NCBI RefSeq assembly: GCF_026651855.1 | Contig: NZ_CP093280.1 | Span: 6,284,501-6,348,500 of the forward strand | Length of the DNA stretch: 64,000 nucleotides | Direction: 5' to 3' | From: Pseudomonas silvicola | GTDB lineage: Bacteria > Pseudomonadota > Gammaproteobacteria > Pseudomonadales > Pseudomonadaceae | In this document: positions 1 to 64,000 of the stretch, one piece after another | Numbering within the stretch: position 1 is the stretch's first letter | How the letters are laid out: every line of letters begins with the position of its first letter | Translations under genes and position numbers: made by a program | Notes under the pieces: model-generated | Told to the model about the DNA's origin: nothing | What the model saw: the letters and a program-made list of their open reading frames with translations, nothing else | Database searches by the model: none

Positions 1-864
1 GGCGGCGGCGCCGATGGCTTGATCGACCATGAAACCACGTACGAACCCCAACGCCATGCATGGCAGGCGGCTGAAGAACTTGCCCTTGCCGCCGCGCAGC
101 GCCATGAGCACGCTGATGGCCAACCCCACACCCGGGGTCTTGCCGCTGCGAATGTCGCGCACCACCACCGGGCCACCGCCGATGCGCACGTTGGAAGAGA
201 TCAGCCCCGAGCTCACCACGGTCGCTTCGCAGGTGCTGCGGTCGCCGCTGCGCACCGCCGGCTGGCCGTTGATGCTGACCTTGCTGGAACCCTCGGCAAG
301 AAACTGCGGCGCACCGGGCGGGTGCTTCATGCAGGTGATAACGTCCTCCTGGCACGGGACGGCCAGGGGTGAGGCCATGGCCACCGTCGGTTGCCAAAGC
401 TGCGAGAAGAACCCCTTGGCCATGTCCAGGAAGCTGCCTTCCTCGGGCTCTGGCGGGGGAATATCGGTGCCGGCAGCTTCGGCCGGGCTGCCCAGCTTGC
501 CGGCGGCGCGTGCAGCAGGCAGGCCGTTGATGAAGGTGTTGCCTGAACCGGTGAGGATGTTGGCCTGCACCACCGGCGGGAATACGGCGTTGGCAATACC
601 CTCGCAGACAGTCGTCAGCCCGTGGTCCAGGCCCGTGGCGCTCATGCCCATGCCGACGGCCACCCCCATCACCGCGCCGAATACGCAGGCGCCCAGCCCT
701 CCGGTGGCGACGGTGATCCCGGTAGCAGCCACCACTGCCGCCGTGGCCAAGGCGCCGATGGCCGCATAGGCGGCCACTTCCAGCACCCCGCCGAGAATGT
801 CGGCCATCATCGACGAGTGCATCAGGGCGTCGCCCTGGCGGGCGGCCCAAAATCCGTCAGCCAT
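1..864 (-). CDS. PAAR-domain type VI secretion effector, N-terminal part (probably Rhs family); 3' end outside window
   Basis: The minus strand is open from an ATG at 864 to base 1 (288 codons, no stop), so the C-terminus lies outside the window. The protein starts MADGFWAARQGDALMHSS and continues with two hydrophobic Ala/Gly-rich segments (about residues 25-80). Two PAAR-type turns follow: NTFINGLPAARA (about 121-132) and a second with SINGQPAVRSGDRSTCEA (about 207-224). PAAR domains cap the VgrG spike of the type VI secretion system and carry toxins into target cells. This N-terminal arrangement of hydrophobic segments followed by PAAR is common in Pseudomonas Rhs polymorphic toxins. The toxin domain is not visible, so the Rhs assignment is inference. 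No immunity gene can be seen, as it would lie further downstream. Confidence 0.8.
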   Translation of the reverse strand, partial: MADGFWAARQGDALMHSSMMADILGGVLEVAAYAAIGALATAAVVAATGITVATGGLGACVFGAVMGVAVGMGMSATGLDHGLTTVCEGIANAVFPPVVQANILTGSGNTFINGLPAARAAGKLGSPAEAAGTDIPPPEPEEGSFLDMAKGFFSQLWQPTVAMASPLAVPCQEDVITCMKHPPGAPQFLAEGSSKVSINGQPAVRSGDRSTCEATVVSSGLISSNVRIGGGPVVVRDIRSGKTPGVGLAISVLMALRGGKGKFFSRLPCMALGFVRGFMVDQAIGAAA

Positions 865-1082
865 GAAGTAGTAACGGACTTATCGAAGCATGACAACGCA
901 TCGTGGCATCCTGCCTGACTCAAAATAAACGCGAAGCTTACTCATTAACCCAGGGACAACGCCAGTGGACCTGGGACAAAATGTAACCTCGTAATCCGGC
1001 AAACCATCCATTGACCTCCCGCCGCTGGCCCTCCCCCGGCCCATCCGTTAGCATCCTTCTTTTGCCCAGGACCGCCGCCTCC

Positions 1083-1895
1083 ATGAAGATCGTCTCATTC
1101 AACATCAACGGCCTGCGCGCCCGGCCTCATCAGCTGGCGGCGCTGATCGAGAAGCACCAGCCCGACGTCATCGGCCTGCAGGAAACCAAGGTCAGCGACG
1201 AACAGTTCCCGCTGGCGGAAGTCGAGGCACTGGGGTACCACGTGCATTTCCACGGCCAGAAAGGCCACTACGGCGTGGCCCTGCTCTCGCGCCAGGCGCC
1301 GCTGGCTCTGCACAAAGGCTTCGCCACCGACGAGGAAGACGCCCAGCGCCGGTTCATCTGGGGCACCTTCGCTGACGCCAACGGTACGCCGATCACCGTC
1401 ATGAACGGCTACTTCCCCCAGGGCGAAAGCCGCGACCACCCCACCAAGTTCCCGGCCAAGCAGCGCTTCTACGAAGACCTGCAAGCCCTGCTGGAAGGCC
1501 AGTTCACCAACGACCAACCGTTGGTGGTGATGGGTGACGTGAACATTTCCCCAGAAGACAGCGACATTGGCATCGGCCCGGATAACGCCAAGCGCTGGCT
1601 GAAAACCGGCAAATGCAGTTTCCTGCCCGAAGAACGGGAATGGATGGCGCGCCTGAAGAACTGGGGCCTGGTGGACAGCTTCCGCCACCTCAACCCTGAG
1701 GTGGCCGACCGTTTCAGCTGGTTCGACTACCGCAGCCGCGGCTTCGAGGACGAGCCCAAGCGCGGGCTGCGCATCGACCTGATCATGGCGTCCCGAGGCC
1801 TGCTGCCACGGGTGGCCGACGCCGGGGTGGATTATGAGCTTCGGGGGATGGAGAAGCCTTCGGACCACGCGCCGATCTGGTTGAAGCTCACTTGA
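1083..1895 (+). CDS. xthA: Exodeoxyribonuclease III (AP endonuclease)
   Basis: A 270-residue protein of the exonuclease III/APE1 family, which cleaves DNA 5' to abasic sites and degrades duplex DNA 3' to 5' in base-excision repair. The family residues are in place: N7 in the opening [12 protein letters not shown]34 (QETK), Y110 (MNGYFPQGE), D152/N154 (GDVNIS), D232 (RIDLIM) and D261-H262 (SDHAP). The length matches E. coli XthA (268). An upstream in-frame start exists at 1011, but the family N-terminus MKIVSFN begins at 1083, so that start is chosen. The gene stands alone: the divergent PAAR gene lies upstream and the Fic remnant downstream. Confidence 0.95.
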
Positions 1896-1957
1896 GGGTG
1901 CAGTACTCGGCTCGCCGATGGACGCTTAAAGGTCTGTAGCCCACAGGCAAGAACCGC

Positions 1958-2034
1958 ATTTCTAAACGTTTTGCTGCAGAAAAGTCGATTTCTAAACGTT
2001 TTACCGCAGCTTTAATGGTTTTGCTGCAGAAATG
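1958..2034. repeat. Short tandem repeats with an AAACGTTTT core (possible operator array)
   Basis: The element ATTTCTAAACGTTTTGCTGC begins at 1958. It recurs 30 bp later at 1988 with ACCGCAG in place of GCTGCAG. The right half (GGTTTTGCTGCAGAAAT) appears a third time at 2018. TAAACGTTTT is near-palindromic, like many repressor half-sites. The array lies just upstream of the Fic remnant and is AT-rich compared with its surroundings. It may be the autoregulatory operator of the lost gene or debris of local duplication; the sequence does not decide. Confidence 0.55.
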
Positions 2035-2515
2035 GGGGGTTATATTCCCCCCTTCCTCAGCACCCCTGATGACCTGCCCAGGTCCGAAATCGGTTATACC
2101 TGGATCGCCCGCCATACCGGCGTTTCGCCGGTCCAACCTTTCGCAGTGGTCATGCCCCGTCATTCGGGCTGCGGTCGCCTCCTTCGGGTTTGTCTACCCG
2201 CACCCCATGGCGGACGGCAATGGGCGCCTGTCGCGCTTTCTGATCAATGACGTGTTGCGCAGGGACGGGGCGATCCCAGCGCCTGTTATCCTGCCGATAT
2301 CGGCCACTATCACTAACAGCACCTATAACAAAGTGGCTTACGACCAGGCGCTGGAACGTTTTTCTCGCCCCTTGATGCACCATTACGCGACCTGTTACCG
2401 CTTTGGCGAATCCCGGGTTGCTGAAGACGGCGTCGAATATAATCTGCATTTTGATGCCTATGACGAAGAACGCTTGGTCGCGGCAGTGCGCACCGCCTTC
2501 GAGGCTATCGCGTGA
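2032..2515 (+). pseudogene. Eroded Fic-domain protein (AMPylase family) remnant
   Basis: Two pieces of one Fic-family protein lie in different frames. From 2032 the frame reads IGYTWIARHTGVSPVQPFAV, which resembles the N-terminus of larger Fic proteins. From about 2150, in a second frame, it reads IRAAVASFGFVYPHPMADGNGRLSRFLIND, the Fic catalytic motif HPx(x)DGNGRxxR with its histidine and following helix. The ~200 residues that normally separate these parts are missing. The C-terminus stops abruptly after NLHFDAYDEERLVAAVRTAFEAIA. The catalytic loop is intact, but the inhibitory and N-terminal parts are lost, so it is probably inactive. It is followed at once by the PHO box of the next gene. 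Confidence 0.75.
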
Positions 2516-2521
2516 TACTGC

Positions 2522-2550
2522 CTGTCACACCCCCGTAACCCCCCTGTCTT
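2522..2550 (+). promoter_or_regulatory. PHO box (PhoB site), three 11-bp repeats
   Basis: Three heptamers spaced exactly 11 bp apart: CTGTCAC (2522-2528), CCGTAAC (2533-2539) and CTGTCTT (2544-2550), separated by 4-nt C-rich spacers. The PhoB consensus is CTGTCAT-N4-CTGTCAT. The array ends 41 bp before the ATG of the PstS-like gene. This position and the product (a phosphate-binding-protein relative) support PhoB control. Confidence 0.7.
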
Positions 2551-2591
2551 ATTCTCCCGGCACCGCCTTTCGGCTTCACCGGTAGCCCGCC

Positions 2592-3914
2592 ATGCCCACC
2601 CTCGCCCGCCTGCTGCTGTGCCTCACCTGCCTGGCCATGCCCCTGGCCGCACGGGCCGAGGTGCCGGTGCTGCGCATTCAGGGTTCCAACACCATTGGTG
2701 CCGAACTGGGGCCTGCGCTGGTCAAGGCACTGCTGCTGGACCAGGGCTTGCGCCAGGTGCTGGTGCAGAACGGCCGGCATGCCAACGAACAACAGGTCAG
2801 CGCCACCACGGTAGACGGTCAGCACTTGTGCATAGAGATTGATGCTCACGGCACCAGCACCGGTTTCACGGCGCTGGAGCAGGGTGATGCTGACCTTGCA
2901 GCCGCCTCGCGACCCATCAAGGACAGCGAACTGGTGGCGCTGGACAAACTGGGTGACCTGAAAAGCGCAGAGGCCGAACAAGTGATAGCCATCGACGGGG
3001 TGGCGGTGATCGTGCACCCGGACAACCCCGTGCGGCAGTTGAGTACCGAGCAACTGGCCCGGGTATTTGCTGGCGAGATTCACGACTGGTCGACCCTGGG
3101 GCTGGGGCACGGCCCCATTCATCTCTACGCACGAGACGAGCAGTCGGGCACCTGGGATACCTTCAAGGAACTGGTGCTCACGCCCCGGGGCAAGAGCCTG
3201 GCGGCCAATGCCCGGCGCCTGGAGTCCAGCGAACAGTTGTCCGACCAGGTCAGCCACGACCCCCAGGCCATCGGCTTCATCGGCCTGCCCTATGTGCGCC
3301 AGGCTCGCGCCCTGGCCATCGGTGATGGCGCCGCGCAGGCCATGGCTCCCACCATCAGCCTGATCGCTACCGAGGACTATCCACTGTCACGTCGGCTGTA
3401 CTTCTACCTGCCACCGGCGCGCAGCAACCCCTGGGCTCAGGCGCTGGTGCGTTTTACCCAGAGCGACAAGGGCCAGGCCATCGTCGCCCAGTATGGGTTC
3501 GTGTCCCAGACCGTGCAGGCGATTCAGGTGCCGGGCACCGCCAACATGCCCGTTGATTACCGCCACCTGGCCGGCGAGGCACAGCGCCTGTCGGTGAATT
3601 TCCGTTTTGCCGAAGGTAGCGCCAGCCTGGACAACAAGGCCTTGGCCGATGTGCAGCGGGTATTGGAATACCTGCGTGCGCATGGCAAGACCTTCAAGGA
3701 CGTGACCCTGGTGGGGTTTGGCGATACCAAGGATGACAGCGCCCGCGCCTTGCTGCTGTCGCGTTTGCGGGCCATGACCGTACGCCGCGAACTGGTACGC
3801 AACGGCGTGGTGCTGCGGGATATTCGCGGGCTGGGGGCCGAAATGCCTGTGGCGACCAATGACCTGGATGAAGGCCGGATCAAGAACCGCCGAGTTGAGG
3901 TGTGGGTGTATTGA
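2592..3914 (+). CDS. PstS-like phosphate-binding domain fused to a C-terminal OmpA domain
   Basis: A 440-residue exported protein with a signal peptide at residues 1-22 (cleavage after LAARA). Residues about 25-290 form a PstS-like periplasmic binding domain: IQGSNTIGAELGPAL, GTSTGFTALEQGDADLAAASRPI, and an ARDEQSGTWDTF loop that in PstS contacts phosphate. Residues about 325-440 form an OmpA-type peptidoglycan-binding domain (FRFAEGSASLDN, GFGDTKDD, GRIKNRRVEVWVY). The protein is therefore a phosphate-binding or phosphate-sensing module tethered to the cell wall rather than a free ABC partner, and no Pst permease genes are nearby. A three-repeat PHO box precedes it. The exact ligand is not proven. 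Confidence 0.85.
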   Translation: MPTLARLLLCLTCLAMPLAARAEVPVLRIQGSNTIGAELGPALVKALLLDQGLRQVLVQNGRHANEQQVSATTVDGQHLCIEIDAHGTSTGFTALEQGDADLAAASRPIKDSELVALDKLGDLKSAEAEQVIAIDGVAVIVHPDNPVRQLSTEQLARVFAGEIHDWSTLGLGHGPIHLYARDEQSGTWDTFKELVLTPRGKSLAANARRLESSEQLSDQVSHDPQAIGFIGLPYVRQARALAIGDGAAQAMAPTISLIATEDYPLSRRLYFYLPPARSNPWAQALVRFTQSDKGQAIVAQYGFVSQTVQAIQVPGTANMPVDYRHLAGEAQRLSVNFRFAEGSASLDNKALADVQRVLEYLRAHGKTFKDVTLVGFGDTKDDSARALLLSRLRAMTVRRELVRNGVVLRDIRGLGAEMPVATNDLDEGRIKNRRVEVWVY

Positions 3915-3956
3915 ACGCCAAAGCCGGCCGCCGCAGCGGCCCGGCGGCTGCGCTGC

Positions 3957-5195
3957 TCAGGCCTCGTGCCGGCTGCTGCGCAGCAATTCCGTGGGCACGT
4001 ATTTGCCGATTTCGTACTTGCCGATCGCGGCGCGGTGTACTTCGTCCGGGCCATCGGCCAGGCGCAAGGTGCGCTGCATGGCGTACATGTAAGCCAACGG
4101 GAAGTCGCCGCTGACCCCGGCGCCGCCATGAATCTGGATGGCGCGGTCAATCACCCGCAAGGCCACGTTGGGCGCCACTACCTTGATCTGGGCAATCTCG
4201 CTCTTGGCCACCTTGTTGCCGGCGGTGTCCATCATGAAGGCCGCCTTGAGCGTCAACAGCCGGGCCATGTCGATTTCCATGCGCGAGTCGGCAATCTTGT
4301 CGATGTTGCCGCCCAGCCGCGCCAACGGCCGGCCGAACGCGGTACGCGCCACCGAGCGCTTGCACATCAGTTCCAGGGCGCGCTCGGCCATGCCGATCGA
4401 GCGCATGCAATGGTGAATGCGCCCCGGGCCCAGGCGCCCCTGGGCGATCTCGAAGCCCCGCCCTTCGCCCAGCAAGACGTTTTCGTACGGCACCCGCACG
4501 TTGTCGAACAGCACCTCGGCGTGGCCGTGCGGCGCGTCGTCGTAGCCGAACACCGGTAACGGCCGGACAATCTTCACCCCTGGGGTGTCCACGGGCACCA
4601 GGATCATCGAATGCTGCTGGTGACGCGGGCCGTCCGGGTTGCTCAAGCCCATGAAGATGAGGATCCTGCAACGCGGGTCGCAGGCGCCGGAGGTCCACCA
4701 CTTGCGGCCGTTGATGACCCACTCGTCACCGTCGCGCTCGGCGCGGGCGGCCATGTTGGTGGCGTCCGATGAAGCCACGTCCGGTTCCGTCATGGCGAAG
4801 GCTGAGCGAATCTCGCCGCGCAGCAGGGGTTCCAGCCAGCGCTGCTTGTGCGCTTCACTGCCGTAGCGCACCAGCACCTCCATGTTGCCGGTGTCTGGCG
4901 CCGAACAGTTGAACGGCTCCGGGCCCAATAGCGAGCGGCCCATGATCTCGGCCAACGGTGCGTATTCCAGGTTGGTCAGCCCGGCGCCCAGCTCGGACTC
5001 AGGCAGGAACAGGTTCCACAAACCCTCGGCCCGCGCCTTGGCCTTCAGTTCCTCCATGATCGCGGTGGGCTGCCAGCGGTCGCCCTCGGCGACCTGGCGT
5101 TCGAACACAGCCTCGGCGGGATAGACGTACGCGTCCATGAACGCGGTGACGCGCTCACGCAGTTCCTGAACCTTGGGCGAATAAGCAAAATCCAT
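3957..5195 (-). CDS. Acyl-CoA dehydrogenase (ACAD10/11-like)
   Basis: A 412-residue FAD-dependent acyl-CoA dehydrogenase that introduces the alpha-beta double bond of an acyl-CoA. Family motifs: [12 protein letters not shown] (about 133-144), [10 protein letters not shown], a mid-domain [30 protein letters not shown] region, [19 protein letters not shown] and the C-terminal [15 protein letters not shown] that closes over the flavin. The start [10 protein letters not shown] (5195) fits the family; an upstream start at 5258 would add 21 unrelated residues. It is transcribed divergently from the LysR gene at 5352, 156 bp away, a typical regulator-target pair. The substrate chain is unknown. Confidence 0.9.
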
Positions 5196-5351
5196 GGGGC
5201 GGCTACCTTTGATCAAGGGTTGTCGTTGGCATGGATTCGATGCTAGAACAGGCACCAAGATTTATCTAACCTATTCTCGGCGTCTATTATCATTCATCAC
5301 CGATATAGGCCACGCGATGCATCGGCATAAAACCTACAAGAGCGCTGCCCA

Positions 5352-6281
5352 ATGAATCTGAGCAAGGTCGACCTGAATCTGTTCATCGTTTTCGATGCCA
5401 TTTACACCGAAGCCAACCTGACGCGCGCGGGGCAAATCGTGGGCATTACCCAGCCAGCGGTGTCCAATGCCCTGGCGCGCCTGCGCGAAACCTTCAACGA
5501 CCCGCTCTTTGTGCGCACGGCCCAGGGCATGGTGCCAACGCCCATGGCCCAGAACATCATCGGCCCGGTGCGCAACGCCCTGTCGCTGTTGCGCGTCTCG
5601 GTACAGGAGAGCCGCATCTTCAACCCGCTGCAGGCCACCAAGACCTTCCGCATCAGCATGACCGACCTTACCGAAGCGGTGATCCTGCCCCCCATGTTCC
5701 AGCGCCTGCGCCGGCTGGCCCCGGCCGTGGTCATCGAAAGCTTCCTGTGCAAGCGCCGCGAGACGACCAAGGAGCTGGCCGCCGGCCGCCTGGACTTCGC
5801 CGTCGACGCGCCGCTGAACACCGACCCGCAGGTGCGCCACGTGAAACTGATGGAAGACCAGTATGTATGCGCCCTGCGCAAGGGGCACCCGCTGCAGAAG
5901 GAAAAAATCACCCTGGACGACTACCTGGGTCTGACCCACATCCACATCTCCAGCCGCCGCAATGGCCTGGGGTATGTGGACCTGGCCCTGGGCAAGATGG
6001 GCCTGCAACGCAAGATCGCCTTGCGTTCGCAGCACTACCTGATGGCGTCCCAGGTGCTGCAGCAAACCGATATGGTCATGACCGTGCCCGAACGCTTTGC
6101 CCGTCGCAATGACCTGAACTACGTACCGCTGCCGGTCAACGATGTGCCCCCGGTGGAAACCCACCTGTACTGGCACGAAAGCACCGACCAGGACCCGGCC
6201 AACCGCTGGATGCGCGAGCAGATGATCGAACTCGGCCAACTGGTGACACGGGCCGACCAGAACGCCACGCGCACGCGGTGA
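5352..6281 (+). CDS. LysR-family transcriptional regulator
   Basis: A 309-residue LysR regulator with an N-terminal winged HTH (NLTRAGQIVGITQPAVSNALARLRETFNDPLFVRTAQGMVPT, residues about 18-60) and a periplasmic-binding-like inducer domain from about residue 90. The HTH sequence places it with the NodD/PcpR-like branch (NLNLFIVFDAIYTEANLTRAG). It is divergent from the acyl-CoA dehydrogenase gene at 5195, which it probably controls. The 156-bp shared upstream region is AT-rich (CTATTATCATTC near 5283), suiting overlapping divergent promoters. The inducer is unknown. Confidence 0.9.
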   Translation: MNLSKVDLNLFIVFDAIYTEANLTRAGQIVGITQPAVSNALARLRETFNDPLFVRTAQGMVPTPMAQNIIGPVRNALSLLRVSVQESRIFNPLQATKTFRISMTDLTEAVILPPMFQRLRRLAPAVVIESFLCKRRETTKELAAGRLDFAVDAPLNTDPQVRHVKLMEDQYVCALRKGHPLQKEKITLDDYLGLTHIHISSRRNGLGYVDLALGKMGLQRKIALRSQHYLMASQVLQQTDMVMTVPERFARRNDLNYVPLPVNDVPPVETHLYWHESTDQDPANRWMREQMIELGQLVTRADQNATRTR

Positions 6282-6312
6282 TCGCCGCGCTTGACGTTAG
6301 CGGCAGGCAAGC

Positions 6313-6328
6313 CTTACGTTAACGTCAA
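6313..6328. promoter_or_regulatory. LiuR-type operator upstream of liuR
   Basis: CTTACGTTAACGTCAA is an imperfect palindrome centred on TTAA, 20 bp before the liuR start. It shares the ACGTTAACGT core with the perfect palindrome in front of liuA (8767-8782), which fits binding of the same MerR-type regulator and autoregulation. Confidence 0.7.
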
Positions 6329-6348
6329 CTGTCCTTGCGAGCCCGACC

Positions 6349-6741
6349 ATGACCTACAGCATTTCCGACCTGTCCCGCGAGCTGGACATTACCACCCGCG
6401 CCATCCGTTTCTATGAAGAACAGGGCATGCTCAGCCCCGAGCGCCGTGGCCAGGAGCGTATCTACTCGCCTCGGGACAAGGTCACCCTGAAGCTGATTCT
6501 GCGGGGCAAGCGCATCGGTTTTTCCCTGGCGGAATGCCGGGAACTGATCGAGCTTTACGACCCCAGCGGCAATCAGCGCCAACTGACCAGCATGCTGGCC
6601 AAGATCGCCGAGCGGCGCACCCAGTTGCAGCAGCAACTGCTCGATATCCAGCAGATGCAATTGGAACTCGACACCGCCGAAGAGCGCTGCACCCAGGCGC
6701 TGGCCGAACTGGCCCCGCTGCCGGCCACCGTCCAGGAGTAA
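6349..6741 (+). CDS. liuR: MerR-family regulator of leucine/isovalerate catabolism
   Basis: A 130-residue MerR-type regulator. The N-terminal winged HTH is clear (SISDLSRELDITTRAIRFYEEQGMLSPERRGQERIYSPRD, residues 3-43). A dimerising coiled coil follows (residues about 80-115, Gln-rich: RRTQLQQQLLDIQQMQLELD). It has no Cys-rich metal-binding tail, so it is not a metal sensor. It sits 3 bp upstream of mvaB and in the same neighbourhood as liuABCD, the known context of LiuR. Matching palindromes precede liuR itself and liuA. It probably senses an intermediate of branched-chain acyl-CoA breakdown. Confidence 0.88.
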   Translation: MTYSISDLSRELDITTRAIRFYEEQGMLSPERRGQERIYSPRDKVTLKLILRGKRIGFSLAECRELIELYDPSGNQRQLTSMLAKIAERRTQLQQQLLDIQQMQLELDTAEERCTQALAELAPLPATVQE

Positions 6742-6744
6742 GCC

Positions 6745-7644
6745 ATGTTCCTGCCCCACGCTGTACGCCTGGTGGAAGTCGGCCCCCGCGATGGCTTGCA
6801 GAACGAAGCCAGCCCCATCAGCGTCGCTGACAGAGTACAGCTGGTGGATGAGCTGACCGCCTGTGGGTTCAGCTATATAGAAGCCGGCAGCTTTGTCTCC
6901 CCGAAATGGGTGCCACAGATGGCCGGCTCGGCGCAGGTGTTCGCTGGTATCAACCGTCACCCGGGTGTTACCTATGCCGCGCTCACACCCAACCTGCAAG
7001 GTGCAGAGGCGGCGCTGGCCGCAGGTGTCGGGGAAGTGGCCGTGTTCGCGGCGGCGTCCGAGGCTTTCTCGCAACGCAACATCAATTGCTCCATCCGCCA
7101 GAGCCTGGAGCGCTTCGCGCCGGTAATGGCGGTGGCCCGCGCCGCCGGTGTGCCGGTGCGAGGTTACATCTCCTGTGTGCTCGGCTGCCCTTACGAGGGC
7201 GCCATTGCCCCGGCCCAGGTGGCCGCGGTGGCCGCTGAACTGCACGCCATGGGCTGCCGCGAAATATCCCTGGGTGACACCATCGGTGTGGGTACCCCGG
7301 GTGTTACGCGCACGCTGTTCGATACCGTGGCCGCCGTGGTACCCCGCGGGCAATTGGCGGGGCACTTCCACGACACCTATGGGCAGGCACTGGCCAATAT
7401 CTACGCGGCGCTGCTGGAGGGGGTCAGTGTATTCGACAGCTCCGTGGCCGGCCTGGGCGGCTGCCCCTACGCCAAAGGCGCCAGCGGCAACGTGGCCAGC
7501 GAGGACGTCGTGTACCTGTTGCAGGGACTGGGCATCGACACCGGGGTAAACCTGGACGCCTTGATCAGCGTGGGCCAGCGTATCAGCCAGCAGCTTGGGC
7601 GGGCGAACGGCTCGCGGGTAGCACAGGCGCGCACCTGTGCGTGA
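6745..7644 (+). CDS. mvaB: Hydroxymethylglutaryl-CoA lyase
   Basis: A 299-residue HMG-CoA lyase, which splits 3-hydroxy-3-methylglutaryl-CoA into acetoacetate and acetyl-CoA, the last step of leucine degradation. It carries the N-terminal RLVEVGPRDGLQNE motif of the DRE-TIM family, the metal-binding HFHDTYGQA region and the signature GLGGCPYAKGASGN, whose cysteine is catalytic. It is co-directional with liuR (3-bp gap) and is the liuE function of the liu pathway. It is separated from liuABCD by two sRNA genes. A 7-bp inverted repeat (GCACAGG..CCTGTGC, 7621-7640) overlaps the end of the gene, but no T-tract follows. Confidence 0.95.
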   Translation: MFLPHAVRLVEVGPRDGLQNEASPISVADRVQLVDELTACGFSYIEAGSFVSPKWVPQMAGSAQVFAGINRHPGVTYAALTPNLQGAEAALAAGVGEVAVFAAASEAFSQRNINCSIRQSLERFAPVMAVARAAGVPVRGYISCVLGCPYEGAIAPAQVAAVAAELHAMGCREISLGDTIGVGTPGVTRTLFDTVAAVVPRGQLAGHFHDTYGQALANIYAALLEGVSVFDSSVAGLGGCPYAKGASGNVASEDVVYLLQGLGIDTGVNLDALISVGQRISQQLGRANGSRVAQARTCA

Positions 7645-7760
7645 CGGATGTTACCCAGGCCTCGGCGTGCGGGTATCGGGGAAACACTTTGTGCGGTTTC
7701 TGTTTGACGGTACCGCGAGGTAAAATCATAAGCCATTGATTTTAAAGAGATTATAAAAGT

Positions 7761-7776
7761 TGGCACGGCACCTGCT
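7761..7776 (+). promoter_or_regulatory. Sigma-54 (RpoN) promoter of the first CrcY-like sRNA
   Basis: TGGCACG-GCAC-CTGCT matches the -24/-12 consensus TGGCACG-N4-TTGCT with one change. The predicted start is the G at 7786, 12 nt after the -12 G. A TGTTACCC element at 7649-7656 and GGGAAACACT from about 7679 lie upstream. Both recur, the first inverted as GGGTAACA, upstream of the second sRNA promoter, so they are candidate activator (CbrB) sites. Confidence 0.8.
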
Positions 7777-7785
7777 TTGTCTCTC

Positions 7786-8140
7786 GTACAACAAAAACAA
7801 TAAACGCAGTGGTACCCAATAAAAACAACACGAAACGACTCTGGCATAACAAGAACAAACGCGGCAGAGGCGAAGCTAACAGATTTTTTTGGAGAGGATG
7901 CGCCACCGGGGCTTGCCCCACACCGTACACAGAACAACAAAACTGCCCTGAGGCAGCGACGTACCGGTGACAGGCGAATCAGCGCTCAAAAAAATACGTT
8001 TGCTCTTGACCCAGGATGTGGGTCACACGAAACGCGACAAAGGGTCAGGCCACCAAAAACAACAACAGGCCGCCCTCAATAATAAAAAAAGAGCAAGCAA
8101 CATGACCTTGAGGGGAGCTTCGGCTCCCCTCAGTGCTTTC
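7786..8140 (+). ncRNA. crcY: CrcY/CrcZ-family Crc-Hfq titrating sRNA, first tandem copy
   Basis: An sRNA gene of about 350 nt. It carries several unpaired A-rich CA motifs that bind Hfq/Crc (for example ACAAAAACAATAA near 7790, CCCAATAAAAACAACAC near 7816, GAACAACAAAAC near 7930 and CAAAAACAACAACAGG near 8055). It contains the CrcZ-family central blocks GATTTTTTTGGAGAGG and CTCTTGACCCAGGATG. It ends in a GC-rich TTCG tetraloop hairpin at 8109-8132. It begins behind a sigma-54 promoter. These sRNAs sequester the Hfq-Crc complex and relieve carbon catabolite repression; CbrA/CbrB-dependent RpoN transcription is known for the family. A location next to mvaB matches, from memory, crcY of P. putida. 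The 3' end is set by the hairpin. Confidence 0.88.
8109..8132 (+). terminator. Terminator hairpin of the first CrcY-like sRNA
   Basis: A 10-bp stem (TGAGGGGAGC paired with GCTCCCCTCA) closes on a TTCG tetraloop, followed by GTGCTTTC. The same hairpin ends the second copy. The T-tract is weak, as in other members of this sRNA family. Confidence 0.8.
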
Positions 8141-8297
8141 CGGGATTTGACAAGGTGTGACGGGGTGCGACAAAGTGTCACCTCACCCGCACTTTTTCCC
8201 GCGAAACGGGTAACAGGGAAACACTCAAGGTTGTGAAAACCCGGTGAAAATTTCCTGAAAACGGCGAAAGTCCCGAATCCATTGGGTTTCTAAAAGT

Positions 8298-8313
8298 TGG
8301 CACGGGATCTGCT
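8298..8313 (+). promoter_or_regulatory. Sigma-54 promoter of the second CrcY-like sRNA
   Basis: TGGCACG-GGAT-CTGCT lies 12 nt (from the -12 G) before the G at 8323, exactly as in the first copy. The upstream element GGGTAACA (8208-8215) and the following GGGAAACACT mirror those ahead of copy 1, although the rest of the 150-bp spacer differs. This suggests that both copies keep independent activator control. Confidence 0.8.
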
Positions 8314-8322
8314 TTATCTCTC

Positions 8323-8676
8323 GTACAACAAAAACAATAAAATGGCAGTACCCAATAAAAACAACACGTAACGGCTCTGGCATAACAAGAACAAACGCGG
8401 CAGAGGCGAAGCTAACAGATTTTTTTGGAGAGGACGCGCCACCGGGGCTTGCCCCGCACCGTACACAGAACAACAAAACTGCCCTGAGGCAGCGACGTAC
8501 CGGTGACAGGCGAATCAGCGCTCAAAAAAATACGTTTGCTCTTGACCCAGGATGTGGGTCACACGAAACGCGACAAAGGGTCACGGCCACCAAAAACAAC
8601 AACAGGCCGCCCCTCAATAATAAAAAAGAGCAAGCAACAAGACCTTGAGGGGAGCTTCGGCTCCCCTCATGCTTTC
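8323..8676 (+). ncRNA. CrcY/CrcZ-family Crc-Hfq titrating sRNA, second tandem copy
   Basis: This is a second full-length copy 537 bp downstream of the first. It has the same promoter, the same CA motifs and the same terminator. It differs by scattered substitutions and small indels (for example ATGGCAGT for CGCAGTGGT near 8341, and GTAACGGC for GAAACGAC near 8370). The terminator and all major A-rich sites are intact, so both copies look functional. It could be regarded as a crcX-type paralogue; the family names for such copies vary between species. Confidence 0.85.
8646..8669 (+). terminator. Terminator hairpin of the second CrcY-like sRNA
   Basis: The stem-loop is identical to that at 8109-8132 (TGAGGGGAGC, TTCG, GCTCCCCTCA), followed by TGCTTTCC. 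It ends the second sRNA about 150 bp before liuA. Confidence 0.8.
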
Positions 8677-8766
8677 CGCCGTTCTGCGCTCCCCTTCCCC
8701 CTTCGCCTGTCACACCGGCTGGCTCCCCTTTGCCGTCTGCGACCGTTGACACCTTTAGAGCCAAGG

Positions 8767-8782
8767 TTTACGTTAACGTAAA
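8767..8782. promoter_or_regulatory. LiuR-type operator upstream of liuA
   Basis: TTTACGTTAACGTAAA is a perfect 16-bp palindrome, 34 bp before the liuA ATG. It shares the core ACGTTAACGT with the site upstream of liuR. MerR-family regulators typically bind such dyads between -35 and -10. TTGACA at about 8750 is a possible -35. Confidence 0.82.
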
Positions 8783-8816
8783 GGTAAGCAAAACCCTATG
8801 AAAAAGGCCTGATGCC

Positions 8817-9980
8817 ATGCGCTACCCCAGCCTCAATTTCGCTTTGGGCGAAACCATCGATATGCTCCGCGACAGCGTCCAAGCCTTCGCCGCCGCCCAG
8901 ATTGCCCCCCGCGCCGCCCAGATAGACCGCGACAACCTGTTTCCCGCCGACCTCTGGCGCCAGTTCGGCGATATGGGCCTGCTGGGCATCACCGTGCCGG
9001 AGGAATACGGCGGTGCCGGCCTGGGCTACCTGGCCCATGTAGTGGCCATGGAAGAAATCAGCCGGGCTTCGGCCTCGGTAGCCCTGTCCTACGGTGCCCA
9101 CTCCAACCTGTGCGTGAACCAGATCAACCGCAACGGCACCGACGCCCAGAAACGCCAGTACCTGCCGCGCCTGATCAGCGGCGAGCACATTGGCGCCCTG
9201 GCCATGAGCGAACCCAATGCCGGCTCCGATGTGGTGTCGATGAAATTGCGCGCAGACCGCCTCGGCGACCGCTTCGTACTCAACGGTTCCAAAACCTGGA
9301 TCACCAACGGCCCCGACGCCAGCACCTACGTGATCTATGCCAAGACCGACCTGGACAAGGGCGCCCATGGCATCAGTGCCTTCATCGTGGAACGCGACTG
9401 GAAAGGTTTCAGCCGCAGCCAGAAGTTCGACAAGCTGGGGATGCGCGGCTCCAACACCTGCGAGCTGTTCTTCGACGATGTTGAAGTACCGGAGGAAAAC
9501 CTGCTGGGCAGCCTCAATGGCGGCGTGAAAGTGCTGATGAGCGGCCTGGATTACGAGCGTGTGGTGCTGTCCGGCGGCCCCACCGGCATCATGCAGGCGT
9601 GCATGGACCTGGTGGTGCCCTACATCCACGACCGCAAGCAGTTCGGCCAGAGCATTGGCGAGTTCCAGCTGATCCAGGGCAAGGTGGCCGACATGTACAC
9701 CCAGCTCAACGCCAGCCGCGCCTACCTGTATGCCGTGGCCCAGGCCTGCGAGCGCGGCGAGACCACCCGCAAGGACGCTGCCGGGGTCATCCTCTACAGC
9801 GCCGAGCGCGCCACGCAGATGGCCCTGGACGCCATCCAGATATTGGGCGGCAACGGCTACATCAACGAGTTCCCCGCCGGGCGCCTGCTGCGCGATGCCA
9901 AGCTGTACGAGATCGGCGCGGGCACCAGCGAGATCCGCCGCATGCTAATTGGCCGCGAACTGTTCAACGAGACCCGCTGA
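8817..9980 (+). CDS. liuA: Isovaleryl-CoA dehydrogenase
   Basis: A 387-residue flavoprotein acyl-CoA dehydrogenase that converts isovaleryl-CoA to 3-methylcrotonyl-CoA. It has the family motifs [16 protein letters not shown] and [12 protein letters not shown]. The catalytic base in this subfamily lies in the [12 protein letters not shown] helix (E247), the isovaleryl-CoA dehydrogenase position, rather than near the C-terminus as in most acyl-CoA dehydrogenases. The C-terminal [34 protein letters not shown] is typical. It is the first gene of liuABCD, behind the LiuR palindrome, 40 bp before liuB. Confidence 0.95.
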
Positions 9981-10020
9981 GCGCGAGTCGCTTGCGGCTC
10001 GCAGCTTCCCAGGAGGATTG

Positions 10021-11628
10021 ATGGCTACTCTGCATACCGGAATTTCTACCCGTTCAGCTGAATTCGCCCGTAACGAAGTGGCCATGGTCGAACAGGTCCA
10101 GGCCTTGCGTACCCTGCTTGCCCAAGTGCGTGAAGGTGGGGGCGCCAACGCCCAGGCGCGGCATGTCGCCAAGGGCAAGCTGTTACCCCGCGAGCGCATC
10201 AACCGCTTGCTGGACAGCGGTTCGCCGTTCCTGGAAATTGGCCAACTGGCGGCTCACCAGGTGTACGACGAGACCGTGGCCGCCGCAGGGGTGATCGCCG
10301 GCATTGGCCGCGTCGAAGGCGTGGAATGCATGATCATCGCCAATGATGCCACGGTCAAAGGCGGCTCCTATTACCCGCTGACGGTGAAAAAACATTTGCG
10401 TGCCCAGGCCATCGCCCAGGAAAACCGCCTGCCCTGCCTGTACCTGGTGGATTCGGGTGGCGCCAACCTGCCGCGCCAGGACGAGGTGTTCCCCGACCGC
10501 GAGCACTTCGGGCGCATCTTCTTCAACCAGGCGAACATGAGCGCCCAGGGCATCCCCCAGATCGCCGTGGTCATGGGCTCGTGCACCGCGGGCGGCGCCT
10601 ATGTGCCTGCCATGTCGGATGAGACCATCATGGTCCGCGAGCAGGCCACCATCTTTCTGGCAGGGCCGCCGCTGGTGAAGGCGGCAACGGGCGAAGTGGT
10701 TACCGCAGAAGCATTGGGTGGCGCCGATGTGCACTGCAGGGTCTCCGGGGTGGCCGACCACTACGCCGAAAACGACGAGCACGCCTTGGCCATCGCGCGC
10801 CGCTGCGTGGCCAACCTCAACTGGCGCAAGCTGGGCCAGTTGCAGTGCCGGCCTCCCGTGGCACCGCTATACCCTGCCGAGGAGCTGTACGGCATCATTC
10901 CCGCCGACGCCAAGCAGCCCTTTGACGTGCGCGAAATCATCGCCCGTCTGGTGGATGGTTCGGTGTTCGATGAGTTCAAGGCGCTGTTCGGCACCACCCT
11001 GGTGTGTGGCTTCGCCCACCTGCACGGCATGCCCATCGCCATCCTTGGCAACAACGGCATTCTCTTCGCCGAGGCCGCGCAAAAAGGCGCGCATTTCATT
11101 GAGTTGGCCTGCCAGCGCGGCATCCCGCTGCTGTTTCTGCAGAACATCACCGGCTTCATGGTCGGGCAGAAATACGAAGCAGGCGGCATCGCCAAGCACG
11201 GTGCGAAGCTGGTCACCGCCGTGGCCTGTGCCAGGGTGCCCAAATTCACCGTGATCATCGGCGGCAGTTTCGGCGCAGGCAACTATGGCATGTGCGGTCG
11301 CGCCTACGACCCGCGCCTGCTGTGGATGTGGCCCAACGCACGCATCGGTGTGATGGGCGCCGAGCAGGCGGCTGGGGTACTGGTGCAGGTCAAGCGCGAA
11401 CAGGGCGAACGCGCGGGCACGCCGTTCAGTGCCGAGCAGGAAGCGGCGCTCAAGCAGCCCATTCTCGAGCAGTATGAGCAACAGGCCCACCCCTTCTATT
11501 CCAGCGCGCGGTTATGGGACGACGGGGTCATCGATCCGGCCCAGACCCGCGATGTGCTTGCCCTGGCCTTGTCGGCCGCGCTGAACGCGCCCATCGAAGC
11601 CAGCCGTTTTGGCATTTTCCGGATGTGA
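10021..11628 (+). CDS. liuB: Methylcrotonyl-CoA carboxylase, carboxyltransferase (beta) subunit
   Basis: A 535-residue carboxyltransferase that moves the carboxyl group from biotin to 3-methylcrotonyl-CoA, forming 3-methylglutaconyl-CoA. It has the crotonase-like acetyl-CoA carboxylase fold with [19 protein letters not shown] and [17 protein letters not shown] in the N-half and [18 protein letters not shown] in the C-half. The start at 10021 follows AGGAGG at 10011-10016; an upstream in-frame start at 9949 lies inside liuA and is rejected. LiuC follows 2 bp after the stop. Confidence 0.95.
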
Positions 11629-11630
11629 CC

Positions 11631-12437
11631 ATGAACGACTTCAGTACCCTCGAACTGGAACACGACCCGCGCGGCTTCGCTACCTTGTGGCTGAACCGCC
11701 CCGAGAAACACAACGCCTTCAATGCCCAGATGATCCGCGAGCTGATCCTGGCCCTGGACACCGTGGCCAGTGACAACCGCCTGCGCTTTCTGCTCATTCG
11801 CGGCCGCGGCAAACACTTCTGCGCCGGGGCCGACCTGGCCTGGATGCAGCAATCGGCACAGCTGGACTTCAACACCAACCTGGACGATGCCCGCGAGCTG
11901 GGTGAGCTGATGTATGGCCTGCACAAACTCAAACTGCCGACCCTGGCGGTGGTCCAGGGCGCGGCCTATGGCGGCGCGCTGGGCTTGATCAGTTGCTGCG
12001 ACATGGCCATCGGCACCCGGGACGCGCAGTTTTGCCTTTCGGAAGTCCGTATTGGCCTGGTGCCAGCGGTCATCAGCCCGTTCGTGGTCAAGGCCATCGG
12101 TGAGCGCGCCACCCGCCGCTACGCCCTCAGCGCTGAGCGCTTCGATGGCCAGCGGGCCCTTGAACTGGGGTTGCTGACCGATGTTTGCGCCAGCGAAGAA
12201 CTGGAGCAACGAGTACAGGCGTGGGTGCAAACGATGCTGCTCAACAGCCCCTTGGCCATGCGGGCCTGCAAGGAACTGCTGCGCGAAGTAGCCCACGGTG
12301 AAACCACTGCAGGTGCGCGCCGCTATTGCGAGAACGCCATCGCCCGCATTCGCGTCAGCGGCGAAGGCCAGGAAGGCTTGCGCGCATTTCTGGAGAAACG
12401 TACGCCAGCCTGGCAAGCACGGGAGCTCAAACCATGA
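11631..12437 (+). CDS. liuC: Methylglutaconyl-CoA hydratase (enoyl-CoA hydratase family)
   Basis: A 268-residue crotonase-fold hydratase that adds water to 3-methylglutaconyl-CoA to give HMG-CoA, the MvaB substrate. The oxyanion-hole segments are visible: GKHFCAGADLAWMQ (about 60-73) and VQGAAYGGALGLISCCDMAI (about 106-125), followed by the FCLSEVRIGLVPAVIS loop. The ATG at 11631 lies 2 bp after the liuB stop; the longer reading frame from 11514 lies inside liuB and is rejected. Its stop overlaps the liuD start (ATGA), showing translational coupling. Confidence 0.93.
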   Translation: MNDFSTLELEHDPRGFATLWLNRPEKHNAFNAQMIRELILALDTVASDNRLRFLLIRGRGKHFCAGADLAWMQQSAQLDFNTNLDDARELGELMYGLHKLKLPTLAVVQGAAYGGALGLISCCDMAIGTRDAQFCLSEVRIGLVPAVISPFVVKAIGERATRRYALSAERFDGQRALELGLLTDVCASEELEQRVQAWVQTMLLNSPLAMRACKELLREVAHGETTAGARRYCENAIARIRVSGEGQEGLRAFLEKRTPAWQARELKP

Positions 12438-14299
12438 CCTCGATCACTTCCCTGCTGGTGGCCAACCGTGGCGAAATCGCTTGCCGGGTGATGCGCACCG
12501 CCAAGGCCATGGGCTTGACCACGGTGGCCGTGCACAGCGCCATCGACCGTGACGCACGCCATGCCCGCGAAGCCGATCTGCGGGTCGACCTGGGCGGCAG
12601 CAAAGCCAGCGACAGCTACCTGGCCATCGACAAGATCATCGCCGCCGCCCGCGACAGCGGCGCCCAGGCCATTCACCCCGGCTACGGTTTCCTTTCCGAG
12701 AATGCTGAATTTGCGCGGGCCATCGAGGCCGCGGGGTTGATCTTCCTCGGCCCGCCTGCCAGTGCCATCGACGCCATGGGCAGCAAGTCGGCGGCCAAGG
12801 CCCTGATGGAAAGCGCCGGCGTGCCGCTGGTGCCGGGCTACCACGGCCAGGCGCAGGACCTGGAGACGTTCCGTACTGCCGCCGCGCGGATTGGTTACCC
12901 GGTGCTGCTCAAGGCCAGTGCGGGTGGCGGCGGCAAGGGTATGAAGGTGGTGGAGCGTGAAGGCGATCTGGCCGATGCCCTGGCTTCGGCCCAGCGGGAA
13001 GCGCAATCGTCATTCGGCGATTCACGCATGCTGGTGGAAAAGTACGTGCTGCAACCGCGTCATGTGGAAATCCAGGTATTCGCCGACCAGCATGGGCACT
13101 GCCTATACCTGAACGAGCGCGATTGCTCCATTCAGCGCCGCCACCAGAAGGTCGTCGAGGAGGCGCCGGCCCCGGGGCTGCCCGCCGAGTTGCGCCAGGC
13201 CATGGGCGAGGCGGCGGTGAAGGCGGCGCTGGCCATCGGTTACGTGGGCGCCGGCACCGTCGAATTTCTCCTCGACGCCCGGGGCGAATTCTTCTTCATG
13301 GAGATGAACACCCGGCTGCAGGTCGAACACCCGGTCACCGAAGCGATCACCGGGCTGGACCTGGTGGCCTGGCAGATCCGCGTGGCCCAGGGCGAACCCC
13401 TGCCCCTTGCCCAAGCCCAGGTACCGCTGCACGGGCATGCCATTGAAGTGCGCCTGTATGCCGAAGACCCGGACAACGCGTTTCTGCCCGCCACCGGCAC
13501 CCTGGCCCTGTACCGCGAGTCGGCACCCGGCCCGGGGCGGCGGGTAGACAGTGGTGTCAGCGAGGGTGACCAGGTCTCGCCGTTTTACGACCCCATGCTC
13601 GGCAAGCTGATTGCCTGGGGCGAAACCCGCGAGCAGGCACGGTTGCGCTTGCTGAGCATGCTCGACGAATTTTCCGTGGGCGGCGTGCGCACCAACCTGG
13701 CGTTCCTGCGGCGCATCATCGGCCACCCCGCCTTCGCCGCGGCCGAACTGGACACCGGGTTCATTCCCCGGCATCAGGCGCAGTTGCTGCCGGCCGCCGG
13801 CGTGTTGCCGCCTGCGTTCTGGCAAGCGGCCGCCGCAGCGCTGCTGCCATCACCCGGCAATGACCCGTGGTCCGCCGCCAGCGGCCTGCGCCTCGGGCTG
13901 CCCAGCGAGACCGTCGTGGCGGTGCGGTGTCGCGACCAGCACCAGGTGGTGCACCTGGCCAGCGGTGCGGCCACCCCCACGGCGTATCGGCGTGGGGACA
14001 CGGTGTACCTGCCCTGGCAGGGCGAGGTTTACCCGGTGAACCTGTTCGACGCCATCGCCGAGGCCGACGAAGGTCACAGCCACCAGGGTGGCCTCAACGC
14101 CCCCATGAACGGCAGCATCGTGCGGGTGCTGGTCAGTGCCGGGCAGTCAGTGGACGCCGGCACTGCGCTGGTGGTGCTTGAAGCCATGAAGATGGAACAC
14201 AGCATCCGCGCGCCCCAGGCCGGGCTGGTCAAGGCACTGCATTGCACCGAGGGCGACATGGTAACCGAGGGCAGTGTGCTGGTGGAGATGGAGGCGTAG
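12434..14299 (+). CDS. liuD: Methylcrotonyl-CoA carboxylase, biotin carboxylase/biotin carrier (alpha) subunit
   Basis: A 621-residue subunit that carboxylates biotin and carries it. It has an N-terminal biotin carboxylase domain (LLVANRGEIACRVMRTAK), an ATP-grasp glycine loop KASAGGGGKGMK (about 158-169), EMNTRLQVEHPVTE, and a C-terminal biotinyl domain with the acceptor lysine in LEAMKMEHS (K586, 35 residues from the end, the standard distance). It starts inside the liuC stop codon (ATGA). With LiuB it forms the carboxylase that commits isovalerate carbon to HMG-CoA. Confidence 0.95.
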   Translation: MTSITSLLVANRGEIACRVMRTAKAMGLTTVAVHSAIDRDARHAREADLRVDLGGSKASDSYLAIDKIIAAARDSGAQAIHPGYGFLSENAEFARAIEAAGLIFLGPPASAIDAMGSKSAAKALMESAGVPLVPGYHGQAQDLETFRTAAARIGYPVLLKASAGGGGKGMKVVEREGDLADALASAQREAQSSFGDSRMLVEKYVLQPRHVEIQVFADQHGHCLYLNERDCSIQRRHQKVVEEAPAPGLPAELRQAMGEAAVKAALAIGYVGAGTVEFLLDARGEFFFMEMNTRLQVEHPVTEAITGLDLVAWQIRVAQGEPLPLAQAQVPLHGHAIEVRLYAEDPDNAFLPATGTLALYRESAPGPGRRVDSGVSEGDQVSPFYDPMLGKLIAWGETREQARLRLLSMLDEFSVGGVRTNLAFLRRIIGHPAFAAAELDTGFIPRHQAQLLPAAGVLPPAFWQAAAAALLPSPGNDPWSAASGLRLGLPSETVVAVRCRDQHQVVHLASGAATPTAYRRGDTVYLPWQGEVYPVNLFDAIAEADEGHSHQGGLNAPMNGSIVRVLVSAGQSVDAGTALVVLEAMKMEHSIRAPQAGLVKALHCTEGDMVTEGSVLVEMEA

Positions 14300-14350
14300 C
14301 ACGCTTGCCTGGATTCAGTTTCCAACCTCGCAGGCCCGGACCGGTGCTGC

Positions 14351-14893
14351 TCAGGCCGCCAGCGCTGCCTCGATGGCCTTGAGCAGACGCGGGTCATCGG
14401 CGGCCACGTCCGGTGCGAAGCGGCCCACCACCTGCCCTTCGCGGTTGATCAGAAACTTCTCGAAATTCCACTGCACCTCCGGCACCGGGTTCACCGGGAT
14501 GCCCTTGCCGGTCAGGCGCTCGCGCCAGGGGCCTTCGCCCTCGGCGTCGGGAATGGCCCGGGTCAGTGCTGCGTACAGCGGATGCTGGTCGTCGCCCACC
14601 ACCGAAATCTTCGAGAACAGCGGAAACTTCACGTCGTAGGTCAGGCTGCAGAAGGCTTTGATCTCGTCATCGCTGCCGGGCTCCTGGGCCTTGAAATTGT
14701 TGGCGGGAAAACCCAATACTTCCAGGCCCCGGGCACGGTGGCTTTCATACAGTTTTTCCAGCCCTTCGTATTGCGGGGTCAGGCCGCATCTGGAAGCAAC
14801 GTTGACCACCAGCAGCACCTTGCCCTTGTAGGCCTCGAGGGTTTGCGGCTGGCCGTCGATGGTCTTGACCGGGATGGAATACAGAGTGCTCAT
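14351..14893 (-). CDS. Glutathione peroxidase family thiol peroxidase
   Basis: A 180-residue thioredoxin-fold peroxidase that reduces hydrogen or lipid peroxides with thioredoxin or glutathione. The peroxidatic cysteine sits in VNVASRCGLTPQYEGLE (about residue 36). Other family motifs are LGFPANNFKAQEPGSDDEI, in which the usual FGxQEPG is degenerate and the Gln of the catalytic triad must be sought in KAQEPG, and VQWNFEKFLINREG with the conserved Trp and Asn. The start at 14893 gives the family N-terminus MSTLYSIPV; the upstream extension to 15061 is non-homologous. It is a single gene convergent with liuD. Confidence 0.9.
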   Translation of the reverse strand: MSTLYSIPVKTIDGQPQTLEAYKGKVLLVVNVASRCGLTPQYEGLEKLYESHRARGLEVLGFPANNFKAQEPGSDDEIKAFCSLTYDVKFPLFSKISVVGDDQHPLYAALTRAIPDAEGEGPWRERLTGKGIPVNPVPEVQWNFEKFLINREGQVVGRFAPDVAADDPRLLKAIEAALAA

Positions 14894-15081
14894 GACAGGC
14901 TCCGGGACGGGAAAGTGGCTTTCACTGTAGCACCGCGCCGCCCGGTACACATCCGTAGCAGCGGACCTGGCCGCGTCGAAGCCAACACGGTGTGCCTGAC
15001 ACTGCTCGGCGCCTGGGACGCGGCCGGGTCCGCTGCGGCGCGTACAGAGCGGCGGACGCACGCTCGGAAGTGAGCGCTGGT

Positions 15082-16164
15082 TCAGTTGCGGGCCATGCAG
15101 CGCGCGCGGCGTTCGTCGACGCGGCGGGCGAACCAGGCGGTGGTCAGGTGGCGGGTGATCTTCGGGCTTTCCAGGGTGATGCCCGGCAGGATCGCCCGGG
15201 GCACGGGCTGGCCTGCTACCTGGTCGGCCAGTTCGAACACCCGCTGGTAAACCCGGGTGTCCTCGAAGTCCGGTTGCTCGCCCTTGTCGAGCGCCCGACG
15301 GATGTCGATGTCGCTCATGCCCAGCCGCGTGCCCAGGGAGCGCACCGCCAACTCGGTCTGCCCCGCCGTGAGCGAGCCGTAGTCGATCAGGTCGCCATCC
15401 AGCGCCAGCCGCGCCTTGACCAGGCGGTTGAGGGCAGCCTGGAAGGCGGCGTTGCGGCTGGCGTAATGGCCGGCGTTGTAGTCGGCGAAGCGGTACAGCG
15501 GCTCGGGGTAATGAACCGGGTAGCCCAGCAAGTGCGCGGTGCCGAAGTACACCCCGCCACGGCGGCTGAAAACCTCATGGCGAATGGAGTCCTGCACCGG
15601 GTACGGGTACCCGCGGGCATTGCGCTCGGCATAGTCCACGGCCACCTGCATGGGCCCGCCGGTGTGCACGGGGTTGAAGGTGCCAAACAGCTGCCGGCCC
15701 AAGGGCGCCATGCTGATGAAGTCATCGAATACTTCGCTCAATTCACGCTCCGAACGCACGCTGGCGATGCGCTGGGCATAGGTCCTGCCGGTGGGAGAGG
15801 CAAGGCCCAGCGCCGCGTCGACCACGAACCCCGGCACGTGCAGGCGCCCGGCGCGGCGATCAATCTCGGTACGGGCAATGCGGCCCAGCCCCGGCACCTG
15901 AGGGTCGGCCTGGAAGTTGGATTCCTGCTCGATGACCGCGATCACCGAACACAGGTTCTGGGTGCTGGGGTCCAGCGACTGGGTTTCGAAGGCGACCTGA
16001 ATATCAGCCGCCCACCCTTGCCGATTGGTCGCCGAAGGTGGCAGCAGGCGCACAACCTTGGCGCGCACCTGCTCGGGTGACGGCGCCTGTTGCAGCGGCT
16101 GATGGCTGCAAGCGCTCAACGCCAGCAGGCCGATCAACAATCCATAGCGTTTCAGCTCGCTCAA
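15082..16164 (-). CDS. DUF1615 family lipoprotein
   Basis: A 360-residue putative lipoprotein. A short signal peptide ends in the lipobox LLALSAC, with the acylated cysteine near residue 19. The rest matches what I recognise as the DUF1615 family, common in Gram-negative bacteria and of unknown function (CSVIAVIEQESNFQADPQVPGLG, FNPVHTGGPMQVAVDYAE, GGVYFGTAHLL). EQESNF resembles the glutamate region of lytic transglycosylases, so muralytic activity is possible but unproven. It starts with TTG at 16164 behind GAGGTG and follows the phosphatase gene by 24 bp, so it may be the last gene of the tonB-phytase operon. Confidence 0.75.
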   Translation of the reverse strand: MSELKRYGLLIGLLALSACSHQPLQQAPSPEQVRAKVVRLLPPSATNRQGWAADIQVAFETQSLDPSTQNLCSVIAVIEQESNFQADPQVPGLGRIARTEIDRRAGRLHVPGFVVDAALGLASPTGRTYAQRIASVRSERELSEVFDDFISMAPLGRQLFGTFNPVHTGGPMQVAVDYAERNARGYPYPVQDSIRHEVFSRRGGVYFGTAHLLGYPVHYPEPLYRFADYNAGHYASRNAAFQAALNRLVKARLALDGDLIDYGSLTAGQTELAVRSLGTRLGMSDIDIRRALDKGEQPDFEDTRVYQRVFELADQVAGQPVPRAILPGITLESPKITRHLTTAWFARRVDERRARCMARN

Positions 16165-16188
16165 TCAGGCACCTCGTGGTTCATCGGT

Positions 16189-17478
16189 TCAGTGGTCAGC
16201 GTACCTCTGCGGCTCGGTGGCGCTGGCATCCACCCGCTCGCCCATGGCTTGCTCGAAACGCGCCAAGGGCATCAGCGGCTGGCCATCGACACCAGCGAAC
16301 TGCACCCGGTACGGCGCGTCGTGGCTGAGCTGGCGCAACTGGTCCAGGCTCTGGGCCACATAGGCCAGGCTGACAAAGCGCTGGCCACTGCGCGGGTCCA
16401 GCCAGCGCTCGAACAACAGGGTGCCACCGGGCGCGGCGTCGTCCTCGGGGTACTCGGCGATCTTCCAGTCAAAGCCTAGCAGCGTACGCAACTGGGCGAT
16501 GTTGCTGTCATGGCCCACGTACGCCAGCCATGCCGCGGAGGGTGGGCCACCCGCGGCTGCCTTGCCGGTCTCCTCCAGCGCCAGCAACACCTGGCTCAGC
16601 AACTGCGAGGCGCCGCGGCGGGCCACGTAGGGCAGGTGCTGACTCAGAGCATATTTACCGCTGCGCAGTTCCATCAAACCCGCCACCTCATGGGCGGTGC
16701 GGCCTTGACCAAAGGCCACCTGGTCCAGCGGCATGCCTTCGGCGTACTGCATGCGGAACGTCTCGGCCATGGCCGCGCCGACGCTCAACGGGCCGCTGAG
16801 CTTGACCGTGGTGCCTTTTTCTTTCAGCCCCCAGGGCTGCTCGCTCAACGCGCAATGTGGCGCCTTGGGGCAGGTGGCGGGCACGCCGACCACGTTCTGC
16901 ATACGCAGCAAGGCCGGGCCATACTTCGCCTGGGCCGCCTGCGGGCTGCCGCCCATGGCCGCCAGAATAGCCTGCTCGGCCTGCTGGCGGTCCAGCCCAG
17001 CCAAGCCGTTCTCGCTACCATGGAACAGACGGTCCTGGCCCGCGCTGGCATGGTGCACCGGCACTGGGCAACCCGGGAACAGGCCTTCGAGCAATGCCTT
17101 GCTGGTCGCCCGGGTACGCGCTACCGGGCTGGACCAGAGGTAGGCTTGGCCAGCGCCAGGGCACCCATCGGCGGCCAGCAGCCCATGGCCCACCAGGTAC
17201 TGGCGCTGCCACTGGCCCAGCAGCACGGTGGCGGCATAACCGTGAGGCGTGAGTTGGCCATCGGCGACGGCAAAGCGCGGCCAGGTCTTGGCCGACCAGG
17301 CTTGCAACTCGGCGGTGTCAGTCGCCGGGCGGATACCGTGACGCATCACCAGCACCACCTTGTCCAGGCGCAGGCCCTCGGTGTTCAGGGTTTCGGCGTG
17401 CAACAGCGGGCTGGTCACCAGCGCCAGGGCCACGGCCAGGCCGCGCAACAACGGGTACTTAGAAGTCATAGCGGGCAT
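16189..17478 (-). CDS. Periplasmic histidine acid phosphatase, phytase (AppA/Agp) type
   Basis: A 429-residue member of histidine phosphatase clade 2. A signal peptide (TSKYPLLRGLAVALALVTSPLLHAE) sends it to the periplasm. The catalytic motif VMRHGIRPATD (RHGxRx, phosphohistidine at about residue 47) and the C-terminal AYVGHDSNIAQLRTLLG (HD proton donor) are present, and the paired cysteines fit disulfides. The family releases phosphate from phytate, glucose-1-phosphate or other phosphomonoesters; which one is not decided here. The start overlaps the receptor gene's end by 20 bp (a second ATG at 17469 is possible), so the two are translationally coupled. The operon is probably PhoB-controlled (sites at 21.7 and 22.8 kb). 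Confidence 0.87.
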   Translation of the reverse strand: MPAMTSKYPLLRGLAVALALVTSPLLHAETLNTEGLRLDKVVLVMRHGIRPATDTAELQAWSAKTWPRFAVADGQLTPHGYAATVLLGQWQRQYLVGHGLLAADGCPGAGQAYLWSSPVARTRATSKALLEGLFPGCPVPVHHASAGQDRLFHGSENGLAGLDRQQAEQAILAAMGGSPQAAQAKYGPALLRMQNVVGVPATCPKAPHCALSEQPWGLKEKGTTVKLSGPLSVGAAMAETFRMQYAEGMPLDQVAFGQGRTAHEVAGLMELRSGKYALSQHLPYVARRGASQLLSQVLLALEETGKAAAGGPPSAAWLAYVGHDSNIAQLRTLLGFDWKIAEYPEDDAAPGGTLLFERWLDPRSGQRFVSLAYVAQSLDQLRQLSHDAPYRVQFAGVDGQPLMPLARFEQAMGERVDASATEPQRYADH

Positions 17479-19588
17479 TCACACTCAAGGTCCGTGGCGA
17501 GCCGGGTTGCAGGTAGTTTTCCTGGTACCAGGTCCAGTATCTGTGGTTGGCCAGGTTGGTGACGTTGGCGCCAAAGGTCAATGCATGGCCGCCCGCCAGC
17601 CTCATGCGGTAGCCGCCGCCGGCATCGAACAGGCTGTAGGCATCCAGGGTATGCACGTTGCCCGAATCCACGGCCATGGGGCCGATACGCTGGGCACCGG
17701 CCCGCACGAACAGCCCCGGCACCGCGCCGATGCGGTAGGTGGCCTGGGCACCGGCCTGGTAGTGGGCGGCACCGGCGGCGCGGTTGCCGTCGACGTCCCC
17801 GGCATCCTGGTACTCGGAGTCCAGGGACATGATGCTGCCTTCCAGGGTCAGGCTGTCGATAGGGTCGACACTGCCGGCCAGCTCGATGCCCTGGTAGCGG
17901 ATCGTGCCGCTCTGCACGTAGACGTTGTCGCTGTTGGTGTACTCGGCGCCGCGGTCGATACGAAAGGCGGCGGCCGTGGCGCTCCAGTTGCGACGCTGGG
18001 CCTTCACGCCGATTTCATATTGCTTGCTACGCAGCGGCGCCAGGGTCTGGTCGGCGTTGTCGGCCGTGGTGGGCGCGGTGCCGCCGGCTTCCAGCGACTC
18101 GACGTAGCTGGCGTAGACGGTCACGTCCTGGATGGGCTTGTACATCAGCGCCACGGTAGGTGTAGCCGGGCGTGCCTTGTAGCGCACGGCCTCGCTGGTC
18201 GCCGAGTCGTGGGTCTCCTCCCGGAAGGTTTCGTTGCGCAGGCCGACCAGCAACGACCAGTGCTCGCCCAGGCCGAGCGTGTCGCTGGCAAATACCGCGC
18301 TTTCCTTGATCGAGTCGTCGCCGTAGGTGCCACCGCTGTAGTCGATGTCATACACCGAGAAAATCGTCGGGTCGTAGAGGTTGCCCTTGCCCACGGTACT
18401 TTTGGGGGTGTTGACCGACTTGCGCGACTGCAGGTCCGAATAGGAACTGCCCAGCACCAGGTCATGGCTGAACCAGCCCGTGGTGAATTTTCCTTCCAGG
18501 GTGCCCATGGCCTGGTTGTAGTCGTAGCCGTGGTATTCGGAGGTGACCTTGTCGGAGTAGTTGCCGCTGTTGCTGGTGATCTGGTACTGGTCTTTCACGT
18601 AACGGCGGTCCGAGTCACTGTAGCGGTACGCCAGGCGGCCCTGCCAGTTCGGCGAGAACTGATAGGTAGCGCTCAAGGTCGAGAGGCTGTAGTCCACGTC
18701 TGTGTAAGAGCCGTTGCTGTACAGGCGCTTGCTGCCATCGATGGTCTTGGGCAGCGCGTAGGCGGTGTTGACCACGATATCGGTGCCGCCGGAGGTCTTG
18801 CGCTGCTGGTAAAGGGTGTCGAAGTTGATCGTCAGGTCATCGGTCAGCTTGGCGTCCAGGGCCAGGCCCACGGCCGTGCGGTTGACCGCGGCGCCACCGC
18901 TGGCGGCGTCGCCCTCCTCGTGCACCAGGTTCAGCCGGTAGCCGAAGCGCGGGTCGTCCAGCCGGCCGCCCAGGTCGATGTGCTCCTTGTAGAGGTTATC
19001 GGACTGGTAGCCGGCGTCGACGCTGAACAGGGTCTTGTCGGTCGGGCGCTTGCTCACGTAGTTGACGATACCGCCCGGGCTGCCGAAACCGTACATGAAG
19101 CCCGACAGCCCTTGGAGCACCTCGACGCTGTCGAACATTTCCAGGGGCATTTCCACGCCACGGTTGATGTTGGCCATGCCGTCGACCTTGTAGCCGTTCA
19201 GGTCGTCAAGGGGCAGGCCGCGCACCGCCAGGGTGGCCGGGTGGGTGCCGTAGCTGGAGCTGATGGAGGTCACCGAGGCGTTGTATTTCACCGCCTCGGA
19301 AAGAATGCCGGCCTGGCGCTGCTGAATCTCTTCGCTGCTCACGCTCTTGATCGAGAACGGCGTGTCGATGGCCGCCTTGCTGCCCAGCGCGCCGCCGGAC
19401 ATTTTCTTGTGCAGCTCGGGCTTCTTGGCCTTGGCCGCCTTGACGGTCACTTGTGGCAGCGTGGCAAGCACGCTGTCATCGATGACCGGCGCGGCGTCGG
19501 CGGCCCAGATCGAAGGGGCCAGGGCAAAAGCCGCAAGGCCCGCGCCAGTGCGAACGGACAGCGCGTGAAACGGGTGTTTGCGAAGCAT
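17459..19588 (-). CDS. TonB-dependent outer-membrane receptor of the phytase operon
   Basis: A 709-residue TonB-dependent transporter. It has a signal peptide (to about residue 30), a plug domain (TPFSIKSVSSEEIQQRQAGILSEAVKYNASV, then ATLAVRGLPLDDLNGYKVDGM, VEVLQGLSGFMYGFGSPGGIVNYVSKRPT) and a 22-strand barrel ending in the aromatic RTLSVNARYDF. It looks like the siderophore-receptor group. However, it is co-transcribed with exbBD/tonB and overlaps a phytase-type phosphatase, and the operon has PHO boxes rather than Fur boxes. A phosphorylated ligand such as phytate or an iron-phytate complex is therefore inferred. The start at 19588 has GGAG 7 bp upstream; the longer start at 19612 lacks this. 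Confidence 0.88.
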   Translation of the reverse strand: MLRKHPFHALSVRTGAGLAAFALAPSIWAADAAPVIDDSVLATLPQVTVKAAKAKKPELHKKMSGGALGSKAAIDTPFSIKSVSSEEIQQRQAGILSEAVKYNASVTSISSSYGTHPATLAVRGLPLDDLNGYKVDGMANINRGVEMPLEMFDSVEVLQGLSGFMYGFGSPGGIVNYVSKRPTDKTLFSVDAGYQSDNLYKEHIDLGGRLDDPRFGYRLNLVHEEGDAASGGAAVNRTAVGLALDAKLTDDLTINFDTLYQQRKTSGGTDIVVNTAYALPKTIDGSKRLYSNGSYTDVDYSLSTLSATYQFSPNWQGRLAYRYSDSDRRYVKDQYQITSNSGNYSDKVTSEYHGYDYNQAMGTLEGKFTTGWFSHDLVLGSSYSDLQSRKSVNTPKSTVGKGNLYDPTIFSVYDIDYSGGTYGDDSIKESAVFASDTLGLGEHWSLLVGLRNETFREETHDSATSEAVRYKARPATPTVALMYKPIQDVTVYASYVESLEAGGTAPTTADNADQTLAPLRSKQYEIGVKAQRRNWSATAAAFRIDRGAEYTNSDNVYVQSGTIRYQGIELAGSVDPIDSLTLEGSIMSLDSEYQDAGDVDGNRAAGAAHYQAGAQATYRIGAVPGLFVRAGAQRIGPMAVDSGNVHTLDAYSLFDAGGGYRMRLAGGHALTFGANVTNLANHRYWTWYQENYLQPGSPRTLSVNARYDF

Positions 19589-19620
19589 GACAACTCCAGA
19601 AAAAGAGCGCACGAACCCTG

Positions 19621-19640
19621 CCCGCCAGCACGCTGGCGGG
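19621..19640. terminator. Intercistronic hairpin between exbD and the receptor gene
   Basis: CCCGCCAGCACGCTGGCGGG is a perfect inverted repeat (8-9 bp stem) in the 68-bp gap between exbD and the receptor gene. No T-tract follows on the minus strand. An attenuator or mRNA-stabilising role within the operon is more likely than full termination. Confidence 0.5.
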
Positions 19641-19656
19641 GGGAACGAAGCAGGAA

Positions 19657-20076
19657 TCAGGGCGTGACGGCCTGGGTAACGAAACCGATTTTTTCCAGGC
19701 CGCCGGACTGCGCAGCGGCCATCACTTGCACGACCTTTTCGTAGGGCGTGTCACGTTGAGCCCGCAGGTGCAATTCCGGCACTGGCTGGCGCGCAGCGGC
19801 CTCGGCGATCAGCGCCGGCAGCTCGGCATCGCTGATGTCGCGATCGTCCCAGTGCAGGTGGCCACTGTTGTCCAGGGCCAGGTCCACCGCCACCGGCGGC
19901 TTGTTGTCCTGCTGCGCCGCGGCGTGGGGCAGGTCGATCTTGACGCTGTGCTGGATGGCCGGCACGGTGATGATGAAAATCACCAGCAGCACCAGCATCA
20001 CGTCCACCAGCGGCGTGGTGTTGATCTCCGGGTTGAAGCTGTCGTCGTCCAGCTCGTCCTGCAAGCCACCGGCCAT
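19657..20076 (-). CDS. exbD: ExbD-family proton-channel subunit
   Basis: A 139-residue ExbD/TolR protein with one N-terminal membrane helix carrying the functional aspartate (INTTPLVDVMLVLLVIFIITVPA, residues 19-41; D in LVDVML) and a small periplasmic domain (VPELHLRAQRDTPYEKVVQVMAAAQSGGLEKIGFVT). It pairs with ExbB to couple the proton gradient to TonB. Its ATG overlaps the exbB stop by one base, showing coupling. The set is dedicated to this operon; the genome presumably has another ExbBD for siderophores. Confidence 0.92.
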   Translation of the reverse strand: MAGGLQDELDDDSFNPEINTTPLVDVMLVLLVIFIITVPAIQHSVKIDLPHAAAQQDNKPPVAVDLALDNSGHLHWDDRDISDAELPALIAEAAARQPVPELHLRAQRDTPYEKVVQVMAAAQSGGLEKIGFVTQAVTP

Positions 20077-20804
20077 CAGACGTACTCCGCGCGGGCACGG
20101 GGCATGGCCCGCTGCGGTGCCTGCCCCGGGGGGGTGGCGCGGGCGCCGATCACCAGCAGGTCATGCAGCTCGAAGGCGAACTTGCCCAGCTCGGCCAGGG
20201 TTTGCTTGTTGGTGCGCACCAGCAGGTTGTACGCCAGGGTCGCGGGGATGGCCACGGCCAGGCCCAGGGCCGTCATGATCAAGGTTTCGCCCACCGGGCC
20301 AGCCACCTTGTCGATACTGGCATCACCGGTCAGGCCGATCTTCATCAAGGCGTGGTAGATCCCCCACACGGTGCCCAGCAGGCCCACGAACGGTGCGCTG
20401 GAGCCCACGGTGGCCAACACCGCCATACCGCCTTGCAGGCGTGCGCCCACCACCAGGGTGGCCTGGCGCAGGGCACGGCTGAGCCACTCGCTGAACGGCG
20501 GCGGGTTCATGCCGCTGTCCAGGGCTTCGCGGTGCTGGCTGGCGGCGCTGACGCCGGCATGGCCCAATGCCCCGTAGGCCGGATCGGTGGCGAGTTGGCG
20601 CAGGCCATCACTGACGGTGGGTGCGCCCCAGAACGCGGCCAACAGGCGCGGCGAGCGCAGGCGGGAAAGCCCCAGGCGCACCAGTTTGTCGGCGATCACG
20701 TACCAGGACGCCAACGACATGGCCAGCAGCATCAACGCCACGCCACGGGTCACGGCGTCGGCCTGCCCCCACAGCATGTCCAGGCCAAGGGAAGTGTTTT
20801 GCAT
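20076..20804 (-). CDS. exbB: ExbB/TolQ-family proton-channel protein
   Basis: A 242-residue MotA/TolQ/ExbB protein with three membrane helices: residues about 18-37 (TRGVALMLLAMSLASWYVIAD), about 118-140 (VLATVGSSAPFVGLLGTVWGIYHAL, the conserved GLLGTVWG) and about 165-190 (ALGLAVAIPATLAYN). It forms the pentameric channel around ExbD and energises TonB. The start MQNTSLGLDMLWG (20804) is preferred to the upstream in-frame start at 20846, which is further from a ribosome-binding site. It lies 95 bp downstream of tonB copy 1. Confidence 0.92.
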   Translation of the reverse strand: MQNTSLGLDMLWGQADAVTRGVALMLLAMSLASWYVIADKLVRLGLSRLRSPRLLAAFWGAPTVSDGLRQLATDPAYGALGHAGVSAASQHREALDSGMNPPPFSEWLSRALRQATLVVGARLQGGMAVLATVGSSAPFVGLLGTVWGIYHALMKIGLTGDASIDKVAGPVGETLIMTALGLAVAIPATLAYNLLVRTNKQTLAELGKFAFELHDLLVIGARATPPGQAPQRAMPRARAEYV

Positions 20805-20899
20805 GGTGTAGTCCTCGTCAATCGTCAGAACGCGCCCGAGCACCACCCTGGCGAGGCCGCCGAGGGGGGAGTCCGGGGTTGGGTAAAGGGGTGTGGAGG

Positions 20900-21592
20900 T
20901 CAGCTGTCCAGCTGAAAGCGCAGGGGTACGATCACGTACACCGAGAGCGCGTGGCCGTCTTCGCGGTAAGGCTTGAAGACGGCAGCGCGCGCCGCCGCCC
21001 TGCCCGCCTCGTCGAGGCTGCCGAAGCCCGAGGAGCGCACCACATCGATACGCCCCGGCCTGCCGGTTTCGTCCACCAGCACCCGCAGGATCACCGTGCC
21101 TTCGTTGCCGTCCTCGCGGTCACGGTCCGGGTACTGGGGTTCGGGCGCGCGCACGTATTCCACGCCATGGGTGATGGTTTTTGGCGGCGCGGGGGGTGGC
21201 GCCGGTACAGGCGCGGCCGCGGGTGCCGGGGTTGGCGCGGCGCTGGCCACGGCTGGCACGGGCGCTGGCGCCGGTGTGGGTACCGCCACATGACGCGGCG
21301 CCGGGGCCTTGGCCACGGGTTTGGGCTGCGGCCGCGCCACTGGCGTGGGGGGCGGCGGTGTCACCGGTGCGGCGGGGGGTTGCGGGGCCGCTGCGGGGGC
21401 CGGCGCGGGCTCGTTGATCACCGAAGCGTAAATCGTCCGGGGTTGGCTCACGGCCAATGGCATGGGGGCCTGGTGGGCAAACCAGCTGATCACCAGCACA
21501 TGCACGGCCACCACCGCGGCCACCTTCACGGCGCGGGCCGGCAACGGGTGGCGGCGGGTAAACGGCTGGGCCGTGGTCAGGGCTGCTTGCAT
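20900..21592 (-). CDS. tonB: TonB energy transducer, copy 1 (exbB-proximal)
   Basis: A 230-residue TonB protein with a cytoplasmic start, one membrane anchor (AVKVAAVVAVHVLVISWFA, about 21-39), a long Pro/Ala-rich periplasmic span (about 60-150) and a C-terminal TonB domain (GVEYVRAPEPQYPDRDREDGNEGTVILRVLVDETGR.., about 152-230) ending FQLDS. It links ExbBD to the TonB box of the receptor. The start at 21592 has GAGGAG 7 bp upstream; the longer frame from 21646 is not supported. The encoded protein is identical to that of the second copy. Confidence 0.92.
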   Translation of the reverse strand: MQAALTTAQPFTRRHPLPARAVKVAAVVAVHVLVISWFAHQAPMPLAVSQPRTIYASVINEPAPAPAAAPQPPAAPVTPPPPTPVARPQPKPVAKAPAPRHVAVPTPAPAPVPAVASAAPTPAPAAAPVPAPPPAPPKTITHGVEYVRAPEPQYPDRDREDGNEGTVILRVLVDETGRPGRIDVVRSSGFGSLDEAGRAAARAAVFKPYREDGHALSVYVIVPLRFQLDS

Positions 21593-21681
21593 GGTCTGGC
21601 TCCTCACTGGCGTCGATGCCAGGTACTGCGGTCCGGTCCTCGGCACACCGGCCTGGGGCAGGTGCTGCGGAATGTGCGGGC

Positions 21682-21715
21682 ACTATAGGAACCGCAGATG
21701 ACAGCGCCATGACGG
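21682..21715 (-). promoter_or_regulatory. PHO box and -10 of tonB copy 1
   Basis: On the minus strand CCGTCATGGCGCTGTCAT (21715 to 21698) matches CTGTCAT-N4-CTGTCAT at 13 of 14 conserved positions. TATAGT (21687 to 21682) follows 10 bp downstream as the -10. This is the standard geometry of a PhoB-activated promoter with the PHO box in place of the -35. The tonB start is 90 bp further on. It predicts induction of the tonB-exbBD-receptor-phytase operon in low phosphate. Confidence 0.85.
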
Positions 21716-21960
21716 TTTTGAGGGTTTTTGGTAAGGGTTTCGTGACATTTGCTGGCGTCTTTCGATCGAGCGCCGCCCGCGCGGCGCTCGACGTTGAGCA
21801 CGCCAACAAACGCACCCCAAAAAAAACACAGTCACTGCGACGGATTCCCCCATGGCCACCGTTAAACCCATCAGCAGCGTTCACCGTCGAACGCGCCTGA
21901 GCACCACCCTGGCGAGGCCGCCGAGGGGGGAGTCCGGGGTTGGGTAAAGGGGTGTGGAGG

Positions 21961-22653
21961 TCAGCTGTCCAGCTGAAAGCGCAGGGGTACGATCACGTAC
22001 ACCGAGAGCGCGTGGCCGTCTTCGCGGTAAGGCTTGAAGACGGCAGCGCGCGCCGCCGCCCTGCCCGCCTCGTCGAGGCTGCCGAAGCCCGAGGAGCGCA
22101 CCACATCGATACGCCCCGGCCTGCCGGTTTCGTCCACCAGCACCCGCAGGATCACCGTGCCTTCGTTGCCGTCCTCGCGGTCACGGTCCGGGTACTGGGG
22201 TTCGGGCGCGCGCACGTATTCCACGCCGTGGGTGATGGTTTTTGGCGGCGCGGGGGGTGGCGCCGGTACAGGCGCGGCCGCGGGTGCCGGGGTTGGCGCG
22301 GCGCTGGCCACGGCTGGCACGGGCGCTGGCGCCGGTGTGGGTACCGCCACATGACGCGGCGCCGGGGCCTTGGCCACGGGTTTGGGCTGCGGCCGCGCCA
22401 CTGGCGTGGGGGGCGGCGGTGTCACCGGTGCGGCGGGGGGTTGCGGGGCCGCTGCGGGGGCCGGCGCGGGCTCGTTGATCACCGAAGCGTAAATCGTCCG
22501 GGGTTGGCTCACGGCCAATGGCATGGGGGCCTGGTGGGCAAACCAGCTGATCACCAGCACATGCACGGCCACCACCGCGGCCACCTTCACGGCGCGGGCC
22601 GGCAACGGGTGGCGGCGGGTAAACGGCTGGGCCGTGGTCAGGGCTGCTTGCAT
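21961..22653 (-). CDS. tonB: TonB energy transducer, copy 2 (promoter-distal duplicate)
   Basis: The product is identical in amino-acid sequence to that of tonB copy 1, 1,061 bp away; the only coding difference is a silent His codon change. Start, ribosome-binding site (GAGGAG), membrane anchor, Pro-rich span and C-terminal domain are as in copy 1. It is the first gene of the operon. Transcripts from its promoter would run through the duplicate into exbBD unless they stop in the 368-bp spacer. The effect may simply be a doubled TonB dose. It may also be a transient or collapsed-assembly feature. Confidence 0.9.
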   Translation of the reverse strand: MQAALTTAQPFTRRHPLPARAVKVAAVVAVHVLVISWFAHQAPMPLAVSQPRTIYASVINEPAPAPAAAPQPPAAPVTPPPPTPVARPQPKPVAKAPAPRHVAVPTPAPAPVPAVASAAPTPAPAAAPVPAPPPAPPKTITHGVEYVRAPEPQYPDRDREDGNEGTVILRVLVDETGRPGRIDVVRSSGFGSLDEAGRAAARAAVFKPYREDGHALSVYVIVPLRFQLDS

Positions 22654-22742
22654 GGTCTGGCTCCTCACTGGCGTCGATGCCAGGTACTGCGGTCCGGTCC
22701 TCGGCACACCGGCCTGGGGCAGGTGCTGCGGAATGTGCGGGC

Positions 22743-22776
22743 ACTATAGGAACCGCAGATGACAGCGCCATGACGG
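22743..22776 (-). promoter_or_regulatory. PHO box and -10 of tonB copy 2
   Basis: This is an exact copy of the site at 21682-21715: CCGTCATGGCGCTGTCAT on the minus strand (22776 to 22759) with TATAGT (22748 to 22743). It is the original operon promoter, in the intergenic region shared with the divergent gene at 22972. Confidence 0.85.
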
Positions 22777-22921
22777 TTTTGAGGGTTTTTGGTAAGGGTT
22801 TCGTGACATTTGCTGGCGTCTTTCGATCGAGCGCCGCCCGCGCGGCGCTCGACGTTGAGCACGCCAACAAACGCACCCCAAAAAAAACACAGTCACTGCG
22901 ACGGATTCCCCCATGGCCACC

Positions 22922-22930
22922 GTTAAACCC
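22922..22930 (+). promoter_or_regulatory. GTTAAACCC motif, possible ECF-sigma -35 for the WxxGxW gene
   Basis: GTTAAACCC lies 42 bp before the ATG at 22972. CGTC follows 15 nt later, as in an ECF-type promoter (AAC..N15-16..CGTC). The same nine bases occur at 24852-24860, 51 bp before the second WxxGxW gene, and nowhere else that I noticed except the duplicated tonB spacer (21861). Recognition by the ECF sigma encoded between the two genes is inferred. Confidence 0.4.
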
Positions 22931-22971
22931 ATCAGCAGCGTTCACCGTCGAACGCGCCTGAAGGAGCTGTC

Positions 22972-23286
22972 ATGAGACTTTCTCGCCCCCTGTTGCGCTT
23001 TGCCCTGCTTGTCCCGGTTGCCCTGGCATCCCTGATCAGCGTGCCAGCGTTCGCGGAAACCGAAATCCTGATCCGCCAGGCACCGCCGCCCATGCGCGCC
23101 GAGCCGCTGCCGCGCGAACGTCCCGGCTATGTGTGGGACCAGGGGCACTGGCGCTGGGCGGGCAACCATTACGAGTGGGTACCGGGCCACTGGCAGCCGG
23201 CCATGCGCGGCGGCCACTGGATACCTGGCCACTGGGCGCAACGTGGTCCAAGCTGGCGTTGGGTGGAGGGACACTGGGCACGCTGA
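22972..23286 (+). CDS. Exported Trp-rich YXWGXW/WxxGxW-repeat protein
   Basis: A 104-residue protein with a signal peptide (residues 1-28, ending PAFA) and a mature part built of Trp-His repeats: GYVWDQGHWRW, YEWVPGHWQP, GHWIPGHW, WRWVEGHW. This is the YXWGXW repeat family seen in envelope proteins of unknown function. GGAG lies 7 bp before the ATG. It is transcribed away from tonB and precedes the ECF sigma gene by 72 bp. A second, shorter member of the family lies downstream of the sigma cluster at 24911. A periplasmic metal-binding or stress role is only a guess from the His/Trp content. Confidence 0.82.
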   Translation: MRLSRPLLRFALLVPVALASLISVPAFAETEILIRQAPPPMRAEPLPRERPGYVWDQGHWRWAGNHYEWVPGHWQPAMRGGHWIPGHWAQRGPSWRWVEGHWAR

Positions 23287-23291
23287 TGCCT

Positions 23292-23314
23292 GGGGCGGGG
23301 CGGTCACCCGCCCC
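23292..23314 (+). terminator. GC-rich hairpin between the WxxGxW gene and the ECF sigma gene
   Basis: GGGGCGGG (23292-23299) pairs with CCCGCCCC (23307-23314) around a 7-nt loop, 5 bp after the stop codon. No T-run follows, so partial termination or 3'-end protection is more likely than complete termination. Confidence 0.5.
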
Positions 23315-23358
23315 GTCACCCTCCCTGATGCCCCGCCACCGGACCGAGACACGCCCTA

Positions 23359-23937
23359 TTGAAAGAACCTGATCCGGACATCGAGCTGCTGGCCCGCATC
23401 GGCAAGAATGAACCGGCCGCCGTCAACGAGATGGTGTCGCGCAAGCTGCCCCGGCTGCTGGCGCTCGCCAGCCGCTTGCTGGGCGACGCCGACGAAGCTC
23501 GGGACGTGGCGCAGGAGAGCTTCGTGCGGATCTGGAAGCAGGCCGCGCGCTGGCGCCCTGGCCAGGCACGCTTCGACACCTGGCTGCACCGCGTGGCGCT
23601 GAACCTGTGTTATGACCGGCTGCGCCGCCGTCAGGAACGGCCACTGGACGACACGGCCCTGCACGACCTGGCCGACCCCGCGCTGGCGCCCGAGCAGCAA
23701 CTCGAAGCGCATGACACCCGTGCGCGGATGGACGCCGCGCTGGCGGCATTGCCACCACGCCAACGCGAAGCCATCGTGCTGCAGTATTACCAGGAACTGT
23801 CGAATATCGAGGCAGCGGCGCTCATGGAGATCAGCGTCGAGGCGTTGGAAAGCCTGCTCTCGCGAGCCCGGCGCAACCTGCGCGACTACCTCGCCGAACC
23901 ACCCGGCGCCGCCGGCCTAGGAAGGGGAAAATCATGA
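23359..23937 (+). CDS. ECF-type RNA polymerase sigma factor
   Basis: A 192-residue sigma-70 family ECF factor. Region 2 (RLLGDADEARDVAQESFVRIWKQAARWRPGQARFDTWLHRVALNLCYDRLRRR, about 35-90) and region 4 (ALAALPPRQREAIVLQYYQELSNIEAAALMEISVEALESLLSRARRNLRDYL, about 125-180) are clear. The best start is a TTG at 23359; no in-frame ATG gives an intact N-terminus. The last codons overlap the next gene (ATGA). The membrane protein and periplasmic sensor encoded next probably hold it inactive until an envelope signal, perhaps metal or misfolded protein, arrives. Confidence 0.9.
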   Translation: MKEPDPDIELLARIGKNEPAAVNEMVSRKLPRLLALASRLLGDADEARDVAQESFVRIWKQAARWRPGQARFDTWLHRVALNLCYDRLRRRQERPLDDTALHDLADPALAPEQQLEAHDTRARMDAALAALPPRQREAIVLQYYQELSNIEAAALMEISVEALESLLSRARRNLRDYLAEPPGAAGLGRGKS

Positions 23938-24359
23938 CGCCTGAACGTTTTGAGCACTTGGCCGATGCCTACGGCGCCGACCTGCGCCGCTGGCCCGCCG
24001 CCGAACAGGTGGCCGCCCGCGCCCTGCTGGCCAGCCGCAACGCCCGAGCACTGGCTGCGGTCGCCCAGGCCGGGCACCTGGACGCCTTGCTCGACAGCCA
24101 CCGGATAGCGGCCGCGGACCCGGCCTTCGCACGCCGTATCGTCGCCAGCGCACCGTCCGCGTCGTTCTGGCGCAGCCACTGGAACTGGTGGTCGCGCCTG
24201 GGCTGGGTGGGCGTGGGAGTCGCGGGCATCGCCGCCGGCATGCTCGTGGCTTCACTGAGCTTGCCTCTGGGCAGCGGCGCCGAAGCGCTACCCAGTATCT
24301 TCGATCAGAACGATGCCGACATCGTCTTCACCCTCAACGCCGAGGACAGCGAGCAATGA
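23934..24359 (+). CDS. Single-pass membrane protein, likely anti-sigma factor
   Basis: A 141-residue protein with a cytoplasmic N-half (MTPERFEHLADAYGADLRRWPAAEQVAARALLA..) and one membrane helix (LGWVGVGVAGIAAGMLVASLSL, about 90-111). The C-terminus faces the periplasm and is short. It overlaps the sigma gene upstream and the sensor gene downstream by 4 bp (ATGA) each. Position and topology fit an anti-sigma factor, although it has no zinc-binding (ZAS) motif and no family is recognised beyond the context. Confidence 0.7.
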   Translation: MTPERFEHLADAYGADLRRWPAAEQVAARALLASRNARALAAVAQAGHLDALLDSHRIAAADPAFARRIVASAPSASFWRSHWNWWSRLGWVGVGVAGIAAGMLVASLSLPLGSGAEALPSIFDQNDADIVFTLNAEDSEQ

Positions 24360-24826
24360 GTGATTCCCGCATCCCGCTGAAAACCCTGCTCACCGCCTCG
24401 CTGGTGCTCAACCTGTTCCTGATCGGCGGCGTGGCTGGCGGCCTGTACCAATGGCTGTCGCACCCCAAGCCCATGGTCGGGCCCGTGGTGCAGCACGGTC
24501 TGCGCCAAGTAATGGTGCGACTGCCGGAACAGCGCCGCCATGAACTGCGCCGCTTGCTGCGCGAAACCCGTGACGAAAGCCAACCACTGATCGTTGCCGG
24601 CCGCCAGGCCCGCCAGGATGCCATGCGCCAGTTGCGCGCTCCCGCCCTGGACCGCGACGCCCTGGTGGCCGACCTGGGCCGCGCCCGGGACGCCGACCTG
24701 GCCCTGCGGGCACGGGTGGAAACCAGCCTGGCCGACTTCGCCACCACGCTACCGGCCGACGAGCGCGAACAACTGGCCAACGCCCTGTACCTGCGTGGGC
24801 AAGACAAAGCTGTGAAAACCCGGTGA
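24356..24826 (+). CDS. Membrane-anchored periplasmic sensor (CnrX/Spy-like, heavy-metal-sensor type)
   Basis: A 156-residue protein with an N-terminal membrane anchor (LLTASLVLNLFLIGGVAGGLYQWL, about 10-33). An all-helical, Arg/Leu-rich periplasmic domain follows, with the pattern LPEQRRHELRRLLRETRDESQPLIVAGRQARQDAMRQLRAP..DRDALVADLGRARDADLALRARVETSLADFATTLPADEREQLANAL. This hook-like helical arrangement is that of CpxP/Spy and CnrX-type proteins. It completes a sigma/anti-sigma/sensor trio of the CnrYXH kind. The His/Met ligands of CnrX are not obvious, so metal sensing is not assured. The ATG overlaps the preceding stop. Confidence 0.75.
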   Translation: MSDSRIPLKTLLTASLVLNLFLIGGVAGGLYQWLSHPKPMVGPVVQHGLRQVMVRLPEQRRHELRRLLRETRDESQPLIVAGRQARQDAMRQLRAPALDRDALVADLGRARDADLALRARVETSLADFATTLPADEREQLANALYLRGQDKAVKTR

Positions 24827-24851
24827 CGCGACGGATTTTTCGCCCAGGCGC

Positions 24852-24860
24852 GTTAAACCC
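24852..24860 (+). promoter_or_regulatory. Second GTTAAACCC motif upstream of the small WxxGxW lipoprotein gene
   Basis: GTTAAACCC, identical to 22922-22930, stands 51 bp before the ATG at 24911. It supports the idea that both Trp-repeat genes are targets of the enclosed ECF sigma factor. The matching -10 is not clear here. Confidence 0.35.
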
Positions 24861-24910
24861 TTGCAAGCCGGCCACTCAGGCTCGGCGGATGTTCACGCAA
24901 GGAACCGCCC

Positions 24911-25123
24911 ATGTTGAAAATCATCAAGGCCACCCTGGTCGCCGCCCTGGTGGCAACCACGCTCACCGGCTGTATCGTCGAACCGGTGCACCCACGCCGG
25001 CCACCACCACCGGTTGAAGTGGTGCCCGTCATGCCCGCGCCGGGCTACCACTGGGTACCCGGCCACTACCGCTGGGGCCCTGGCCGTTGGGTATGGGAGC
25101 CCGGCCACTGGCGCACCTACTGA
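24911..25123 (+). CDS. Small Trp-rich lipoprotein with WxxGxW repeats
   Basis: A 70-residue lipoprotein: signal peptide with lipobox TLTGC (cysteine at residue 21), then a Pro-rich linker (HPRRPPPPVEVVPVMPAP) and three repeats, YHWVPGHYRW, GPGRWVW and EPGHWRTY. It is the shorter relative of the exported protein at 22972. Together they bracket the ECF sigma module, which suggests one envelope-stress regulon. AAGGAACC precedes the start by 4-5 bp. Function unknown. Confidence 0.8.
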   Translation: MLKIIKATLVAALVATTLTGCIVEPVHPRRPPPPVEVVPVMPAPGYHWVPGHYRWGPGRWVWEPGHWRTY

Positions 25124-25136
25124 CCTGACGGGTTAA

Positions 25137-25168
25137 CCCTGCAGGCCTGTTCTACAGGGCCTGCAGGG
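25137..25168. terminator. Bidirectional terminator-like hairpin between convergent genes
   Basis: CCCTGCAGGC (25137-25146) pairs with GCCTGCAGGG (25159-25168) around a 12-nt loop, between the lipoprotein gene and the convergent MFS gene, whose stop codon it includes. The stem is strong; poly-T is lacking. Confidence 0.6.
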
Positions 25169-26423
25169 CAGGTTGAGCGCTGGGGCGCGGCGCACTCGGC
25201 TCCTTCAGCAGCACGAAATAGGCCAGCGCCGAACACGCCGCCACGACCGCACTGATCACGAACGCCGATGAAAACGAGCCGCTGTGCTGCACACTGAAAC
25301 CCGTCAGGATCGGCGCGATGGACCCCGCCAGATACCCGCCGAAATTCTGGATCGAGCCAAACGAAGCCACCCGTTCCGAGGGCACGATGGTGTTGACGAT
25401 CATCCACGCCGTGGCACTGGAAATATTGATGAAGAAAAGCGCTGCGCACAGCAGCGCCACGCACGCCACCACATTGCTCACGAACGCCACCACCAGGGTA
25501 AACAACGCGCCGCCCAGCAACCCGGTAATGATCACCAGCTTGCGGCTCGCCAACACCCGCATGCCCCGTGCTACCAGACGATCACAGGCCTTGCCCGCCA
25601 CCACCGTGCCCACTGCCCCGAACAGGTACGCCAACGACACGACCCACGCCGTGCGATACAGATCCAGGCCGTGCTCCCGTTCGAAGTACCCGGGCATCCA
25701 CGTCAGGTGCAGCCAGATCATGTAAATCACGCCCATGAAGCCCAGAAACGCGCCCCACGTATTGCGGTCACGCAACAACGCCGACCAGCGCAACCGCGGC
25801 ATCACCTGGCGCGGTGCCGGTTGCGGCTCGGCACGGCCAGTCTCGGCCAGGTACTGCGCCTTGCTCTTGTAGAACACCCACCAGCACACCGCCAACACCA
25901 GGCCGATGGCCCCCGTCAGCACGAACATGCCGCGCCAGCCAAGGTGCACCATGAACAGCGTCAACAGCGGCGGCGCCAGGCACGGCCCGATGCATGTCGC
26001 CGACCACACCCACCCCGTCGCCGTGCCCCGCTCCTGGGTGTCGAACCATTCAGAGAGGGCCTTGGCGGCCGACGGAAACACCGGTGCCTCGCCGATTCCC
26101 AGCAGCACCCGCATGCCCAGCAAATGCGCGAACCCGCTGAACAAGCCGAACGCAGCCTGGGCCAACGACCACACAATCAACGATCCACCCAGCGCCACCT
26201 TGCTGCCCAACCGGTCGATCAACGCGCCCATGGGCAACTGCGAAAACGCATAGGCCAGGGAAAATGCCGATAGCAGAAAGCCCATCTGCGTCGGGCTGAT
26301 GCCCAGGTCCTGCTGGATAGAGGTGTTGGCGATGGACAGCGCGCTACGGTCCAGGTAGTTGACCACGCCGATCAGGAACAGAAACACGATGGTCAGGGTC
26401 TTGAAGCTTTTTATTGTTTTCAT
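25152..26423 (-). CDS. MFS transporter, anion:cation symporter (ACS) family
   Basis: A 423-residue, 12-helix major facilitator. The N-half has the ACS features FLFLIGVVNYLDRSALSIANTSI, FLLSAFSLAYAFSQLPMGALIDRLGSK (motif A) and RVLLGIGEAPVFPSAAKALSEWF, as in hexuronate, glucarate and aromatic-acid carriers. It is divergent from nothing and lies head to tail with the MocR gene (26480), both on the minus strand. The substrate is unknown, probably an organic acid or sugar acid. The ATG at 26423 (MKTIKSFKTL) is well placed. Confidence 0.88.
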   Translation of the reverse strand: MKTIKSFKTLTIVFLFLIGVVNYLDRSALSIANTSIQQDLGISPTQMGFLLSAFSLAYAFSQLPMGALIDRLGSKVALGGSLIVWSLAQAAFGLFSGFAHLLGMRVLLGIGEAPVFPSAAKALSEWFDTQERGTATGWVWSATCIGPCLAPPLLTLFMVHLGWRGMFVLTGAIGLVLAVCWWVFYKSKAQYLAETGRAEPQPAPRQVMPRLRWSALLRDRNTWGAFLGFMGVIYMIWLHLTWMPGYFEREHGLDLYRTAWVVSLAYLFGAVGTVVAGKACDRLVARGMRVLASRKLVIITGLLGGALFTLVVAFVSNVVACVALLCAALFFINISSATAWMIVNTIVPSERVASFGSIQNFGGYLAGSIAPILTGFSVQHSGSFSSAFVISAVVAACSALAYFVLLKEPSAPRPSAQPALQAL

Positions 26424-26479
26424 GACACGCCTCTGTGAGCGGTAGGCCCGGCACGCAAGCGCGTGGGGGCTCCTGCACT

Positions 26480-28678
26480 TTAGAGAGGGGTAGCGGGTTT
26501 GCCCAATGACAACCTTCGATTGGCTGATAACGGGGGGTTATCGATGGCCAGCGACTCGCCGCACCACGCCGCCAATTGCGCGATGGCACGCTCTACTTCC
26601 TGGTCCCAGCCAAACCCGGCATTGAGCCGGAAACAATGATCGTACCGCCCATCGGTGGCGAAAATATGCCCCGGCGCAATCCCGATGCCCAGTGCACGCG
26701 CCTTGATGAACAGCTCCCTCACGTTCAGCGCCCCGTGAGGCATCTCCACCCACAGCACATACCCGCCTTCCGGTTCCGACACCCGCGTACCCGCCGGAAA
26801 ATGGCGCGATACCGCTTCGCGCATCTGCCGAACCTGACTGGCGAGCGTAGCGCGCAACCTGCGCAGGTGGGCGTCATAGCCGCCACTGCGGAGCATCTCG
26901 GCAATCGCCATTTGCGGCGGCACCGAGGTGCCCATGCTGGAGGTGTATTTGAGCATCATCAGCCGCCGGCTGTGCTGGCGGCTGTACACCCAGCCGATGC
27001 GCAAGCCCGGCGCCAGGGTCTTGGAGAAACCGCTGCATAGCAGCGCGTTGGCGGTAAAGGCCAGCAGGGGAAACGGCCGTTGTTCACCGAACGCGGTGTC
27101 GCCAAAGATATCGTCCTCGATGAGGATGATGCCGTGCGCATCGGCAGCCTGGGCGATGGCGGCCTTGGCGGCGTTGGGAATGCTTTTGCCCAGCGGGTTG
27201 TTGATGTTGGCCAGGGTGACGAAGGCGTTGACAGCCCGGGTTTCGAACAAGGCGACCAGGCGGTCTACGTCAATGTGCCCGGCAGTGCCGGCAGGTACCT
27301 CCACCACCCTAAGGCCCAGGCTCTGGAGCATGTGCAGCAGGACGAAATAGCACGGGGATTCGACGGCCACCGCATCGCCCGCGCTCAGGGTCGCCCGCAA
27401 GGCCAGCGACAGGGCTTCGATGCAGCCGTTGGTGATCAGCAGGTCGTCGGGGTCCAGGTGGCAGCCATAGCTCACGGCACGGCGGGATATCTCGGCTTTC
27501 AGCGGCGGGTAGCCGGTGCCTTTGACTGTACTGCCCCATACCGCAGGCTTCGCCTGGCCAGCCTTGCGCAGCAGCACAGCCATTTTCTCCAGCGGGTACA
27601 GGGTGCTGGCGCCGTTGGCCAGGTCGAGGCGCACGCGGCACTCGCTGCCGACCATGGCCAGGTGCAGTTCGGTCTGTTCGTCCAGGGGCGCGATGACTTT
27701 GGCCTGGTCGCGCGGGGCAGCGGGATTTGCCCTCACGAAGAAACCGGACTTCGGCCGGGCCTCGGCGTAGCGCTGGTTTTCCAGGGCACGCAAGGCGTTC
27801 AGCGCGGTGGTCTGGCTGACCCCGTACTGTGCGGCGAGGGTGCGTACCGAGGGTAGCCGGGCGCCGGGCTGCAGGGTACCGGTGTCGATGGCGGCCTTGG
27901 CGGCGTTGGGAATGCTTTTGCCCAGCGGGTTGTTGATGTTGGCCAGGGTGACGAAGGCGTTGACAGTCCGGGTTTCGAACAAGGCGACCAGGCGGTCTAC
28001 GTCAATGTGCCCGGCAGTGCCGGCAGGTACCTCCACCACCCTAAGGCCCAGGCTCTGGAGCATGTGCAGCAGGACGAAATAGCAGGGGGATTCGACGGCC
28101 ACCGCATCGCCCGCGCTCAGGGTCGCCCGCAAGGCCAGCGACAGGGCTTCGATGCAGCCGTTGGTGATCAGCAGGTCATCGGGGTCCAGGTGGCAGCCAT
28201 AGCTCACGGCACGGCGGGATATCTCGGCTTTCAGCGGCGGGTAGCCGGTGCCTTTGACGGTACTGCCCCATACCGCAGGCTTCGCCTGGCCAGCCTTGCG
28301 CAGCAGCACAGCCATTTTCTCCAGCGGGTACAGGGTGCTGGCGCCGTTGGCCAGGTCGAGGCGCACGCGGCACTCGCTGCCGACCATGGCCAGGTGCAGT
28401 TCGGTCTGTTCGTCCAGGGGCGCGATGACTTTGGCCTGGTCGCGCGGGGCAGCGGGATTTGCCCTCACGAAGAAACCGGACTTCGGCCGGGCCTCGGCGT
28501 AGCGCTGGTTTTCCAGGGCACGCAAGGCGTTCAGCGCGGTGGTCTGGCTGACCCCGTACTGTGCGGCGAGGGTGCGTACCGAGGGTAGCCGGGCGCCGGG
28601 CTGCAGGGTACCGGTGTCGATGGCGGCCTTGATCTGCTCGGCGAGCTGCCGGTAGCGCGCGCGCCCTTCTGGTGTCAT
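26480..28678 (-). CDS. MocR/PdxR-type GntR-aminotransferase regulator with an internal 244-residue duplication
   Basis: A 732-residue reading frame of the MocR family: an N-terminal GntR winged HTH (RLPSVRTLAAQYGVSQTTALNALRALE) fused to a fold-type-I aminotransferase domain used as an effector sensor. Normal members are about 480-500 residues. Here a 732-bp segment covering the HTH, the linker and the first half of the aminotransferase domain (to SIPNAAKAA) is repeated in frame, giving 244 extra residues. Only the last copy continues into the PLP-lysine region (LLCSGFSKTLAPGLRIGW). The start at 28678 has GAGG upstream (an ATG at 28720 is possible). It is divergent from the EamA gene. Whether the product folds is unknown. 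Confidence 0.85.
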   Translation of the reverse strand: MTPEGRARYRQLAEQIKAAIDTGTLQPGARLPSVRTLAAQYGVSQTTALNALRALENQRYAEARPKSGFFVRANPAAPRDQAKVIAPLDEQTELHLAMVGSECRVRLDLANGASTLYPLEKMAVLLRKAGQAKPAVWGSTVKGTGYPPLKAEISRRAVSYGCHLDPDDLLITNGCIEALSLALRATLSAGDAVAVESPCYFVLLHMLQSLGLRVVEVPAGTAGHIDVDRLVALFETRTVNAFVTLANINNPLGKSIPNAAKAAIDTGTLQPGARLPSVRTLAAQYGVSQTTALNALRALENQRYAEARPKSGFFVRANPAAPRDQAKVIAPLDEQTELHLAMVGSECRVRLDLANGASTLYPLEKMAVLLRKAGQAKPAVWGSTVKGTGYPPLKAEISRRAVSYGCHLDPDDLLITNGCIEALSLALRATLSAGDAVAVESPCYFVLLHMLQSLGLRVVEVPAGTAGHIDVDRLVALFETRAVNAFVTLANINNPLGKSIPNAAKAAIAQAADAHGIILIEDDIFGDTAFGEQRPFPLLAFTANALLCSGFSKTLAPGLRIGWVYSRQHSRRLMMLKYTSSMGTSVPPQMAIAEMLRSGGYDAHLRRLRATLASQVRQMREAVSRHFPAGTRVSEPEGGYVLWVEMPHGALNVRELFIKARALGIGIAPGHIFATDGRYDHCFRLNAGFGWDQEVERAIAQLAAWCGESLAIDNPPLSANRRLSLGKPATPL
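27154..28617. repeat. In-frame tandem duplication (732-bp period) inside the MocR gene
   Basis: Bases 27154-27885 and 27886-28617 are head-to-tail copies. They differ at a few positions (for example CACGGGGA/CAGGGGGA near 27352/28084, TCGTCGG/TCATCGG, ACTGTACT/ACGGTACT, AGCCCGGG/AGTCCGGG). The 14-bp sequence CGATGGCGGCCTTG begins each copy and recurs once more at 28618-28631, marking the recombination homology. The period is divisible by three, so the frame is preserved. Confidence 0.93.
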
Positions 28679-28782
28679 CTGTACTGCCTCGAATTCACGG
28701 GATCTGTGTATCGTCGGCACGCTACGGCGGCCCTAGAATCGAGTCAAGCGAACACGCTAATCAGTGATACAAGGAATGCTTC

Positions 28783-29688
28783 ATGCGCTTGACCGATAGA
28801 ATACTCGCCTTGGCTGTGGTGGTGGCCTGGGGAATCAACTTCGTGGTGATCAAGGTGGGCCTGCATGGCATGCCGCCGTTTCTGCTGGCGGGGTTGCGGT
28901 TTGCCCTGGTGGCCTTTCCAGCGGTGTTCTTCGTCAAGCGCCCGGCCGTGCCCTTCAAGTGGCTGCTGGCCTACGGCATGACCATCAGTTTCGGGCAGTT
29001 CGCCTTTCTGTTCCTGGGCATCAAGCTGGGTATGCCCGCGGGTATCGCTTCGCTGGTGCTGCAGGCCCAGGCGTTTTTCACCATGGTATTTGCCGCCCTG
29101 CTGCTGGCGGAGAAGCTCAAGTGGAACCATGTGGCCGGCATGCTGATCGCAGGCGTGGGCATGGTGCTGCTGGCGAAAGCTGGCACCGCCAGCCCGGACG
29201 CACAAGCATTGCCGCTGGTACCGTTGCTGCTGATCCTGGCCGCGGCGCTGTCGTGGAGCCTGGGTAACGTCACCAACAAGGTGATCGCCCAGAAACACCC
29301 CACTTCGGTGATGTCGCTGGTGGTCTGGAGCGCGCTGATCCCCGTGGTGCCATTCTTTGCCTGTTCCTGGCTGGTCGACGGCCCCGACGTCATCCTCGAC
29401 AGCCTGGAAAACATCTCCACCCAGACCGTCCTGTCGCTGGTGTACCTGTCGTTGCTGGCCACGCTGTTCGGCTATGGCGTGTGGGGGCAGTTGCTGAAAC
29501 GCTACGAGACCTGGCGTATCGCCCCGCTCTCATTGCTGGTGCCGGTAGTGGGCCTGATCAGCGCCAATCTGTTGCTGGGCGAGACGCTGTCTGCTGCCCA
29601 GGCCGCCAGTGCGCTGGTGGTGGTCGCGGGGCTGCTGTTGAACATGTTTGGCGGTTTCATTCCGCGGCTGCGCACCGCCCGCGGCTGA
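28783..29688 (+). CDS. EamA-family (drug/metabolite) exporter
   Basis: A 301-residue DMT permease with ten membrane helices in two EamA repeats (LALAVVVAWGINFVVIKVGLHGMPPFLLAGLRFALVAFP and LILAAALSWSLGNVTNKVIAQ). It resembles EamA/YdeD, the exporter of O-acetylserine and cysteine. It is divergent from the MocR gene, a common regulator-target pairing for DMT and amino-acid exporters. AAGGAA lies 7 bp upstream of the ATG. The substrate is inferred only by family. Confidence 0.88.
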   Translation: MRLTDRILALAVVVAWGINFVVIKVGLHGMPPFLLAGLRFALVAFPAVFFVKRPAVPFKWLLAYGMTISFGQFAFLFLGIKLGMPAGIASLVLQAQAFFTMVFAALLLAEKLKWNHVAGMLIAGVGMVLLAKAGTASPDAQALPLVPLLLILAAALSWSLGNVTNKVIAQKHPTSVMSLVVWSALIPVVPFFACSWLVDGPDVILDSLENISTQTVLSLVYLSLLATLFGYGVWGQLLKRYETWRIAPLSLLVPVVGLISANLLLGETLSAAQAASALVVVAGLLLNMFGGFIPRLRTARG

Positions 29689-29814
29689 TAACTGTTCAGG
29701 GCTGTGTGCGTCAGGAAATCAAATGTGAAACCTGTGCCAGATAGGCCGCTTAATATTTGACTGTTCGTTACACAACGACCTACACTCGGCCCACCCCATT
29801 CTCAGGAGAGCCCC

Positions 29815-30219
29815 ATGACCGATGAAAGCACTCGCCAAGCCGCCACCCACCTGTTCACTACCCTGGCTAGCGGCGCTAGCCCGGCGCAGATCGCCGCGCT
29901 CTTCAATGAAAACGTGGACTGGTACATTGCCGGTGACACCGCCACCGTGCCGTGGATCGGCCGCAAGACCGGCCGGCAAGGGGTCGCCGAATTCTACGGC
30001 CAGGTTCGCGAACTGCTGAACTCCGAGCGGTTTCAGCTGACGGATATCCTGGTCAGCGGCACCCGCGCGGTGGCCATGGGCGAGCTGGCTTCACGGGTCA
30101 AGCGCACGGGCAAGTTGGTTGAAACCGCCTTTGCCTTCGACCTGACCATCGAGGGTGGCCTGATCACCCGCTGCCATATGCTCGAAGACAGCTTCGCCGT
30201 GGCCCAGGCGGCGGTATGA
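29815..30219 (+). CDS. SnoaL/NTF2-like domain protein
   Basis: A 134-residue cone-fold protein (FTTLASGASPAQIAALFNENVDWYIAGDTATVPWIGRKTGRQGVAEFYGQVRELLNSERFQ..AMGELASRVKRTGKLVETAFAFDLTIEGGLITRCHMLEDSFAVAQA). This family holds polyketide cyclases, ketosteroid isomerases and many proteins of unknown role. CAGGAG precedes the ATG. It is followed 34 bp later by a TetR regulator and an MFS pump, so it may act on a small hydrophobic compound in the same circuit. Confidence 0.8.
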   Translation: MTDESTRQAATHLFTTLASGASPAQIAALFNENVDWYIAGDTATVPWIGRKTGRQGVAEFYGQVRELLNSERFQLTDILVSGTRAVAMGELASRVKRTGKLVETAFAFDLTIEGGLITRCHMLEDSFAVAQAAV

Positions 30220-30253
30220 TTGCCACCCGCTACTGATTGACCGAGCGCACACC

Positions 30254-30835
30254 ATGAGTGGAAGACCTAGAGAGTTTGACGATACCGCGGTGATCGAGGC
30301 GGCCATGGACGTGTTCTGGTCCAACGGCTACGAGGGCAGTTCGGCCCAGGAACTGTGCGAACGCACCGGCCTGGGCCGGGGTAGCCTTTATCACGCGTTT
30401 GGCAGCAAACACAAGCTCTACGAATTGGCGCTGCGCCGCTATCAGGAGCTGGGCATCGAGGCCCAGGCGCGTATTCTCAACGGTCCTGGTTCGGCCAAGG
30501 AGCGACTGCGCGCCCTGATGCAATGGGGCGTGGATGGCGACCTGGGGCCTTCCGGAGGCCGCGGCTGCATGGCGCTGTTCGCCGCCCTGGACCGTGCGGG
30601 CAAGGACCCGATGGTGGCCGATATCAGCCGGGTCTATGTGACACGCCTTGAACAGGTGCTGTGCCATGTGTTCGCCCTGGGCCAGCGCCACGGTGAACTG
30701 GCGGCCGAGCGCTCGCCCCTGGCTTCGGCCCGGGCGTTCATCAGCAGCTATTACGGGTTGCGGGTGTTGGGGCAGTCCATGCCTGACCGAGCCTTCCTGG
30801 AAGATGTGATGGAAGGCACCCTGGCACGCCTCTGA
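30254..30835 (+). CDS. TetR-family transcriptional repressor
   Basis: A 193-residue TetR regulator. The N-terminal HTH is clear (FDDTAVIEAAMDVFWSNGYEGSSAQELCERTGLGRGSLYHAFGSKHKLYELALRRY, about 8-62), followed by an all-helical ligand domain with GRGCMALFAALDRAGKDP. It is co-directional with the SnoaL-like gene upstream and the MFS transporter downstream (103-bp gap), so it probably controls one or both. The inducer is unknown. Confidence 0.9.
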   Translation: MSGRPREFDDTAVIEAAMDVFWSNGYEGSSAQELCERTGLGRGSLYHAFGSKHKLYELALRRYQELGIEAQARILNGPGSAKERLRALMQWGVDGDLGPSGGRGCMALFAALDRAGKDPMVADISRVYVTRLEQVLCHVFALGQRHGELAAERSPLASARAFISSYYGLRVLGQSMPDRAFLEDVMEGTLARL

Positions 30836-30938
30836 ACCTGCCCGAGGCCCGCCCCCCGCCTTGTTCGTCAAACAGCAGGGCACTCGCGCCGTTTTTATCG
30901 CCCAATATTTTACCGATCATTACACTTTAGGGGTTGCC

Positions 30939-32105
30939 ATGCCATTCACCGTTTACCTGCTCGCCTTCACGATCTTCTCGGTGACCACCTCCGAGTTTCT
31001 GGTGGCGGGCATGATGCCCTCGCTGGCGGCAGCCTTCGATGTGCCTGTGGATCAAATCGGTTACCTGATCTCGTTGTATGCCGCAGGCATGGTATTGGGC
31101 GGGCCACTGCTCACGGTGGGCCTGCTCAGGCTGCGGGCACCCAACAAGACCTCGCTGTTGTACCTGTTGGGGTTCTACGCCGTTGCCCAGGCAGCCGCCG
31201 CCATGGCCACCTGCTACGACACGCTGGCCATCGCCCGAACGGTCACCGGCGTGGCCGGCTCCGCCTGTTTCGGGGTGGCACTTGCCATCTGCGCTGAACA
31301 AGTAGCGGTGCAAGCACGCGGTCGGGCAGCTTCCATCGTCATTGGCGGGCTGATGCTGGCCACCGTGCTGGGCGTCCCCCTGGCCACCCTGGTCGACCAG
31401 CACTGGGGCTGGCGCGCCAGCTTCTGGCTGGTGGTGGCCCTGACCTTGGGCTGCGCGGCCATCATCGGCCGTCGGGTACCCAGCACTCGTACCGCCGGGG
31501 CGTTGAGCCTGGCGGCTGAATTGGCGGCGTTCAGCAACCGCCACCTGTGGGCCGCCTACATGACCAGCGGGCTGATCATCGGCGCCACTTTCGCCGCCTT
31601 CAGTTACTTTACCCCGATACTGACCCAGGTCACCGGCCTGCCCCTCGAAGCCATGCCGTGGCTGCTGGCCGCCTATGGCGCGGCGAACGTGCTGGGCAAT
31701 ACCCTGGTGGGGCGCTACGCCGACCGCTACAGCCTGCCGATCATGCTCGGTGGCCTGATTGTGCTGAGCCTCACGCTGGTGCTGTTTGCACTCTTCGCCC
31801 ACAGCGCTGCCATCAGCCTGACTGCGCTTTTGGCCATTGGCCTGGTCGGCGTGCCCATGAACCCCGCCATGATTGCCCGGGTGATGGCTACCGCCCACCC
31901 GGGGGCACTGGTCAATACCGTGCATACCTCCGTCATCAATGCCGGGTTGGGGGTGGGCGCATGGCTGGGCGGCGTGGGCATCGCCACGGGCCATGGCCTG
32001 CGCTCGCCTTTGTGGGTAGGGGCGGCGCTGGCTGCTCTGGGCCTGATCAGCCTGTTGCCCTACCTCACGCGCAGGCCCGCTGGCGCGCAGCAAGGAACTC
32101 CCTGA
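30939..32105 (+). CDS. MFS transporter, DHA1 (AraJ-like) family
   Basis: A 388-residue major facilitator with 12 predicted helices. It opens MPFTVYLLAFTIFSVTTSEFLVAGMMPSLAAAFDVPVDQIGYLISLYAAGMVLGGPLL, typical of AraJ/YdhP/Cmx-type exporters of sugars or drugs. The start at 30939 gives the family N-terminus; the TTG-led extension from 30861 is unsupported. It lies downstream of the TetR gene and is likely its target, exporting a toxic small molecule. Confidence 0.88.
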   Translation: MPFTVYLLAFTIFSVTTSEFLVAGMMPSLAAAFDVPVDQIGYLISLYAAGMVLGGPLLTVGLLRLRAPNKTSLLYLLGFYAVAQAAAAMATCYDTLAIARTVTGVAGSACFGVALAICAEQVAVQARGRAASIVIGGLMLATVLGVPLATLVDQHWGWRASFWLVVALTLGCAAIIGRRVPSTRTAGALSLAAELAAFSNRHLWAAYMTSGLIIGATFAAFSYFTPILTQVTGLPLEAMPWLLAAYGAANVLGNTLVGRYADRYSLPIMLGGLIVLSLTLVLFALFAHSAAISLTALLAIGLVGVPMNPAMIARVMATAHPGALVNTVHTSVINAGLGVGAWLGGVGIATGHGLRSPLWVGAALAALGLISLLPYLTRRPAGAQQGTP

Positions 32106-32217
32106 CGCCAACGGTTTTTTTATTACCGCATGATCTAACTCAGTAGCAACTGGTGATTTTTACGGCATAAAAAATATTGGTAAGGTGCATTCGCCCCAGG
32201 GTCAGGATGAACTGCAT

Positions 32218-32277
32218 TCCCGCGAAGGCCAGGCGAGCCTGTTTTCAATGCAGCGTGGCCGAGCCGGGATGCAGGTC
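32218..32277. repeat. Dispersed ~50-bp repeat, copy A
   Basis: CCCGCGAAGGCCAG..GCCTGTTTTCAATGCAGC..GGCCGAGC..GGGATGCA recurs with few changes at 36988-37036, upstream of the SDR gene at 37098. Both copies lie in intergenic DNA before a metabolic operon. This is a REP-like mobile fragment or a shared regulatory leader. The rest of the 215-bp gap before the desaturase gene is AT-rich and shows no gene. Confidence 0.6.
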
Positions 32278-32320
32278 GTCCGGAGCCTGACACTCACAAC
32301 GCCTTGCCAGGTTGTCTGCC

Positions 32321-33259
32321 ATGCCTGCCTACCTCGATGCTGACCACCAGCAGCACATCACCGCCCTGCACCGCACCTGGACCGCGCGCACTGACTGGCC
32401 CACCTGGCTATTGCTGCTGTGCACCTACGCGGCATGGTTTGGCCTGGTCCACTACAGCCCCAGGCTAGGCTCAGGGCTGACCCTGGTGTTGCTGGTACCG
32501 CTGATCACCCTGTGGATGTCCCTGCAGCATGAACTGCTGCACGGCCACCCTACCCGCCTGGCATGGCTCAACAAATGGCTGGGCTACGCGCCTCTGGCGC
32601 TCTGGTACCCCTACACCCTCTACCGCGACAGCCACCTGCTGCACCACAGGGATGCCGAATTGACGCGCCCGCACCTGGACCCCGAAAGCCGCTATATGGA
32701 CCACGGCACCTGGGCGAACCGGGGTGCGCTCGCACGTGTGCTGCACTGGCTGAACAAGACGCTCTATGGCCGCCTGCTGGTGGGGCCCGCGCTGGCCCTT
32801 CTGGGTTTGCTCAAGGGCGAAGCCTCGCGCCTGCGCCAAGGCGTGATCCAGGCCTGGGTGATGTGGCTGTGCCACGGGGTGTGCGTGGTGGCATTGCTGG
32901 CACTCGTTGAGGCCCAGGGGGGTATCAGCGTGTTCGGTTACGTGGCGGCCAGCCTGCTGGCGCTGGCGCTGTCGATGGTACGTTCCTACTACGAGCACCG
33001 ACCGGCCCACTGCCCGGAGCAGCGCTCGGTGATCAACGAAGCCGGCTGGCCGTGGCGCTGGCTGTTCCTGAACCTCAACCTGCACCTGGTGCACCACGAC
33101 CTGCCCGGCCTGCCCTGGTATTACCTGCCCCGGGTGTATCGGCAACGGCGCGAAGACTGGCTGCGCCGCAGTGGCCACTTCCTGGTGCGCGGGTATGGTG
33201 AGCTGTTCCGCCGCCATGGCCTGCGCCCCGTCGACAGCCCGCTGCACCCCTGGCACTGA
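32321..33259 (+). CDS. Membrane fatty acid desaturase/hydroxylase family protein
   Basis: A 312-residue di-iron membrane protein. The three histidine boxes are HELLHGH (about 74-80), HLLHHRD (about 106-112) and HLVHHD (about 255-260), with membrane helices between them. The family desaturates or hydroxylates lipid-soluble substrates using O2. It begins a run of four co-directional genes (PhnD-like, SsuA-like, SsuC-like), with 11 bp to the next. A desaturase beside sulfonate/phosphonate-type transport genes suggests an oxygenative use of an imported sulfur or phosphorus compound, but the substrate is unknown. ATG 32321 is chosen over TTG 32312. Confidence 0.85.
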   Translation: MPAYLDADHQQHITALHRTWTARTDWPTWLLLLCTYAAWFGLVHYSPRLGSGLTLVLLVPLITLWMSLQHELLHGHPTRLAWLNKWLGYAPLALWYPYTLYRDSHLLHHRDAELTRPHLDPESRYMDHGTWANRGALARVLHWLNKTLYGRLLVGPALALLGLLKGEASRLRQGVIQAWVMWLCHGVCVVALLALVEAQGGISVFGYVAASLLALALSMVRSYYEHRPAHCPEQRSVINEAGWPWRWLFLNLNLHLVHHDLPGLPWYYLPRVYRQRREDWLRRSGHFLVRGYGELFRRHGLRPVDSPLHPWH

Positions 33260-33270
33260 GGAGCCCGAAC

Positions 33271-34047
33271 ATGATCGCCGAACTGCCGATGTACGTGGCC
33301 CCCGCCGAGGTGTTGCAGGCCAGTGAACACTGGCTGAACCAGACCCTGCGAGGGCTGGGCATCAGCCAGCGCCAGCGCGACGACGAGCCGCTGGAGCAAC
33401 TGTGGCTCAACCCCCGGTTGCTGCTTAGCCAGACCTGCGGTTACCCCCTGGTCACCCGCCTGAAGGACCAGGTGCGGGTGGTGGGCCGGCCCTGCTTCGA
33501 CCTGCCCGATGCCCAGGGCGGGCAACATTGCAGCCTGCTGGTCGTGCACCGCCTGGCCCCCTGGCAGGCGTTGGCCGAGTTGCAGGGCAGCCACGGGGTG
33601 ATCAACAGCGAGGACTCCAACAGCGGCATGAACCTGCTGCGCCATGCGCTGGCACCGCTGGCCCGCCAAGGCCGGTTTTTCTCGCGAGTCAGCGTGAGCG
33701 GCAGCCACCGTGAAAGCCTGCGGCGGGTGGCCGCCGGGCAGGCCGACCTTGCCGCCATCGACAGCGTCACCTTCGCCTACCTCAAGCGGTTCGCACCCGA
33801 CACCGTGGCGCAGGTACGCGTGCTGGGGCGCACGGCGCCGAGCCCCACCCTGCCCTACATCACCAGCCACCACGGCATTCCCGTCGATCAATTGCGCGAC
33901 GCGCTGAACATCAGCCTCACGGCCAACCCCGAAGTGGCTCAGACCCTGGGGATCGTCAGCGTGGTACCGGCGCGACTGCAAGACTACCGGGTGCTGCAGG
34001 ACTATGAAGCCCAAGCCGTGCAGCTCGGTTTCGGGCGCCTGGATTGA
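33271..34047 (+). CDS. PhnD-like periplasmic-binding-fold protein without signal peptide
   Basis: A 258-residue protein of the phosphate/phosphite/phosphonate binding-protein (PhnD) family: YPLVTRLKDQVRVVGRPCFD, GVINSEDSNSGMNLLRHAL, GSHRESLRRVAAGQADLAAIDSVTFAYLKRF. These are the loops that contact the phosphonate in PhnD. No signal peptide is visible, so it may act in the cytoplasm, as regulatory or accessory PhnD-fold proteins do. GAGGAG lies 6 bp upstream. It is followed 44 bp later by the SsuA-like gene. Confidence 0.82.
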   Translation: MIAELPMYVAPAEVLQASEHWLNQTLRGLGISQRQRDDEPLEQLWLNPRLLLSQTCGYPLVTRLKDQVRVVGRPCFDLPDAQGGQHCSLLVVHRLAPWQALAELQGSHGVINSEDSNSGMNLLRHALAPLARQGRFFSRVSVSGSHRESLRRVAAGQADLAAIDSVTFAYLKRFAPDTVAQVRVLGRTAPSPTLPYITSHHGIPVDQLRDALNISLTANPEVAQTLGIVSVVPARLQDYRVLQDYEAQAVQLGFGRLD

Positions 34048-34091
34048 AGCATTGATGATTCACCCATAGCCTTTCATAACAAGGAGTCACC

Positions 34092-35093
34092 ATGACCCAC
34101 CCTCGCTTGCTCGCAACCCTGGTTGACTGGGCCCGGCCGTTCCTGACGGCAGCCGCCTTGCTCGCCACTTTCAGCCCGCTGGCGCAGGCGCAGGACCAGG
34201 CACCGGCGCAGGTGCGCCTGGACTACGCCTACTACTCGCCCACCAGCCTGGTGCTGAAGCATTTCGGCTGGCTGGAGCAGGCGTTGCCGGCGAGCAAGGT
34301 CACCTGGGTGTTGAGCCAGGGCAGCAACCGCTCGCTGGAATACCTCAATGGCGGTAGCATCGACTTCGCCTCCACGGCAGGCCTTGCCGCCGTGCTCAGC
34401 CGCGCCAACGGCAGCCCGCTGAAAACCGTGTACATCGCCAGCCGCCCCGAGTGGACAGCGCTAGCCGTGCGCAAGGACTCGCCGATCAAGACCGTGGCCG
34501 ACCTCAAGGGCAAGAAAATCGCCGCCACCAAAGGCACCGATCCGTACCTCTTTACCTTGCGCAGCCTGCAACAGGCCGGCTTGACCAAGGACGACGTGGA
34601 ATTGGTGCACTTGCAGCACCCCGATGGCCGCATTGCCTTGGAAAAAGGCGACGTGGACGCCTGGGCCGGCCTGGACCCGCACCTGGCCGCCAGCCAATTG
34701 CAAGCGGGCTCGCGCCTGCTGTACCGCAATGTCGACTTCAACAGCTACGACGTGATCAGTGTCACTGAAGCCTTCGCCAAGGCTCAACCCCACACCATCG
34801 AAGTGGTTCTGCAGGCCTACGAAAAAGCCCGCGGCTGGGCACGCCAGCACCCGGATGAACTCGCGGACCTGCTGGCCAGGGAATCGGGCCTGCCGCTGGA
34901 GGTGGCCAAGCTGCAACTGTCGCGTACCGACTTCAGCAATGCTCAGCCTGGCGCCGAACACATTGCCGCGCTGAAGGCCGCCGCGCCCATCCTGGTGTCC
35001 GAGGGCCTGGTGCGCAAAGGTGTCGACGTCAACCAGGTGGTGGACCAACTGATCGCGCCCCAATTCAGCGCCCAGGTCATCGGGAAAAACTGA
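34092..35093 (+). CDS. ABC transporter substrate-binding protein, sulfonate/nitrate (SsuA/TauA) type
   Basis: A 333-residue exported binding protein. Signal peptide RPFLTAAALLATFSPLAQAQ (cleavage near 33), then the NMT1/SsuA-like fold: VRLDYAYYSPTSLVLKHFGWLEQALP, EYLNGGSIDFASTAGLAAVLSRANG, KTVADLKGKKIAATKGTDPYLFTLRSLQQAGL. It binds an aliphatic sulfonate or similar anion in the periplasm. The permease follows 3 bp later. AAGGAG lies 5 bp before the ATG. Confidence 0.88.
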   Translation: MTHPRLLATLVDWARPFLTAAALLATFSPLAQAQDQAPAQVRLDYAYYSPTSLVLKHFGWLEQALPASKVTWVLSQGSNRSLEYLNGGSIDFASTAGLAAVLSRANGSPLKTVYIASRPEWTALAVRKDSPIKTVADLKGKKIAATKGTDPYLFTLRSLQQAGLTKDDVELVHLQHPDGRIALEKGDVDAWAGLDPHLAASQLQAGSRLLYRNVDFNSYDVISVTEAFAKAQPHTIEVVLQAYEKARGWARQHPDELADLLARESGLPLEVAKLQLSRTDFSNAQPGAEHIAALKAAAPILVSEGLVRKGVDVNQVVDQLIAPQFSAQVIGKN

Positions 35094-35096
35094 GCC

Positions 35097-35918
35097 ATGG
35101 CCATCCCGTCGAAAAGCCTGACCCGGCCCGCACCCCTCCCGCGTCGGGGCTTGCCGTCACGGTTAAAGGGGCTGGCGCTGCCTGTTCTGATCATTGCCGT
35201 GCTGGAAGCCGTGGTACGCGCAGGCTGGTTGCCCGCGTACCAGATGCCTGCGCCCAGCGACGTTGCCCTGACCTTGCTCGACCTGGCCCAGGGCCCATTG
35301 GCCAAGCATGTACTGGCAAGCCTGAGCCGCGTGCTGGCCGGGTTCGTGATCGGCGCCGGGCTGGGCCTGGCGTTCGCCGCCTGGGTAGGGTTGAGCCGTG
35401 AGGCTGAGGCCTACCTGGAACCTACCTTCGCCGGGCTGCGGGCCATTCCCAGCCTGGCCTGGGTACCCTTGCTGCTGTTGTGGCTGGGCATCGACGAAAC
35501 GTCCAAGGTGGTGCTGATCGCCATTGGTGCGTTCTTCCCGGTGTACGTCAACGGCGTGGCGGCGATCCGCGACATCGACCGGCGGCTGGTGGAGGTGGGC
35601 CGGGTGTTTCGCTTCAACCGCCGCCAACTGGTGTGGCGAATCCTGCTGCCAGCGGCGATGCCCGGGCTGTTCACCGGCTTGCGCAGTGGCCTGAGCATGG
35701 CCTGGATGTTCCTGGTGGCCGCCGAGCTGATCGCCGCCACCAAGGGGCTGGGGTACCTGCTCAGCGACGGCCGCGAAACATCGCGGCCAGACATCGTGCT
35801 GGCGGCGATCATCGTGCTGGCGCTGCTGGGCAAGGTCAGTGACCGGCTACTGGCGGTACTGGAGCGGCGGTGGTTGAACTGGCGGGATACCTTCACCGGG
35901 GAAGGGCCCGGACGGTAA
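35097..35918 (+). CDS. ABC transporter permease, SsuC/TauC type
   Basis: A 273-residue inner-membrane permease with about six helices and the coupling-helix EAA motif (EVGRVFRFNRRQLVWRILLPAAMPGLFTGLRSGLSMAW), which docks the ATPase. It belongs to the nitrate/sulfonate/taurine importer family. No ATPase gene (SsuB/TauB) follows: the next gene is an opposite-strand LysR. The ATPase must be encoded elsewhere, or the system borrows one. It starts 3 bp after the binding-protein gene. Confidence 0.9.
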   Translation: MAIPSKSLTRPAPLPRRGLPSRLKGLALPVLIIAVLEAVVRAGWLPAYQMPAPSDVALTLLDLAQGPLAKHVLASLSRVLAGFVIGAGLGLAFAAWVGLSREAEAYLEPTFAGLRAIPSLAWVPLLLLWLGIDETSKVVLIAIGAFFPVYVNGVAAIRDIDRRLVEVGRVFRFNRRQLVWRILLPAAMPGLFTGLRSGLSMAWMFLVAAELIAATKGLGYLLSDGRETSRPDIVLAAIIVLALLGKVSDRLLAVLERRWLNWRDTFTGEGPGR

Positions 35919-35953
35919 AACCTGTCTGTTGGCACGGGCCCGGCGTACCGCTG

Positions 35954-36907
35954 CTACGTCGATGGGGGTTTGCCTGCGGGCGGTTGCGGCCGGCTGAGCG
36001 CCTCGATTAACGCCTGCCCCGACCACCCGGGCGTCTCCCCGCGCCGGGTGATGATGCCGTAATCATCCAACACCAACGGAAACGGCAGGTTCAACCGCGT
36101 CAGCCGGCCCGCGCGAATGTCCGGCTCGACCATCGACTCGGCCAGCATCGCCAGCATCGGCGCGGTCTGCAGCAACTGCAGGGTGGTCTGCATGGAAATG
36201 GTTTCCACGGTGTTGCCCGGCGACTGCATGCCCGCCTCGGCGAATGCGCGCTCCAGCCGGGCACGCATGGGGGTGCCCGAGGGGTACACAATCCACGGCC
36301 ATTGCCCCAGCTCGGCCAGGGGCAGATCGCTGTTGCCGGCCAACGGGTGCTGGCTGCCAGCGACCAGGCACAGGGGCTCGGGGGCCAAGGGCTGAAAGTC
36401 GAACAGCTGGCGGTGGCGGTCCAGGGTGAAGCGCGCGACCACCAGGTCCAATTGCTTGTGTTCGAGCATGGTCAGCAGGTTGGCACTGGTGCCCTCCAGT
36501 ACTTCCAGGGTCAGCAGCGGCCAGCGCTGCTTGATGGCCACGATGGCCTGGGGCAGCGCCAGGGACGTGGGGGCGAAGATGGTGCCGATTTTCAGCAGGC
36601 CGTGGCCCCCCTCGCGCAGGTCGTTGACCTGGCCGACGAAATGACGCGCGTCGTTGAGGGCGATCCGCGCATAGCGTGCCACGTGCAGCCCCAGGTCAGT
36701 AGGCTGCAGGCTGCGCGGCAGGCGCTGGAACAGGTCGAAGCCGAGCATTTTCTCGGCCTCGCGCAGCATCTTGCTCACCGCCGGCTGGCTGATGCTCATT
36801 TGCTGGGCAGTGGCGTGCATGTTCTGGGTGCGGGCCAGGGTGTCGATCAACACCAGGTGGCGAAAGCGCAGCCAATTGCACAGTTGGTTGTAGGACACCT
36901 CGGCCAT
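35954..36907 (-). CDS. LysR-family regulator of the sugar-acid operon
   Basis: A 317-residue LysR regulator (GbpR/CbbR-like) with HTH TQNMHATAQQMSISQPAVSKMLREAEKMLGFDLFQRLPRSLQPT and an inducer domain. The start at 36907 (MAEVSYNQLCNWLRFRHL) is preferred; the in-frame start at 36946 would overlap the operator palindrome. It is divergent from the SDR gene at 37098 and the six genes behind it, which it most likely controls in response to a sugar acid. ATAACC-CCC-GGTTAT lies directly upstream of its start. Confidence 0.9.
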   Translation of the reverse strand: MAEVSYNQLCNWLRFRHLVLIDTLARTQNMHATAQQMSISQPAVSKMLREAEKMLGFDLFQRLPRSLQPTDLGLHVARYARIALNDARHFVGQVNDLREGGHGLLKIGTIFAPTSLALPQAIVAIKQRWPLLTLEVLEGTSANLLTMLEHKQLDLVVARFTLDRHRQLFDFQPLAPEPLCLVAGSQHPLAGNSDLPLAELGQWPWIVYPSGTPMRARLERAFAEAGMQSPGNTVETISMQTTLQLLQTAPMLAMLAESMVEPDIRAGRLTRLNLPFPLVLDDYGIITRRGETPGWSGQALIEALSRPQPPAGKPPST

Positions 36908-36910
36908 CTG

Positions 36911-36925
36911 ATAACCCCCGGTTAT
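36911..36925. promoter_or_regulatory. Perfect palindrome at the LysR start (candidate operator)
   Basis: ATAACC-CCC-GGTTAT is a perfect 6-3-6 inverted repeat 4 bp before the LysR ATG, in the divergent LysR/SDR intergenic region. It fits a T-N11-A LysR box and autorepression of the regulator. Confidence 0.6.
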
Positions 36926-36987
36926 TGAACCCTGAGAATATCTCATTGGCGATTATCGGCAAGACGTTCTAGTTTGTATGAGCCGCC

Positions 36988-37036
36988 TGCCCGCGAAGGC
37001 CAGCCTGTTTTCAACGCAGCATGGCTGAGCTGGGAT
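36988..37036. repeat. Dispersed ~50-bp repeat, copy B
   Basis: CCCGCGAAGGCCAG-CCTGTTTTCAACGCAGC..GGCTGAGCTGGGATGCA is the counterpart of copy A at 32218-32277. It lies between the LysR palindrome and the SDR start, and therefore inside the promoter region of the sugar-acid operon. Confidence 0.6.
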
Positions 37037-37077
37037 GCATTTCGCCCAGAGCCCAGGGTTTAGCGAATGTGCCGCAC

Positions 37078-37838
<761 letters not shown>

Positions 37839-37874
37839 ACTTTCCCCCTCCCGACCCGAATCAGGAAGTGTGCG

Positions 37875-38723
37875 ATGAAATTGCTGCGTTACGGCCCCAA
37901 GGGCCAGGAAAAACCCGGCCTGCTGGACGCCCAGGGGCAGATCCGCGACCTCAGCGGCCATGTTCCCGACATCGGCGGTGCCCACCTGGAACCGGCAAGC
38001 CTGGCCACGCTGGCACAACTGGATGCAGGCAGCCTGCCCCTGGTGCCCGGCACCCCGCGCATCGGACCCTGCGTGGGCCAGGTGGGCAAGTTCATCTGCA
38101 TCGGCCTGAACTACGCCGACCACGCCGCCGAATCGAACATGGCGGTGCCCAGCGAACCGGTGGTCTTCAACAAATGGACCAGCGCCATCTGCGGGCCCAA
38201 CGATGACGTGCAGATTCCCCGTGACTCGAAGAAGACCGACTGGGAAGTGGAGTTGGGTGTGGTCATCGGCAAGGGCGGACGCTATATCGACGAAGCCAAC
38301 GCCTTGGACCATGTGGCCGGGTACTGCGTGATCAACGACGTCTCCGAGCGCGCATGGCAACTGGAGCGCGGCGGTACCTGGGACAAGGGCAAGGGCTTCG
38401 ACACCTTCGGGCCCATCGGCCCGTGGCTGGTGACCCGCGACGAGGTGCCCGACCCGCACCAGCTGGACCTGTGGCTGGAAGTGGATGGCCACCGTTACCA
38501 GGACGGCAACACCCGCACCCTGGTGTTCCAGATTCCGGCGCTGATCGCCTACCTCAGCCGCTGCATGTCGCTGCAGCCCGGGGACATCATTTCCACCGGC
38601 ACCCCACCGGGGGTGGGCATGGGCGTCAAGCCCAACCCGGTGTTCCTCAAGCCTGGGCAGGAGATGCGCCTGGGCGTCGCCGGGCTGGGCGAGCAGCGCC
38701 AGCGGACCGTGCAGGCCGATTAG
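37875..38723 (+). CDS. Fumarylacetoacetate-hydrolase-family 2,4-diketo-3-deoxy sugar-acid hydrolase
   Basis: A 282-residue FAH-superfamily enzyme. It shows the family metal site and core: FICIGLNYADHAAESNMAVPSEPVVFNKWTS, DWEVELGVVIGKGG (two acidic metal ligands), YCVINDVSERAWQLERGGTWDKGKGFDTFGPIGPWLV, and GDIISTGTPPGVGMG. The subgroup with WDKGKGFDTFGP includes 2,4-diketo-3-deoxy-L-fuconate/rhamnonate hydrolases and ureidoglycolate lyase-like proteins. Downstream of the SDR it would split a 2,4-diketo acid into pyruvate and an L-lactate-type product. Confidence 0.85.
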   Translation: MKLLRYGPKGQEKPGLLDAQGQIRDLSGHVPDIGGAHLEPASLATLAQLDAGSLPLVPGTPRIGPCVGQVGKFICIGLNYADHAAESNMAVPSEPVVFNKWTSAICGPNDDVQIPRDSKKTDWEVELGVVIGKGGRYIDEANALDHVAGYCVINDVSERAWQLERGGTWDKGKGFDTFGPIGPWLVTRDEVPDPHQLDLWLEVDGHRYQDGNTRTLVFQIPALIAYLSRCMSLQPGDIISTGTPPGVGMGVKPNPVFLKPGQEMRLGVAGLGEQRQRTVQAD

Positions 38724-38741
38724 CGACCTTTGTCACCTCCC

Positions 38742-38830
38742 TGTGGGACCGGGCGAAGCTCGGGAAAAGAACACCGGGCCGTATCAGCCTGCCCGCGGTG
38801 CCTGCTCCCCGAGCTCCGCCCGGTCCCACA
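38742..38830. repeat. REP-like inverted pair within the sugar-acid operon
   Basis: TGTGGGACCGGGCGAAGCTC (from 38742) is matched by the inverted GAGCTCCGCCCGGTCCCACA (ending 38830), with about 42 bp between the arms. Equivalent pairs occur at 53042-53133 and 58434-58525, and a single arm at 46841-46866. It lies in the only wide gap of the operon (FAH gene to DenD-like gene) and may stabilise or attenuate the transcript. Confidence 0.75.
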
Positions 38831-38889
38831 ATAGGCTGCGGCGCCGGCCGTGAGTCCCCCGTACAGCGAACACCGACCGTTACTTTCAT

Positions 38890-38897
38890 AACAACAA
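38890..38897 (+). promoter_or_regulatory. Hfq/Crc CA motif at the ribosome-binding site of the DenD-like gene
   Basis: AACAACAA, a perfect AANAANAA, runs directly into GGAA, 10 bp before the ATG at 38908. Confidence 0.65.
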
Positions 38898-38907
38898 GGA
38901 ACCCCCC

Positions 38908-39882
38908 ATGCGTATTCTGATCACCGGTGGTACCGGTTTCATCGGCAAGCAACTCGCCCAGCGCCTGCTCGACCTCGGCACCCTGGCCCTCGACGGCCAG
39001 GCCCCACGCCCCATCGAGCGCATCGTGCTGTTCGACGCCTTCGACGGCGAAGGCGTACCCAGCGACCCCCGCCTGCAGATCGTCACCGGCGACATCAGCG
39101 ACGGCGCTACCCTGGCGCGCATTACCGACGGCATCGACCTGGTGTGGCACCTGGCGGCCGTGGTCAGCAGTGCTGCCGAGGCGGACTTCGACCTGGGCAT
39201 GCAGGTCAACCTGCACGGCCTCATGACCCTGCTTGAAACCCTGCGCCAGCAAGGCCGCGCCCCGCGCCTGGTGTACGCCAGCGGCTTCGCGGTGTTCGGC
39301 GGCGTGCTGCCGCCCGTGGTCAACGACGACACCGCGCTCACGCCGCAATCTTCATACGGCATGCAAAAGGCCGTGGGTGAACTGCTGGTGGCCGACTATG
39401 CGCGCAAAGGCTTCATCGATGGCCGCGTGCTGCGACTGCCCACCATCGCCGTACGCCCCGGCAAGCCCAACAAGGCGGCGTCGACCTTCTTCAGTTCGAT
39501 CATCCGCGAACCCCTGGTGGGCTTGCCGGCCGTGTGCCCGGTGCGCCCCGACACCCCGGTATACCTGTCTTCCCCGCGCCGGGCGGTCGAATCGATGCTG
39601 CTGGCCATGACCCTGGCGCCCGAAGCGCTGGGCAACCAGCGGGTGATCCCCCTGCCCGGCCTGACCACCACCGTCGCCGACATGGTCGCGGCGCTGGAAC
39701 GGGTGGCCGGCCCTGAAGCCGCGAAGCTGATTCGCTGGGAGCCGGACGCGACCATCCAGCGTATCGTCGAAAGCTGGCCCAGCCGGGTCGAGGCGCCTTA
39801 CGCGCGCTCACTGGGGTTCAAGGCCGACCCGGACTTCGACACCTTGATCCGTGCCCACATCGAGGACACCGCCGCCCATTGA
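38908..39882 (+). CDS. D-erythronate dehydrogenase (DenD)-like NAD-dependent epimerase/dehydratase family enzyme
   Basis: A 324-residue extended SDR: nucleotide loop ITGGTGFIGKQLA (5-17), WHLAAVVSSAAEADFDLGMQVNLHG, serine in YASGFAVFGG, SYGMQK (Tyr-Lys) and LRLPTIAVRPGKPNKAASTFFSSIIREPL. The last motif is characteristic of the DenD group, which oxidises D-erythronate or related aldonates at C2. Here it lies among C5/C6 sugar-acid enzymes rather than with OtnK/OtnC, so its natural substrate may differ. Its start carries a Crc motif. Confidence 0.82.
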   Translation: MRILITGGTGFIGKQLAQRLLDLGTLALDGQAPRPIERIVLFDAFDGEGVPSDPRLQIVTGDISDGATLARITDGIDLVWHLAAVVSSAAEADFDLGMQVNLHGLMTLLETLRQQGRAPRLVYASGFAVFGGVLPPVVNDDTALTPQSSYGMQKAVGELLVADYARKGFIDGRVLRLPTIAVRPGKPNKAASTFFSSIIREPLVGLPAVCPVRPDTPVYLSSPRRAVESMLLAMTLAPEALGNQRVIPLPGLTTTVADMVAALERVAGPEAAKLIRWEPDATIQRIVESWPSRVEAPYARSLGFKADPDFDTLIRAHIEDTAAH

Positions 39883-39909
39883 TGCGACAACGTTCAGAGC
39901 CGCCCCCAC

Positions 39910-39920
39910 AACAATAACAA
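39910..39920 (+). promoter_or_regulatory. Hfq/Crc CA motif upstream of the MFS gene
   Basis: AACAATAACAA is an extended AANAANAANAA motif immediately before GGCGAGG, 16 bp before the ATG at 39937. It is the third such site in the operon. Confidence 0.65.
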
Positions 39921-39936
39921 GGCGAGGCCACCCGAC

Positions 39937-41283
39937 ATGAACCCCGTATCGGACATCGAAAAACAGACCATCAGCCGCGTCACCAAACGCCTGGTGCCCT
40001 TCCTCATCCTGCTGTTCGTGGTCGCTTTCCTCGACCGCACCAACGTCGGTTTCGCGGCGCTGAAGATGAACGAGGACATCGGCATCAGCCAGGCCATTTA
40101 TGGCCTGGGCGCCGGGATCTTCTTCCTCGGCTACTTTGTCTTCGAAGTGCCGAGCAATATCATGATGCACCGCTTCGGCGCCCGGGTCTGGATTGCCCGC
40201 ATCATGGTGACCTGGGGCCTGATCGCCTCGGCCATGGGCCTGTTGCAGACCGCCGGGCACTTCATCACCTTGCGCGTGTTGCTGGGCATTGCCGAGGCGG
40301 GCTTCTTCCCCGGCGTGATCTACCTGCTGTCGCTGTGGTTCCCCAGCCGCTACCGGGCCCGCATGATCGCGACCTTCTACCTGGGCGTGCCCATTGCCCA
40401 GGTGATCGGCGCGCCGCTGTCGGTGGGCCTGATGCAACTGGGTGACAGCCTGGGCGTGGTGGGCTGGCGGCTGATGTACCTGGCCGAAGGCGTACCGGCG
40501 ATGGTGCTGGGGATTGTGTGCTTCTTCTACCTCACCGACCGCCCCGCCGATGCCCATTGGCTGACAGCTGAACAGCGCTCGTGGCTGATCAACACCCTGG
40601 AGCGTGAAGAGCGCGACAAGCCCCTGGCCGTGGATGCCGGCCTCAGCAAAGGGCAGATGATTCGCCATGCCCTGGGCAACCGCCAGGTGTGGATGCTGGC
40701 GCTGGTGTACTTCGGCATCACCTCCGGGTCCAACGCCATGAACTTCTTCCTGCCCAGCGTGCTGCAATCGTTCCGGGCCTCGTTCGGGCTGGACCTGGGC
40801 CTGATGCAGAACGGCCTGATCACCGCCATTCCCTATGCCCTGGCCGCAGTGGCGATGATCCTCTGGAGCCGCCGTTCCGACCGCCTGCAGGAACGCCACT
40901 GGCATGCCGGTGGCGCGGCATTGCTGGCGTCGATTTCAATCGCCCTGGCGTTGCTGATCAACCAGCCGTGGGTCATTGTCATCGGCTTCGTGCTGTTGGC
41001 CATCGGCGTGTACAGCGCCATCAACGTGTTCTGGGCCGTCCCCGGGCAAGTGCTGACCGGGGTCGGTGCGGCGGCCGGCATCGGCCTGATCAATTCCATC
41101 GGCAACCTCAGCGGCTTTTCCGGGCCCTACCTTACCGGCCTGCTCTACACCACGACCGGCAGCTACACCCCGGGTTTCCTGGTGATCGCCGCGCTGGTGG
41201 GTGCCGCGGGCATCGGCATGATGCTGATGCCACGCCAACCGGCAACCGCGGCCCGCCGCCCCCTGATAGGAGACGAGGCATGA
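39937..41283 (+). CDS. MFS transporter, ACS family, sugar-acid type
   Basis: A 448-residue 12-helix transporter: FLILLFVVAFLDRTNVGFAALKMNEDIGISQAIYGLGAGIFFLGYFVFEVPSNIMMHRFGARVWIARIMVTWG is the ACS-family opening found in tartrate, glucarate and galactonate carriers. It is the importer of the operon. Its stop overlaps the start of the following dehydrogenase (ATGA). Confidence 0.9.
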   Translation: MNPVSDIEKQTISRVTKRLVPFLILLFVVAFLDRTNVGFAALKMNEDIGISQAIYGLGAGIFFLGYFVFEVPSNIMMHRFGARVWIARIMVTWGLIASAMGLLQTAGHFITLRVLLGIAEAGFFPGVIYLLSLWFPSRYRARMIATFYLGVPIAQVIGAPLSVGLMQLGDSLGVVGWRLMYLAEGVPAMVLGIVCFFYLTDRPADAHWLTAEQRSWLINTLEREERDKPLAVDAGLSKGQMIRHALGNRQVWMLALVYFGITSGSNAMNFFLPSVLQSFRASFGLDLGLMQNGLITAIPYALAAVAMILWSRRSDRLQERHWHAGGAALLASISIALALLINQPWVIVIGFVLLAIGVYSAINVFWAVPGQVLTGVGAAAGIGLINSIGNLSGFSGPYLTGLLYTTTGSYTPGFLVIAALVGAAGIGMMLMPRQPATAARRPLIGDEA

Positions 41284-42164
41284 GCCTTCCCGAGATCGCC
41301 TTCATTGGCACCGGCATCATGGGCGCGCCCATGGTGCGCAACCTGCTGCGCGCCGGCTACCCGGTGCGCGCCTGGAACCGGTCGCCAGACAAAGCCGCCG
41401 CCCTGACCGCCGACGGCGCGCGGGTGAGTGACAGCGCCCTGGCCGCCGCCGAGGGCGCCGACGTACTGGTGTGCATGCTCAGCGACGGCCCCACCTGCAC
41501 TCAGGTGCTGTTTGGCGATCACGGCGCCACCGGCGCGCTGCGCCCGGGGGCGCTGGTGATCGTCATGAGCTCGATTCCCGTGGACACCGCCACCGAGCAT
41601 GCCCGCCAATGCGCCGAACGGGGTCTGGGTTACCTGGACGCCCCGGTGTCCGGCGGTGAGCGCGGCGCCCGTGAGGGCAGCCTGGCGATCATGGTGGGCG
41701 GTACCCCCGACGCTTTCGACCAGGGCCACGCGGTGCTGTCAGCCCTGGGCCGCCCGGTGCGCGTGGGCCCTGCCGGCAGCGGCGAACTGGCCAAGCTGGT
41801 GAACCAGCTCATCGTCGCCAGCACCATCGCCACCGTCGCCGAAGGCCTGTTGCTGGCCGAACGCGGCGGCGCCGACCCGGCCAAGGTGCGCGAGGCACTG
41901 CTGGGCGGCTTTGTCGACTCGCCCATCCTGCGCCAGCACGGCCAGCGCATGATCGACGCCGACTTTACCCCCGGCGGCCCGAGCAAGTGGCAGCTCAAGG
42001 ACACCCGCACCGCCCTGGCCCATGCCCAGCGCCTTGGCCTGAACCTGCCTGTCGGCACCCTGGTGGACAGCCTGTTCGGTGCCCTGGTGGACGCCGGCGA
42101 TGGCGACCTGGACCACGCCGCGCTGATCCGCCAGTTACGCCGCCACAACCACTTGCCCCTTTGA
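41280..42164 (+). CDS. 3-hydroxyacid dehydrogenase family (LtnD/GarR-like) NAD(P)-dependent oxidoreductase
   Basis: A 294-residue beta-hydroxyacid dehydrogenase: Rossmann motif FIGTGIMGAPMVRNLLRAGYPVRAWNRS (6-33), LDAPVSGGERGAREGSLAIMVGG (substrate loop) and GELAKLVNQLIVAS with the catalytic lysine. Relatives include tartronate semialdehyde reductase and L-threonate dehydrogenase. ATG 41280 overlaps the MFS stop; the longer frame from 40689 is the MFS gene read out of frame. It probably processes a hydroxyacid released in the pathway. Confidence 0.88.
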   Translation: MSLPEIAFIGTGIMGAPMVRNLLRAGYPVRAWNRSPDKAAALTADGARVSDSALAAAEGADVLVCMLSDGPTCTQVLFGDHGATGALRPGALVIVMSSIPVDTATEHARQCAERGLGYLDAPVSGGERGAREGSLAIMVGGTPDAFDQGHAVLSALGRPVRVGPAGSGELAKLVNQLIVASTIATVAEGLLLAERGGADPAKVREALLGGFVDSPILRQHGQRMIDADFTPGGPSKWQLKDTRTALAHAQRLGLNLPVGTLVDSLFGALVDAGDGDLDHAALIRQLRRHNHLPL

Positions 42165-42180
42165 CTTTCCGGAGCCTGCC

Positions 42181-43965
42181 ATGAGCATTACCCCACCCCG
42201 TCGCCTGCGCAGCCAGGACTGGTTCGATGACCCGGCCCATGCCGACCTCACCGCGTTGTACACCGAGCGCTACATGAACCAGGGCCTGACCCGCGCCGAG
42301 CTGCAGTCCGGGCGCCCGATCATCGGCATCGCCCAGACCGGCAGCGACCTCACGCCCTGCAACCGCCACCACATCGAGCTGGCCAAGCGGGTCAAGGACG
42401 GCATACGCGATGCCGGTGGCATTCCCATGGAGTTCCCCGTGCACCCCATCGCCGAGCAATCGCGCCGGCCCACCGCCGCCCTGGACCGCAACCTGGCCTA
42501 CCTGGGGCTGGTGGAGGTGCTGCACGGCTATCCACTGGACGGCGTGGTGCTGACCACCGGCTGCGACAAAACCACTCCGGCCTGCCTGATGGCCGCCGCC
42601 ACCACCGACCTGCCGTCGATCGTACTGTCGGGCGGGCCCATGCTGGACGGCTGGCACAAGGGCCAGCGCATCGGCTCCGGTACCGTGCTGTGGCACGCGC
42701 GCAACCTGCTCAGCGCCGGCGAGATCGACTACGAAGGTTTCATGGAGATGACCACCGCCGCCTCGCCCTCCATCGGCCACTGCAACACCATGGGCACGGC
42801 CCTGTCGATGAACGCGCTGGCCGAAGCGCTGGGCATGTCGCTGCCAGGCTGCGCCAGCATTCCCGCCCCCTACCGCGAGCGCGGGCAAATGGCCTACGCC
42901 ACCGGCCTGCGCATCGTCGAGCTGGTGCGTGAAGATGTGCGGCCGTCGCAGATCATGACCCATGCCGCATTCGAAAACGCCATCGCCGTGGCTTCGGCCC
43001 TCGGCGCCTCCACCAACTGCCCACCGCACCTGATCGCCATCGCCCGCCACAGCGGCATCGACCTGAGCCTGGACGACTGGCAACGGGTGGGCGAAGACGT
43101 GCCCCTGCTGGTCAACTGCATGCCCGCCGGCGAGTACCTGGGGGAAGGTTTCCACCGCGCCGGCGGCGTGCCCGCGGTGATGCATGAACTGGCCAAGGTC
43201 GGTCGCCTGCACCAGGACTGCCGCAGCGTCAGCGGCCGCAGCATCGGCGAGATCGTCGCCCAGGCGCAGACCGTCGACCGCCAGGTGATCCGCAGCTACG
43301 AAGACCCGCTCAAGCACCGCGCCGGTTTCATCGTGCTCAGCGGCAACTTCTTCGACAGCGCCATCATGAAGATGTCGGTGGTGGGCGAGGCCTTTCGCAG
43401 TACCTACCTCAGCGACCCGCTTCAGCCCAACTGCTTCGAGGCGCGGGCCATCGTGTTCGACGGCCCCGAGGACTACCAGGCGCGCATCAACGACCCCACC
43501 CTGGACATCGACGAGCGCTGCATCCTGGTCATCCGTGGCTGCGGGACCGTGGGCTACCCCGGCAGTGCCGAGGTGGTGAACATGGCGCCCCCGGCCGAGC
43601 TGATCAAGCGCGGCATCGACTCCTTGCCGTGTCTGGGCGATGGTCGCCAGAGCGGCACCTCGGCCAGCCCGTCGATCCTCAACATGTCACCGGAAGCGGC
43701 GGTGGGCGGTGGTCTGGCGCTGTTGCGCACGGGCGACCGGTTGCGCGTGGACCTCAACGGCCGCAGCGTCAACCTGCTGGTGGACGACGCCATCCTGGAG
43801 GCCCGACGCCAGGAAGCCTTGCCCGCCATACCGGCCTCGCAGACGCCGTGGCAGGAGCTGTACCGGCAACTGGTGGGCCAGCTCTCCACCGGTGGCTGCC
43901 TGGAACCGGCCACCCTGTACTGGCGGGTGATCCCGGAAAACGGCGCGCCGCGCCACTCTCACTGA
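42181..43965 (+). CDS. IlvD/Edd-family sugar-acid dehydratase (arabonate/xylonate dehydratase type)
   Basis: A 594-residue Fe-S dehydratase that converts an aldonate into a 2-keto-3-deoxy acid. The cluster ligands are in place: C60 (DLTPCN), C128 (TTGCDKTTPA) and C201 (IGHCNTMGTA). Near the C-terminus CLGDGRQSGTSASPSILNMSPEAAVGG carries the conserved serine region. The size and the DWFDDPAHADLTALYTERYMNQGLTRAELQSGRPIIGIAQTGSDL opening match pentonate dehydratases rather than IlvD itself. It is the entry enzyme of the operon; the stereochemistry of the substrate cannot be read from sequence. Confidence 0.9.
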   Translation: MSITPPRRLRSQDWFDDPAHADLTALYTERYMNQGLTRAELQSGRPIIGIAQTGSDLTPCNRHHIELAKRVKDGIRDAGGIPMEFPVHPIAEQSRRPTAALDRNLAYLGLVEVLHGYPLDGVVLTTGCDKTTPACLMAAATTDLPSIVLSGGPMLDGWHKGQRIGSGTVLWHARNLLSAGEIDYEGFMEMTTAASPSIGHCNTMGTALSMNALAEALGMSLPGCASIPAPYRERGQMAYATGLRIVELVREDVRPSQIMTHAAFENAIAVASALGASTNCPPHLIAIARHSGIDLSLDDWQRVGEDVPLLVNCMPAGEYLGEGFHRAGGVPAVMHELAKVGRLHQDCRSVSGRSIGEIVAQAQTVDRQVIRSYEDPLKHRAGFIVLSGNFFDSAIMKMSVVGEAFRSTYLSDPLQPNCFEARAIVFDGPEDYQARINDPTLDIDERCILVIRGCGTVGYPGSAEVVNMAPPAELIKRGIDSLPCLGDGRQSGTSASPSILNMSPEAAVGGGLALLRTGDRLRVDLNGRSVNLLVDDAILEARRQEALPAIPASQTPWQELYRQLVGQLSTGGCLEPATLYWRVIPENGAPRHSH

Positions 43966-43980
43966 CCGCAAGGAATGGCC

Positions 43981-45150
43981 ATGCACCTGACAATCGACAA
44001 CTCCCTGCCCCACGACTGGGCCCACGCTACCCTGGTTGGCCGCGCATGGCTGCCGGCCCCCGTCGCCGGCCCGGCCGTGGTGCTGATTCGCGAAGGCCGC
44101 GTACTGGATATCACCGGGGGCTTCGCCACGGTGAGCGAGCTGCTGGAACAGGAAGACCCCGTCAGGGCCCTGGGCAGGGCCACGGGCACTGACCTGGGCA
44201 GCATCGAGGCCTTGCTGGCCAACAGTGGCGAGCAGCGGAACGCGGACCAACCGTCACTGTTGGCCCCCATCGACCTGCAAGTGATCAAGGCAGCCGGGGT
44301 GACCTTCGCCGCCAGCATGATCGAGCGGGTCATCGAGGAAAAGGCCGCTGGCGATGCCGGCCAGGCGGAGCGCATTCGTACCCTGGTGCACGAGGTGATC
44401 GGCGAAAACCTGCGTAACCTGCAGCCTGGTTCCCCCGAGGCGATGCGCCTCAAGCAGGTGCTGATCGACCAGGGCATGTGGTCGCAATACCTGGAGGTAG
44501 GCATCGGCCCCGACGCCGAGATTTTCACCAAGGCGCCGGTGCTATCGGCCGTGGGCAGCGGCAGCGCGGTGGGCGTGCACCCAGGCTCGCACTGGAACAA
44601 CCCCGAACCCGAGGTAGTGCTGGTGGTCAACAGCCGCGGGCGCATCCAGGGCGCCACCCTGGGCAACGACGTCAACCTGCGCGACTTCGAAGGCCGCAGC
44701 GCCCTGCTGCTGGGCAAAGCCAAGGACAATAATGCCTCCTGTGCGCTGGGGCCATTCATTCGCCTGTTTGACGGCTCGTTCGATCTGGACACCGTGCGCG
44801 GCTGCGAAGTCGGCCTGCGCGTGGAAGGCCTGGACGGCTACGTGTTGCAAGGCTGCAGCGCCATGGCCCAGATCAGCCGCGACCCGCAGGACCTGGCCGG
44901 CCAGGCGTTGAACGCCAACCACCAATACCCCGACGGGTTCGTCCTGTTCCTGGGCACCCTGTTCGCCCCCACCGACGACCGCGACCAGCCCGGCCAGGGC
45001 TTCACCCACAAGCCCGGCGACCGCGTGAGCATCCACAGCCCGGCCCTGGGCGCCCTGCACAACCGCGTCACCGCCAGCGACCAGGCCCCCCCGTGGCGGT
45101 TTGGCGTGGGCGCGCTGATGCGTAACCTGGCCAAGCGGGGGTATCTCTGA
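43981..45150 (+). CDS. FAH-superfamily 2-keto-3-deoxy-arabinonate dehydratase-like protein
   Basis: A 389-residue enzyme with an N-terminal extension and a FAH catalytic domain: GVTFAASMIERVIEEKAAGD, VGIGPDAEIFTKAPVLSAVGSGSAVGVHPGSHWNNPEPEVVLVVN (metal acids), GNDVNLRDFEGRSALLLGKAKDNNASCALGPFIRLF. This pattern is that of 2-keto-3-deoxy-D-arabinonate dehydratases, which give alpha-ketoglutarate semialdehyde. No semialdehyde dehydrogenase is present in the window. AAGGA at 43969 favours the ATG at 43981 over 43975. It is the last gene before the repeat array. Confidence 0.85.
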   Translation: MHLTIDNSLPHDWAHATLVGRAWLPAPVAGPAVVLIREGRVLDITGGFATVSELLEQEDPVRALGRATGTDLGSIEALLANSGEQRNADQPSLLAPIDLQVIKAAGVTFAASMIERVIEEKAAGDAGQAERIRTLVHEVIGENLRNLQPGSPEAMRLKQVLIDQGMWSQYLEVGIGPDAEIFTKAPVLSAVGSGSAVGVHPGSHWNNPEPEVVLVVNSRGRIQGATLGNDVNLRDFEGRSALLLGKAKDNNASCALGPFIRLFDGSFDLDTVRGCEVGLRVEGLDGYVLQGCSAMAQISRDPQDLAGQALNANHQYPDGFVLFLGTLFAPTDDRDQPGQGFTHKPGDRVSIHSPALGALHNRVTASDQAPPWRFGVGALMRNLAKRGYL

Positions 45151-45154
45151 GCGC

Positions 45155-46810
45155 AAGGCGGGGCGGACCGGGCAATGGAGCAGGCATAACTGGCCCGAAA
45201 CAGAGGTGGGAGCGGGCGGCGCCAGATCTCAAGGGCGCCGGAAAAACCAAGGCATGCACATGGAGGCCCTGACCCCATCCAAAGCCAAACCAACAAGGCG
45301 GTCAAGGCAATGGCACAGACATAACTGGCCCGAAACAGATGTAGGAGCGAGGGGGGCGCCTAGCCCTTGCTCGCGAAGCGCCGCGCGGGCGGCGCGCGGT
45401 CTCAAGGGCGCCGGAAAAACCAAGGCATGCACATGGAGGCCCTGACCCAATCTCCAGCCAAACCAACAAGGCGGGCCAGGCAATGGCACAGGCATAACTG
45501 GCCCGAAACAAATGTAGGAGCAGAGCTTGCTCGCGAAGCGCCGCGCGGGCGGCGCACGGTCTCAAGGGCGCCGGAGAACCCAAGCCATGCACCTCGCCGC
45601 CCTGACCCAATCCCCAGCCAAACCAACAAGGCGGACCAGGCAATGGCACAGGCATAACTGGCCCGAAACAGATGTAGGAGCAGAGCTTGCTCGCGAAGCG
45701 CCGCGCGGGCGGCGCGCGGTCTCAAGGGCGCCGGAAAAACCAAGGCATGCACATGGAGGCTCTGACCCAATCTCCAGCCAAACCAACAAGGCGGACCAGG
45801 CAATGGCACAGGCATAACTGGCCCGAAACAGATGTGGGACCGGGCTTGCCCGGGAAGCGCCGCGCGGGCGGCGCACGGTCTCGAGGGCGCCGGAAAAACC
45901 AAGGCATGCACATGGAGGCCCTGACCCGATCCCAAGGCGAACAACCAAGGCGGACCAGGCAATGGCACAGGCATAACTGGCCCGAAACAGATGTAGGAGC
46001 AGAGCTTGCTCGCGAAGCGCCGCGCGGGCGGCGCACGGTCTGAAGGGCTCTGGAGAATCCAAGCCATGCACCTAGAGGCCATGATGCGGTTTCATGACTG
46101 GCCGTTAGGGCCCCGCTAGAGATCTCATCATGGCCACCAAGCGCTAGTCGATGGTGTTGTAGCGCCCTTGAGACCGTGCGCCGCCCGCGCGGCGCTTCGC
46201 GAGCAAGCTCTGCTCCTACGTCTGTTTCGGGCCAATTATGTCTGTGGGATTGCCTGGTCCGCCTTGTTTTTCCGGCTTGAGGCCGTATCAAGGCCGCCAG
46301 GTGCATGCCTCAAGGTTTCCGGCGCCCTTGAGACCGTGCGCCGCCCGCGCGGCGCTTCGCGAGCAAGGGCTAGGCGCCCCCCTCGCTCCTACGTTTGTTT
46401 CGGGCCAGTTATGTCTGTGGGATTGCCTGGTCCGCCTTGTTCTTCCGGCTTGAGACCGTATCATGGCCACCAGGTGCATGCCTCAAGGTTTCCGGCGCCC
46501 TCGAGACCGTGCGCCGCACGCGCGGCGCTTCGCGAGCAAGGGCTAGGCGCCCCCCTCGCTCCTACGTCTGTTTCGGGCCAGTTACGTCTGTGAGATTGCC
46601 TGGTCCGCCTTGGTTGTTCGCCTGGAGATTGGGTCAGGGCCTCTAGGTGCATGCCTTGGTTTCTCCAGCGCCCTTGCGACCGTGCGCCGCCCGCGCGGCG
46701 CTTCCCGGGCAAGCCCGGTCCCACATCTGTTTCAGGCCAGTTATGCCTGTGCCATTGCCTGGTCCGCCTTGTTTGCCTGGCTTGAGATTGGGTCAGGGCC
46801 AGATCTTCAG
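45155..46810. repeat. Array of ten ~160-bp REP-derived repeat units, six direct then four inverted
   Basis: The unit anchor ATAACTGG stands at 45186, 45321, 45494, 45654, 45814 and 45973. Its complement stands at 46232, 46405, 46578 and 46737 (with single-base changes in two). Spacings are 159-160 bp with 135- and 173-bp variants. Each full unit holds GTAGGAGC..CTTGCTCGCGAAG (a REP core), a GC hairpin such as GCGCCGCGCGGGCGGCGC, and a conserved segment including GGCATGCACATGGAGGCC. A unique ~75-bp centre (46085-46160) separates the two halves. The array fills the gap between the convergent FAH and sensor-kinase genes and carries no believable gene. It could form a very large cruciform or RNA hairpin. 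Confidence 0.92.
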
Positions 46811-46840
46811 GGCATCGTTTCCCAAGTCAGCCACCGCCCC

Positions 46841-46866
46841 GGTAGGACCGGGCGAAAGCTCGGGAA
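46841..46866. repeat. Single REP-like arm after the array
   Basis: GGTAGGACCGGGCGAAAGCT.. is one arm of the element found as inverted pairs at 38742, 53042 and 58434. It sits 19 bp beyond the stop of the sensor kinase gene. Confidence 0.6.
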
Positions 46867-46884
46867 CAGGCAACACTTGGCGGA

Positions 46885-48228
46885 TCAAGCCACCGGCAAT
46901 CGCAGATTCAAGCGCAAGCCCGGGTTGAGGTTCTGCGCCCACAACTCACCGCCTTGCAGTTGCACTCGGCAGCGGGCGATGGTCAGGCCCAGGCCGAAGC
47001 CGTCGCCACCGGGGCGGGAGGCATTGAGGCGGGTGAAGGGTTCGAAGATGCCTTCCAGCGACTGCTCGGCCACACCGGGGCCCTGGTCGTCGATCCACAA
47101 GTGCCAGTGGCCCGTTTCCCGCCGCCCACCCAGGCGCACCTGGCCGGCGGCCGGGGAATGGCGAATGGCGTTGCGCAAGATGTTTTCCATGGCCTGGGCC
47201 AGGCCGTTGAGGTGGCAGCGCACCCAGCACGGGCCGCCCAGCTCGTTGGGCATCTGCTCGGTGGTCCAACCGGATTCGAAGCAGGCATCCTCGCGCAACA
47301 TCTCCCACAAGGTCCCCACCTCCAGGCTGTCCAAGGCCAGCTGTGGCCGCTCGGTGTCCAGCCACACCAGTTCCAGCGTGTCATCCACCAGTTGGCGCAT
47401 GCACTGCACTTCCCGCGCCAGGCGCTGGCGCAGGGCCGGGGCGTCCGCATCGCTTTCCACCGCCACTTGCAGGCGACTAAGGGGGGTGCGCAGTTCGTGG
47501 GACATGTCGCGCAGCAACCGCCGCTGCAAGGCCACGGTCTGCTGCAAGCGGTCAGCCATGTGGTCGAAGGTGCGGCCCAGGTCACCCAGTTCGTCAGCGC
47601 GACGGGTGATGACGGCCGGCAGCCGTGTTTCCAACCGCCCTTCACGCAAGGCGTTGGCGTGGGCATGCAAGTGCGCCAGGGGGCCGATCAGCAGTCGATA
47701 CAGCAGCGCGCCGATCAGCAAGGACAGCGCCGCCGGCACCAGCCAGTGGGCGATCAGTTGCCAGCTCACGGACATGCCGGGCACGAAGCGGTCGGGTAAC
47801 TGCAGCACCAATTGCCCGCTACCGGGGTCGATGGGGAACGCCACCTTGATCAACAAGGGCCCCCGGGCACGGGCGCTCATGGCCCAGTCGATCTCACGGG
47901 CAAAACCCAGGGCGTGGCGCTCGCGTGGGTTGAGCCGGCGCCCGTCCAACGGCCGCATGTCGGCGCCCAGTACAACGGCCCAGCCTGGTTCGCGCACACT
48001 GAAGCGCTGTTCCCACTGGCCCAGCGCCGCTGGCCCGCCAGCACTCCATACCGCTTCTGCCTCAGCGGCATAGCCCCGCAGGGCTTGCTGGGCGCTATCG
48101 GAAAGCCGGTAGCCTTCGCGCTCGAAATGCATGCCCCAGGAACGGCTGAGCCAGATCACCAGCAACATCAGGGTGGCCAGCAACGCGCACAACTTCCACA
48201 ACACCGAACCACGGCCCGGCAGCTTCAT
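46885..48228 (-). CDS. Two-component sensor histidine kinase (PirS/PfeS-like)
   Basis: A 447-residue membrane kinase with a first helix at LWKLCALLATLMLLVIWLSRSW (about 10-31), a periplasmic loop of about 130 residues, a second helix LIAHWLVPAALSLLIGALLYRLLIG, a HAMP domain, the HisKA box RDMSHELRTPLSRLQVAVES (phosphohistidine in SHELRTP) and an HATPase domain (NILRNAIRHSP, WIDDQGPGVAEQ, GFGLGLTIARC). ATG 48228 overlaps the regulator stop (ATGA). It is next to a FepA/PirA-type receptor, so it probably senses a catecholate siderophore complex in the periplasm. Confidence 0.88.
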   Translation of the reverse strand: MKLPGRGSVLWKLCALLATLMLLVIWLSRSWGMHFEREGYRLSDSAQQALRGYAAEAEAVWSAGGPAALGQWEQRFSVREPGWAVVLGADMRPLDGRRLNPRERHALGFAREIDWAMSARARGPLLIKVAFPIDPGSGQLVLQLPDRFVPGMSVSWQLIAHWLVPAALSLLIGALLYRLLIGPLAHLHAHANALREGRLETRLPAVITRRADELGDLGRTFDHMADRLQQTVALQRRLLRDMSHELRTPLSRLQVAVESDADAPALRQRLAREVQCMRQLVDDTLELVWLDTERPQLALDSLEVGTLWEMLREDACFESGWTTEQMPNELGGPCWVRCHLNGLAQAMENILRNAIRHSPAAGQVRLGGRRETGHWHLWIDDQGPGVAEQSLEGIFEPFTRLNASRPGGDGFGLGLTIARCRVQLQGGELWAQNLNPGLRLNLRLPVA

Positions 48229-48935
48229 GCCTGTGCGCCCTTGAGCACGTACCCCTTGCCCCACACCGTCTCCACCCGGCCCTCGAAACCCACGGCGGCC
48301 AGCTTGCGCCGCACGTGGCTGACGTGCAGGTCCAGCACCCGGTCCTGCAACGAATAGGGCCGGTGCAGCACGCGCTGGTAGAGGAAGGTCTTGCTCAGCA
48401 CCTCATCAGGGTGCGACAGCAGGGTTTCCATCAACCGGAATTCCACAGGGGTGAACCCGGCCCTGGCCGCGCCCAGGCACATGTCCTGCACGCCGTCATC
48501 GCAACGGCGCAGTTGCCCATCCTCGGCACTCACGGGGGCCGAGCGCTCATAGGCCACTCGGCGCAGCACCGCATCGATGCGCACATCCATCTCGCCCATG
48601 CTGAATGGTTTGGGCAGGTAGTCGTCGGCGCCCTGGCTGAAGCCAATGATGCGGTCCTGCTCGGCGCCCAGCGCCGACATCAGGATCACCGGCACGGTAA
48701 AGCGCTGGCGCAGCTGCCCCAGCAACTGCAGGCCATTGCTGCCTTGCAGCAGAATGTCCATCAGGATCAGGTCGAAACCTTGCCAGCGCTGCGGGGTGCC
48801 AAGGCCTGGCGTGCCGTCCCACAGGGTCACGTCAAAACCACGTTTGCGCAGGTGCTGGTCCAGATGTTCGGCCAGCAGGCGATCGTCTTCCACGGCGAGA
48901 ATTCTCGTCCTGGCAGCGGGTTGGGTAGCAATCAC
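48225..48935 (-). CDS. OmpR-family response regulator (PirR/PfeR-like)
   Basis: A 236-residue response regulator: receiver domain RILAVEDDRLLAEHLDQ (acidic pocket), phospho-acceptor in DLILMDILLQGSNG, GADDYLPKPF (lysine), and a C-terminal winged helix (FTPVEFRLMETLLSHPDEVLSKTFLYQRVL..RVLDLHVSHVRRKL..VETVWGKGYVL). The start is probably a GTG at 48935 (VIATQPAARTRIL) behind GAGAG. The upstream frame to 49013 runs through the Fur-box region and is unlikely. It probably activates the divergent receptor gene. Confidence 0.88.
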   Translation of the reverse strand: MIATQPAARTRILAVEDDRLLAEHLDQHLRKRGFDVTLWDGTPGLGTPQRWQGFDLILMDILLQGSNGLQLLGQLRQRFTVPVILMSALGAEQDRIIGFSQGADDYLPKPFSMGEMDVRIDAVLRRVAYERSAPVSAEDGQLRRCDDGVQDMCLGAARAGFTPVEFRLMETLLSHPDEVLSKTFLYQRVLHRPYSLQDRVLDLHVSHVRRKLAAVGFEGRVETVWGKGYVLKGAQA

Positions 48936-48992
48936 AAGGGGTAACTCTCGACAGAAAACGGACAGGGGCTGGCACGCCCCAATGATGCAAAT

Positions 48993-49011
48993 TGTAATTA
49001 TTATCAAATGC
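48993..49011. promoter_or_regulatory. Fur-like box between the two-component genes and the receptor gene
   Basis: On the minus strand GCATTTGATAATAATTACA matches the 19-bp Fur consensus GATAATGATAATCATTATC at 12 positions, including a full GATAAT hexamer. It lies 58 bp upstream of the regulator start and about 195 bp upstream of the receptor. It fits iron repression of the regulator genes. Confidence 0.6.
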
Positions 49012-49024
49012 AAGATGGCAAAGC

Positions 49025-49113
49025 TTTACGAAATTTACAGTTGCACCGCCCGACTCGGGCTGCCACTTCACGCAGGAGGTAAATTTTGTAAATAAGATTT
49101 ATTAACATTTACG
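49025..49113. promoter_or_regulatory. TTTAC direct repeats, candidate response-regulator operators
   Basis: TTTAC-gaaa-TTTAC (49025-49038) and, inverted, GTAAA-tttt-GTAAA (49079-49092) are 9-bp-period direct repeats. A single TTTACG follows at 49108. OmpR-family regulators bind such tandem half-sites. The positions upstream of the receptor gene suit activation by the neighbouring PirR-like regulator. The 270-bp gap (48936-49205) holds nothing else besides the Fur-like box. Confidence 0.5.
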
Positions 49114-49205
49114 ACTGCCTATTATCGCACCCCGTCTGGACAGCCGCCCAACGCCGCTCAGGGAAAGAAGCGGCGACGGTTCCACATTTCAACGGGAGTA
49201 TCGTC

Positions 49206-51455
49206 GTGGTTTTTCGTGCATCACTCAGCCGCCTTTCAATCGCCATCCTGGCTGCCTCCATGTCCCCTGCCCTGCTGGCCGACACCACCGCCAGCCGCGC
49301 CGACACGGCGAAAGCCATCGATGACCGGGCCATTACCCTGGACAACACCATGGTCACTGCCGAGAAGGAGCTGAAACAGGCACCGGGCGTGTCGATCATC
49401 ACCGCCGACGATATCCAGAAGGCGCCGCCGGTCAACGACCTGTCGGACATCATCCGCAAAATGCCGGGCGTCAACCTCACCGGCAACAGCGCCAGCGGCG
49501 TGCGTGGCAACAACCGCCAGATCGACATTCGCGGCATGGGCCCGGAAAACACCCTGATCCTGATCGACGGCCTGCCGGTGGAGTCGCGCAACTCGGTGCG
49601 CTACGGCCGCACCGGCGACCGCGATACCCGCGGCGACACCAACTGGGTGCCGGCGGACGAAGTGCAGCGCATCGAAGTGGTCCGTGGCCCTGCCGCGGCG
49701 CGCTATGGCAACGGCGCGGCCGGCGGCGTGGTGAACATCATCACCAAGCAGCCCACCCAGGAAACCCACGGCAACTTCAGCGTGTACACCGACATGCCCA
49801 AGGACAAGGACGAAGGCGCCACCAAGCGCGCCACCTTCGGCCTCAGCGGGCCGCTGACCGACAACCTGACTTACCGGGTATACGGCAACCTGAGCAAGAC
49901 CGACCGCGACAGCACCGACATCAACGAAGGCCACGAAGCGGCGGGCGAATCCGCCGCCTCCGGTGCCGAGGGTGTGCGCAACAAGGACATCAACGGCCGG
50001 CTGACCTGGAAACTGGACGAGCGCCAGAGCATCGACTTCGACGCCAGCTACAGCCGCCAGGGCAACATCTACGACGGCGACAACCAGTACAACCAGAGCC
50101 TGACCAGCAAGAAGGCCGCCAGCGCCGCGCCGTGGGTGGGCCGCGAAACCAATGTCATGTACCGCAACAACTTCGCCATCACCCACAACGGCGACTGGGA
50201 CTTCGGTACCAGCAAGTTCTATGTGCAGTACGAGCACACCCGCAACCGCCGCCTGGACGAAGGCCTGACCGGGGGCGTGGAAGGGACCATCGACTCCACC
50301 GACTTCAGCACCAGCGACTTGCAGAACTACCTGGCCCACGGCGAGTTCAACATCCCGCTCAGCACCCGCCTGCCGCAGACCCTGACCTTGGGCGGCGAAT
50401 GGAACCGCCAGGAGCTGGATGACCCGGCCTCCACCAGCCAGGCGTTGTCCTCGGGCAGCTACTACAGCGGCACCACCTCGGCCGACTCCATCGCCGGGCT
50501 CGCCTCGGGCACCCGCAGCAGCAAATCGGCGGCGAACATCGGTTCGCTGTTCGCCGAAGACAACATCGAGCCATGGGCCGGCGCCACCCTGACCCCAGGC
50601 GTGCGCATGGACGACCACACCGATTTCGGCGTGAACTGGTCGCCCAGCCTGAACATGACCCAGAAGCTCAACGACGAGTTCACCCTGAAGGCCGGTATCG
50701 CCCGCGCGTTCAAGGCGCCGAACCTGTACCAACTGGACCCCAACTACCTGTTGCTCAGCTCTGGCAACGGCTGCCCGATCGGCAGCACCGGCAGTTGCTA
50801 CATCCAGGGTAACGACAACCTGAAAGCCGAGACCAGCGTCAACAAGGAAATCGGCCTGGAGTTCAAGCGTGAAGGCTGGATCGCCGGCCTGACGTTTTTC
50901 CGCAACGACTATCACAACAAGGTGGTGGCCGGCACCGACATCGAGGGTTACTCCTCGGGCGGCAACATGATCCTCAAGTGGGAAAACGCCAAGAAGGCCG
51001 TGACCCAGGGCTTTGAAGCCAACCTCACCGTGCCACTGGCCGACAACCTGAGCTGGACCACCAACGGCACCTACATGCAGGAAAACAAAGACCTGGACAC
51101 CGGCAATGTGCTGTCGATGATTCCCAAGTACACCGTCAATTCGATGCTGGACTGGCAGGTCAATGACAAGTTCTCGACTCAGCTGAGCATCACCAGCTTC
51201 GGCCGCCAGAAACCGCCGACCGTGGGCACCACCAAGGTTGATGCCGCAGGGGTGAGCACCGAGGAAGTGGGCGCCTACAGCCTGGTCAATATCAACGTCG
51301 GCTACCAACTGACCAAGAACGTGCGCCTGGGCGCTGGTGTGAACAATATCTTCGACAAGAAGCTGTACCGCGAAGGCAACTCCAATAGCGCTGGCGCGGC
51401 CACCTATAACCAGCATGGCCAGGCGGTGTACGCCAGCGTGTCGACCTCGTTCTGA
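49206..51455 (+). CDS. pirA: Catecholate siderophore TonB-dependent receptor (FepA/PirA/PfeA type)
   Basis: A 749-residue outer-membrane receptor. Signal peptide to about 25; TonB box near TLDNTMVTAEKELKQAPGVSIITADDI; plug motifs LSDIIRKMPGVNLTGNSASGVRGNNRQIDIRGMGPENTLILIDGLPVESRNSVRYGRTGDRDTRGDTNWVPADEVQRIEVVRGPAAARYGNGAAGGVVNIITK. This is the FepA signature for ferric enterobactin and related catecholates. The barrel ends in VYASVSTSF. It starts at a GTG behind GGGAG. It is divergent from the PirRS-like genes and downstream of a Fur-like box. PirA and PfeA cannot be distinguished from sequence alone. Confidence 0.88.
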   Translation: MVFRASLSRLSIAILAASMSPALLADTTASRADTAKAIDDRAITLDNTMVTAEKELKQAPGVSIITADDIQKAPPVNDLSDIIRKMPGVNLTGNSASGVRGNNRQIDIRGMGPENTLILIDGLPVESRNSVRYGRTGDRDTRGDTNWVPADEVQRIEVVRGPAAARYGNGAAGGVVNIITKQPTQETHGNFSVYTDMPKDKDEGATKRATFGLSGPLTDNLTYRVYGNLSKTDRDSTDINEGHEAAGESAASGAEGVRNKDINGRLTWKLDERQSIDFDASYSRQGNIYDGDNQYNQSLTSKKAASAAPWVGRETNVMYRNNFAITHNGDWDFGTSKFYVQYEHTRNRRLDEGLTGGVEGTIDSTDFSTSDLQNYLAHGEFNIPLSTRLPQTLTLGGEWNRQELDDPASTSQALSSGSYYSGTTSADSIAGLASGTRSSKSAANIGSLFAEDNIEPWAGATLTPGVRMDDHTDFGVNWSPSLNMTQKLNDEFTLKAGIARAFKAPNLYQLDPNYLLLSSGNGCPIGSTGSCYIQGNDNLKAETSVNKEIGLEFKREGWIAGLTFFRNDYHNKVVAGTDIEGYSSGGNMILKWENAKKAVTQGFEANLTVPLADNLSWTTNGTYMQENKDLDTGNVLSMIPKYTVNSMLDWQVNDKFSTQLSITSFGRQKPPTVGTTKVDAAGVSTEEVGAYSLVNINVGYQLTKNVRLGAGVNNIFDKKLYREGNSNSAGAATYNQHGQAVYASVSTSF

Positions 51456-51458
51456 GCC

Positions 51459-51482
51459 TTTACAAATGTACCAATTTGTAAA
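51459..51482 (+). terminator. AT-rich hairpin after the receptor gene
   Basis: TTTACAAA and TTTGTAAA form a perfect 8-bp stem around TGTACCAA, starting 4 bp after the receptor stop and followed by AAAAC. It has no U-tract on the plus strand, so it may also be a TTTAC-type operator pair for the next gene. Confidence 0.45.
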
Positions 51483-51485
51483 AAA

Positions 51486-51504
51486 CAGAATGATTATCAT
51501 TGCA
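51486..51504. promoter_or_regulatory. Fur-like box upstream of the YncE-like gene
   Basis: CAGAATGATTATCATTGCA matches the Fur consensus at 13 of 19 positions, with the core AATGATTATCATT. It lies 67 bp before the ATG at 51571 and supports iron-repressed expression of the YncE-like protein. Confidence 0.72.
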
Positions 51505-51570
51505 TCTTGATATGATCCAGGCCCCCTGCCACCGTCAGGGGGCTTGCCCACCTTCAACATGGAGTCTTCG

Positions 51571-52989
51571 ATGAAACAACGCACTAGCGCGCGGTCCCCT
51601 GCCAGCCAGCTCTGCAAGCTGGCCTCGCTGATTGGCCTGATGAGCCTGGGCATGCAAGCCGCCATGGCCCAATCGGCCTTCGACACGCCGGACCCGGACT
51701 ACCACGGCCAGATCATGGCCATGCCGGCCAACGGCGGTGCCGTCACCGCCGGCAGCGACGTGCAACTGATGGGCCGCGGCTTCAAGCCTGGCCAGCACAT
51801 CACCTTGCTGCGCGGCACCACCGTGCTCAACGCTGACGCCTACGTGGCCGACAGCGAAGGCCAGTTCAAGGGCGCCTTGAAAGTGCCGGCCGACGCCGCC
51901 GTGGGCCAGCAGCCCATCATCGTCACTGTCACCAACCCTTCGGCCGCCGCCGTACTGCCACTGAAGGTCTCGCCCGTGGTGCCGCTGTCGGGCACCGAGC
52001 GCTTCAAGCTGACCAGCAGCAAGCTGGTGCCGGGCCTGTACCAGTCGGCCGTCAGCGACAAGACCGGCGCGATCTTCGTCACCTCCGCCGTGGGCCGCCC
52101 ACCGGTGACCGAATCGCAATTGCTCAAGCTCAACCCCAAGACCCTGGCCATTGAAGCCAAGGTCACCCCAGCTGCCGCCCCAGGCAAGGAACCCGGCGCC
52201 GTTTATGCCGTGTACGGCGTGGGCGTGGACGACCGCAATGGCACCGTATGGGTCACCAACACTCGCCAGAGCAGCGTGGCCGTGTACCGCCAGTCCGACC
52301 TGAGCCTGGTCAAGCAGTTCGCCCCCGACACGGTGGCCCATGCCCGTGACGTGGTGATCGACACCGAACTGGACAAGGCCTTCGCCGGCGCCACGGGTGG
52401 CAACACCATCGTCATGTTCGACGCGGGCAAGCAGGCCGTGGAACGCACCATCGAGATCAAGTCGGCCCAGCGTGGCGAGCGCGCGGCGCCGTTCACCGTG
52501 GCCAGCCTGCATCTGGATGCCAAGGCCCACAAGCTGTACACCGTGAGCCTGACGACCAACGAAGCAGCCGTCATCGACGCCAAGACCGGCAACGTGGAAA
52601 AGGTATTCCCCATCGAAGGCGTGAAGACCGCCATGGGTGTGGCTTACGACGCCAAGACCAACCGCCTGTTCGTGGCGGCCCAGAACAGCGACAACCTGGC
52701 CATCGTCGACGTCGCCACCGGCAAGACCCTGCACCTGGTGCCCACCGGCGCCGGCCCGCTGAACGTCACCTTCGACCCCACCAAGCGCCTGGCCTACGTC
52801 AGCAACCGGGGCGCCGGCACTGTCACCGTGGTCGACCCGGACGGCAAGCTGGTGGCCAACCTGGACGACGGCACCTTCCCCAACCACGTGACCGTGGACG
52901 CCAAGGGCACCGTGTACGCGGTGAACAAATCCAAGGGCCCGGACGACCAGAACGGCGACCGCATCACCCGGATCACCCAGGTACGTTGA
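51571..52989 (+). CDS. YncE-like exported beta-propeller protein
   Basis: A 472-residue protein with a long signal peptide (cleavage after GMQAAMA, about residue 33), an Ig-like N-terminal domain (GGAVTAGSDVQLMGRGFKPGQHITLLRG) and seven propeller blades of the YVTN/NHL type: VYAVYGVGVDDRNGTVWVTNTRQSSVAVY, HARDVVIDTELDKAFAGATGGNTIVMFD, TAMGVAYDAKTNRLFVAAQNSDNLAIVD, NVTFDPTKRLAYVSNRGAGTVTVVD. E. coli YncE is Fur-repressed, and here a Fur-like box stands 67 bp upstream and a siderophore receptor next door. A periplasmic role in iron acquisition is likely but undefined. Confidence 0.85.
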   Translation: MKQRTSARSPASQLCKLASLIGLMSLGMQAAMAQSAFDTPDPDYHGQIMAMPANGGAVTAGSDVQLMGRGFKPGQHITLLRGTTVLNADAYVADSEGQFKGALKVPADAAVGQQPIIVTVTNPSAAAVLPLKVSPVVPLSGTERFKLTSSKLVPGLYQSAVSDKTGAIFVTSAVGRPPVTESQLLKLNPKTLAIEAKVTPAAAPGKEPGAVYAVYGVGVDDRNGTVWVTNTRQSSVAVYRQSDLSLVKQFAPDTVAHARDVVIDTELDKAFAGATGGNTIVMFDAGKQAVERTIEIKSAQRGERAAPFTVASLHLDAKAHKLYTVSLTTNEAAVIDAKTGNVEKVFPIEGVKTAMGVAYDAKTNRLFVAAQNSDNLAIVDVATGKTLHLVPTGAGPLNVTFDPTKRLAYVSNRGAGTVTVVDPDGKLVANLDDGTFPNHVTVDAKGTVYAVNKSKGPDDQNGDRITRITQVR

Positions 52990-53041
52990 TGCCCTCGGGG
53001 GGCCGACGCGCTCGGCTCCCCCCCAGTGTTTGCGCCCTCCC

Positions 53042-53133
53042 CTGTGGGACCGGGCGCCAGCTCGGGAAGCGGGCGCCGCGGTCTTCAGGTAACACGCGGT
53101 GGCCACTTCCCGAGCTTCGCCCGGTCCCACAGG
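53042..53133. repeat. REP-like inverted pair between convergent genes
   Basis: CTGTGGGACCGGGCGCCAGC at 53042 is mirrored by GCTTCGCCCGGTCCCACAGG ending at 53133, with a variable 36-bp middle. It lies between the YncE-like gene and the convergent TerC gene, a typical place for REP/BIME elements. Confidence 0.8.
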
Positions 53134-53145
53134 GGGGGCAGCAGG

Positions 53146-53838
53146 CTATGACTCTGCCGCTACCGCCCTGCGGCTACCCAGCCATCTCCCCACCAGCACC
53201 ACCAGCACCGCCCCTGCCACGCTGACCACCCAATGCAACCACGGCAACGGTGCCAGCGGCGGGAACAGGGCCAGGTCTTCGCTGGCCATGGCCCCGGCGA
53301 TCCAGCCGATCAGCGCCGCGCCCGCCTGCACCACCACCGGGAAGCGCTCCATCACCGCCAGCACGAAGCGGCTGCCCAGCACAATGATCGGGATGCTGAT
53401 CAGCACGCCCGCCGCCACCAGGTACAGGTTGCCGTTACCCGCCCCGGCGACTGCCAGCACGTTGTCCAGCGACATCACCACATCGGCGACGATGATGGTC
53501 TTGATGGCCGTCCACAGCCGCGTGCCGCCATCGATGTCATCGGCGTCATCCTCGCGGTTGGCCGCCAGCTTGATGCCAATCCACACCAGCAACACCGCGC
53601 CCACCAGTTTCAGGTAAGGCACGGCCAGCAGTTGCAGGGCGAAGAACAGCATCACCACCCGCACGGCAATGGCGCCGGCCATGCCGCCGTAGATGGCCTT
53701 GGTCTGCAGTGCCTTGGGCAGGCGCCGGCAGGCCATGGCGATGACCACCGCGTTGTCGCCGCCCAGCAGCAGGTCGATGGCGATGATTTGCGCCAGGGCC
53801 GTCCAGAAGAACGGGTCAGTGAGCCAATCCACAGGCAT
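53146..53838 (-). CDS. TerC-family integral membrane protein (YjbE-like)
   Basis: A 230-residue membrane protein with about seven helices and the two paired acidic motifs of the TerC family, IDLLLGGDNAVVIAM (about 20-34) and VADVVMSLDNVLAVAG (about 115-130), which form the ion pathway. The family includes manganese/metal exporters and tellurite-resistance proteins. It starts 3 bp downstream of the CitMHS stop on the same strand, so the two genes are probably co-transcribed: a metal exporter with a metal-citrate importer. Confidence 0.85.
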   Translation of the reverse strand: MPVDWLTDPFFWTALAQIIAIDLLLGGDNAVVIAMACRRLPKALQTKAIYGGMAGAIAVRVVMLFFALQLLAVPYLKLVGAVLLVWIGIKLAANREDDADDIDGGTRLWTAIKTIIVADVVMSLDNVLAVAGAGNGNLYLVAAGVLISIPIIVLGSRFVLAVMERFPVVVQAGAALIGWIAGAMASEDLALFPPLAPLPWLHWVVSVAGAVLVVLVGRWLGSRRAVAAES

Positions 53839-53841
53839 ACC

Positions 53842-55131
53842 TCAATGAACAAACAGGGGAAAAATACCGGTCAGCAGCGACACTGCCAGCAGGATCACGC
53901 AGTTGACCAGCGACCAGCGAAAGGTGAACCGCTGGTTCTCGGCATAATCGAGCTTGAGCATGCTGACCACCAGGTACGTAGACGCCACCAGCGGGCTGAG
54001 AATGTGCACCGGCTGGCCGACCAATGAGGCCCGCGCCATTTCGATGGCGGTAATACCATGGGCGTGGGCGGTCTGGGCCAATATCGGCATGATACCGAAA
54101 TAGAACACATCGTTGGACACCAGCCAGGTGACCGGAATGCTCAGCAGCGCGGTGATCACCGCCATGTAAGGGCCAAAGCCCTCGGGGATCACGTGCAGCA
54201 GCCCCTGGGCAACCGAATTGGCCATGCCGGTGCCGTTCAGCACGCCGGTGAACACCCCGGCGGCGAAGATCAGGCTGGCCACTGCCAGAATCGCCGGGGC
54301 ATGTAATTCCAGTTGGGCCTGCTGGTCCTTGAGGCGTGGAAAATTGACTACCATGGCCAGGCACGCGGCCACCATGAACAGGTAGCTCAAAGGCAACAAC
54401 TCCAGGCACAGGGCCGCGATCAGCAGCACCGTCAGCGCCCAGTTGAAGCAGAAGCGCCAGCCGCTGCCACAGCGCTGGGCCTGGTGGTCGGCGAAGTGGC
54501 CGTTGAGGTCGATGGCACCGCCCAGGCGCGCGCGTTCGCGGCGGCCGAACAGCCAGGCGAGCACGAAGGTCCAGGCCAGGCAGGCGACCAACGCCGGCAG
54601 CATGGGCACGAACATCTCGCCCACGTCCACATGCATGGCGGTGGCTGCCCGTGCGGTGGGCCCGCCCCAGGGCACCATGTTACCCAGCCCCGCCACTTGC
54701 AGCAGCAGGCAGCAGACCATCGGCAGCGACAGCCCCAGGCGCTTGTAGATGGGCAGGAATGCCGACAGCACGATCATGTAGATGGTGGCGCCGTCACCGT
54801 CCAGGGCGACGACGCAGGCCAGGGCCACGGTGCCGACGAAGATCTTCACCGGGTCGCCGCGCACAGCGTTGACGATGCGCGTCACCAGCGGGTCGAACAT
54901 CCCGGCTTCGGTCATGGTGAGGAAGTACAGCATGGCGAAAATCATCAGCACGCCATTGGGGGCGACCACTTTCACGCCATCGAGGATGTACGTGCCAAGC
55001 TCGTCGTAGAAGCCGCCGATCAAGGCGAACACGGTGGGGATCAGGATCAGGGCGGTGAGCGCCGAGAGCTTCTTGCTCATCAGAAAAAAGATGAAGCAAG
55101 CCAGCATGATAAAACTCAGCATCATGAGCAT
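53842..55131 (-). CDS. CitMHS-family metal-citrate (or tricarboxylate) symporter
   Basis: A 429-residue, about 12-helix permease of the CitMHS/CitN family: LMMLSFIMLACFIFFLMSKKLSALTALILIPTVFALIGGF, ALDGDGATIYMIVLSAFLPIYKRLGLS (the conserved DGDGATTY-like motif), NMVPWGGPTARAATAMHVDV, SNDVFYFGIMPILAQTAHAHGI. Members import citrate complexed with Mg or Ca. Its upstream neighbours encode an RraA-type aldolase and a D-2-hydroxyacid dehydrogenase, suggesting uptake and cleavage of a citrate-like or hydroxylated tricarboxylic acid. Confidence 0.9.
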   Translation of the reverse strand: MLMMLSFIMLACFIFFLMSKKLSALTALILIPTVFALIGGFYDELGTYILDGVKVVAPNGVLMIFAMLYFLTMTEAGMFDPLVTRIVNAVRGDPVKIFVGTVALACVVALDGDGATIYMIVLSAFLPIYKRLGLSLPMVCCLLLQVAGLGNMVPWGGPTARAATAMHVDVGEMFVPMLPALVACLAWTFVLAWLFGRRERARLGGAIDLNGHFADHQAQRCGSGWRFCFNWALTVLLIAALCLELLPLSYLFMVAACLAMVVNFPRLKDQQAQLELHAPAILAVASLIFAAGVFTGVLNGTGMANSVAQGLLHVIPEGFGPYMAVITALLSIPVTWLVSNDVFYFGIMPILAQTAHAHGITAIEMARASLVGQPVHILSPLVASTYLVVSMLKLDYAENQRFTFRWSLVNCVILLAVSLLTGIFPLFVH

Positions 55132-55205
55132 GAGCGAATGTCCTGTTTCTTATAATTGTACAGGCAATGACCCTGACGCCTGGCGCCAGGGGTTGACGCA
55201 CTGCA

Positions 55206-55895
55206 TCAGACCGGCAGGCCCTTGGACCGCAGCAGCGAATCGAAACGCTCCGGGTCGGCGGTGCCGGCACGGTTGGTCTCGCGGATGCCGGCCTCACGGT
55301 CCAGGTGGGCCAGGGTCTTGGGCAGCAGCACCGCGGCATCCTGGGCCGGGATGGCGATGACGCCGTCGGCATCGCCCAGTACCAGGTCGCCCGGCAGCAC
55401 GCACAGGCCGGCACAGGCGATCGGCACGTTGATCTCCCCCGGGCCGTCCTTGCTTGGCCCACGGTGGGTGTGGCCTGCGGCGAACACCGGGACGATACCT
55501 TCGGCCAACTCTTCCAGGTCGCGCACGGCGCCGTCGATGACGATGCCGCCCAACTTCACCCGCAGGGCGGTGGTGCGTACCAGGCCGCCAATGACCGCCT
55601 GGCTGACGTCGCCGCCACCGTCGATGACCAGCACGTCGCCAGGCTGCACCATCATCAGCGCCTTGTGCACCATCAGGTTATCGCCGGGGCGCACGCGCAC
55701 GGTAAAGGCCGGGCCGCAGAGTTTCAGCGACAGGTCACCATGGTAGGCATGCAGGCCGCGGGCGCCGATGCTGCGGCCCATGCAGTCGCCGGCCACGGCC
55801 ACGGGGATGGCGCGAAAGGCTTCCACCAGGTCGGCGGGCACGCTGGCCACGCGTGGGTTGATACGGTAGCCGGCAGGCCATTGTTGAACAGTCAT
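55206..55895 (-). CDS. RraA-family 4-hydroxy-4-methyl-2-oxoglutarate/4-carboxy-4-hydroxy-2-oxoadipate aldolase-like protein
   Basis: A 229-residue RraA-fold protein: VAGDCMGRSIGARGLH, KLCGPAFTVRVRPGDNLMVHKAL, GDVLVIDGGGDVSQAVIGGLV and GIVIDGAVRDLEELAEGIVPVFAAG, where the GGxxxxA and DGxxRD motifs bind Mg and pyruvate in the class II HMG/CHA aldolases. The length exceeds pure RraA (about 160), as in the aldolases. Next to a CitMHS carrier it would cleave a tertiary-hydroxyl polycarboxylate to pyruvate and a keto acid. The gap to the transporter is 74 bp. Confidence 0.85.
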   Translation of the reverse strand: MTVQQWPAGYRINPRVASVPADLVEAFRAIPVAVAGDCMGRSIGARGLHAYHGDLSLKLCGPAFTVRVRPGDNLMVHKALMMVQPGDVLVIDGGGDVSQAVIGGLVRTTALRVKLGGIVIDGAVRDLEELAEGIVPVFAAGHTHRGPSKDGPGEINVPIACAGLCVLPGDLVLGDADGVIAIPAQDAAVLLPKTLAHLDREAGIRETNRAGTADPERFDSLLRSKGLPV

Positions 55896-55909
55896 GACAG
55901 TACTCCAGA

Positions 55910-56884
55910 TCAGTGATCGAAAACCTGTGGGTTGACGCAGGCGCTGGCCGCGGGCCTTGTGCCGTTGAGAAAGCTCAGTACGTTGCGTGCCGCGCCCGCG
56001 GCCATGCCAGCGAGGGCGGCGGGGGTGGAGCCGCCCACATGAGGGGTGAGCACCACGTTGTCCAGGTGCAACAGCGGGCTGGTGGCCGGCAGTGGTTCCA
56101 CGGCCATGGTGTCGAGACCGGCGGCGTATAGCTGCCCGCTGGACAGCGCCTGCACCAGCGCGGCCTCGTCGACCACCTCGCCACGGGCTGTATTGATCAG
56201 CACCGCGCCTTCGGGCAGCAAGGCGAGCTCTTGCCCACCGATCAGGTTGCGGGTCTGTGCGGTGAGTGGTACGTGCAGGCTGAGTACGTGGCTGCGTGCC
56301 AACAGGGCTGGCAGGTCGGCCACGCGCTCGGCCCCCTCCAACGCTGCATCGGCGGGCAGCAACGGGTCGTACACCGTCACGCTCATGCCAATGGCCTGGC
56401 AGGCCCGGGCCACGCGGCGGGCCACCTGGCCGAAGCCAACCAGGCCCAGGGTACGGCCGCTCAGTTCCAGGCCATCCTGGGCCCGGGACCAGCGGCCCTG
56501 GCGAATTTCGCGGTCCATCCAGCTGACCTTGCGGGCGGCGGCGAACATCAGGCCCAGGGTCATTTCGGTGACCGACTGGGCGTTGGCGCCTGGCGTCACG
56601 TACACGGGGATGCCGCGGGCGGTGGCGGCGGCCACGGCAATGTTGCTGACGCCCACGCCGTGCTTGGAGATGACCTTGAGGGTGAAGCAGCCGGCGATGG
56701 CGGCTTCGGTGAGGTCCAGGGTACGGGAAATAACGGCGTCCACGGGCTCGCTGGCCAGTATCCGCTGGATGTCCGCGGCGCCCTGCTCGGCGTTCACATA
56801 CAACACCCGGCAGCCTTCGGCACGCAGCAGTTCCAGGCCGGCGGGGGCAAGCCGGGGCGCAGTCACAAGGATCACATAAGGCAT
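55910..56884 (-). CDS. D-2-hydroxyacid dehydrogenase (phosphoglycerate dehydrogenase-like)
   Basis: A 324-residue D-isomer-specific 2-hydroxyacid dehydrogenase. It has an NAD fold LGLVGFGQVARRVARACQAIGMSVTVYDPL, with Ala at the third position of the usual GxGxxG, and the catalytic Arg/Glu/His in VLINTARGEVVDEAAL, AVEPLPATSPL and VVLTPHVGGSTPAAL. It reduces 2-keto acids or oxidises D-2-hydroxy acids. It is the first gene of the run dehydrogenase-RraA-CitMHS-TerC (14 bp to the aldolase gene), so it probably handles an aldolase substrate or product. Confidence 0.87.
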   Translation of the reverse strand: MPYVILVTAPRLAPAGLELLRAEGCRVLYVNAEQGAADIQRILASEPVDAVISRTLDLTEAAIAGCFTLKVISKHGVGVSNIAVAAATARGIPVYVTPGANAQSVTEMTLGLMFAAARKVSWMDREIRQGRWSRAQDGLELSGRTLGLVGFGQVARRVARACQAIGMSVTVYDPLLPADAALEGAERVADLPALLARSHVLSLHVPLTAQTRNLIGGQELALLPEGAVLINTARGEVVDEAALVQALSSGQLYAAGLDTMAVEPLPATSPLLHLDNVVLTPHVGGSTPAALAGMAAGAARNVLSFLNGTRPAASACVNPQVFDH

Positions 56885-56994
56885 GGGGATGTTCTCTGGC
56901 TTATTGTTGTGCGCCGCCCTGAGGGTGGCATGCCAAGAGTATCCGCCCCGTGATACTTAATTTCTATTAGCGTATTTTTAACAAATCATTCCCC

Positions 56995-57906
56995 TCAGGA
57001 ATGATTCAAATCCCGATCCTGGCTTTGCAGTATGGCGATGAAGCGCCGCGTGGCGGGCGACAAGTACCCTTCGGCGCGGTGCAGCACACCGAAACGCCGG
57101 GCCATGGTGGTCAACGGGTTGGGAATCTCCACCAGGCCGCTGCCGTGGCGAGGGTCCGCCAGGTTGCGCCGGGACAGAAAACTCAGCAGCCCGGTTTCAA
57201 CCAGCAGGTTGGGTACCGCGGCAATCGAGCTGGTGGCGATGGCCACCTGTGGCGCGGGCAGGCCGTGGCGCCTGAAGACACTTTCCAGCCACTGGCGCGT
57301 GGCCACCGAGGGCGCCGACAACAGCCAGCGATAGTCGCACAGGGCCTGCAGCGGCACTTCGCGCCCGGCCAACGGATGGCTCGCGCTGGCAACCACCACC
57401 ACATCGTCGCCAGCAATGGGCTGCTCCACCAATTCCTCGTCCTGGGTGCCCAGGGGGCCGATGACGATGTCCAGCAGGCCCTTGCGCAAGGAGTCGTGCA
57501 ACACGTCGTTCATGCCGATCTGCAGGTCCAGCACCACCGCCGGGGCTTCTTCCTGCAACAGTCGGCACGCCCGCGGCATCAGGTATTCGGCGATGGTGGC
57601 CGCGGCGCCGACGCGGATGGTGCCGGCCAGGCCCTTGCCCAGGGACGAGGTCTGGCGATGGGTTTCATCGAGCATGCGCTCGATCAGCAAGGAGCGGTCG
57701 CGCAGCAATTGCCCGGCATCGGTCAGGCGAATACCACGGCCGACGCGCTCGAACAGCTGCGCGTCGTAAGCGCTTTCCAGGCGGTCGATGCACTTGGAGA
57801 GGGCCGACTGGGAAATATGCAGGGCCTCGGAAGCACGGCCCAGGTGGCCGAGTTCGGCGACCTTGATGAAGTACACCAGGTCGCGGATCTGCAGGTTGAT
57901 GCTCAT
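56995..57906 (-). CDS. LysR-family transcriptional regulator
   Basis: A 303-residue LysR regulator: HTH AELGHLGRASEALHISQSALSKCIDRLESAYDAQLFERVGRGIRLTDAG (about 14-62) and an inducer domain with LLSAPSVATRQWLESVFRRHG. It lies upstream of, and on the same strand as, the dehydrogenase-aldolase-CitMHS run (110-bp gap with AT-rich sequence near 56950-56990), which it probably regulates. It is divergent from the Nudix gene. Confidence 0.9.
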   Translation of the reverse strand: MSINLQIRDLVYFIKVAELGHLGRASEALHISQSALSKCIDRLESAYDAQLFERVGRGIRLTDAGQLLRDRSLLIERMLDETHRQTSSLGKGLAGTIRVGAAATIAEYLMPRACRLLQEEAPAVVLDLQIGMNDVLHDSLRKGLLDIVIGPLGTQDEELVEQPIAGDDVVVVASASHPLAGREVPLQALCDYRWLLSAPSVATRQWLESVFRRHGLPAPQVAIATSSIAAVPNLLVETGLLSFLSRRNLADPRHGSGLVEIPNPLTTMARRFGVLHRAEGYLSPATRRFIAILQSQDRDLNHS

Positions 57907-58007
57907 GGGCGCTGTGCTCCGTTGCGGCGCTTGTTGCTGAATGCGCGAGGATACCCCAAGCGCTTGAACCCGCTACCCTGTAATGCTCGTGCAAGAGGAG
58001 CTGCCAT

Positions 58008-58439
58008 GTGACCGACCTTCCATTTTCAGGTGCCAAGATCGCGCTGCTGTGCGAGGCCCAGATACTCATTTATTTGCGCGATGACAAGCCGAGCATTCCG
58101 TGGCCAGGCCAATGGGACCTGCCCGGCGGCGGCCGCGAAGGGAAGGAAACGCCACTCGAATGCGCGGCGCGGGAGACCCTGGAGGAGTTCGGCCTGGTGC
58201 TGGACCCGGGCTGGATAGAATGGGAACGGGTGTACCCGGGCCAAGGTGCAGGTGGGCTGGACACCTGGTTCTTCGTGGCGCACGTGCCCGCCGGGACATT
58301 CGAGCAGGTGGTGTTTGGTGATGAAGGACAGTACTGGGCAGTAGAGAGCGTCGAGGCATTCCTGGAACGCGACGATGCCATAGCGCGGTTGCAGGCGCGG
58401 TTGCGCGACTACCTGAACGACCGCGCGGCCGCCCTGTAG
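58008..58439 (+). CDS. Nudix hydrolase
   Basis: A 143-residue Nudix protein with the full box GGGREGKETPLECAARETLEEFGL (about 37-60; G-x5-E-x7-REUxEExGU with the Mg-binding REx2EE). It opens LLCEAQILIYLRDDKPSIPWPGQWDLPGGGREG. The family hydrolyses nucleoside diphosphates linked to another moiety, often damaged nucleotides; the substrate is unknown. The start is a GTG at 58008, because the overlapping ATG at 58006 is followed at once by a stop. Confidence 0.88.
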   Translation: MTDLPFSGAKIALLCEAQILIYLRDDKPSIPWPGQWDLPGGGREGKETPLECAARETLEEFGLVLDPGWIEWERVYPGQGAGGLDTWFFVAHVPAGTFEQVVFGDEGQYWAVESVEAFLERDDAIARLQARLRDYLNDRAAAL

Positions 58440-58525
58440 GACCGGGCGCCAGCTCGGGAACCAGACGCCGCGGTGCATCAGGTACTGCGCGGTGCGCCCT
58501 TCCCGAGCTTCGCCCGGTCCCACAG
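58434..58525. repeat. REP-like inverted pair in the 313-bp gap before the oxygenase gene
   Basis: CTGTAGGACCGGGCGCCAGC at 58434 (overlapping the Nudix stop) is mirrored by GCTTCGCCCGGTCCCACAG ending at 58525. The rest of the gap to 58752 shows no gene, promoter or hairpin that I can support. Confidence 0.78.
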
Positions 58526-58752
58526 GAGTGACGCTGAACCTGCTGCTTGAGCTCGCGGTAGCACTGCTGCGCCCTGGATCAGGACCGGGTGACCCTGCGT
58601 TCCGCTCATGAAGGAACTCGCTGTCAGTGAAGTGAACCGCCCGGTCGCGCAGGGTGCAGGCGGCTATCACAGGTCCGCTTTGATACCGTCCGGTGAATCG
58701 CGCACAATGGCTTGCGCTGCACCGCCACCCGCCCTGCCACCAAGGAACCACC

Positions 58753-59571
58753 ATGGACGTCAACCACATCGCTGCCCTCCTCGTCGCTCGACTCGACAGC
58801 GCACAGGCGGACATCCGTCAGCAGTGGAACCACCCCGAAGGCACACACACCCGCCACTTCGTGGTCGACCAACTGCTGAGCGACGACCTGGCCCAGGCTA
58901 TCTACGACGCCTACCCGCGCAATGCCGACGGCTTCTTCGATCGTCAATCATTTCGCGAGAAAAAGAAAACCCTGACTGACCTCGCGGACTACCCAGAGAT
59001 CCTCAGCAACATCACCTACGCCATGCAGCATCCGGATGTGGTGGCGAAGGTCGCCGAGCTGATCGGCCTGAACCACATCGTCCCGGACCCGACCCTGTAC
59101 GCCGGCGGCCTGTCGATGATGTTCCACAGTGACTTCCTCAACCCGCACATCGACAACAGCCATGATGGCACGCGCAACCTGTACCGTCGCCTGAACCTGC
59201 TGTACTACGTCTCCCCGGATTGGGTGCTGGAAAACGGTGGCAACTTCGAACTATGGGATCCGGCGGTCAAGCAACAGAAAACCATCGTTTCGCAGTTCAA
59301 CCGCCTGGTGGTGATGGAAACCAACAAGGACTCCTGGCACTCGGTGAGCCCGGTGCGTGCTGACACGCCGCGCTGCTGCGTATCCAACTACTACTTCTCG
59401 GCGCAGTCGCCGGACGAAAAGGACTATTTTCACGTCACCTCGTTCAGCGGCCGCCCGGAAGAGCCGGGCCGCCGCCTGCTGGGGATAGTGGACAATGGCT
59501 TGCGCAACGTGGTGTCCAAGGTGCTGCGCAGCGGGCGTGGACGCAAGTTGGTGAACAAGCGGCCGCGTTGA
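58753..59571 (+). CDS. 2-oxoglutarate/Fe(II)-dependent oxygenase
   Basis: A 272-residue double-stranded beta-helix oxygenase. Iron ligands: H132 and D134 in NPHIDNSHDG and H196 in KDSWHSVSPV. R207 is a candidate 2-oxoglutarate anchor (DTPRCCVSNYYFS). The barrel strands RRLNLLYYVSPDWVLENGGNFELWDPAV match prolyl-hydroxylase-like 2OG oxygenases. ATG 58753 follows AAGGAAC; the extension from 58693 is unsupported. It hydroxylates an unidentified target. The NEL-type effector gene on the opposite strand ends 94 bp away, and no functional link is evident. Confidence 0.85.
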   Translation: MDVNHIAALLVARLDSAQADIRQQWNHPEGTHTRHFVVDQLLSDDLAQAIYDAYPRNADGFFDRQSFREKKKTLTDLADYPEILSNITYAMQHPDVVAKVAELIGLNHIVPDPTLYAGGLSMMFHSDFLNPHIDNSHDGTRNLYRRLNLLYYVSPDWVLENGGNFELWDPAVKQQKTIVSQFNRLVVMETNKDSWHSVSPVRADTPRCCVSNYYFSAQSPDEKDYFHVTSFSGRPEEPGRRLLGIVDNGLRNVVSKVLRSGRGRKLVNKRPR

Positions 59572-59664
59572 GGAAAACGAATTCCCCTGCAACCCGCGCT
59601 GCGCAGCCCCCGGGGCGCCGCGTGAAGCTGGACGCGGCACCGGGGCCGCTGCCATGGCGGGCCG

Positions 59665-62600
59665 TTACAGTTCGGTGACTTGTACCTCCTGGTCGAACAC
59701 AGCCTGGGTCAGCTCCAGCACCAGGCGCCTTTCCGCGGCCTGGCGCCGAGCCGTCAGTTGGTCGAGCTTGTGCTGGTAACGGGCACTGTTGAATGCCCCG
59801 CCCTCGGCATCACCGTCCAGCGCGGTCAGCAGGTTGTAGTAGGTGTTGTCGTGGGCATTGAAGCGTGCTTCGTTGGCCTTGACCTGGCGCAGGTTGGCCA
59901 CCCAGAAATCACGCGCGGCCACCGATTCGACCATCGCGGTGCTGCCGTCCATGGCCAGAATGCTCGCCTGGGTGGTGGCCACGGCCTGCTCGCTGACGTC
60001 GGCGGTACGCGCAAACCGCATGCCCTTGGGTTGCCCCGGCAGGTCCAGGGTATCGGCCAGGCGGGTGCGATAGACCAACTGCACTTCAGCCACGTCCGGC
60101 GCCGTGGTGCGGCCGCGGACATCGGCGAACGCGGCCTTGTCCACCTCGTCGAGGCGGAAGAGGCCCTTGGCCAGTTTCAACAGCGGCAACTGCCGCACTT
60201 CCCCTGTCACGCCCCGGGAGGCTTCGAACACCAGGCTGCGCACCTGCAACACACTGAACAGCAGCGACGCACCATCGCCGCAGGTACCACCGTGGGCAGC
60301 CTCCTCGAACAGCGTCTCGCGCAACTCGGTGTAGTCGCTGGCCGCCTCGATCATCTTCCATACCCGCTCGCGCAAATCCGTGTAGGTCTCGGCGTGCTGG
60401 AAGTCGCGGGACTCGGCCAGCTCATCGAGCACTTGAAAGAACGCCTGGGAGCCCGGCTCGGCGCGCAAGGTTTGCCATTTCGCTTTCAACCCTTCGTGCG
60501 CAGCGGTTGGCACATGTTGCAGCCAGCGCGTGGCGCCTTCGGTGCCCGGCGCCACCGGGGCCGGAGCGGTAAAACTGGCCAGGCCAAATCGGTTGCCCGT
60601 TACCGCGTGCTGCTCACGCAGGGCATCCAGGGTAGGCGCGCTCAGCGGGTTGCCCTCCAGGTGAGTGTCACGGTTGATGCGTCCGATCTGCCCGGCCCGC
60701 TCGGCAGGCGGTGCCAGCACGTCGGCTGGTAGCGTGGTCAGACGGTTGTGGCGCAGGTCCAGAACGCTCATTTCCGGTAGTTGCAGCACGCTGGCAGGGT
60801 ACTCCTGCAGGCCTGCCCCAGGCAGCCGAACACCGCGCAGAGCCCGCAGGCTGGTCATGTCCGGTGGGGTACCCAGCGGATTGAAGCCCAGGTCCAACTC
60901 GCGCAATTGCGTGAGCTGGCCGAGGACCTGGGCAGGGGGCTCGCCCCACACGATACGGTTATGGCTCACGCGCAGACGAGTCAGGCCGCGCATGCGGGTC
61001 ACGGACGTGGGAATGGTGGTCAACGCGTTACGCGTCAGGTTCAGGTGGCGCAGCTCGCTGAACTGTTCCAGGAAAGCCGTGGGCCCCTCGCCCGAGAGTC
61101 CCGTGGACTGCAGTATCAGACTCTTGACGTGGCTGAAATCGGCTTCCAGCGGTCCGAGCCCATCCAGGCGCATGCCGTTGAGGTTCATCTCGAACCCTAC
61201 CCGTGCGCCAGCATGGTTGACCACCCTGGGGGTGCTGCGCCGCGCCGCGCGGGTGATTTCCTGCGCAACGTTGGTACGGTTCAGGGCCTGGGGGCTGTTC
61301 GTGCCATACAGCGCCTTGCCGGCCGAGACCCACTTGTCCAACTGCTTGCCCAGCCGCTTGAGTTCACTGCGCTGCCCTTGCAGCCATGCTCGCAACTGCG
61401 GTTCGGGCCGCTCCAACGCGGTGAGCATGTCGAAAATCTCGGTCGTCTCCAGGTTCGGGTACAACTCGCTAACGCCAGCCACCAGAGCAGCGTCAAAGGT
61501 GGTCATGTGACCTCGGCCACTGGCCGGGTAGCCGATACGCGATCCCACCCGTACCGGGCTGTTGAAACCACCCTGACGGCCGCGCTGGATGCCCAGCAAC
61601 GTGGCGACCTGATCGCGGTCGATGGCTGCAACCGGCGGCGTCTTTCCCCAAGCGTGGTTCAGCACGGCACTGTCGGCATTGGCCAAGGCTGGCTGGAAAA
61701 CCCCGGCGACGGCGCGGTTGATGCGCCGTTCCCGCAACAGGACTCGCGCCTCTTCGGCCATGCGCAGCGGCACACGGCCAGCTTTCAGGCGCTCCAGTTC
61801 GTCGAAGGTAGCGCCTTCGATCAGCTCTCGCTGCTGGGCATTGTCCAGGCCGGGGAAGTCGCGGCCCAGGGCTTCGCTGCCCGGCGCCCTGGGCACCGTC
61901 TCGGTGGTCAGCAGGGTGGTTAGCACATCAGGCCGGCGCCCTTCCAGTTGTTCGGCCAGCAGTGCTTGCAGGCCTTTCACCCGTGCGGCCCGCCCCTGGT
62001 GGCTCACGCTGCCCAACAGCTCGTCGCAGGCGCTATCCCCCAGGCCATCGAGCAACTGGCCCATGCGCTCGCCGCTGGCGAGGTCAGCGCGCACCAACGA
62101 TACCCATCGCGCGGCAGGGTTGCTGACATCACCATAGTCAGTGGACAGGCCCCAGGGCTCGCTACCTTCGAACAGCTGAAGTACCAGCGATGAGGGCCAG
62201 CGAGGGTGTTCCACCATTACCTCCATCGGCACCGGCCAGCCTTCGGGCATCGCCTGCCCTTCACGCACGCAGGCCACCAGGCGCTCGACCCTTCGCGCCG
62301 CGGCCACCCGCTCCAGCGTATCGCTGAGTTCCAGCGGTGGCGGCGCCCCCTCCACCACGGCCTGGCGCAATACGGCTTCGTCTTCCCCGGTGATCGACAG
62401 CGCCTGCTCCAGTTCGGCGTCGGTCAGGGTCGCGGCAGAGGGCGCTACACGCTGCAGCAGGCGCCTGCGTGACCAGCGCAAGGGGTTCTCGCCCTGGCGT
62501 TTCCAGGTGCCGCGGCCATCGCTGGTCACCGGCGGACGATAGGCGCTGGGGTCACCGGGCCGGCAGATCACACGCTCCCCCGTCAGGGTATCCACCTCGG

Positions 62601-64000
62601 TGAGGTACAGCTTGCCATCCAGCGCGACGTACAACGCCCCCTCCCGCGCGTACAAGCCCTGGGCGTCAGGCAACCACTGCGCTTGCAGCCTGAGCTCGCT
62701 GGCGTAAGGTGTGATGTCCGGGTACCACAGCCGCTGCGTGCCATCCGCCATTTCCACCGGCACCAGGTCTTCCACGAAAGGATTGACGCTGCCGTAGAAT
62801 TTCACCGCCTGATGCGCCACGACTCCCAGCACGACATTGAGCGCCAGGCCGCCCAGGTGCTCCCAGGCCGCTTCCAGGTGGTGGTCGGCCAGGTCCGCCA
62901 GGCCGTGGTACAGCTCGCCCATGGCCTGGGCCGCGATGACGGGCAGCATCACCTGACCCAGACCGGGGATGAACAATGCGGCGAAGTTCAGCACATTGAT
63001 ACCGCTTTGCAGGTAACCCTCCCAGCGGTCCAGCGTTGCCAGGTGGTCCACCCGTGCGGTGGGGATCGCCAGGCACGCCGCCTGGCTGCGCAGCCATGCC
63101 ATGTGTCGGTCGTGCAGGTGGCCGAGCAACGGCGTCCGCAGGGTGGACGTCAACGCCCCCAGGGTGATGCGTTCGCGAGCCAGCTGTGCGGTCAGGCGCT
63201 GCAGGAAGTCAGGGCGCGTGGCCATGTCCACACGGCCGAGGAACTCGTTGCGGTAGCCAGGGGCACGCAGGCGGTTGGCCAATTGCGTAATGAAGGCCGC
63301 GCTGCTGGCATACTGGCGCAGCGGCGCTTGGCTGTCGCCCGGTATCCATACGATGCACAACGGGGTAACCTCGGCGGTCACGGGCCTGAAGACCACCACG
63401 TCATGCAACACCGCGTGCAGTATCTCCAACTGCATGGCCTGCATCGGCAGGCCCTCACGCAGCAACGGTTTGCCCGCGATCACCTGGTCGAACATGGCGA
63501 AGGTGGCCGCGTCGATATCACCCTTGAGCAGCGCCACCTGGCGAACGCACTCCAGCTCTGCGGCCCGTGCCGCCAGCAGGGCTGCGCGCACGGCCGCTGG
63601 ATGCAACACCTGATCCAGGTATTGCTGGTACTGGCGCCCGATGTCCAGGTCTCGACACTCACGCGCGAAGGCATCGGCGGTGAGGGACAGCTTGCTGCCT
63701 GCCTTGAATTGAAAGACCGGGAAGTCGGCCTGCTCGGGCAACAAGTCGCTGAAGTCGCCGCTCTGATCGCCCGCGTTCGGCGGCGGCAGACGCTCCAGGG
63801 TCGGTGCGGTCACATAGTCAATGGTATAGCCGTCACGCGCGACCAGGCCGCTGTTGGGATCGAACGCCTGGTCCCGGTTGAAGTTGTGCAGCGCAGCCAT
63901 CAACAGGCTCTGTTCCAGTGGGGTCCGCGTGACTGCCGACCCCAGCCACGATGCCTGTTCGTGCACCTGCACCAGTACCGTTTCGTGGACGTTCACCGCG
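59665..64000 (-). CDS. DUF6543-LRR-NEL E3 ubiquitin-ligase-type effector, 5' end outside window
   Basis: The minus strand is open from base 64000 to the stop at 59665 (over 1,440 residues); the apparent start at 63996 is a GTG at the window edge, so the gene continues upstream. Layout: a large N-terminal region of the dermonecrotic-toxin-like DUF6543 type (to about 62.7 kb), a helical middle part, about six leucine-rich repeats (61,150-60,560; LRHLNLTRNALTTIPTSV, LRELDLGFNPLGTPP, MSVLDLRHNRLTTLP) and a C-terminal NEL domain. The NEL catalytic cysteine lies in GGTCGDGASLL (codon 60280-60282), the CxD motif of IpaH/SspH ligases. Such proteins are delivered into eukaryotic hosts and ubiquitinate their proteins. 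No chaperone or secretion gene is visible. Confidence 0.85.
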   Translation of the reverse strand, partial: AVNVHETVLVQVHEQASWLGSAVTRTPLEQSLLMAALHNFNRDQAFDPNSGLVARDGYTIDYVTAPTLERLPPPNAGDQSGDFSDLLPEQADFPVFQFKAGSKLSLTADAFARECRDLDIGRQYQQYLDQVLHPAAVRAALLAARAAELECVRQVALLKGDIDAATFAMFDQVIAGKPLLREGLPMQAMQLEILHAVLHDVVVFRPVTAEVTPLCIVWIPGDSQAPLRQYASSAAFITQLANRLRAPGYRNEFLGRVDMATRPDFLQRLTAQLARERITLGALTSTLRTPLLGHLHDRHMAWLRSQAACLAIPTARVDHLATLDRWEGYLQSGINVLNFAALFIPGLGQVMLPVIAAQAMGELYHGLADLADHHLEAAWEHLGGLALNVVLGVVAHQAVKFYGSVNPFVEDLVPVEMADGTQRLWYPDITPYASELRLQAQWLPDAQGLYAREGALYVALDGKLYLTEVDTLTGERVICRPGDPSAYRPPVTSDGRGTWKRQGENPLRWSRRRLLQRVAPSAATLTDAELEQALSITGEDEAVLRQAVVEGAPPPLELSDTLERVAAARRVERLVACVREGQAMPEGWPVPMEVMVEHPRWPSSLVLQLFEGSEPWGLSTDYGDVSNPAARWVSLVRADLASGERMGQLLDGLGDSACDELLGSVSHQGRAARVKGLQALLAEQLEGRRPDVLTTLLTTETVPRAPGSEALGRDFPGLDNAQQRELIEGATFDELERLKAGRVPLRMAEEARVLLRERRINRAVAGVFQPALANADSAVLNHAWGKTPPVAAIDRDQVATLLGIQRGRQGGFNSPVRVGSRIGYPASGRGHMTTFDAALVAGVSELYPNLETTEIFDMLTALERPEPQLRAWLQGQRSELKRLGKQLDKWVSAGKALYGTNSPQALNRTNVAQEITRAARRSTPRVVNHAGARVGFEMNLNGMRLDGLGPLEADFSHVKSLILQSTGLSGEGPTAFLEQFSELRHLNLTRNALTTIPTSVTRMRGLTRLRVSHNRIVWGEPPAQVLGQLTQLRELDLGFNPLGTPPDMTSLRALRGVRLPGAGLQEYPASVLQLPEMSVLDLRHNRLTTLPADVLAPPAERAGQIGRINRDTHLEGNPLSAPTLDALREQHAVTGNRFGLASFTAPAPVAPGTEGATRWLQHVPTAAHEGLKAKWQTLRAEPGSQAFFQVLDELAESRDFQHAETYTDLRERVWKMIEAASDYTELRETLFEEAAHGGTCGDGASLLFSVLQVRSLVFEASRGVTGEVRQLPLLKLAKGLFRLDEVDKAAFADVRGRTTAPDVAEVQLVYRTRLADTLDLPGQPKGMRFARTADVSEQAVATTQASILAMDGSTAMVESVAARDFWVANLRQVKANEARFNAHDNTYYNLLTALDGDAEGGAFNSARYQHKLDQLTARRQAAERRLVLELTQAVFDQEVQVTEL

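Follow-up and report, generated by a model that had tools for sequence, protein, structure and literature searches.

A conserved TonB-exbBD-receptor-phosphatase module with a PHO-type promoter in Pseudomonas silvicola, a probable import system for inositol phosphates

What does a TonB-dependent receptor of siderophore type take up when its gene overlaps that of a phytase-like phosphatase and follows genes for an energiser of its own? In this study, we have explored this question in a 64,000-nucleotide stretch of Pseudomonas silvicola contig NZ_CP093280.1 (the window) and in related loci of other proteobacteria. A sequence-only reading of the window had proposed that, under phosphate starvation, a bulky phosphate ester is imported and then dephosphorylated in the periplasm. 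Our analysis supports this proposal through the conserved gene order, a PHO-like promoter at 17 of 17 loci and an inositol-phosphate context, from which import, ligand and PhoB binding are predicted. Gene content, order, promoter geometry, conservation and context are read directly from the DNA; based on them, we think it probable that the module serves the PhoB-controlled, TonB-energised import and periplasmic hydrolysis of an inositol polyphosphate, for which phytate, either free or complexed with a metal, is the likeliest candidate. The features concerned are the following.

20828..22961, no strand: tandem duplication, copies 20828-21900 and 21889-22961, period 1,061 bp
22759..22776, minus strand: PHO box, distal copy, CCGTCATGGCGCTGTCAT, with -10 TATAGT at 22743-22748 after a 10-nt spacer
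21961..22707, minus strand: tonB, distal copy, an open frame with likely start ATG 22653, by sequence a copy of the TonB_C-matching frame
21698..21715, minus strand: PHO box, proximal copy, with -10 TATAGT at 21682-21687
20900..21646, minus strand: tonB, proximal copy, likely start ATG 21592, TonB_C 65 bits
20076..20846, minus strand: exbB, MotA_ExbB 101 bits, 48-99% identity to exbB of other module loci
19657..20076, minus strand: exbD, ExbD 101 bits, 58-100% identity to exbD of other module loci
17459..19612, minus strand: TonB-dependent receptor, likely start ATG 19588, plug 56 and barrel 146 bits
16189..17478, minus strand: histidine acid phosphatase, AppA/PhyK-like, His_Phos_2 78 bits, RHGxR and HDxN motifs

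The minus-strand run from tonB to the phosphatase gene, with its overlaps, is real: domain matches identify its members, exbB and exbD overlap by one base (at 20076), and the receptor and phosphatase genes by 20 bp (17459-17478). An ECF sigma gene (23359-23937) lies on the opposite strand, outside the module. The DUF1615 lipoprotein, earlier suggested as part of the system, did not hold up as a member, and neither did gpx; both stand beside the module in its closest clade only (4 of 17 loci: the window, L066, L067 and L068) and were not found there in the other 13. No known RNA element scored above threshold in region 14000-30000 of the window, and an inverted repeat between exbD and the receptor gene, which folds only slightly better than its shuffles (z -1.96), is not claimed as a terminator.

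The PHO box consensus is CTGTCATNNNNCTGTCAY; the window box departs from it at one position in 14, and its -10 has one mismatch in six. We defined a Pho promoter by two CTGTCAY-type 7-mers at a spacing of 4 and a -10 that follows 10 nt later. This arrangement is present in the window; the tonB promoter has the geometry of a PhoB promoter, to which PhoB would bind. No other place on either strand of the 64-kb window scores as well as box and -10 together (two matches, the two copies, among 127,932 positions). Across the whole genome, nine sites have at most one mismatch to the PHO consensus, two of them being the window copies. Eight of the nine were read in all: one precedes pstC-pstA-pstB-phoU (with TAGGGT, 3/6, as the hexamer at the 10-nt offset), another lies 345 nt before a PitA-like gene, and four (L002-L005) have no phosphate gene in the parts inspected. 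The sequence-only reading was correct as to the near-consensus box and its 10-nt distance from TATAGT, but its PHO boxes are not two separate sites: tonB and its promoter have been tandemly duplicated, and the two boxes are copies of one. This duplication, absent from that reading, consists of 1,073-bp copies with two mismatches between them and 12 nt in common at the junction. The sister locus L066, whose receptor is 99% identical, has a single tonB, and no short repeat was found there at the upstream breakpoint.

A neighbourhood search for the same gene order, which had been proposed as a check, was positive. The five genes are intact and in order in 13 of 13 loci from a scan of a genome contig collection and also in G307, G114, G115 and G970, that is, in all 17 loci examined, from Pseudomonas, Paraburkholderia and Pandoraea. 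Across 136 pairs, receptor identity closely follows phosphatase identity (r = 0.96), as for a jointly inherited unit, though host ancestry would yield the same pattern. The promoter is kept along with the genes: upstream of tonB, the best PHO box with -10 has 2-7 mismatches in 20 in 17 of 17 module loci (G970 being left out of this test), as against 8-10 at every one of the 18 outgroup receptor loci (L148, on a short contig, being left out), none of which is as good as a module locus. The match is weaker, at 6-7 mismatches, in L068, L078-L082 and L084. For two of these, L080 and L081, the site at the expected position is not the sole best of its region. Such a phosphatase accompanies none of the outgroup receptors (0/9 for L098-L106 and 0/9 for L144-L152), and exbB, exbD and tonB stand beside 0/9 and 2/9 of them, respectively. 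Plasmid carriage of the module was rejected, as the six plasmid records that matched at E 1e-100 all fell below 60% identity. Phosphatase pairs in other Pseudomonas genomes belong to a different setting, with no such receptor in the 17-18 kb covered at four of the 14 genomes concerned.

The phosphatase belongs to Pfam His_Phos_2 (78 bits, cut-off 23.6) and begins with what looks by eye like a signal segment; its RHGxR motif (R46-H47-G48-x-R50) and H323-D324 are invariant in 17 sequences. Its best relatives in the PDB are phytases (2wnh at 286 bits, AppA at about 218), with glucose-1-phosphatases below them at 186-190 bits. At 239.9 bits, it falls short of the curated AppA phytase equivalog (PRK10172, cut-off 585), which makes the likeness one of family level only. 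We would predict a phytase-type enzyme that hydrolyses inositol phosphates. The receptor comprises a plug and a barrel, with no signalling domain found. In a 17-member alignment (A1), it is 59-99% identical to its orthologues, which score 1,332-1,429 bits as compared with at most 650 for the next clade, and a plug stretch is near-invariant between the gamma and beta lineages, suggesting one ligand across them.

The nature of this ligand is indicated by the neighbours of the module in beta-proteobacteria. Genes for a permease, an ATPase and an inositol-monophosphatase-family enzyme lie directly upstream in 8 of 8 beta loci, a LacI gene heads the locus in all four long ones, and two TGCA-N6-TGCA palindromes, putative LacI operators, flank the PHO box in all eight. 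HisN and SuhB match the inositol-monophosphatase-family gene about equally well, in each case below the cut-off. Wherever the flank was covered, the transporter includes a binding protein of AfuA (sugar-phosphate) type; in the family sample, such a protein occurs in all eight genomes with the module and in five of the other 390 (E 1e-70). AfuA is the closest solved relative of the L156 protein (257 bits, four of five ligand residues kept), and the G970 protein keeps H205, D206, E229 and T150 of AfuA but not S37, as counted on the alignment. Four loci carry the same LacI-ABC-phosphatase cassette without the module, one of them (L175) beside iolB, iolC, iolD and iolG, all over cut-off. In another (L176), its neighbours are a porin and a phosphatase that resembles AppA (474 bits, cut-off 585). 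Among 12 module genomes checked, iolD is over cut-off in eight and not in G807, G808, G806 and G970. Taken together, the inositol-monophosphatase family, the AfuA-like transporter, the iol genes and the second AppA-like phosphatase point to inositol phosphates as the ligand. In the flanks read of Pseudomonas-type module loci, the AfuA-type cassette was found at 0/9; a 28-35% relative of the AfuA-like protein is present in six of these genomes, and the other three have none at E 1e-20. Pseudomonas L069 has a cluster of ABC transporter, GDPD and inositol-monophosphatase-family genes downstream of the module, where GDPD and GH10 genes were noted. In L157, a Nramp-type metal-transporter gene adjoins the cassette.

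Other readings of the module deserve consideration. The ester imported and hydrolysed could be a different bulky one, such as a phosphorylated oligosaccharide, a glycerophosphoinositol-type diester or a nucleotide or cofactor phosphate, the inositol context of the beta loci being secondary. Histidine acid phosphatases are often promiscuous, and the GDPD and GH10 genes of L069 would suit such substrates. In the available parts of the respective papers, AfuA is described as binding hexose phosphates (PMC4546632) and its relative P5PA as binding pyridoxal phosphate (PMC8427247). We nevertheless regard another ester as unlikely, as iolBCDG in one genome and a second AppA-like phosphatase in another adjoin the cassette, a context that inositol phosphates fit best.

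The iron question bears on a further reading, in which the module is a phosphate-controlled metal system whose receptor imports ferric phytate, or a phosphate ester complexed with some other metal, mainly for the metal, which the phosphatase then frees. The receptor is over the cut-off of the TonB-dependent siderophore receptor subfamily TIGR01783 (328.1 bits, cut-off 223.5), and its nearest relatives by sequence are the siderophore receptors FemA and BauA, which counts against the inositol-phosphate reading. Phytate-mediated iron supply in P. aeruginosa and the Nramp-type gene of L157 would agree with a metal system. On the other side stands the PHO-like promoter of all 17 module loci, whose flanking genes are annotated in part. 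As had been noted from the sequence, no Fur box is seen: the best Fur-like match upstream of tonB is 9/19, and none exceeds 12/19 in the 17 module loci, in a scan of little power, given that no more than four of the 18 outgroup receptors score at least 14/19 (14-16, the other 14 being at 13 or below). Iron control of the module has no good Fur-like site in its favour, and we consider a system run mainly for the metal quite improbable. An ordinary siderophore receptor operon to which a phosphatase gene and a PHO box were added by chance has only the family annotation in its favour and is very improbable, because gamma- and beta-proteobacterial genera share the gene order, the phosphatase and the geometry of the PHO promoter and the outgroup receptors lack the phosphatase and nearly always exbB, exbD and tonB.

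Returning to inositol phosphates, the following sequence of events would account for the module. Under phosphate starvation, PhoB would bind the PHO box, which would replace the -35, and drive tonB-exbB-exbD-receptor-phosphatase. The dedicated TonB-ExbB-ExbD would then power the receptor to bring the phosphate ester into the periplasm; phytate, of about 660 Da, is highly charged. There, the product of the overlapping phosphatase gene would strip off phosphate for uptake by the Pst system. In Pandoraea and Paraburkholderia, the AfuA-type ABC transporter may bring the leftover cyclic-polyol monophosphate inward, the inositol-monophosphatase-family enzyme may complete its dephosphorylation, and the LacI-type repressor may add a second, substrate-linked control. 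Whether proteobacteria thus hold a full inositol-phosphate pathway from outer membrane to cytoplasm, with a phytate receptor on its own TonB motor, a trimming periplasmic phosphatase, AfuA-type uptake of inositol monophosphate, a final cytoplasmic phosphatase and AND-type control by PhoB and by a LacI repressor whose two operators flank the PHO box, is in our view evenly balanced; the lineage of the window would have the outer half, with tonB and promoter recently doubled.

Among phytase families, pf02333, that of Fjoh_1367, is presumably the beta-propeller class. In Flavobacterium johnsoniae, the phytase Fjoh_1367 and the TonB-dependent transporter Fjoh_1368 are both among phosphate-depletion-responsive genes (PMC8115612); this pair likewise unites phytase and receptor in one context, but with a pf02333 phytase, a Bacteroidetes receptor carrying pf13715 and, in the available text, no energiser of its own. 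In Citromicrobium bathyomarinum JL354, a TonB-dependent transporter adjoins a phytase, a context that led to the proposal of phytic acid as the substrate (PMC3400609). Receptor and phytase-family genes are adjacent there as here, where they overlap and the enzyme is a histidine acid phosphatase; that pair comes from another bacterial group, and the accessible parts of the paper mention neither tonB-exbBD nor a PHO box nor the phytase class. The P. aeruginosa PUMA3 system (vreAIR, exbB2D2, tonB4) likewise has exbB-exbD-tonB genes with pho boxes, whose transcription at low phosphate depends on PhoB, but, as far as the accessible text goes, it needs the ECF sigma factor VreI, its VreA is without a barrel and it serves signalling and virulence rather than phosphatase-linked import (PMC4971064). 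The window module has neither a signalling-domain receptor nor ECF sigma/anti-sigma genes in its operon. Its phosphatase resembles AppA and the Klebsiella 3-phytase (PDB 1dkl, 2wnh) in family and in the RHGxR and HDxN motifs, but is below the AppA equivalog cut-off and lies in an operon with receptor and energiser. The beta cassette is likened to the sugar-phosphate transporter AfuABC by its L156 binding protein and differs from that system, as described in the available text (PMC4546632), in its association with the TonB module, a LacI regulator and a gene of the inositol-monophosphatase family. Pairs of receptor and phytase have already been published, as have TonB genes under PhoB control; we found no description of their combination, or of an operon of this make-up, in the open-licence literature, where absence is weak evidence.

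To our knowledge, how phytate is delivered to enzymes in Gram-negative bacteria is poorly settled. For a receptor that annotation places among those for siderophores, our results offer a ligand hypothesis that deletion of this one gene could test and that the recurrence of the module beside inositol-phosphate genes in other bacteria makes testable. Phytate is a major organic phosphorus source in some soils, up to half (quoted in PMC5082522), and the phytases of three Pseudomonas strains were unexpectedly outside the PHO regulon, according to the available text of the same paper; within the same genus, the module would provide a counter-example under PHO control. More broadly, common neighbours and a common palindrome tie together four gene sets, namely the TonB module, the AfuA-type transporter, the inositol-monophosphatase family and the iol genes.

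The module lies on the minus strand of the window and is read, in order of transcription, as follows.

22776 to 16189, minus strand: PHO box and promoter, tonB, promoter and tonB again, exbB, exbD, TonB-dependent receptor gene, histidine acid phosphatase gene

In this run, exbB and exbD overlap by one base, and the receptor and phosphatase genes by 20 bp. Plug and barrel were the only domains found in the window receptor, and the phosphatase has the RHGIR and HDSN motifs and an N-terminus that by eye resembles a signal peptide. The neighbourhood search proposed in the sequence-only reading recovered the order tonB-exbB-exbD-receptor-phosphatase in 13 of 13 loci, through a receptor scan of genome_contigs that picks up close relatives only (Pseudomonas sp. 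M47T1, gamma proteobacterium L18, Pseudomonas sp. 7P_10.2_Bac1, P. helleri, P. oryzihabitans, two Paraburkholderia, and six Pandoraea records including one metagenome bin). Together with the loci of genomes G307, G114 and G115 and the window, this makes 17 distinct loci, nine Pseudomonas-type and eight beta-proteobacterial (the beta loci), with L075/G407 and L076/G106, each pair being one genome, counted once; genome G970 provides an eighteenth locus of identical gene order. Phosphatase relatives at E 1e-30 occur in 20 of 398 genomes of the genus, six of them at 66-100% identity (window included) and 14 at 42-47%, and all six of the former have the module. Two of the 42-47% phosphatase genes stand side by side in 7 of those 14 Pseudomonas genomes (L071, L072 and L074 among them). 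At orthologue score, the receptor was found among 398 phylum genomes in the window's own alone (1,429 bits; runner-up 599), and in 8 of 398 genomes of the family of Pandoraea G806 (at least 1,339 bits; next 650). In Burkholderiaceae, a sister clade of receptors (about 650 bits) shows another order, receptor-tonB-exbB-exbD, without the phosphatase, in two of nine loci read (L145, L146). Receptor and phosphatase identities correlate closely (r 0.96 over 136 pairs; 0.96 and 0.98 inside the two groups), which would fit a unit inherited together, and shared ancestry of the hosts would yield the same correlation.

The exbD-receptor gap of the window holds a perfect inverted repeat, CCCGCCAGC-GT-GCTGGCGGG (19621-19640), and by eye the same gap of other Pseudomonas-type loci holds inverted repeats of different sequence. 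Its fold was slightly better than those of shuffles; the repeat might be a candidate tuner of receptor versus energiser levels.

Control by phosphate was assessed with PHO and Fur consensus strings. The window's PHO box has one mismatch in 14 to CTGTCATNNNNCTGTCAY and a 10 nt spacer to TATAGT; scored jointly with this -10 (20 positions), it is equalled solely by its own copy on both strands of the 64 kb window. When 450 nt upstream of tonB and 150 nt inside were scanned without a preset threshold, the best site in every one of the 17 module loci had 2-7 mismatches of 20, against 8-10 in all 18 receptor loci of other clades (the outgroups), one of which is another receptor locus from the genome of the window. 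In 13 of the 17 loci, no other site on either strand matches the one at the expected position, apart from its own copy in the case of the window; two or three sites do equally well in L068, L081 and L084, and five in L080, and within the scanned region a rival site is better in L080 (6 versus 7 mismatches) and equal in L081. As to iron, Fur-like sites reach 14-16 of 19 in four of the 18 outgroups and at most 12 of 19 in all module loci, a weak result because the other 14 outgroups also stay at or below 13. Genome-wide, nine sites have at most one mismatch to CTGTCATNNNNCTGTCAT, two of them the window's box copies, and at most two mismatches gives 30 sites versus 11 for the reversed pattern. 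One of the nine precedes pstC-pstA-pstB-phoU (pstC just below its cut-off, 194.0 versus 196.45; the others above theirs), so the motif does occur at a place expected to carry a Pho box; 10 nt past that box lies TAGGGT, which agrees with the -10 consensus at 3 of 6 positions. Another lies 345 nt upstream of a PitA-like gene (231.6 bits, cut-off 800). No phosphate gene was seen at four of the remaining five (L002-L005; the family search covered L003 and L005), and a one-mismatch box is therefore by itself no proof of control.

The sequence-only reading had counted more than one PHO box. The sites themselves stand, but not as independent boxes, because the promoter and tonB are tandemly repeated as one unit with a 1,061-bp period (copies 20828-21900 and 21889-22961, differing at 2 positions in 1,073 bp, with 12 nt common at the junction). 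The closest sister locus, L066, with receptor and phosphatase 99% and 96% identical to the window's, has a single tonB. The duplication may be biological or may have arisen in assembly. About 5 kb away, the window has a second tandem duplication of like appearance (27154-28631, 732 bp period, in-frame, 4 internal mismatches, 14 nt common at the junction), in a gene at 26480-28720 that is MocR/GntR-type by eye, and tandem repeats of roughly 160-, 319- and 173-bp period occupy 45212-46713. The window's assembly measures 8.65 Mb with 8.04% contamination (listed congeners, 3.7-7.3 Mb), which could reflect a duplication-rich genome or an assembly issue.

The profile of module phosphatases ranked first the Klebsiella 3-phytase (286 bits), followed by further phytases and histidine acid phosphatases, AppA (about 218) and glucose-1-phosphatases (186-190), which were again at the bottom when the window phosphatase was the single query. 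As the window enzyme falls below the AppA equivalog cut-off, it is described here as phytase-like, not as a phytase.

Further clues to the ligand come from the beta loci, in all eight of which a permease, an ATPase and an inositol-monophosphatase-family gene stand immediately upstream of tonB. The three inositol-monophosphatase-family genes run against Pfam matched PF00459 at 163-180 bits; such a gene may encode an enzyme resembling histidinol phosphatase. At the head of this cassette, all four flanks read (L156-L159) have a gene of the LacI family together with a binding protein. The closest solved relatives of the L156 binding protein are AfuA (257 bits), the iron-named 8x1a (248) and the pyridoxal-phosphate binder P5PA (230). 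AfuA binds cyclic hexose and heptose phosphates, and loses binding when H205, D206 or E229 is changed to alanine (PMC4546632). The L156 protein keeps H205, D206, E229 and T150, with S37 replaced by Ala (alignment, chain numbering +2, counted by hand). An Nramp-type gene beyond the LacI gene of L157 could be a sign of metal uptake. L157, L158 and L159 have a weak match to the PHO box (6-7 mismatches of 20, TAAGCT as -10) upstream of the LacI gene, so that PhoB may control the cassette as well; the best site near the LacI gene of L156 is a different one.

The binding protein occurs at E 1e-70 in 13 of 398 genomes of the family sample, all eight with the module and five without it. Four of these five (L173-L176) have the LacI gene, transporter and inositol-monophosphatase-family gene together; near the binding protein of the fifth (L177), neither the LacI nor the inositol-monophosphatase-family gene was found. 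In L175 the cassette adjoins iolB, iolD, an iolC-aldolase gene and iolG, all above curated cut-offs, together a separate candidate island for the use of inositol phosphates. The neighbours are a porin and a histidine acid phosphatase in L176 (AppA family 474 bits, cut-off 585) and a porin in L174, and the gene at the corresponding place in L173 had no family match. Each of the eight beta loci has a TGCA-N6-TGCA palindrome on either side of its PHO box (-67 to -97 and +72 to +82). These palindromes recur near the porin genes of cassette-only loci and, by hand count, about 110 nt upstream of the probable iolG start, and are putative LacI operators.

Among Pseudomonas-type loci, L069 has ABC transporter, GDPD, inositol-monophosphatase-family and GH10 genes downstream of the module, and the flanks of the other eight gave no inositol-monophosphatase-family match. 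The AfuA relatives in the window genome are weak only (29% and 35%, the latter in a broken frame). An AfuA-like gene on contig C2 of this assembly has 7 stops.

Receptor-phytase neighbourhoods are described in Citromicrobium, with phytic acid suggested (PMC3400609), and in Flavobacterium under phosphate depletion (PMC8115612), and exbB2D2-tonB4 transcription of PUMA3 is PhoB-dependent (PMC4971064); a study of the phytases of three Pseudomonas strains reports no evidence of PhoBR regulation (PMC5082522). In the literature searched, we found neither a unit in which a dedicated energiser, a receptor and a histidine acid phosphatase come together with a PHO promoter nor a link of such a unit to an AfuA-type cassette. 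The overall reading, import of a bulky phosphate ester under phosphate starvation, is now better founded, with the tonB duplication added and the DUF1615 lipoprotein, once thought a possible member, removed from the module. Since identity between the beta-locus receptors and that of the window is 59-65%, and a single position of the plug segment THPATLAVRGLPLDDLNGYK-x-DG varies in the receptor alignment, both would be expected to take the same ligand. Of 12 module genomes checked, eight (that of the window included) have iolD above cut-off, and G807, G808, G806 and G970 do not; inositol use is thus not universal among module genomes, and a phosphate-scavenging role has no need of it.
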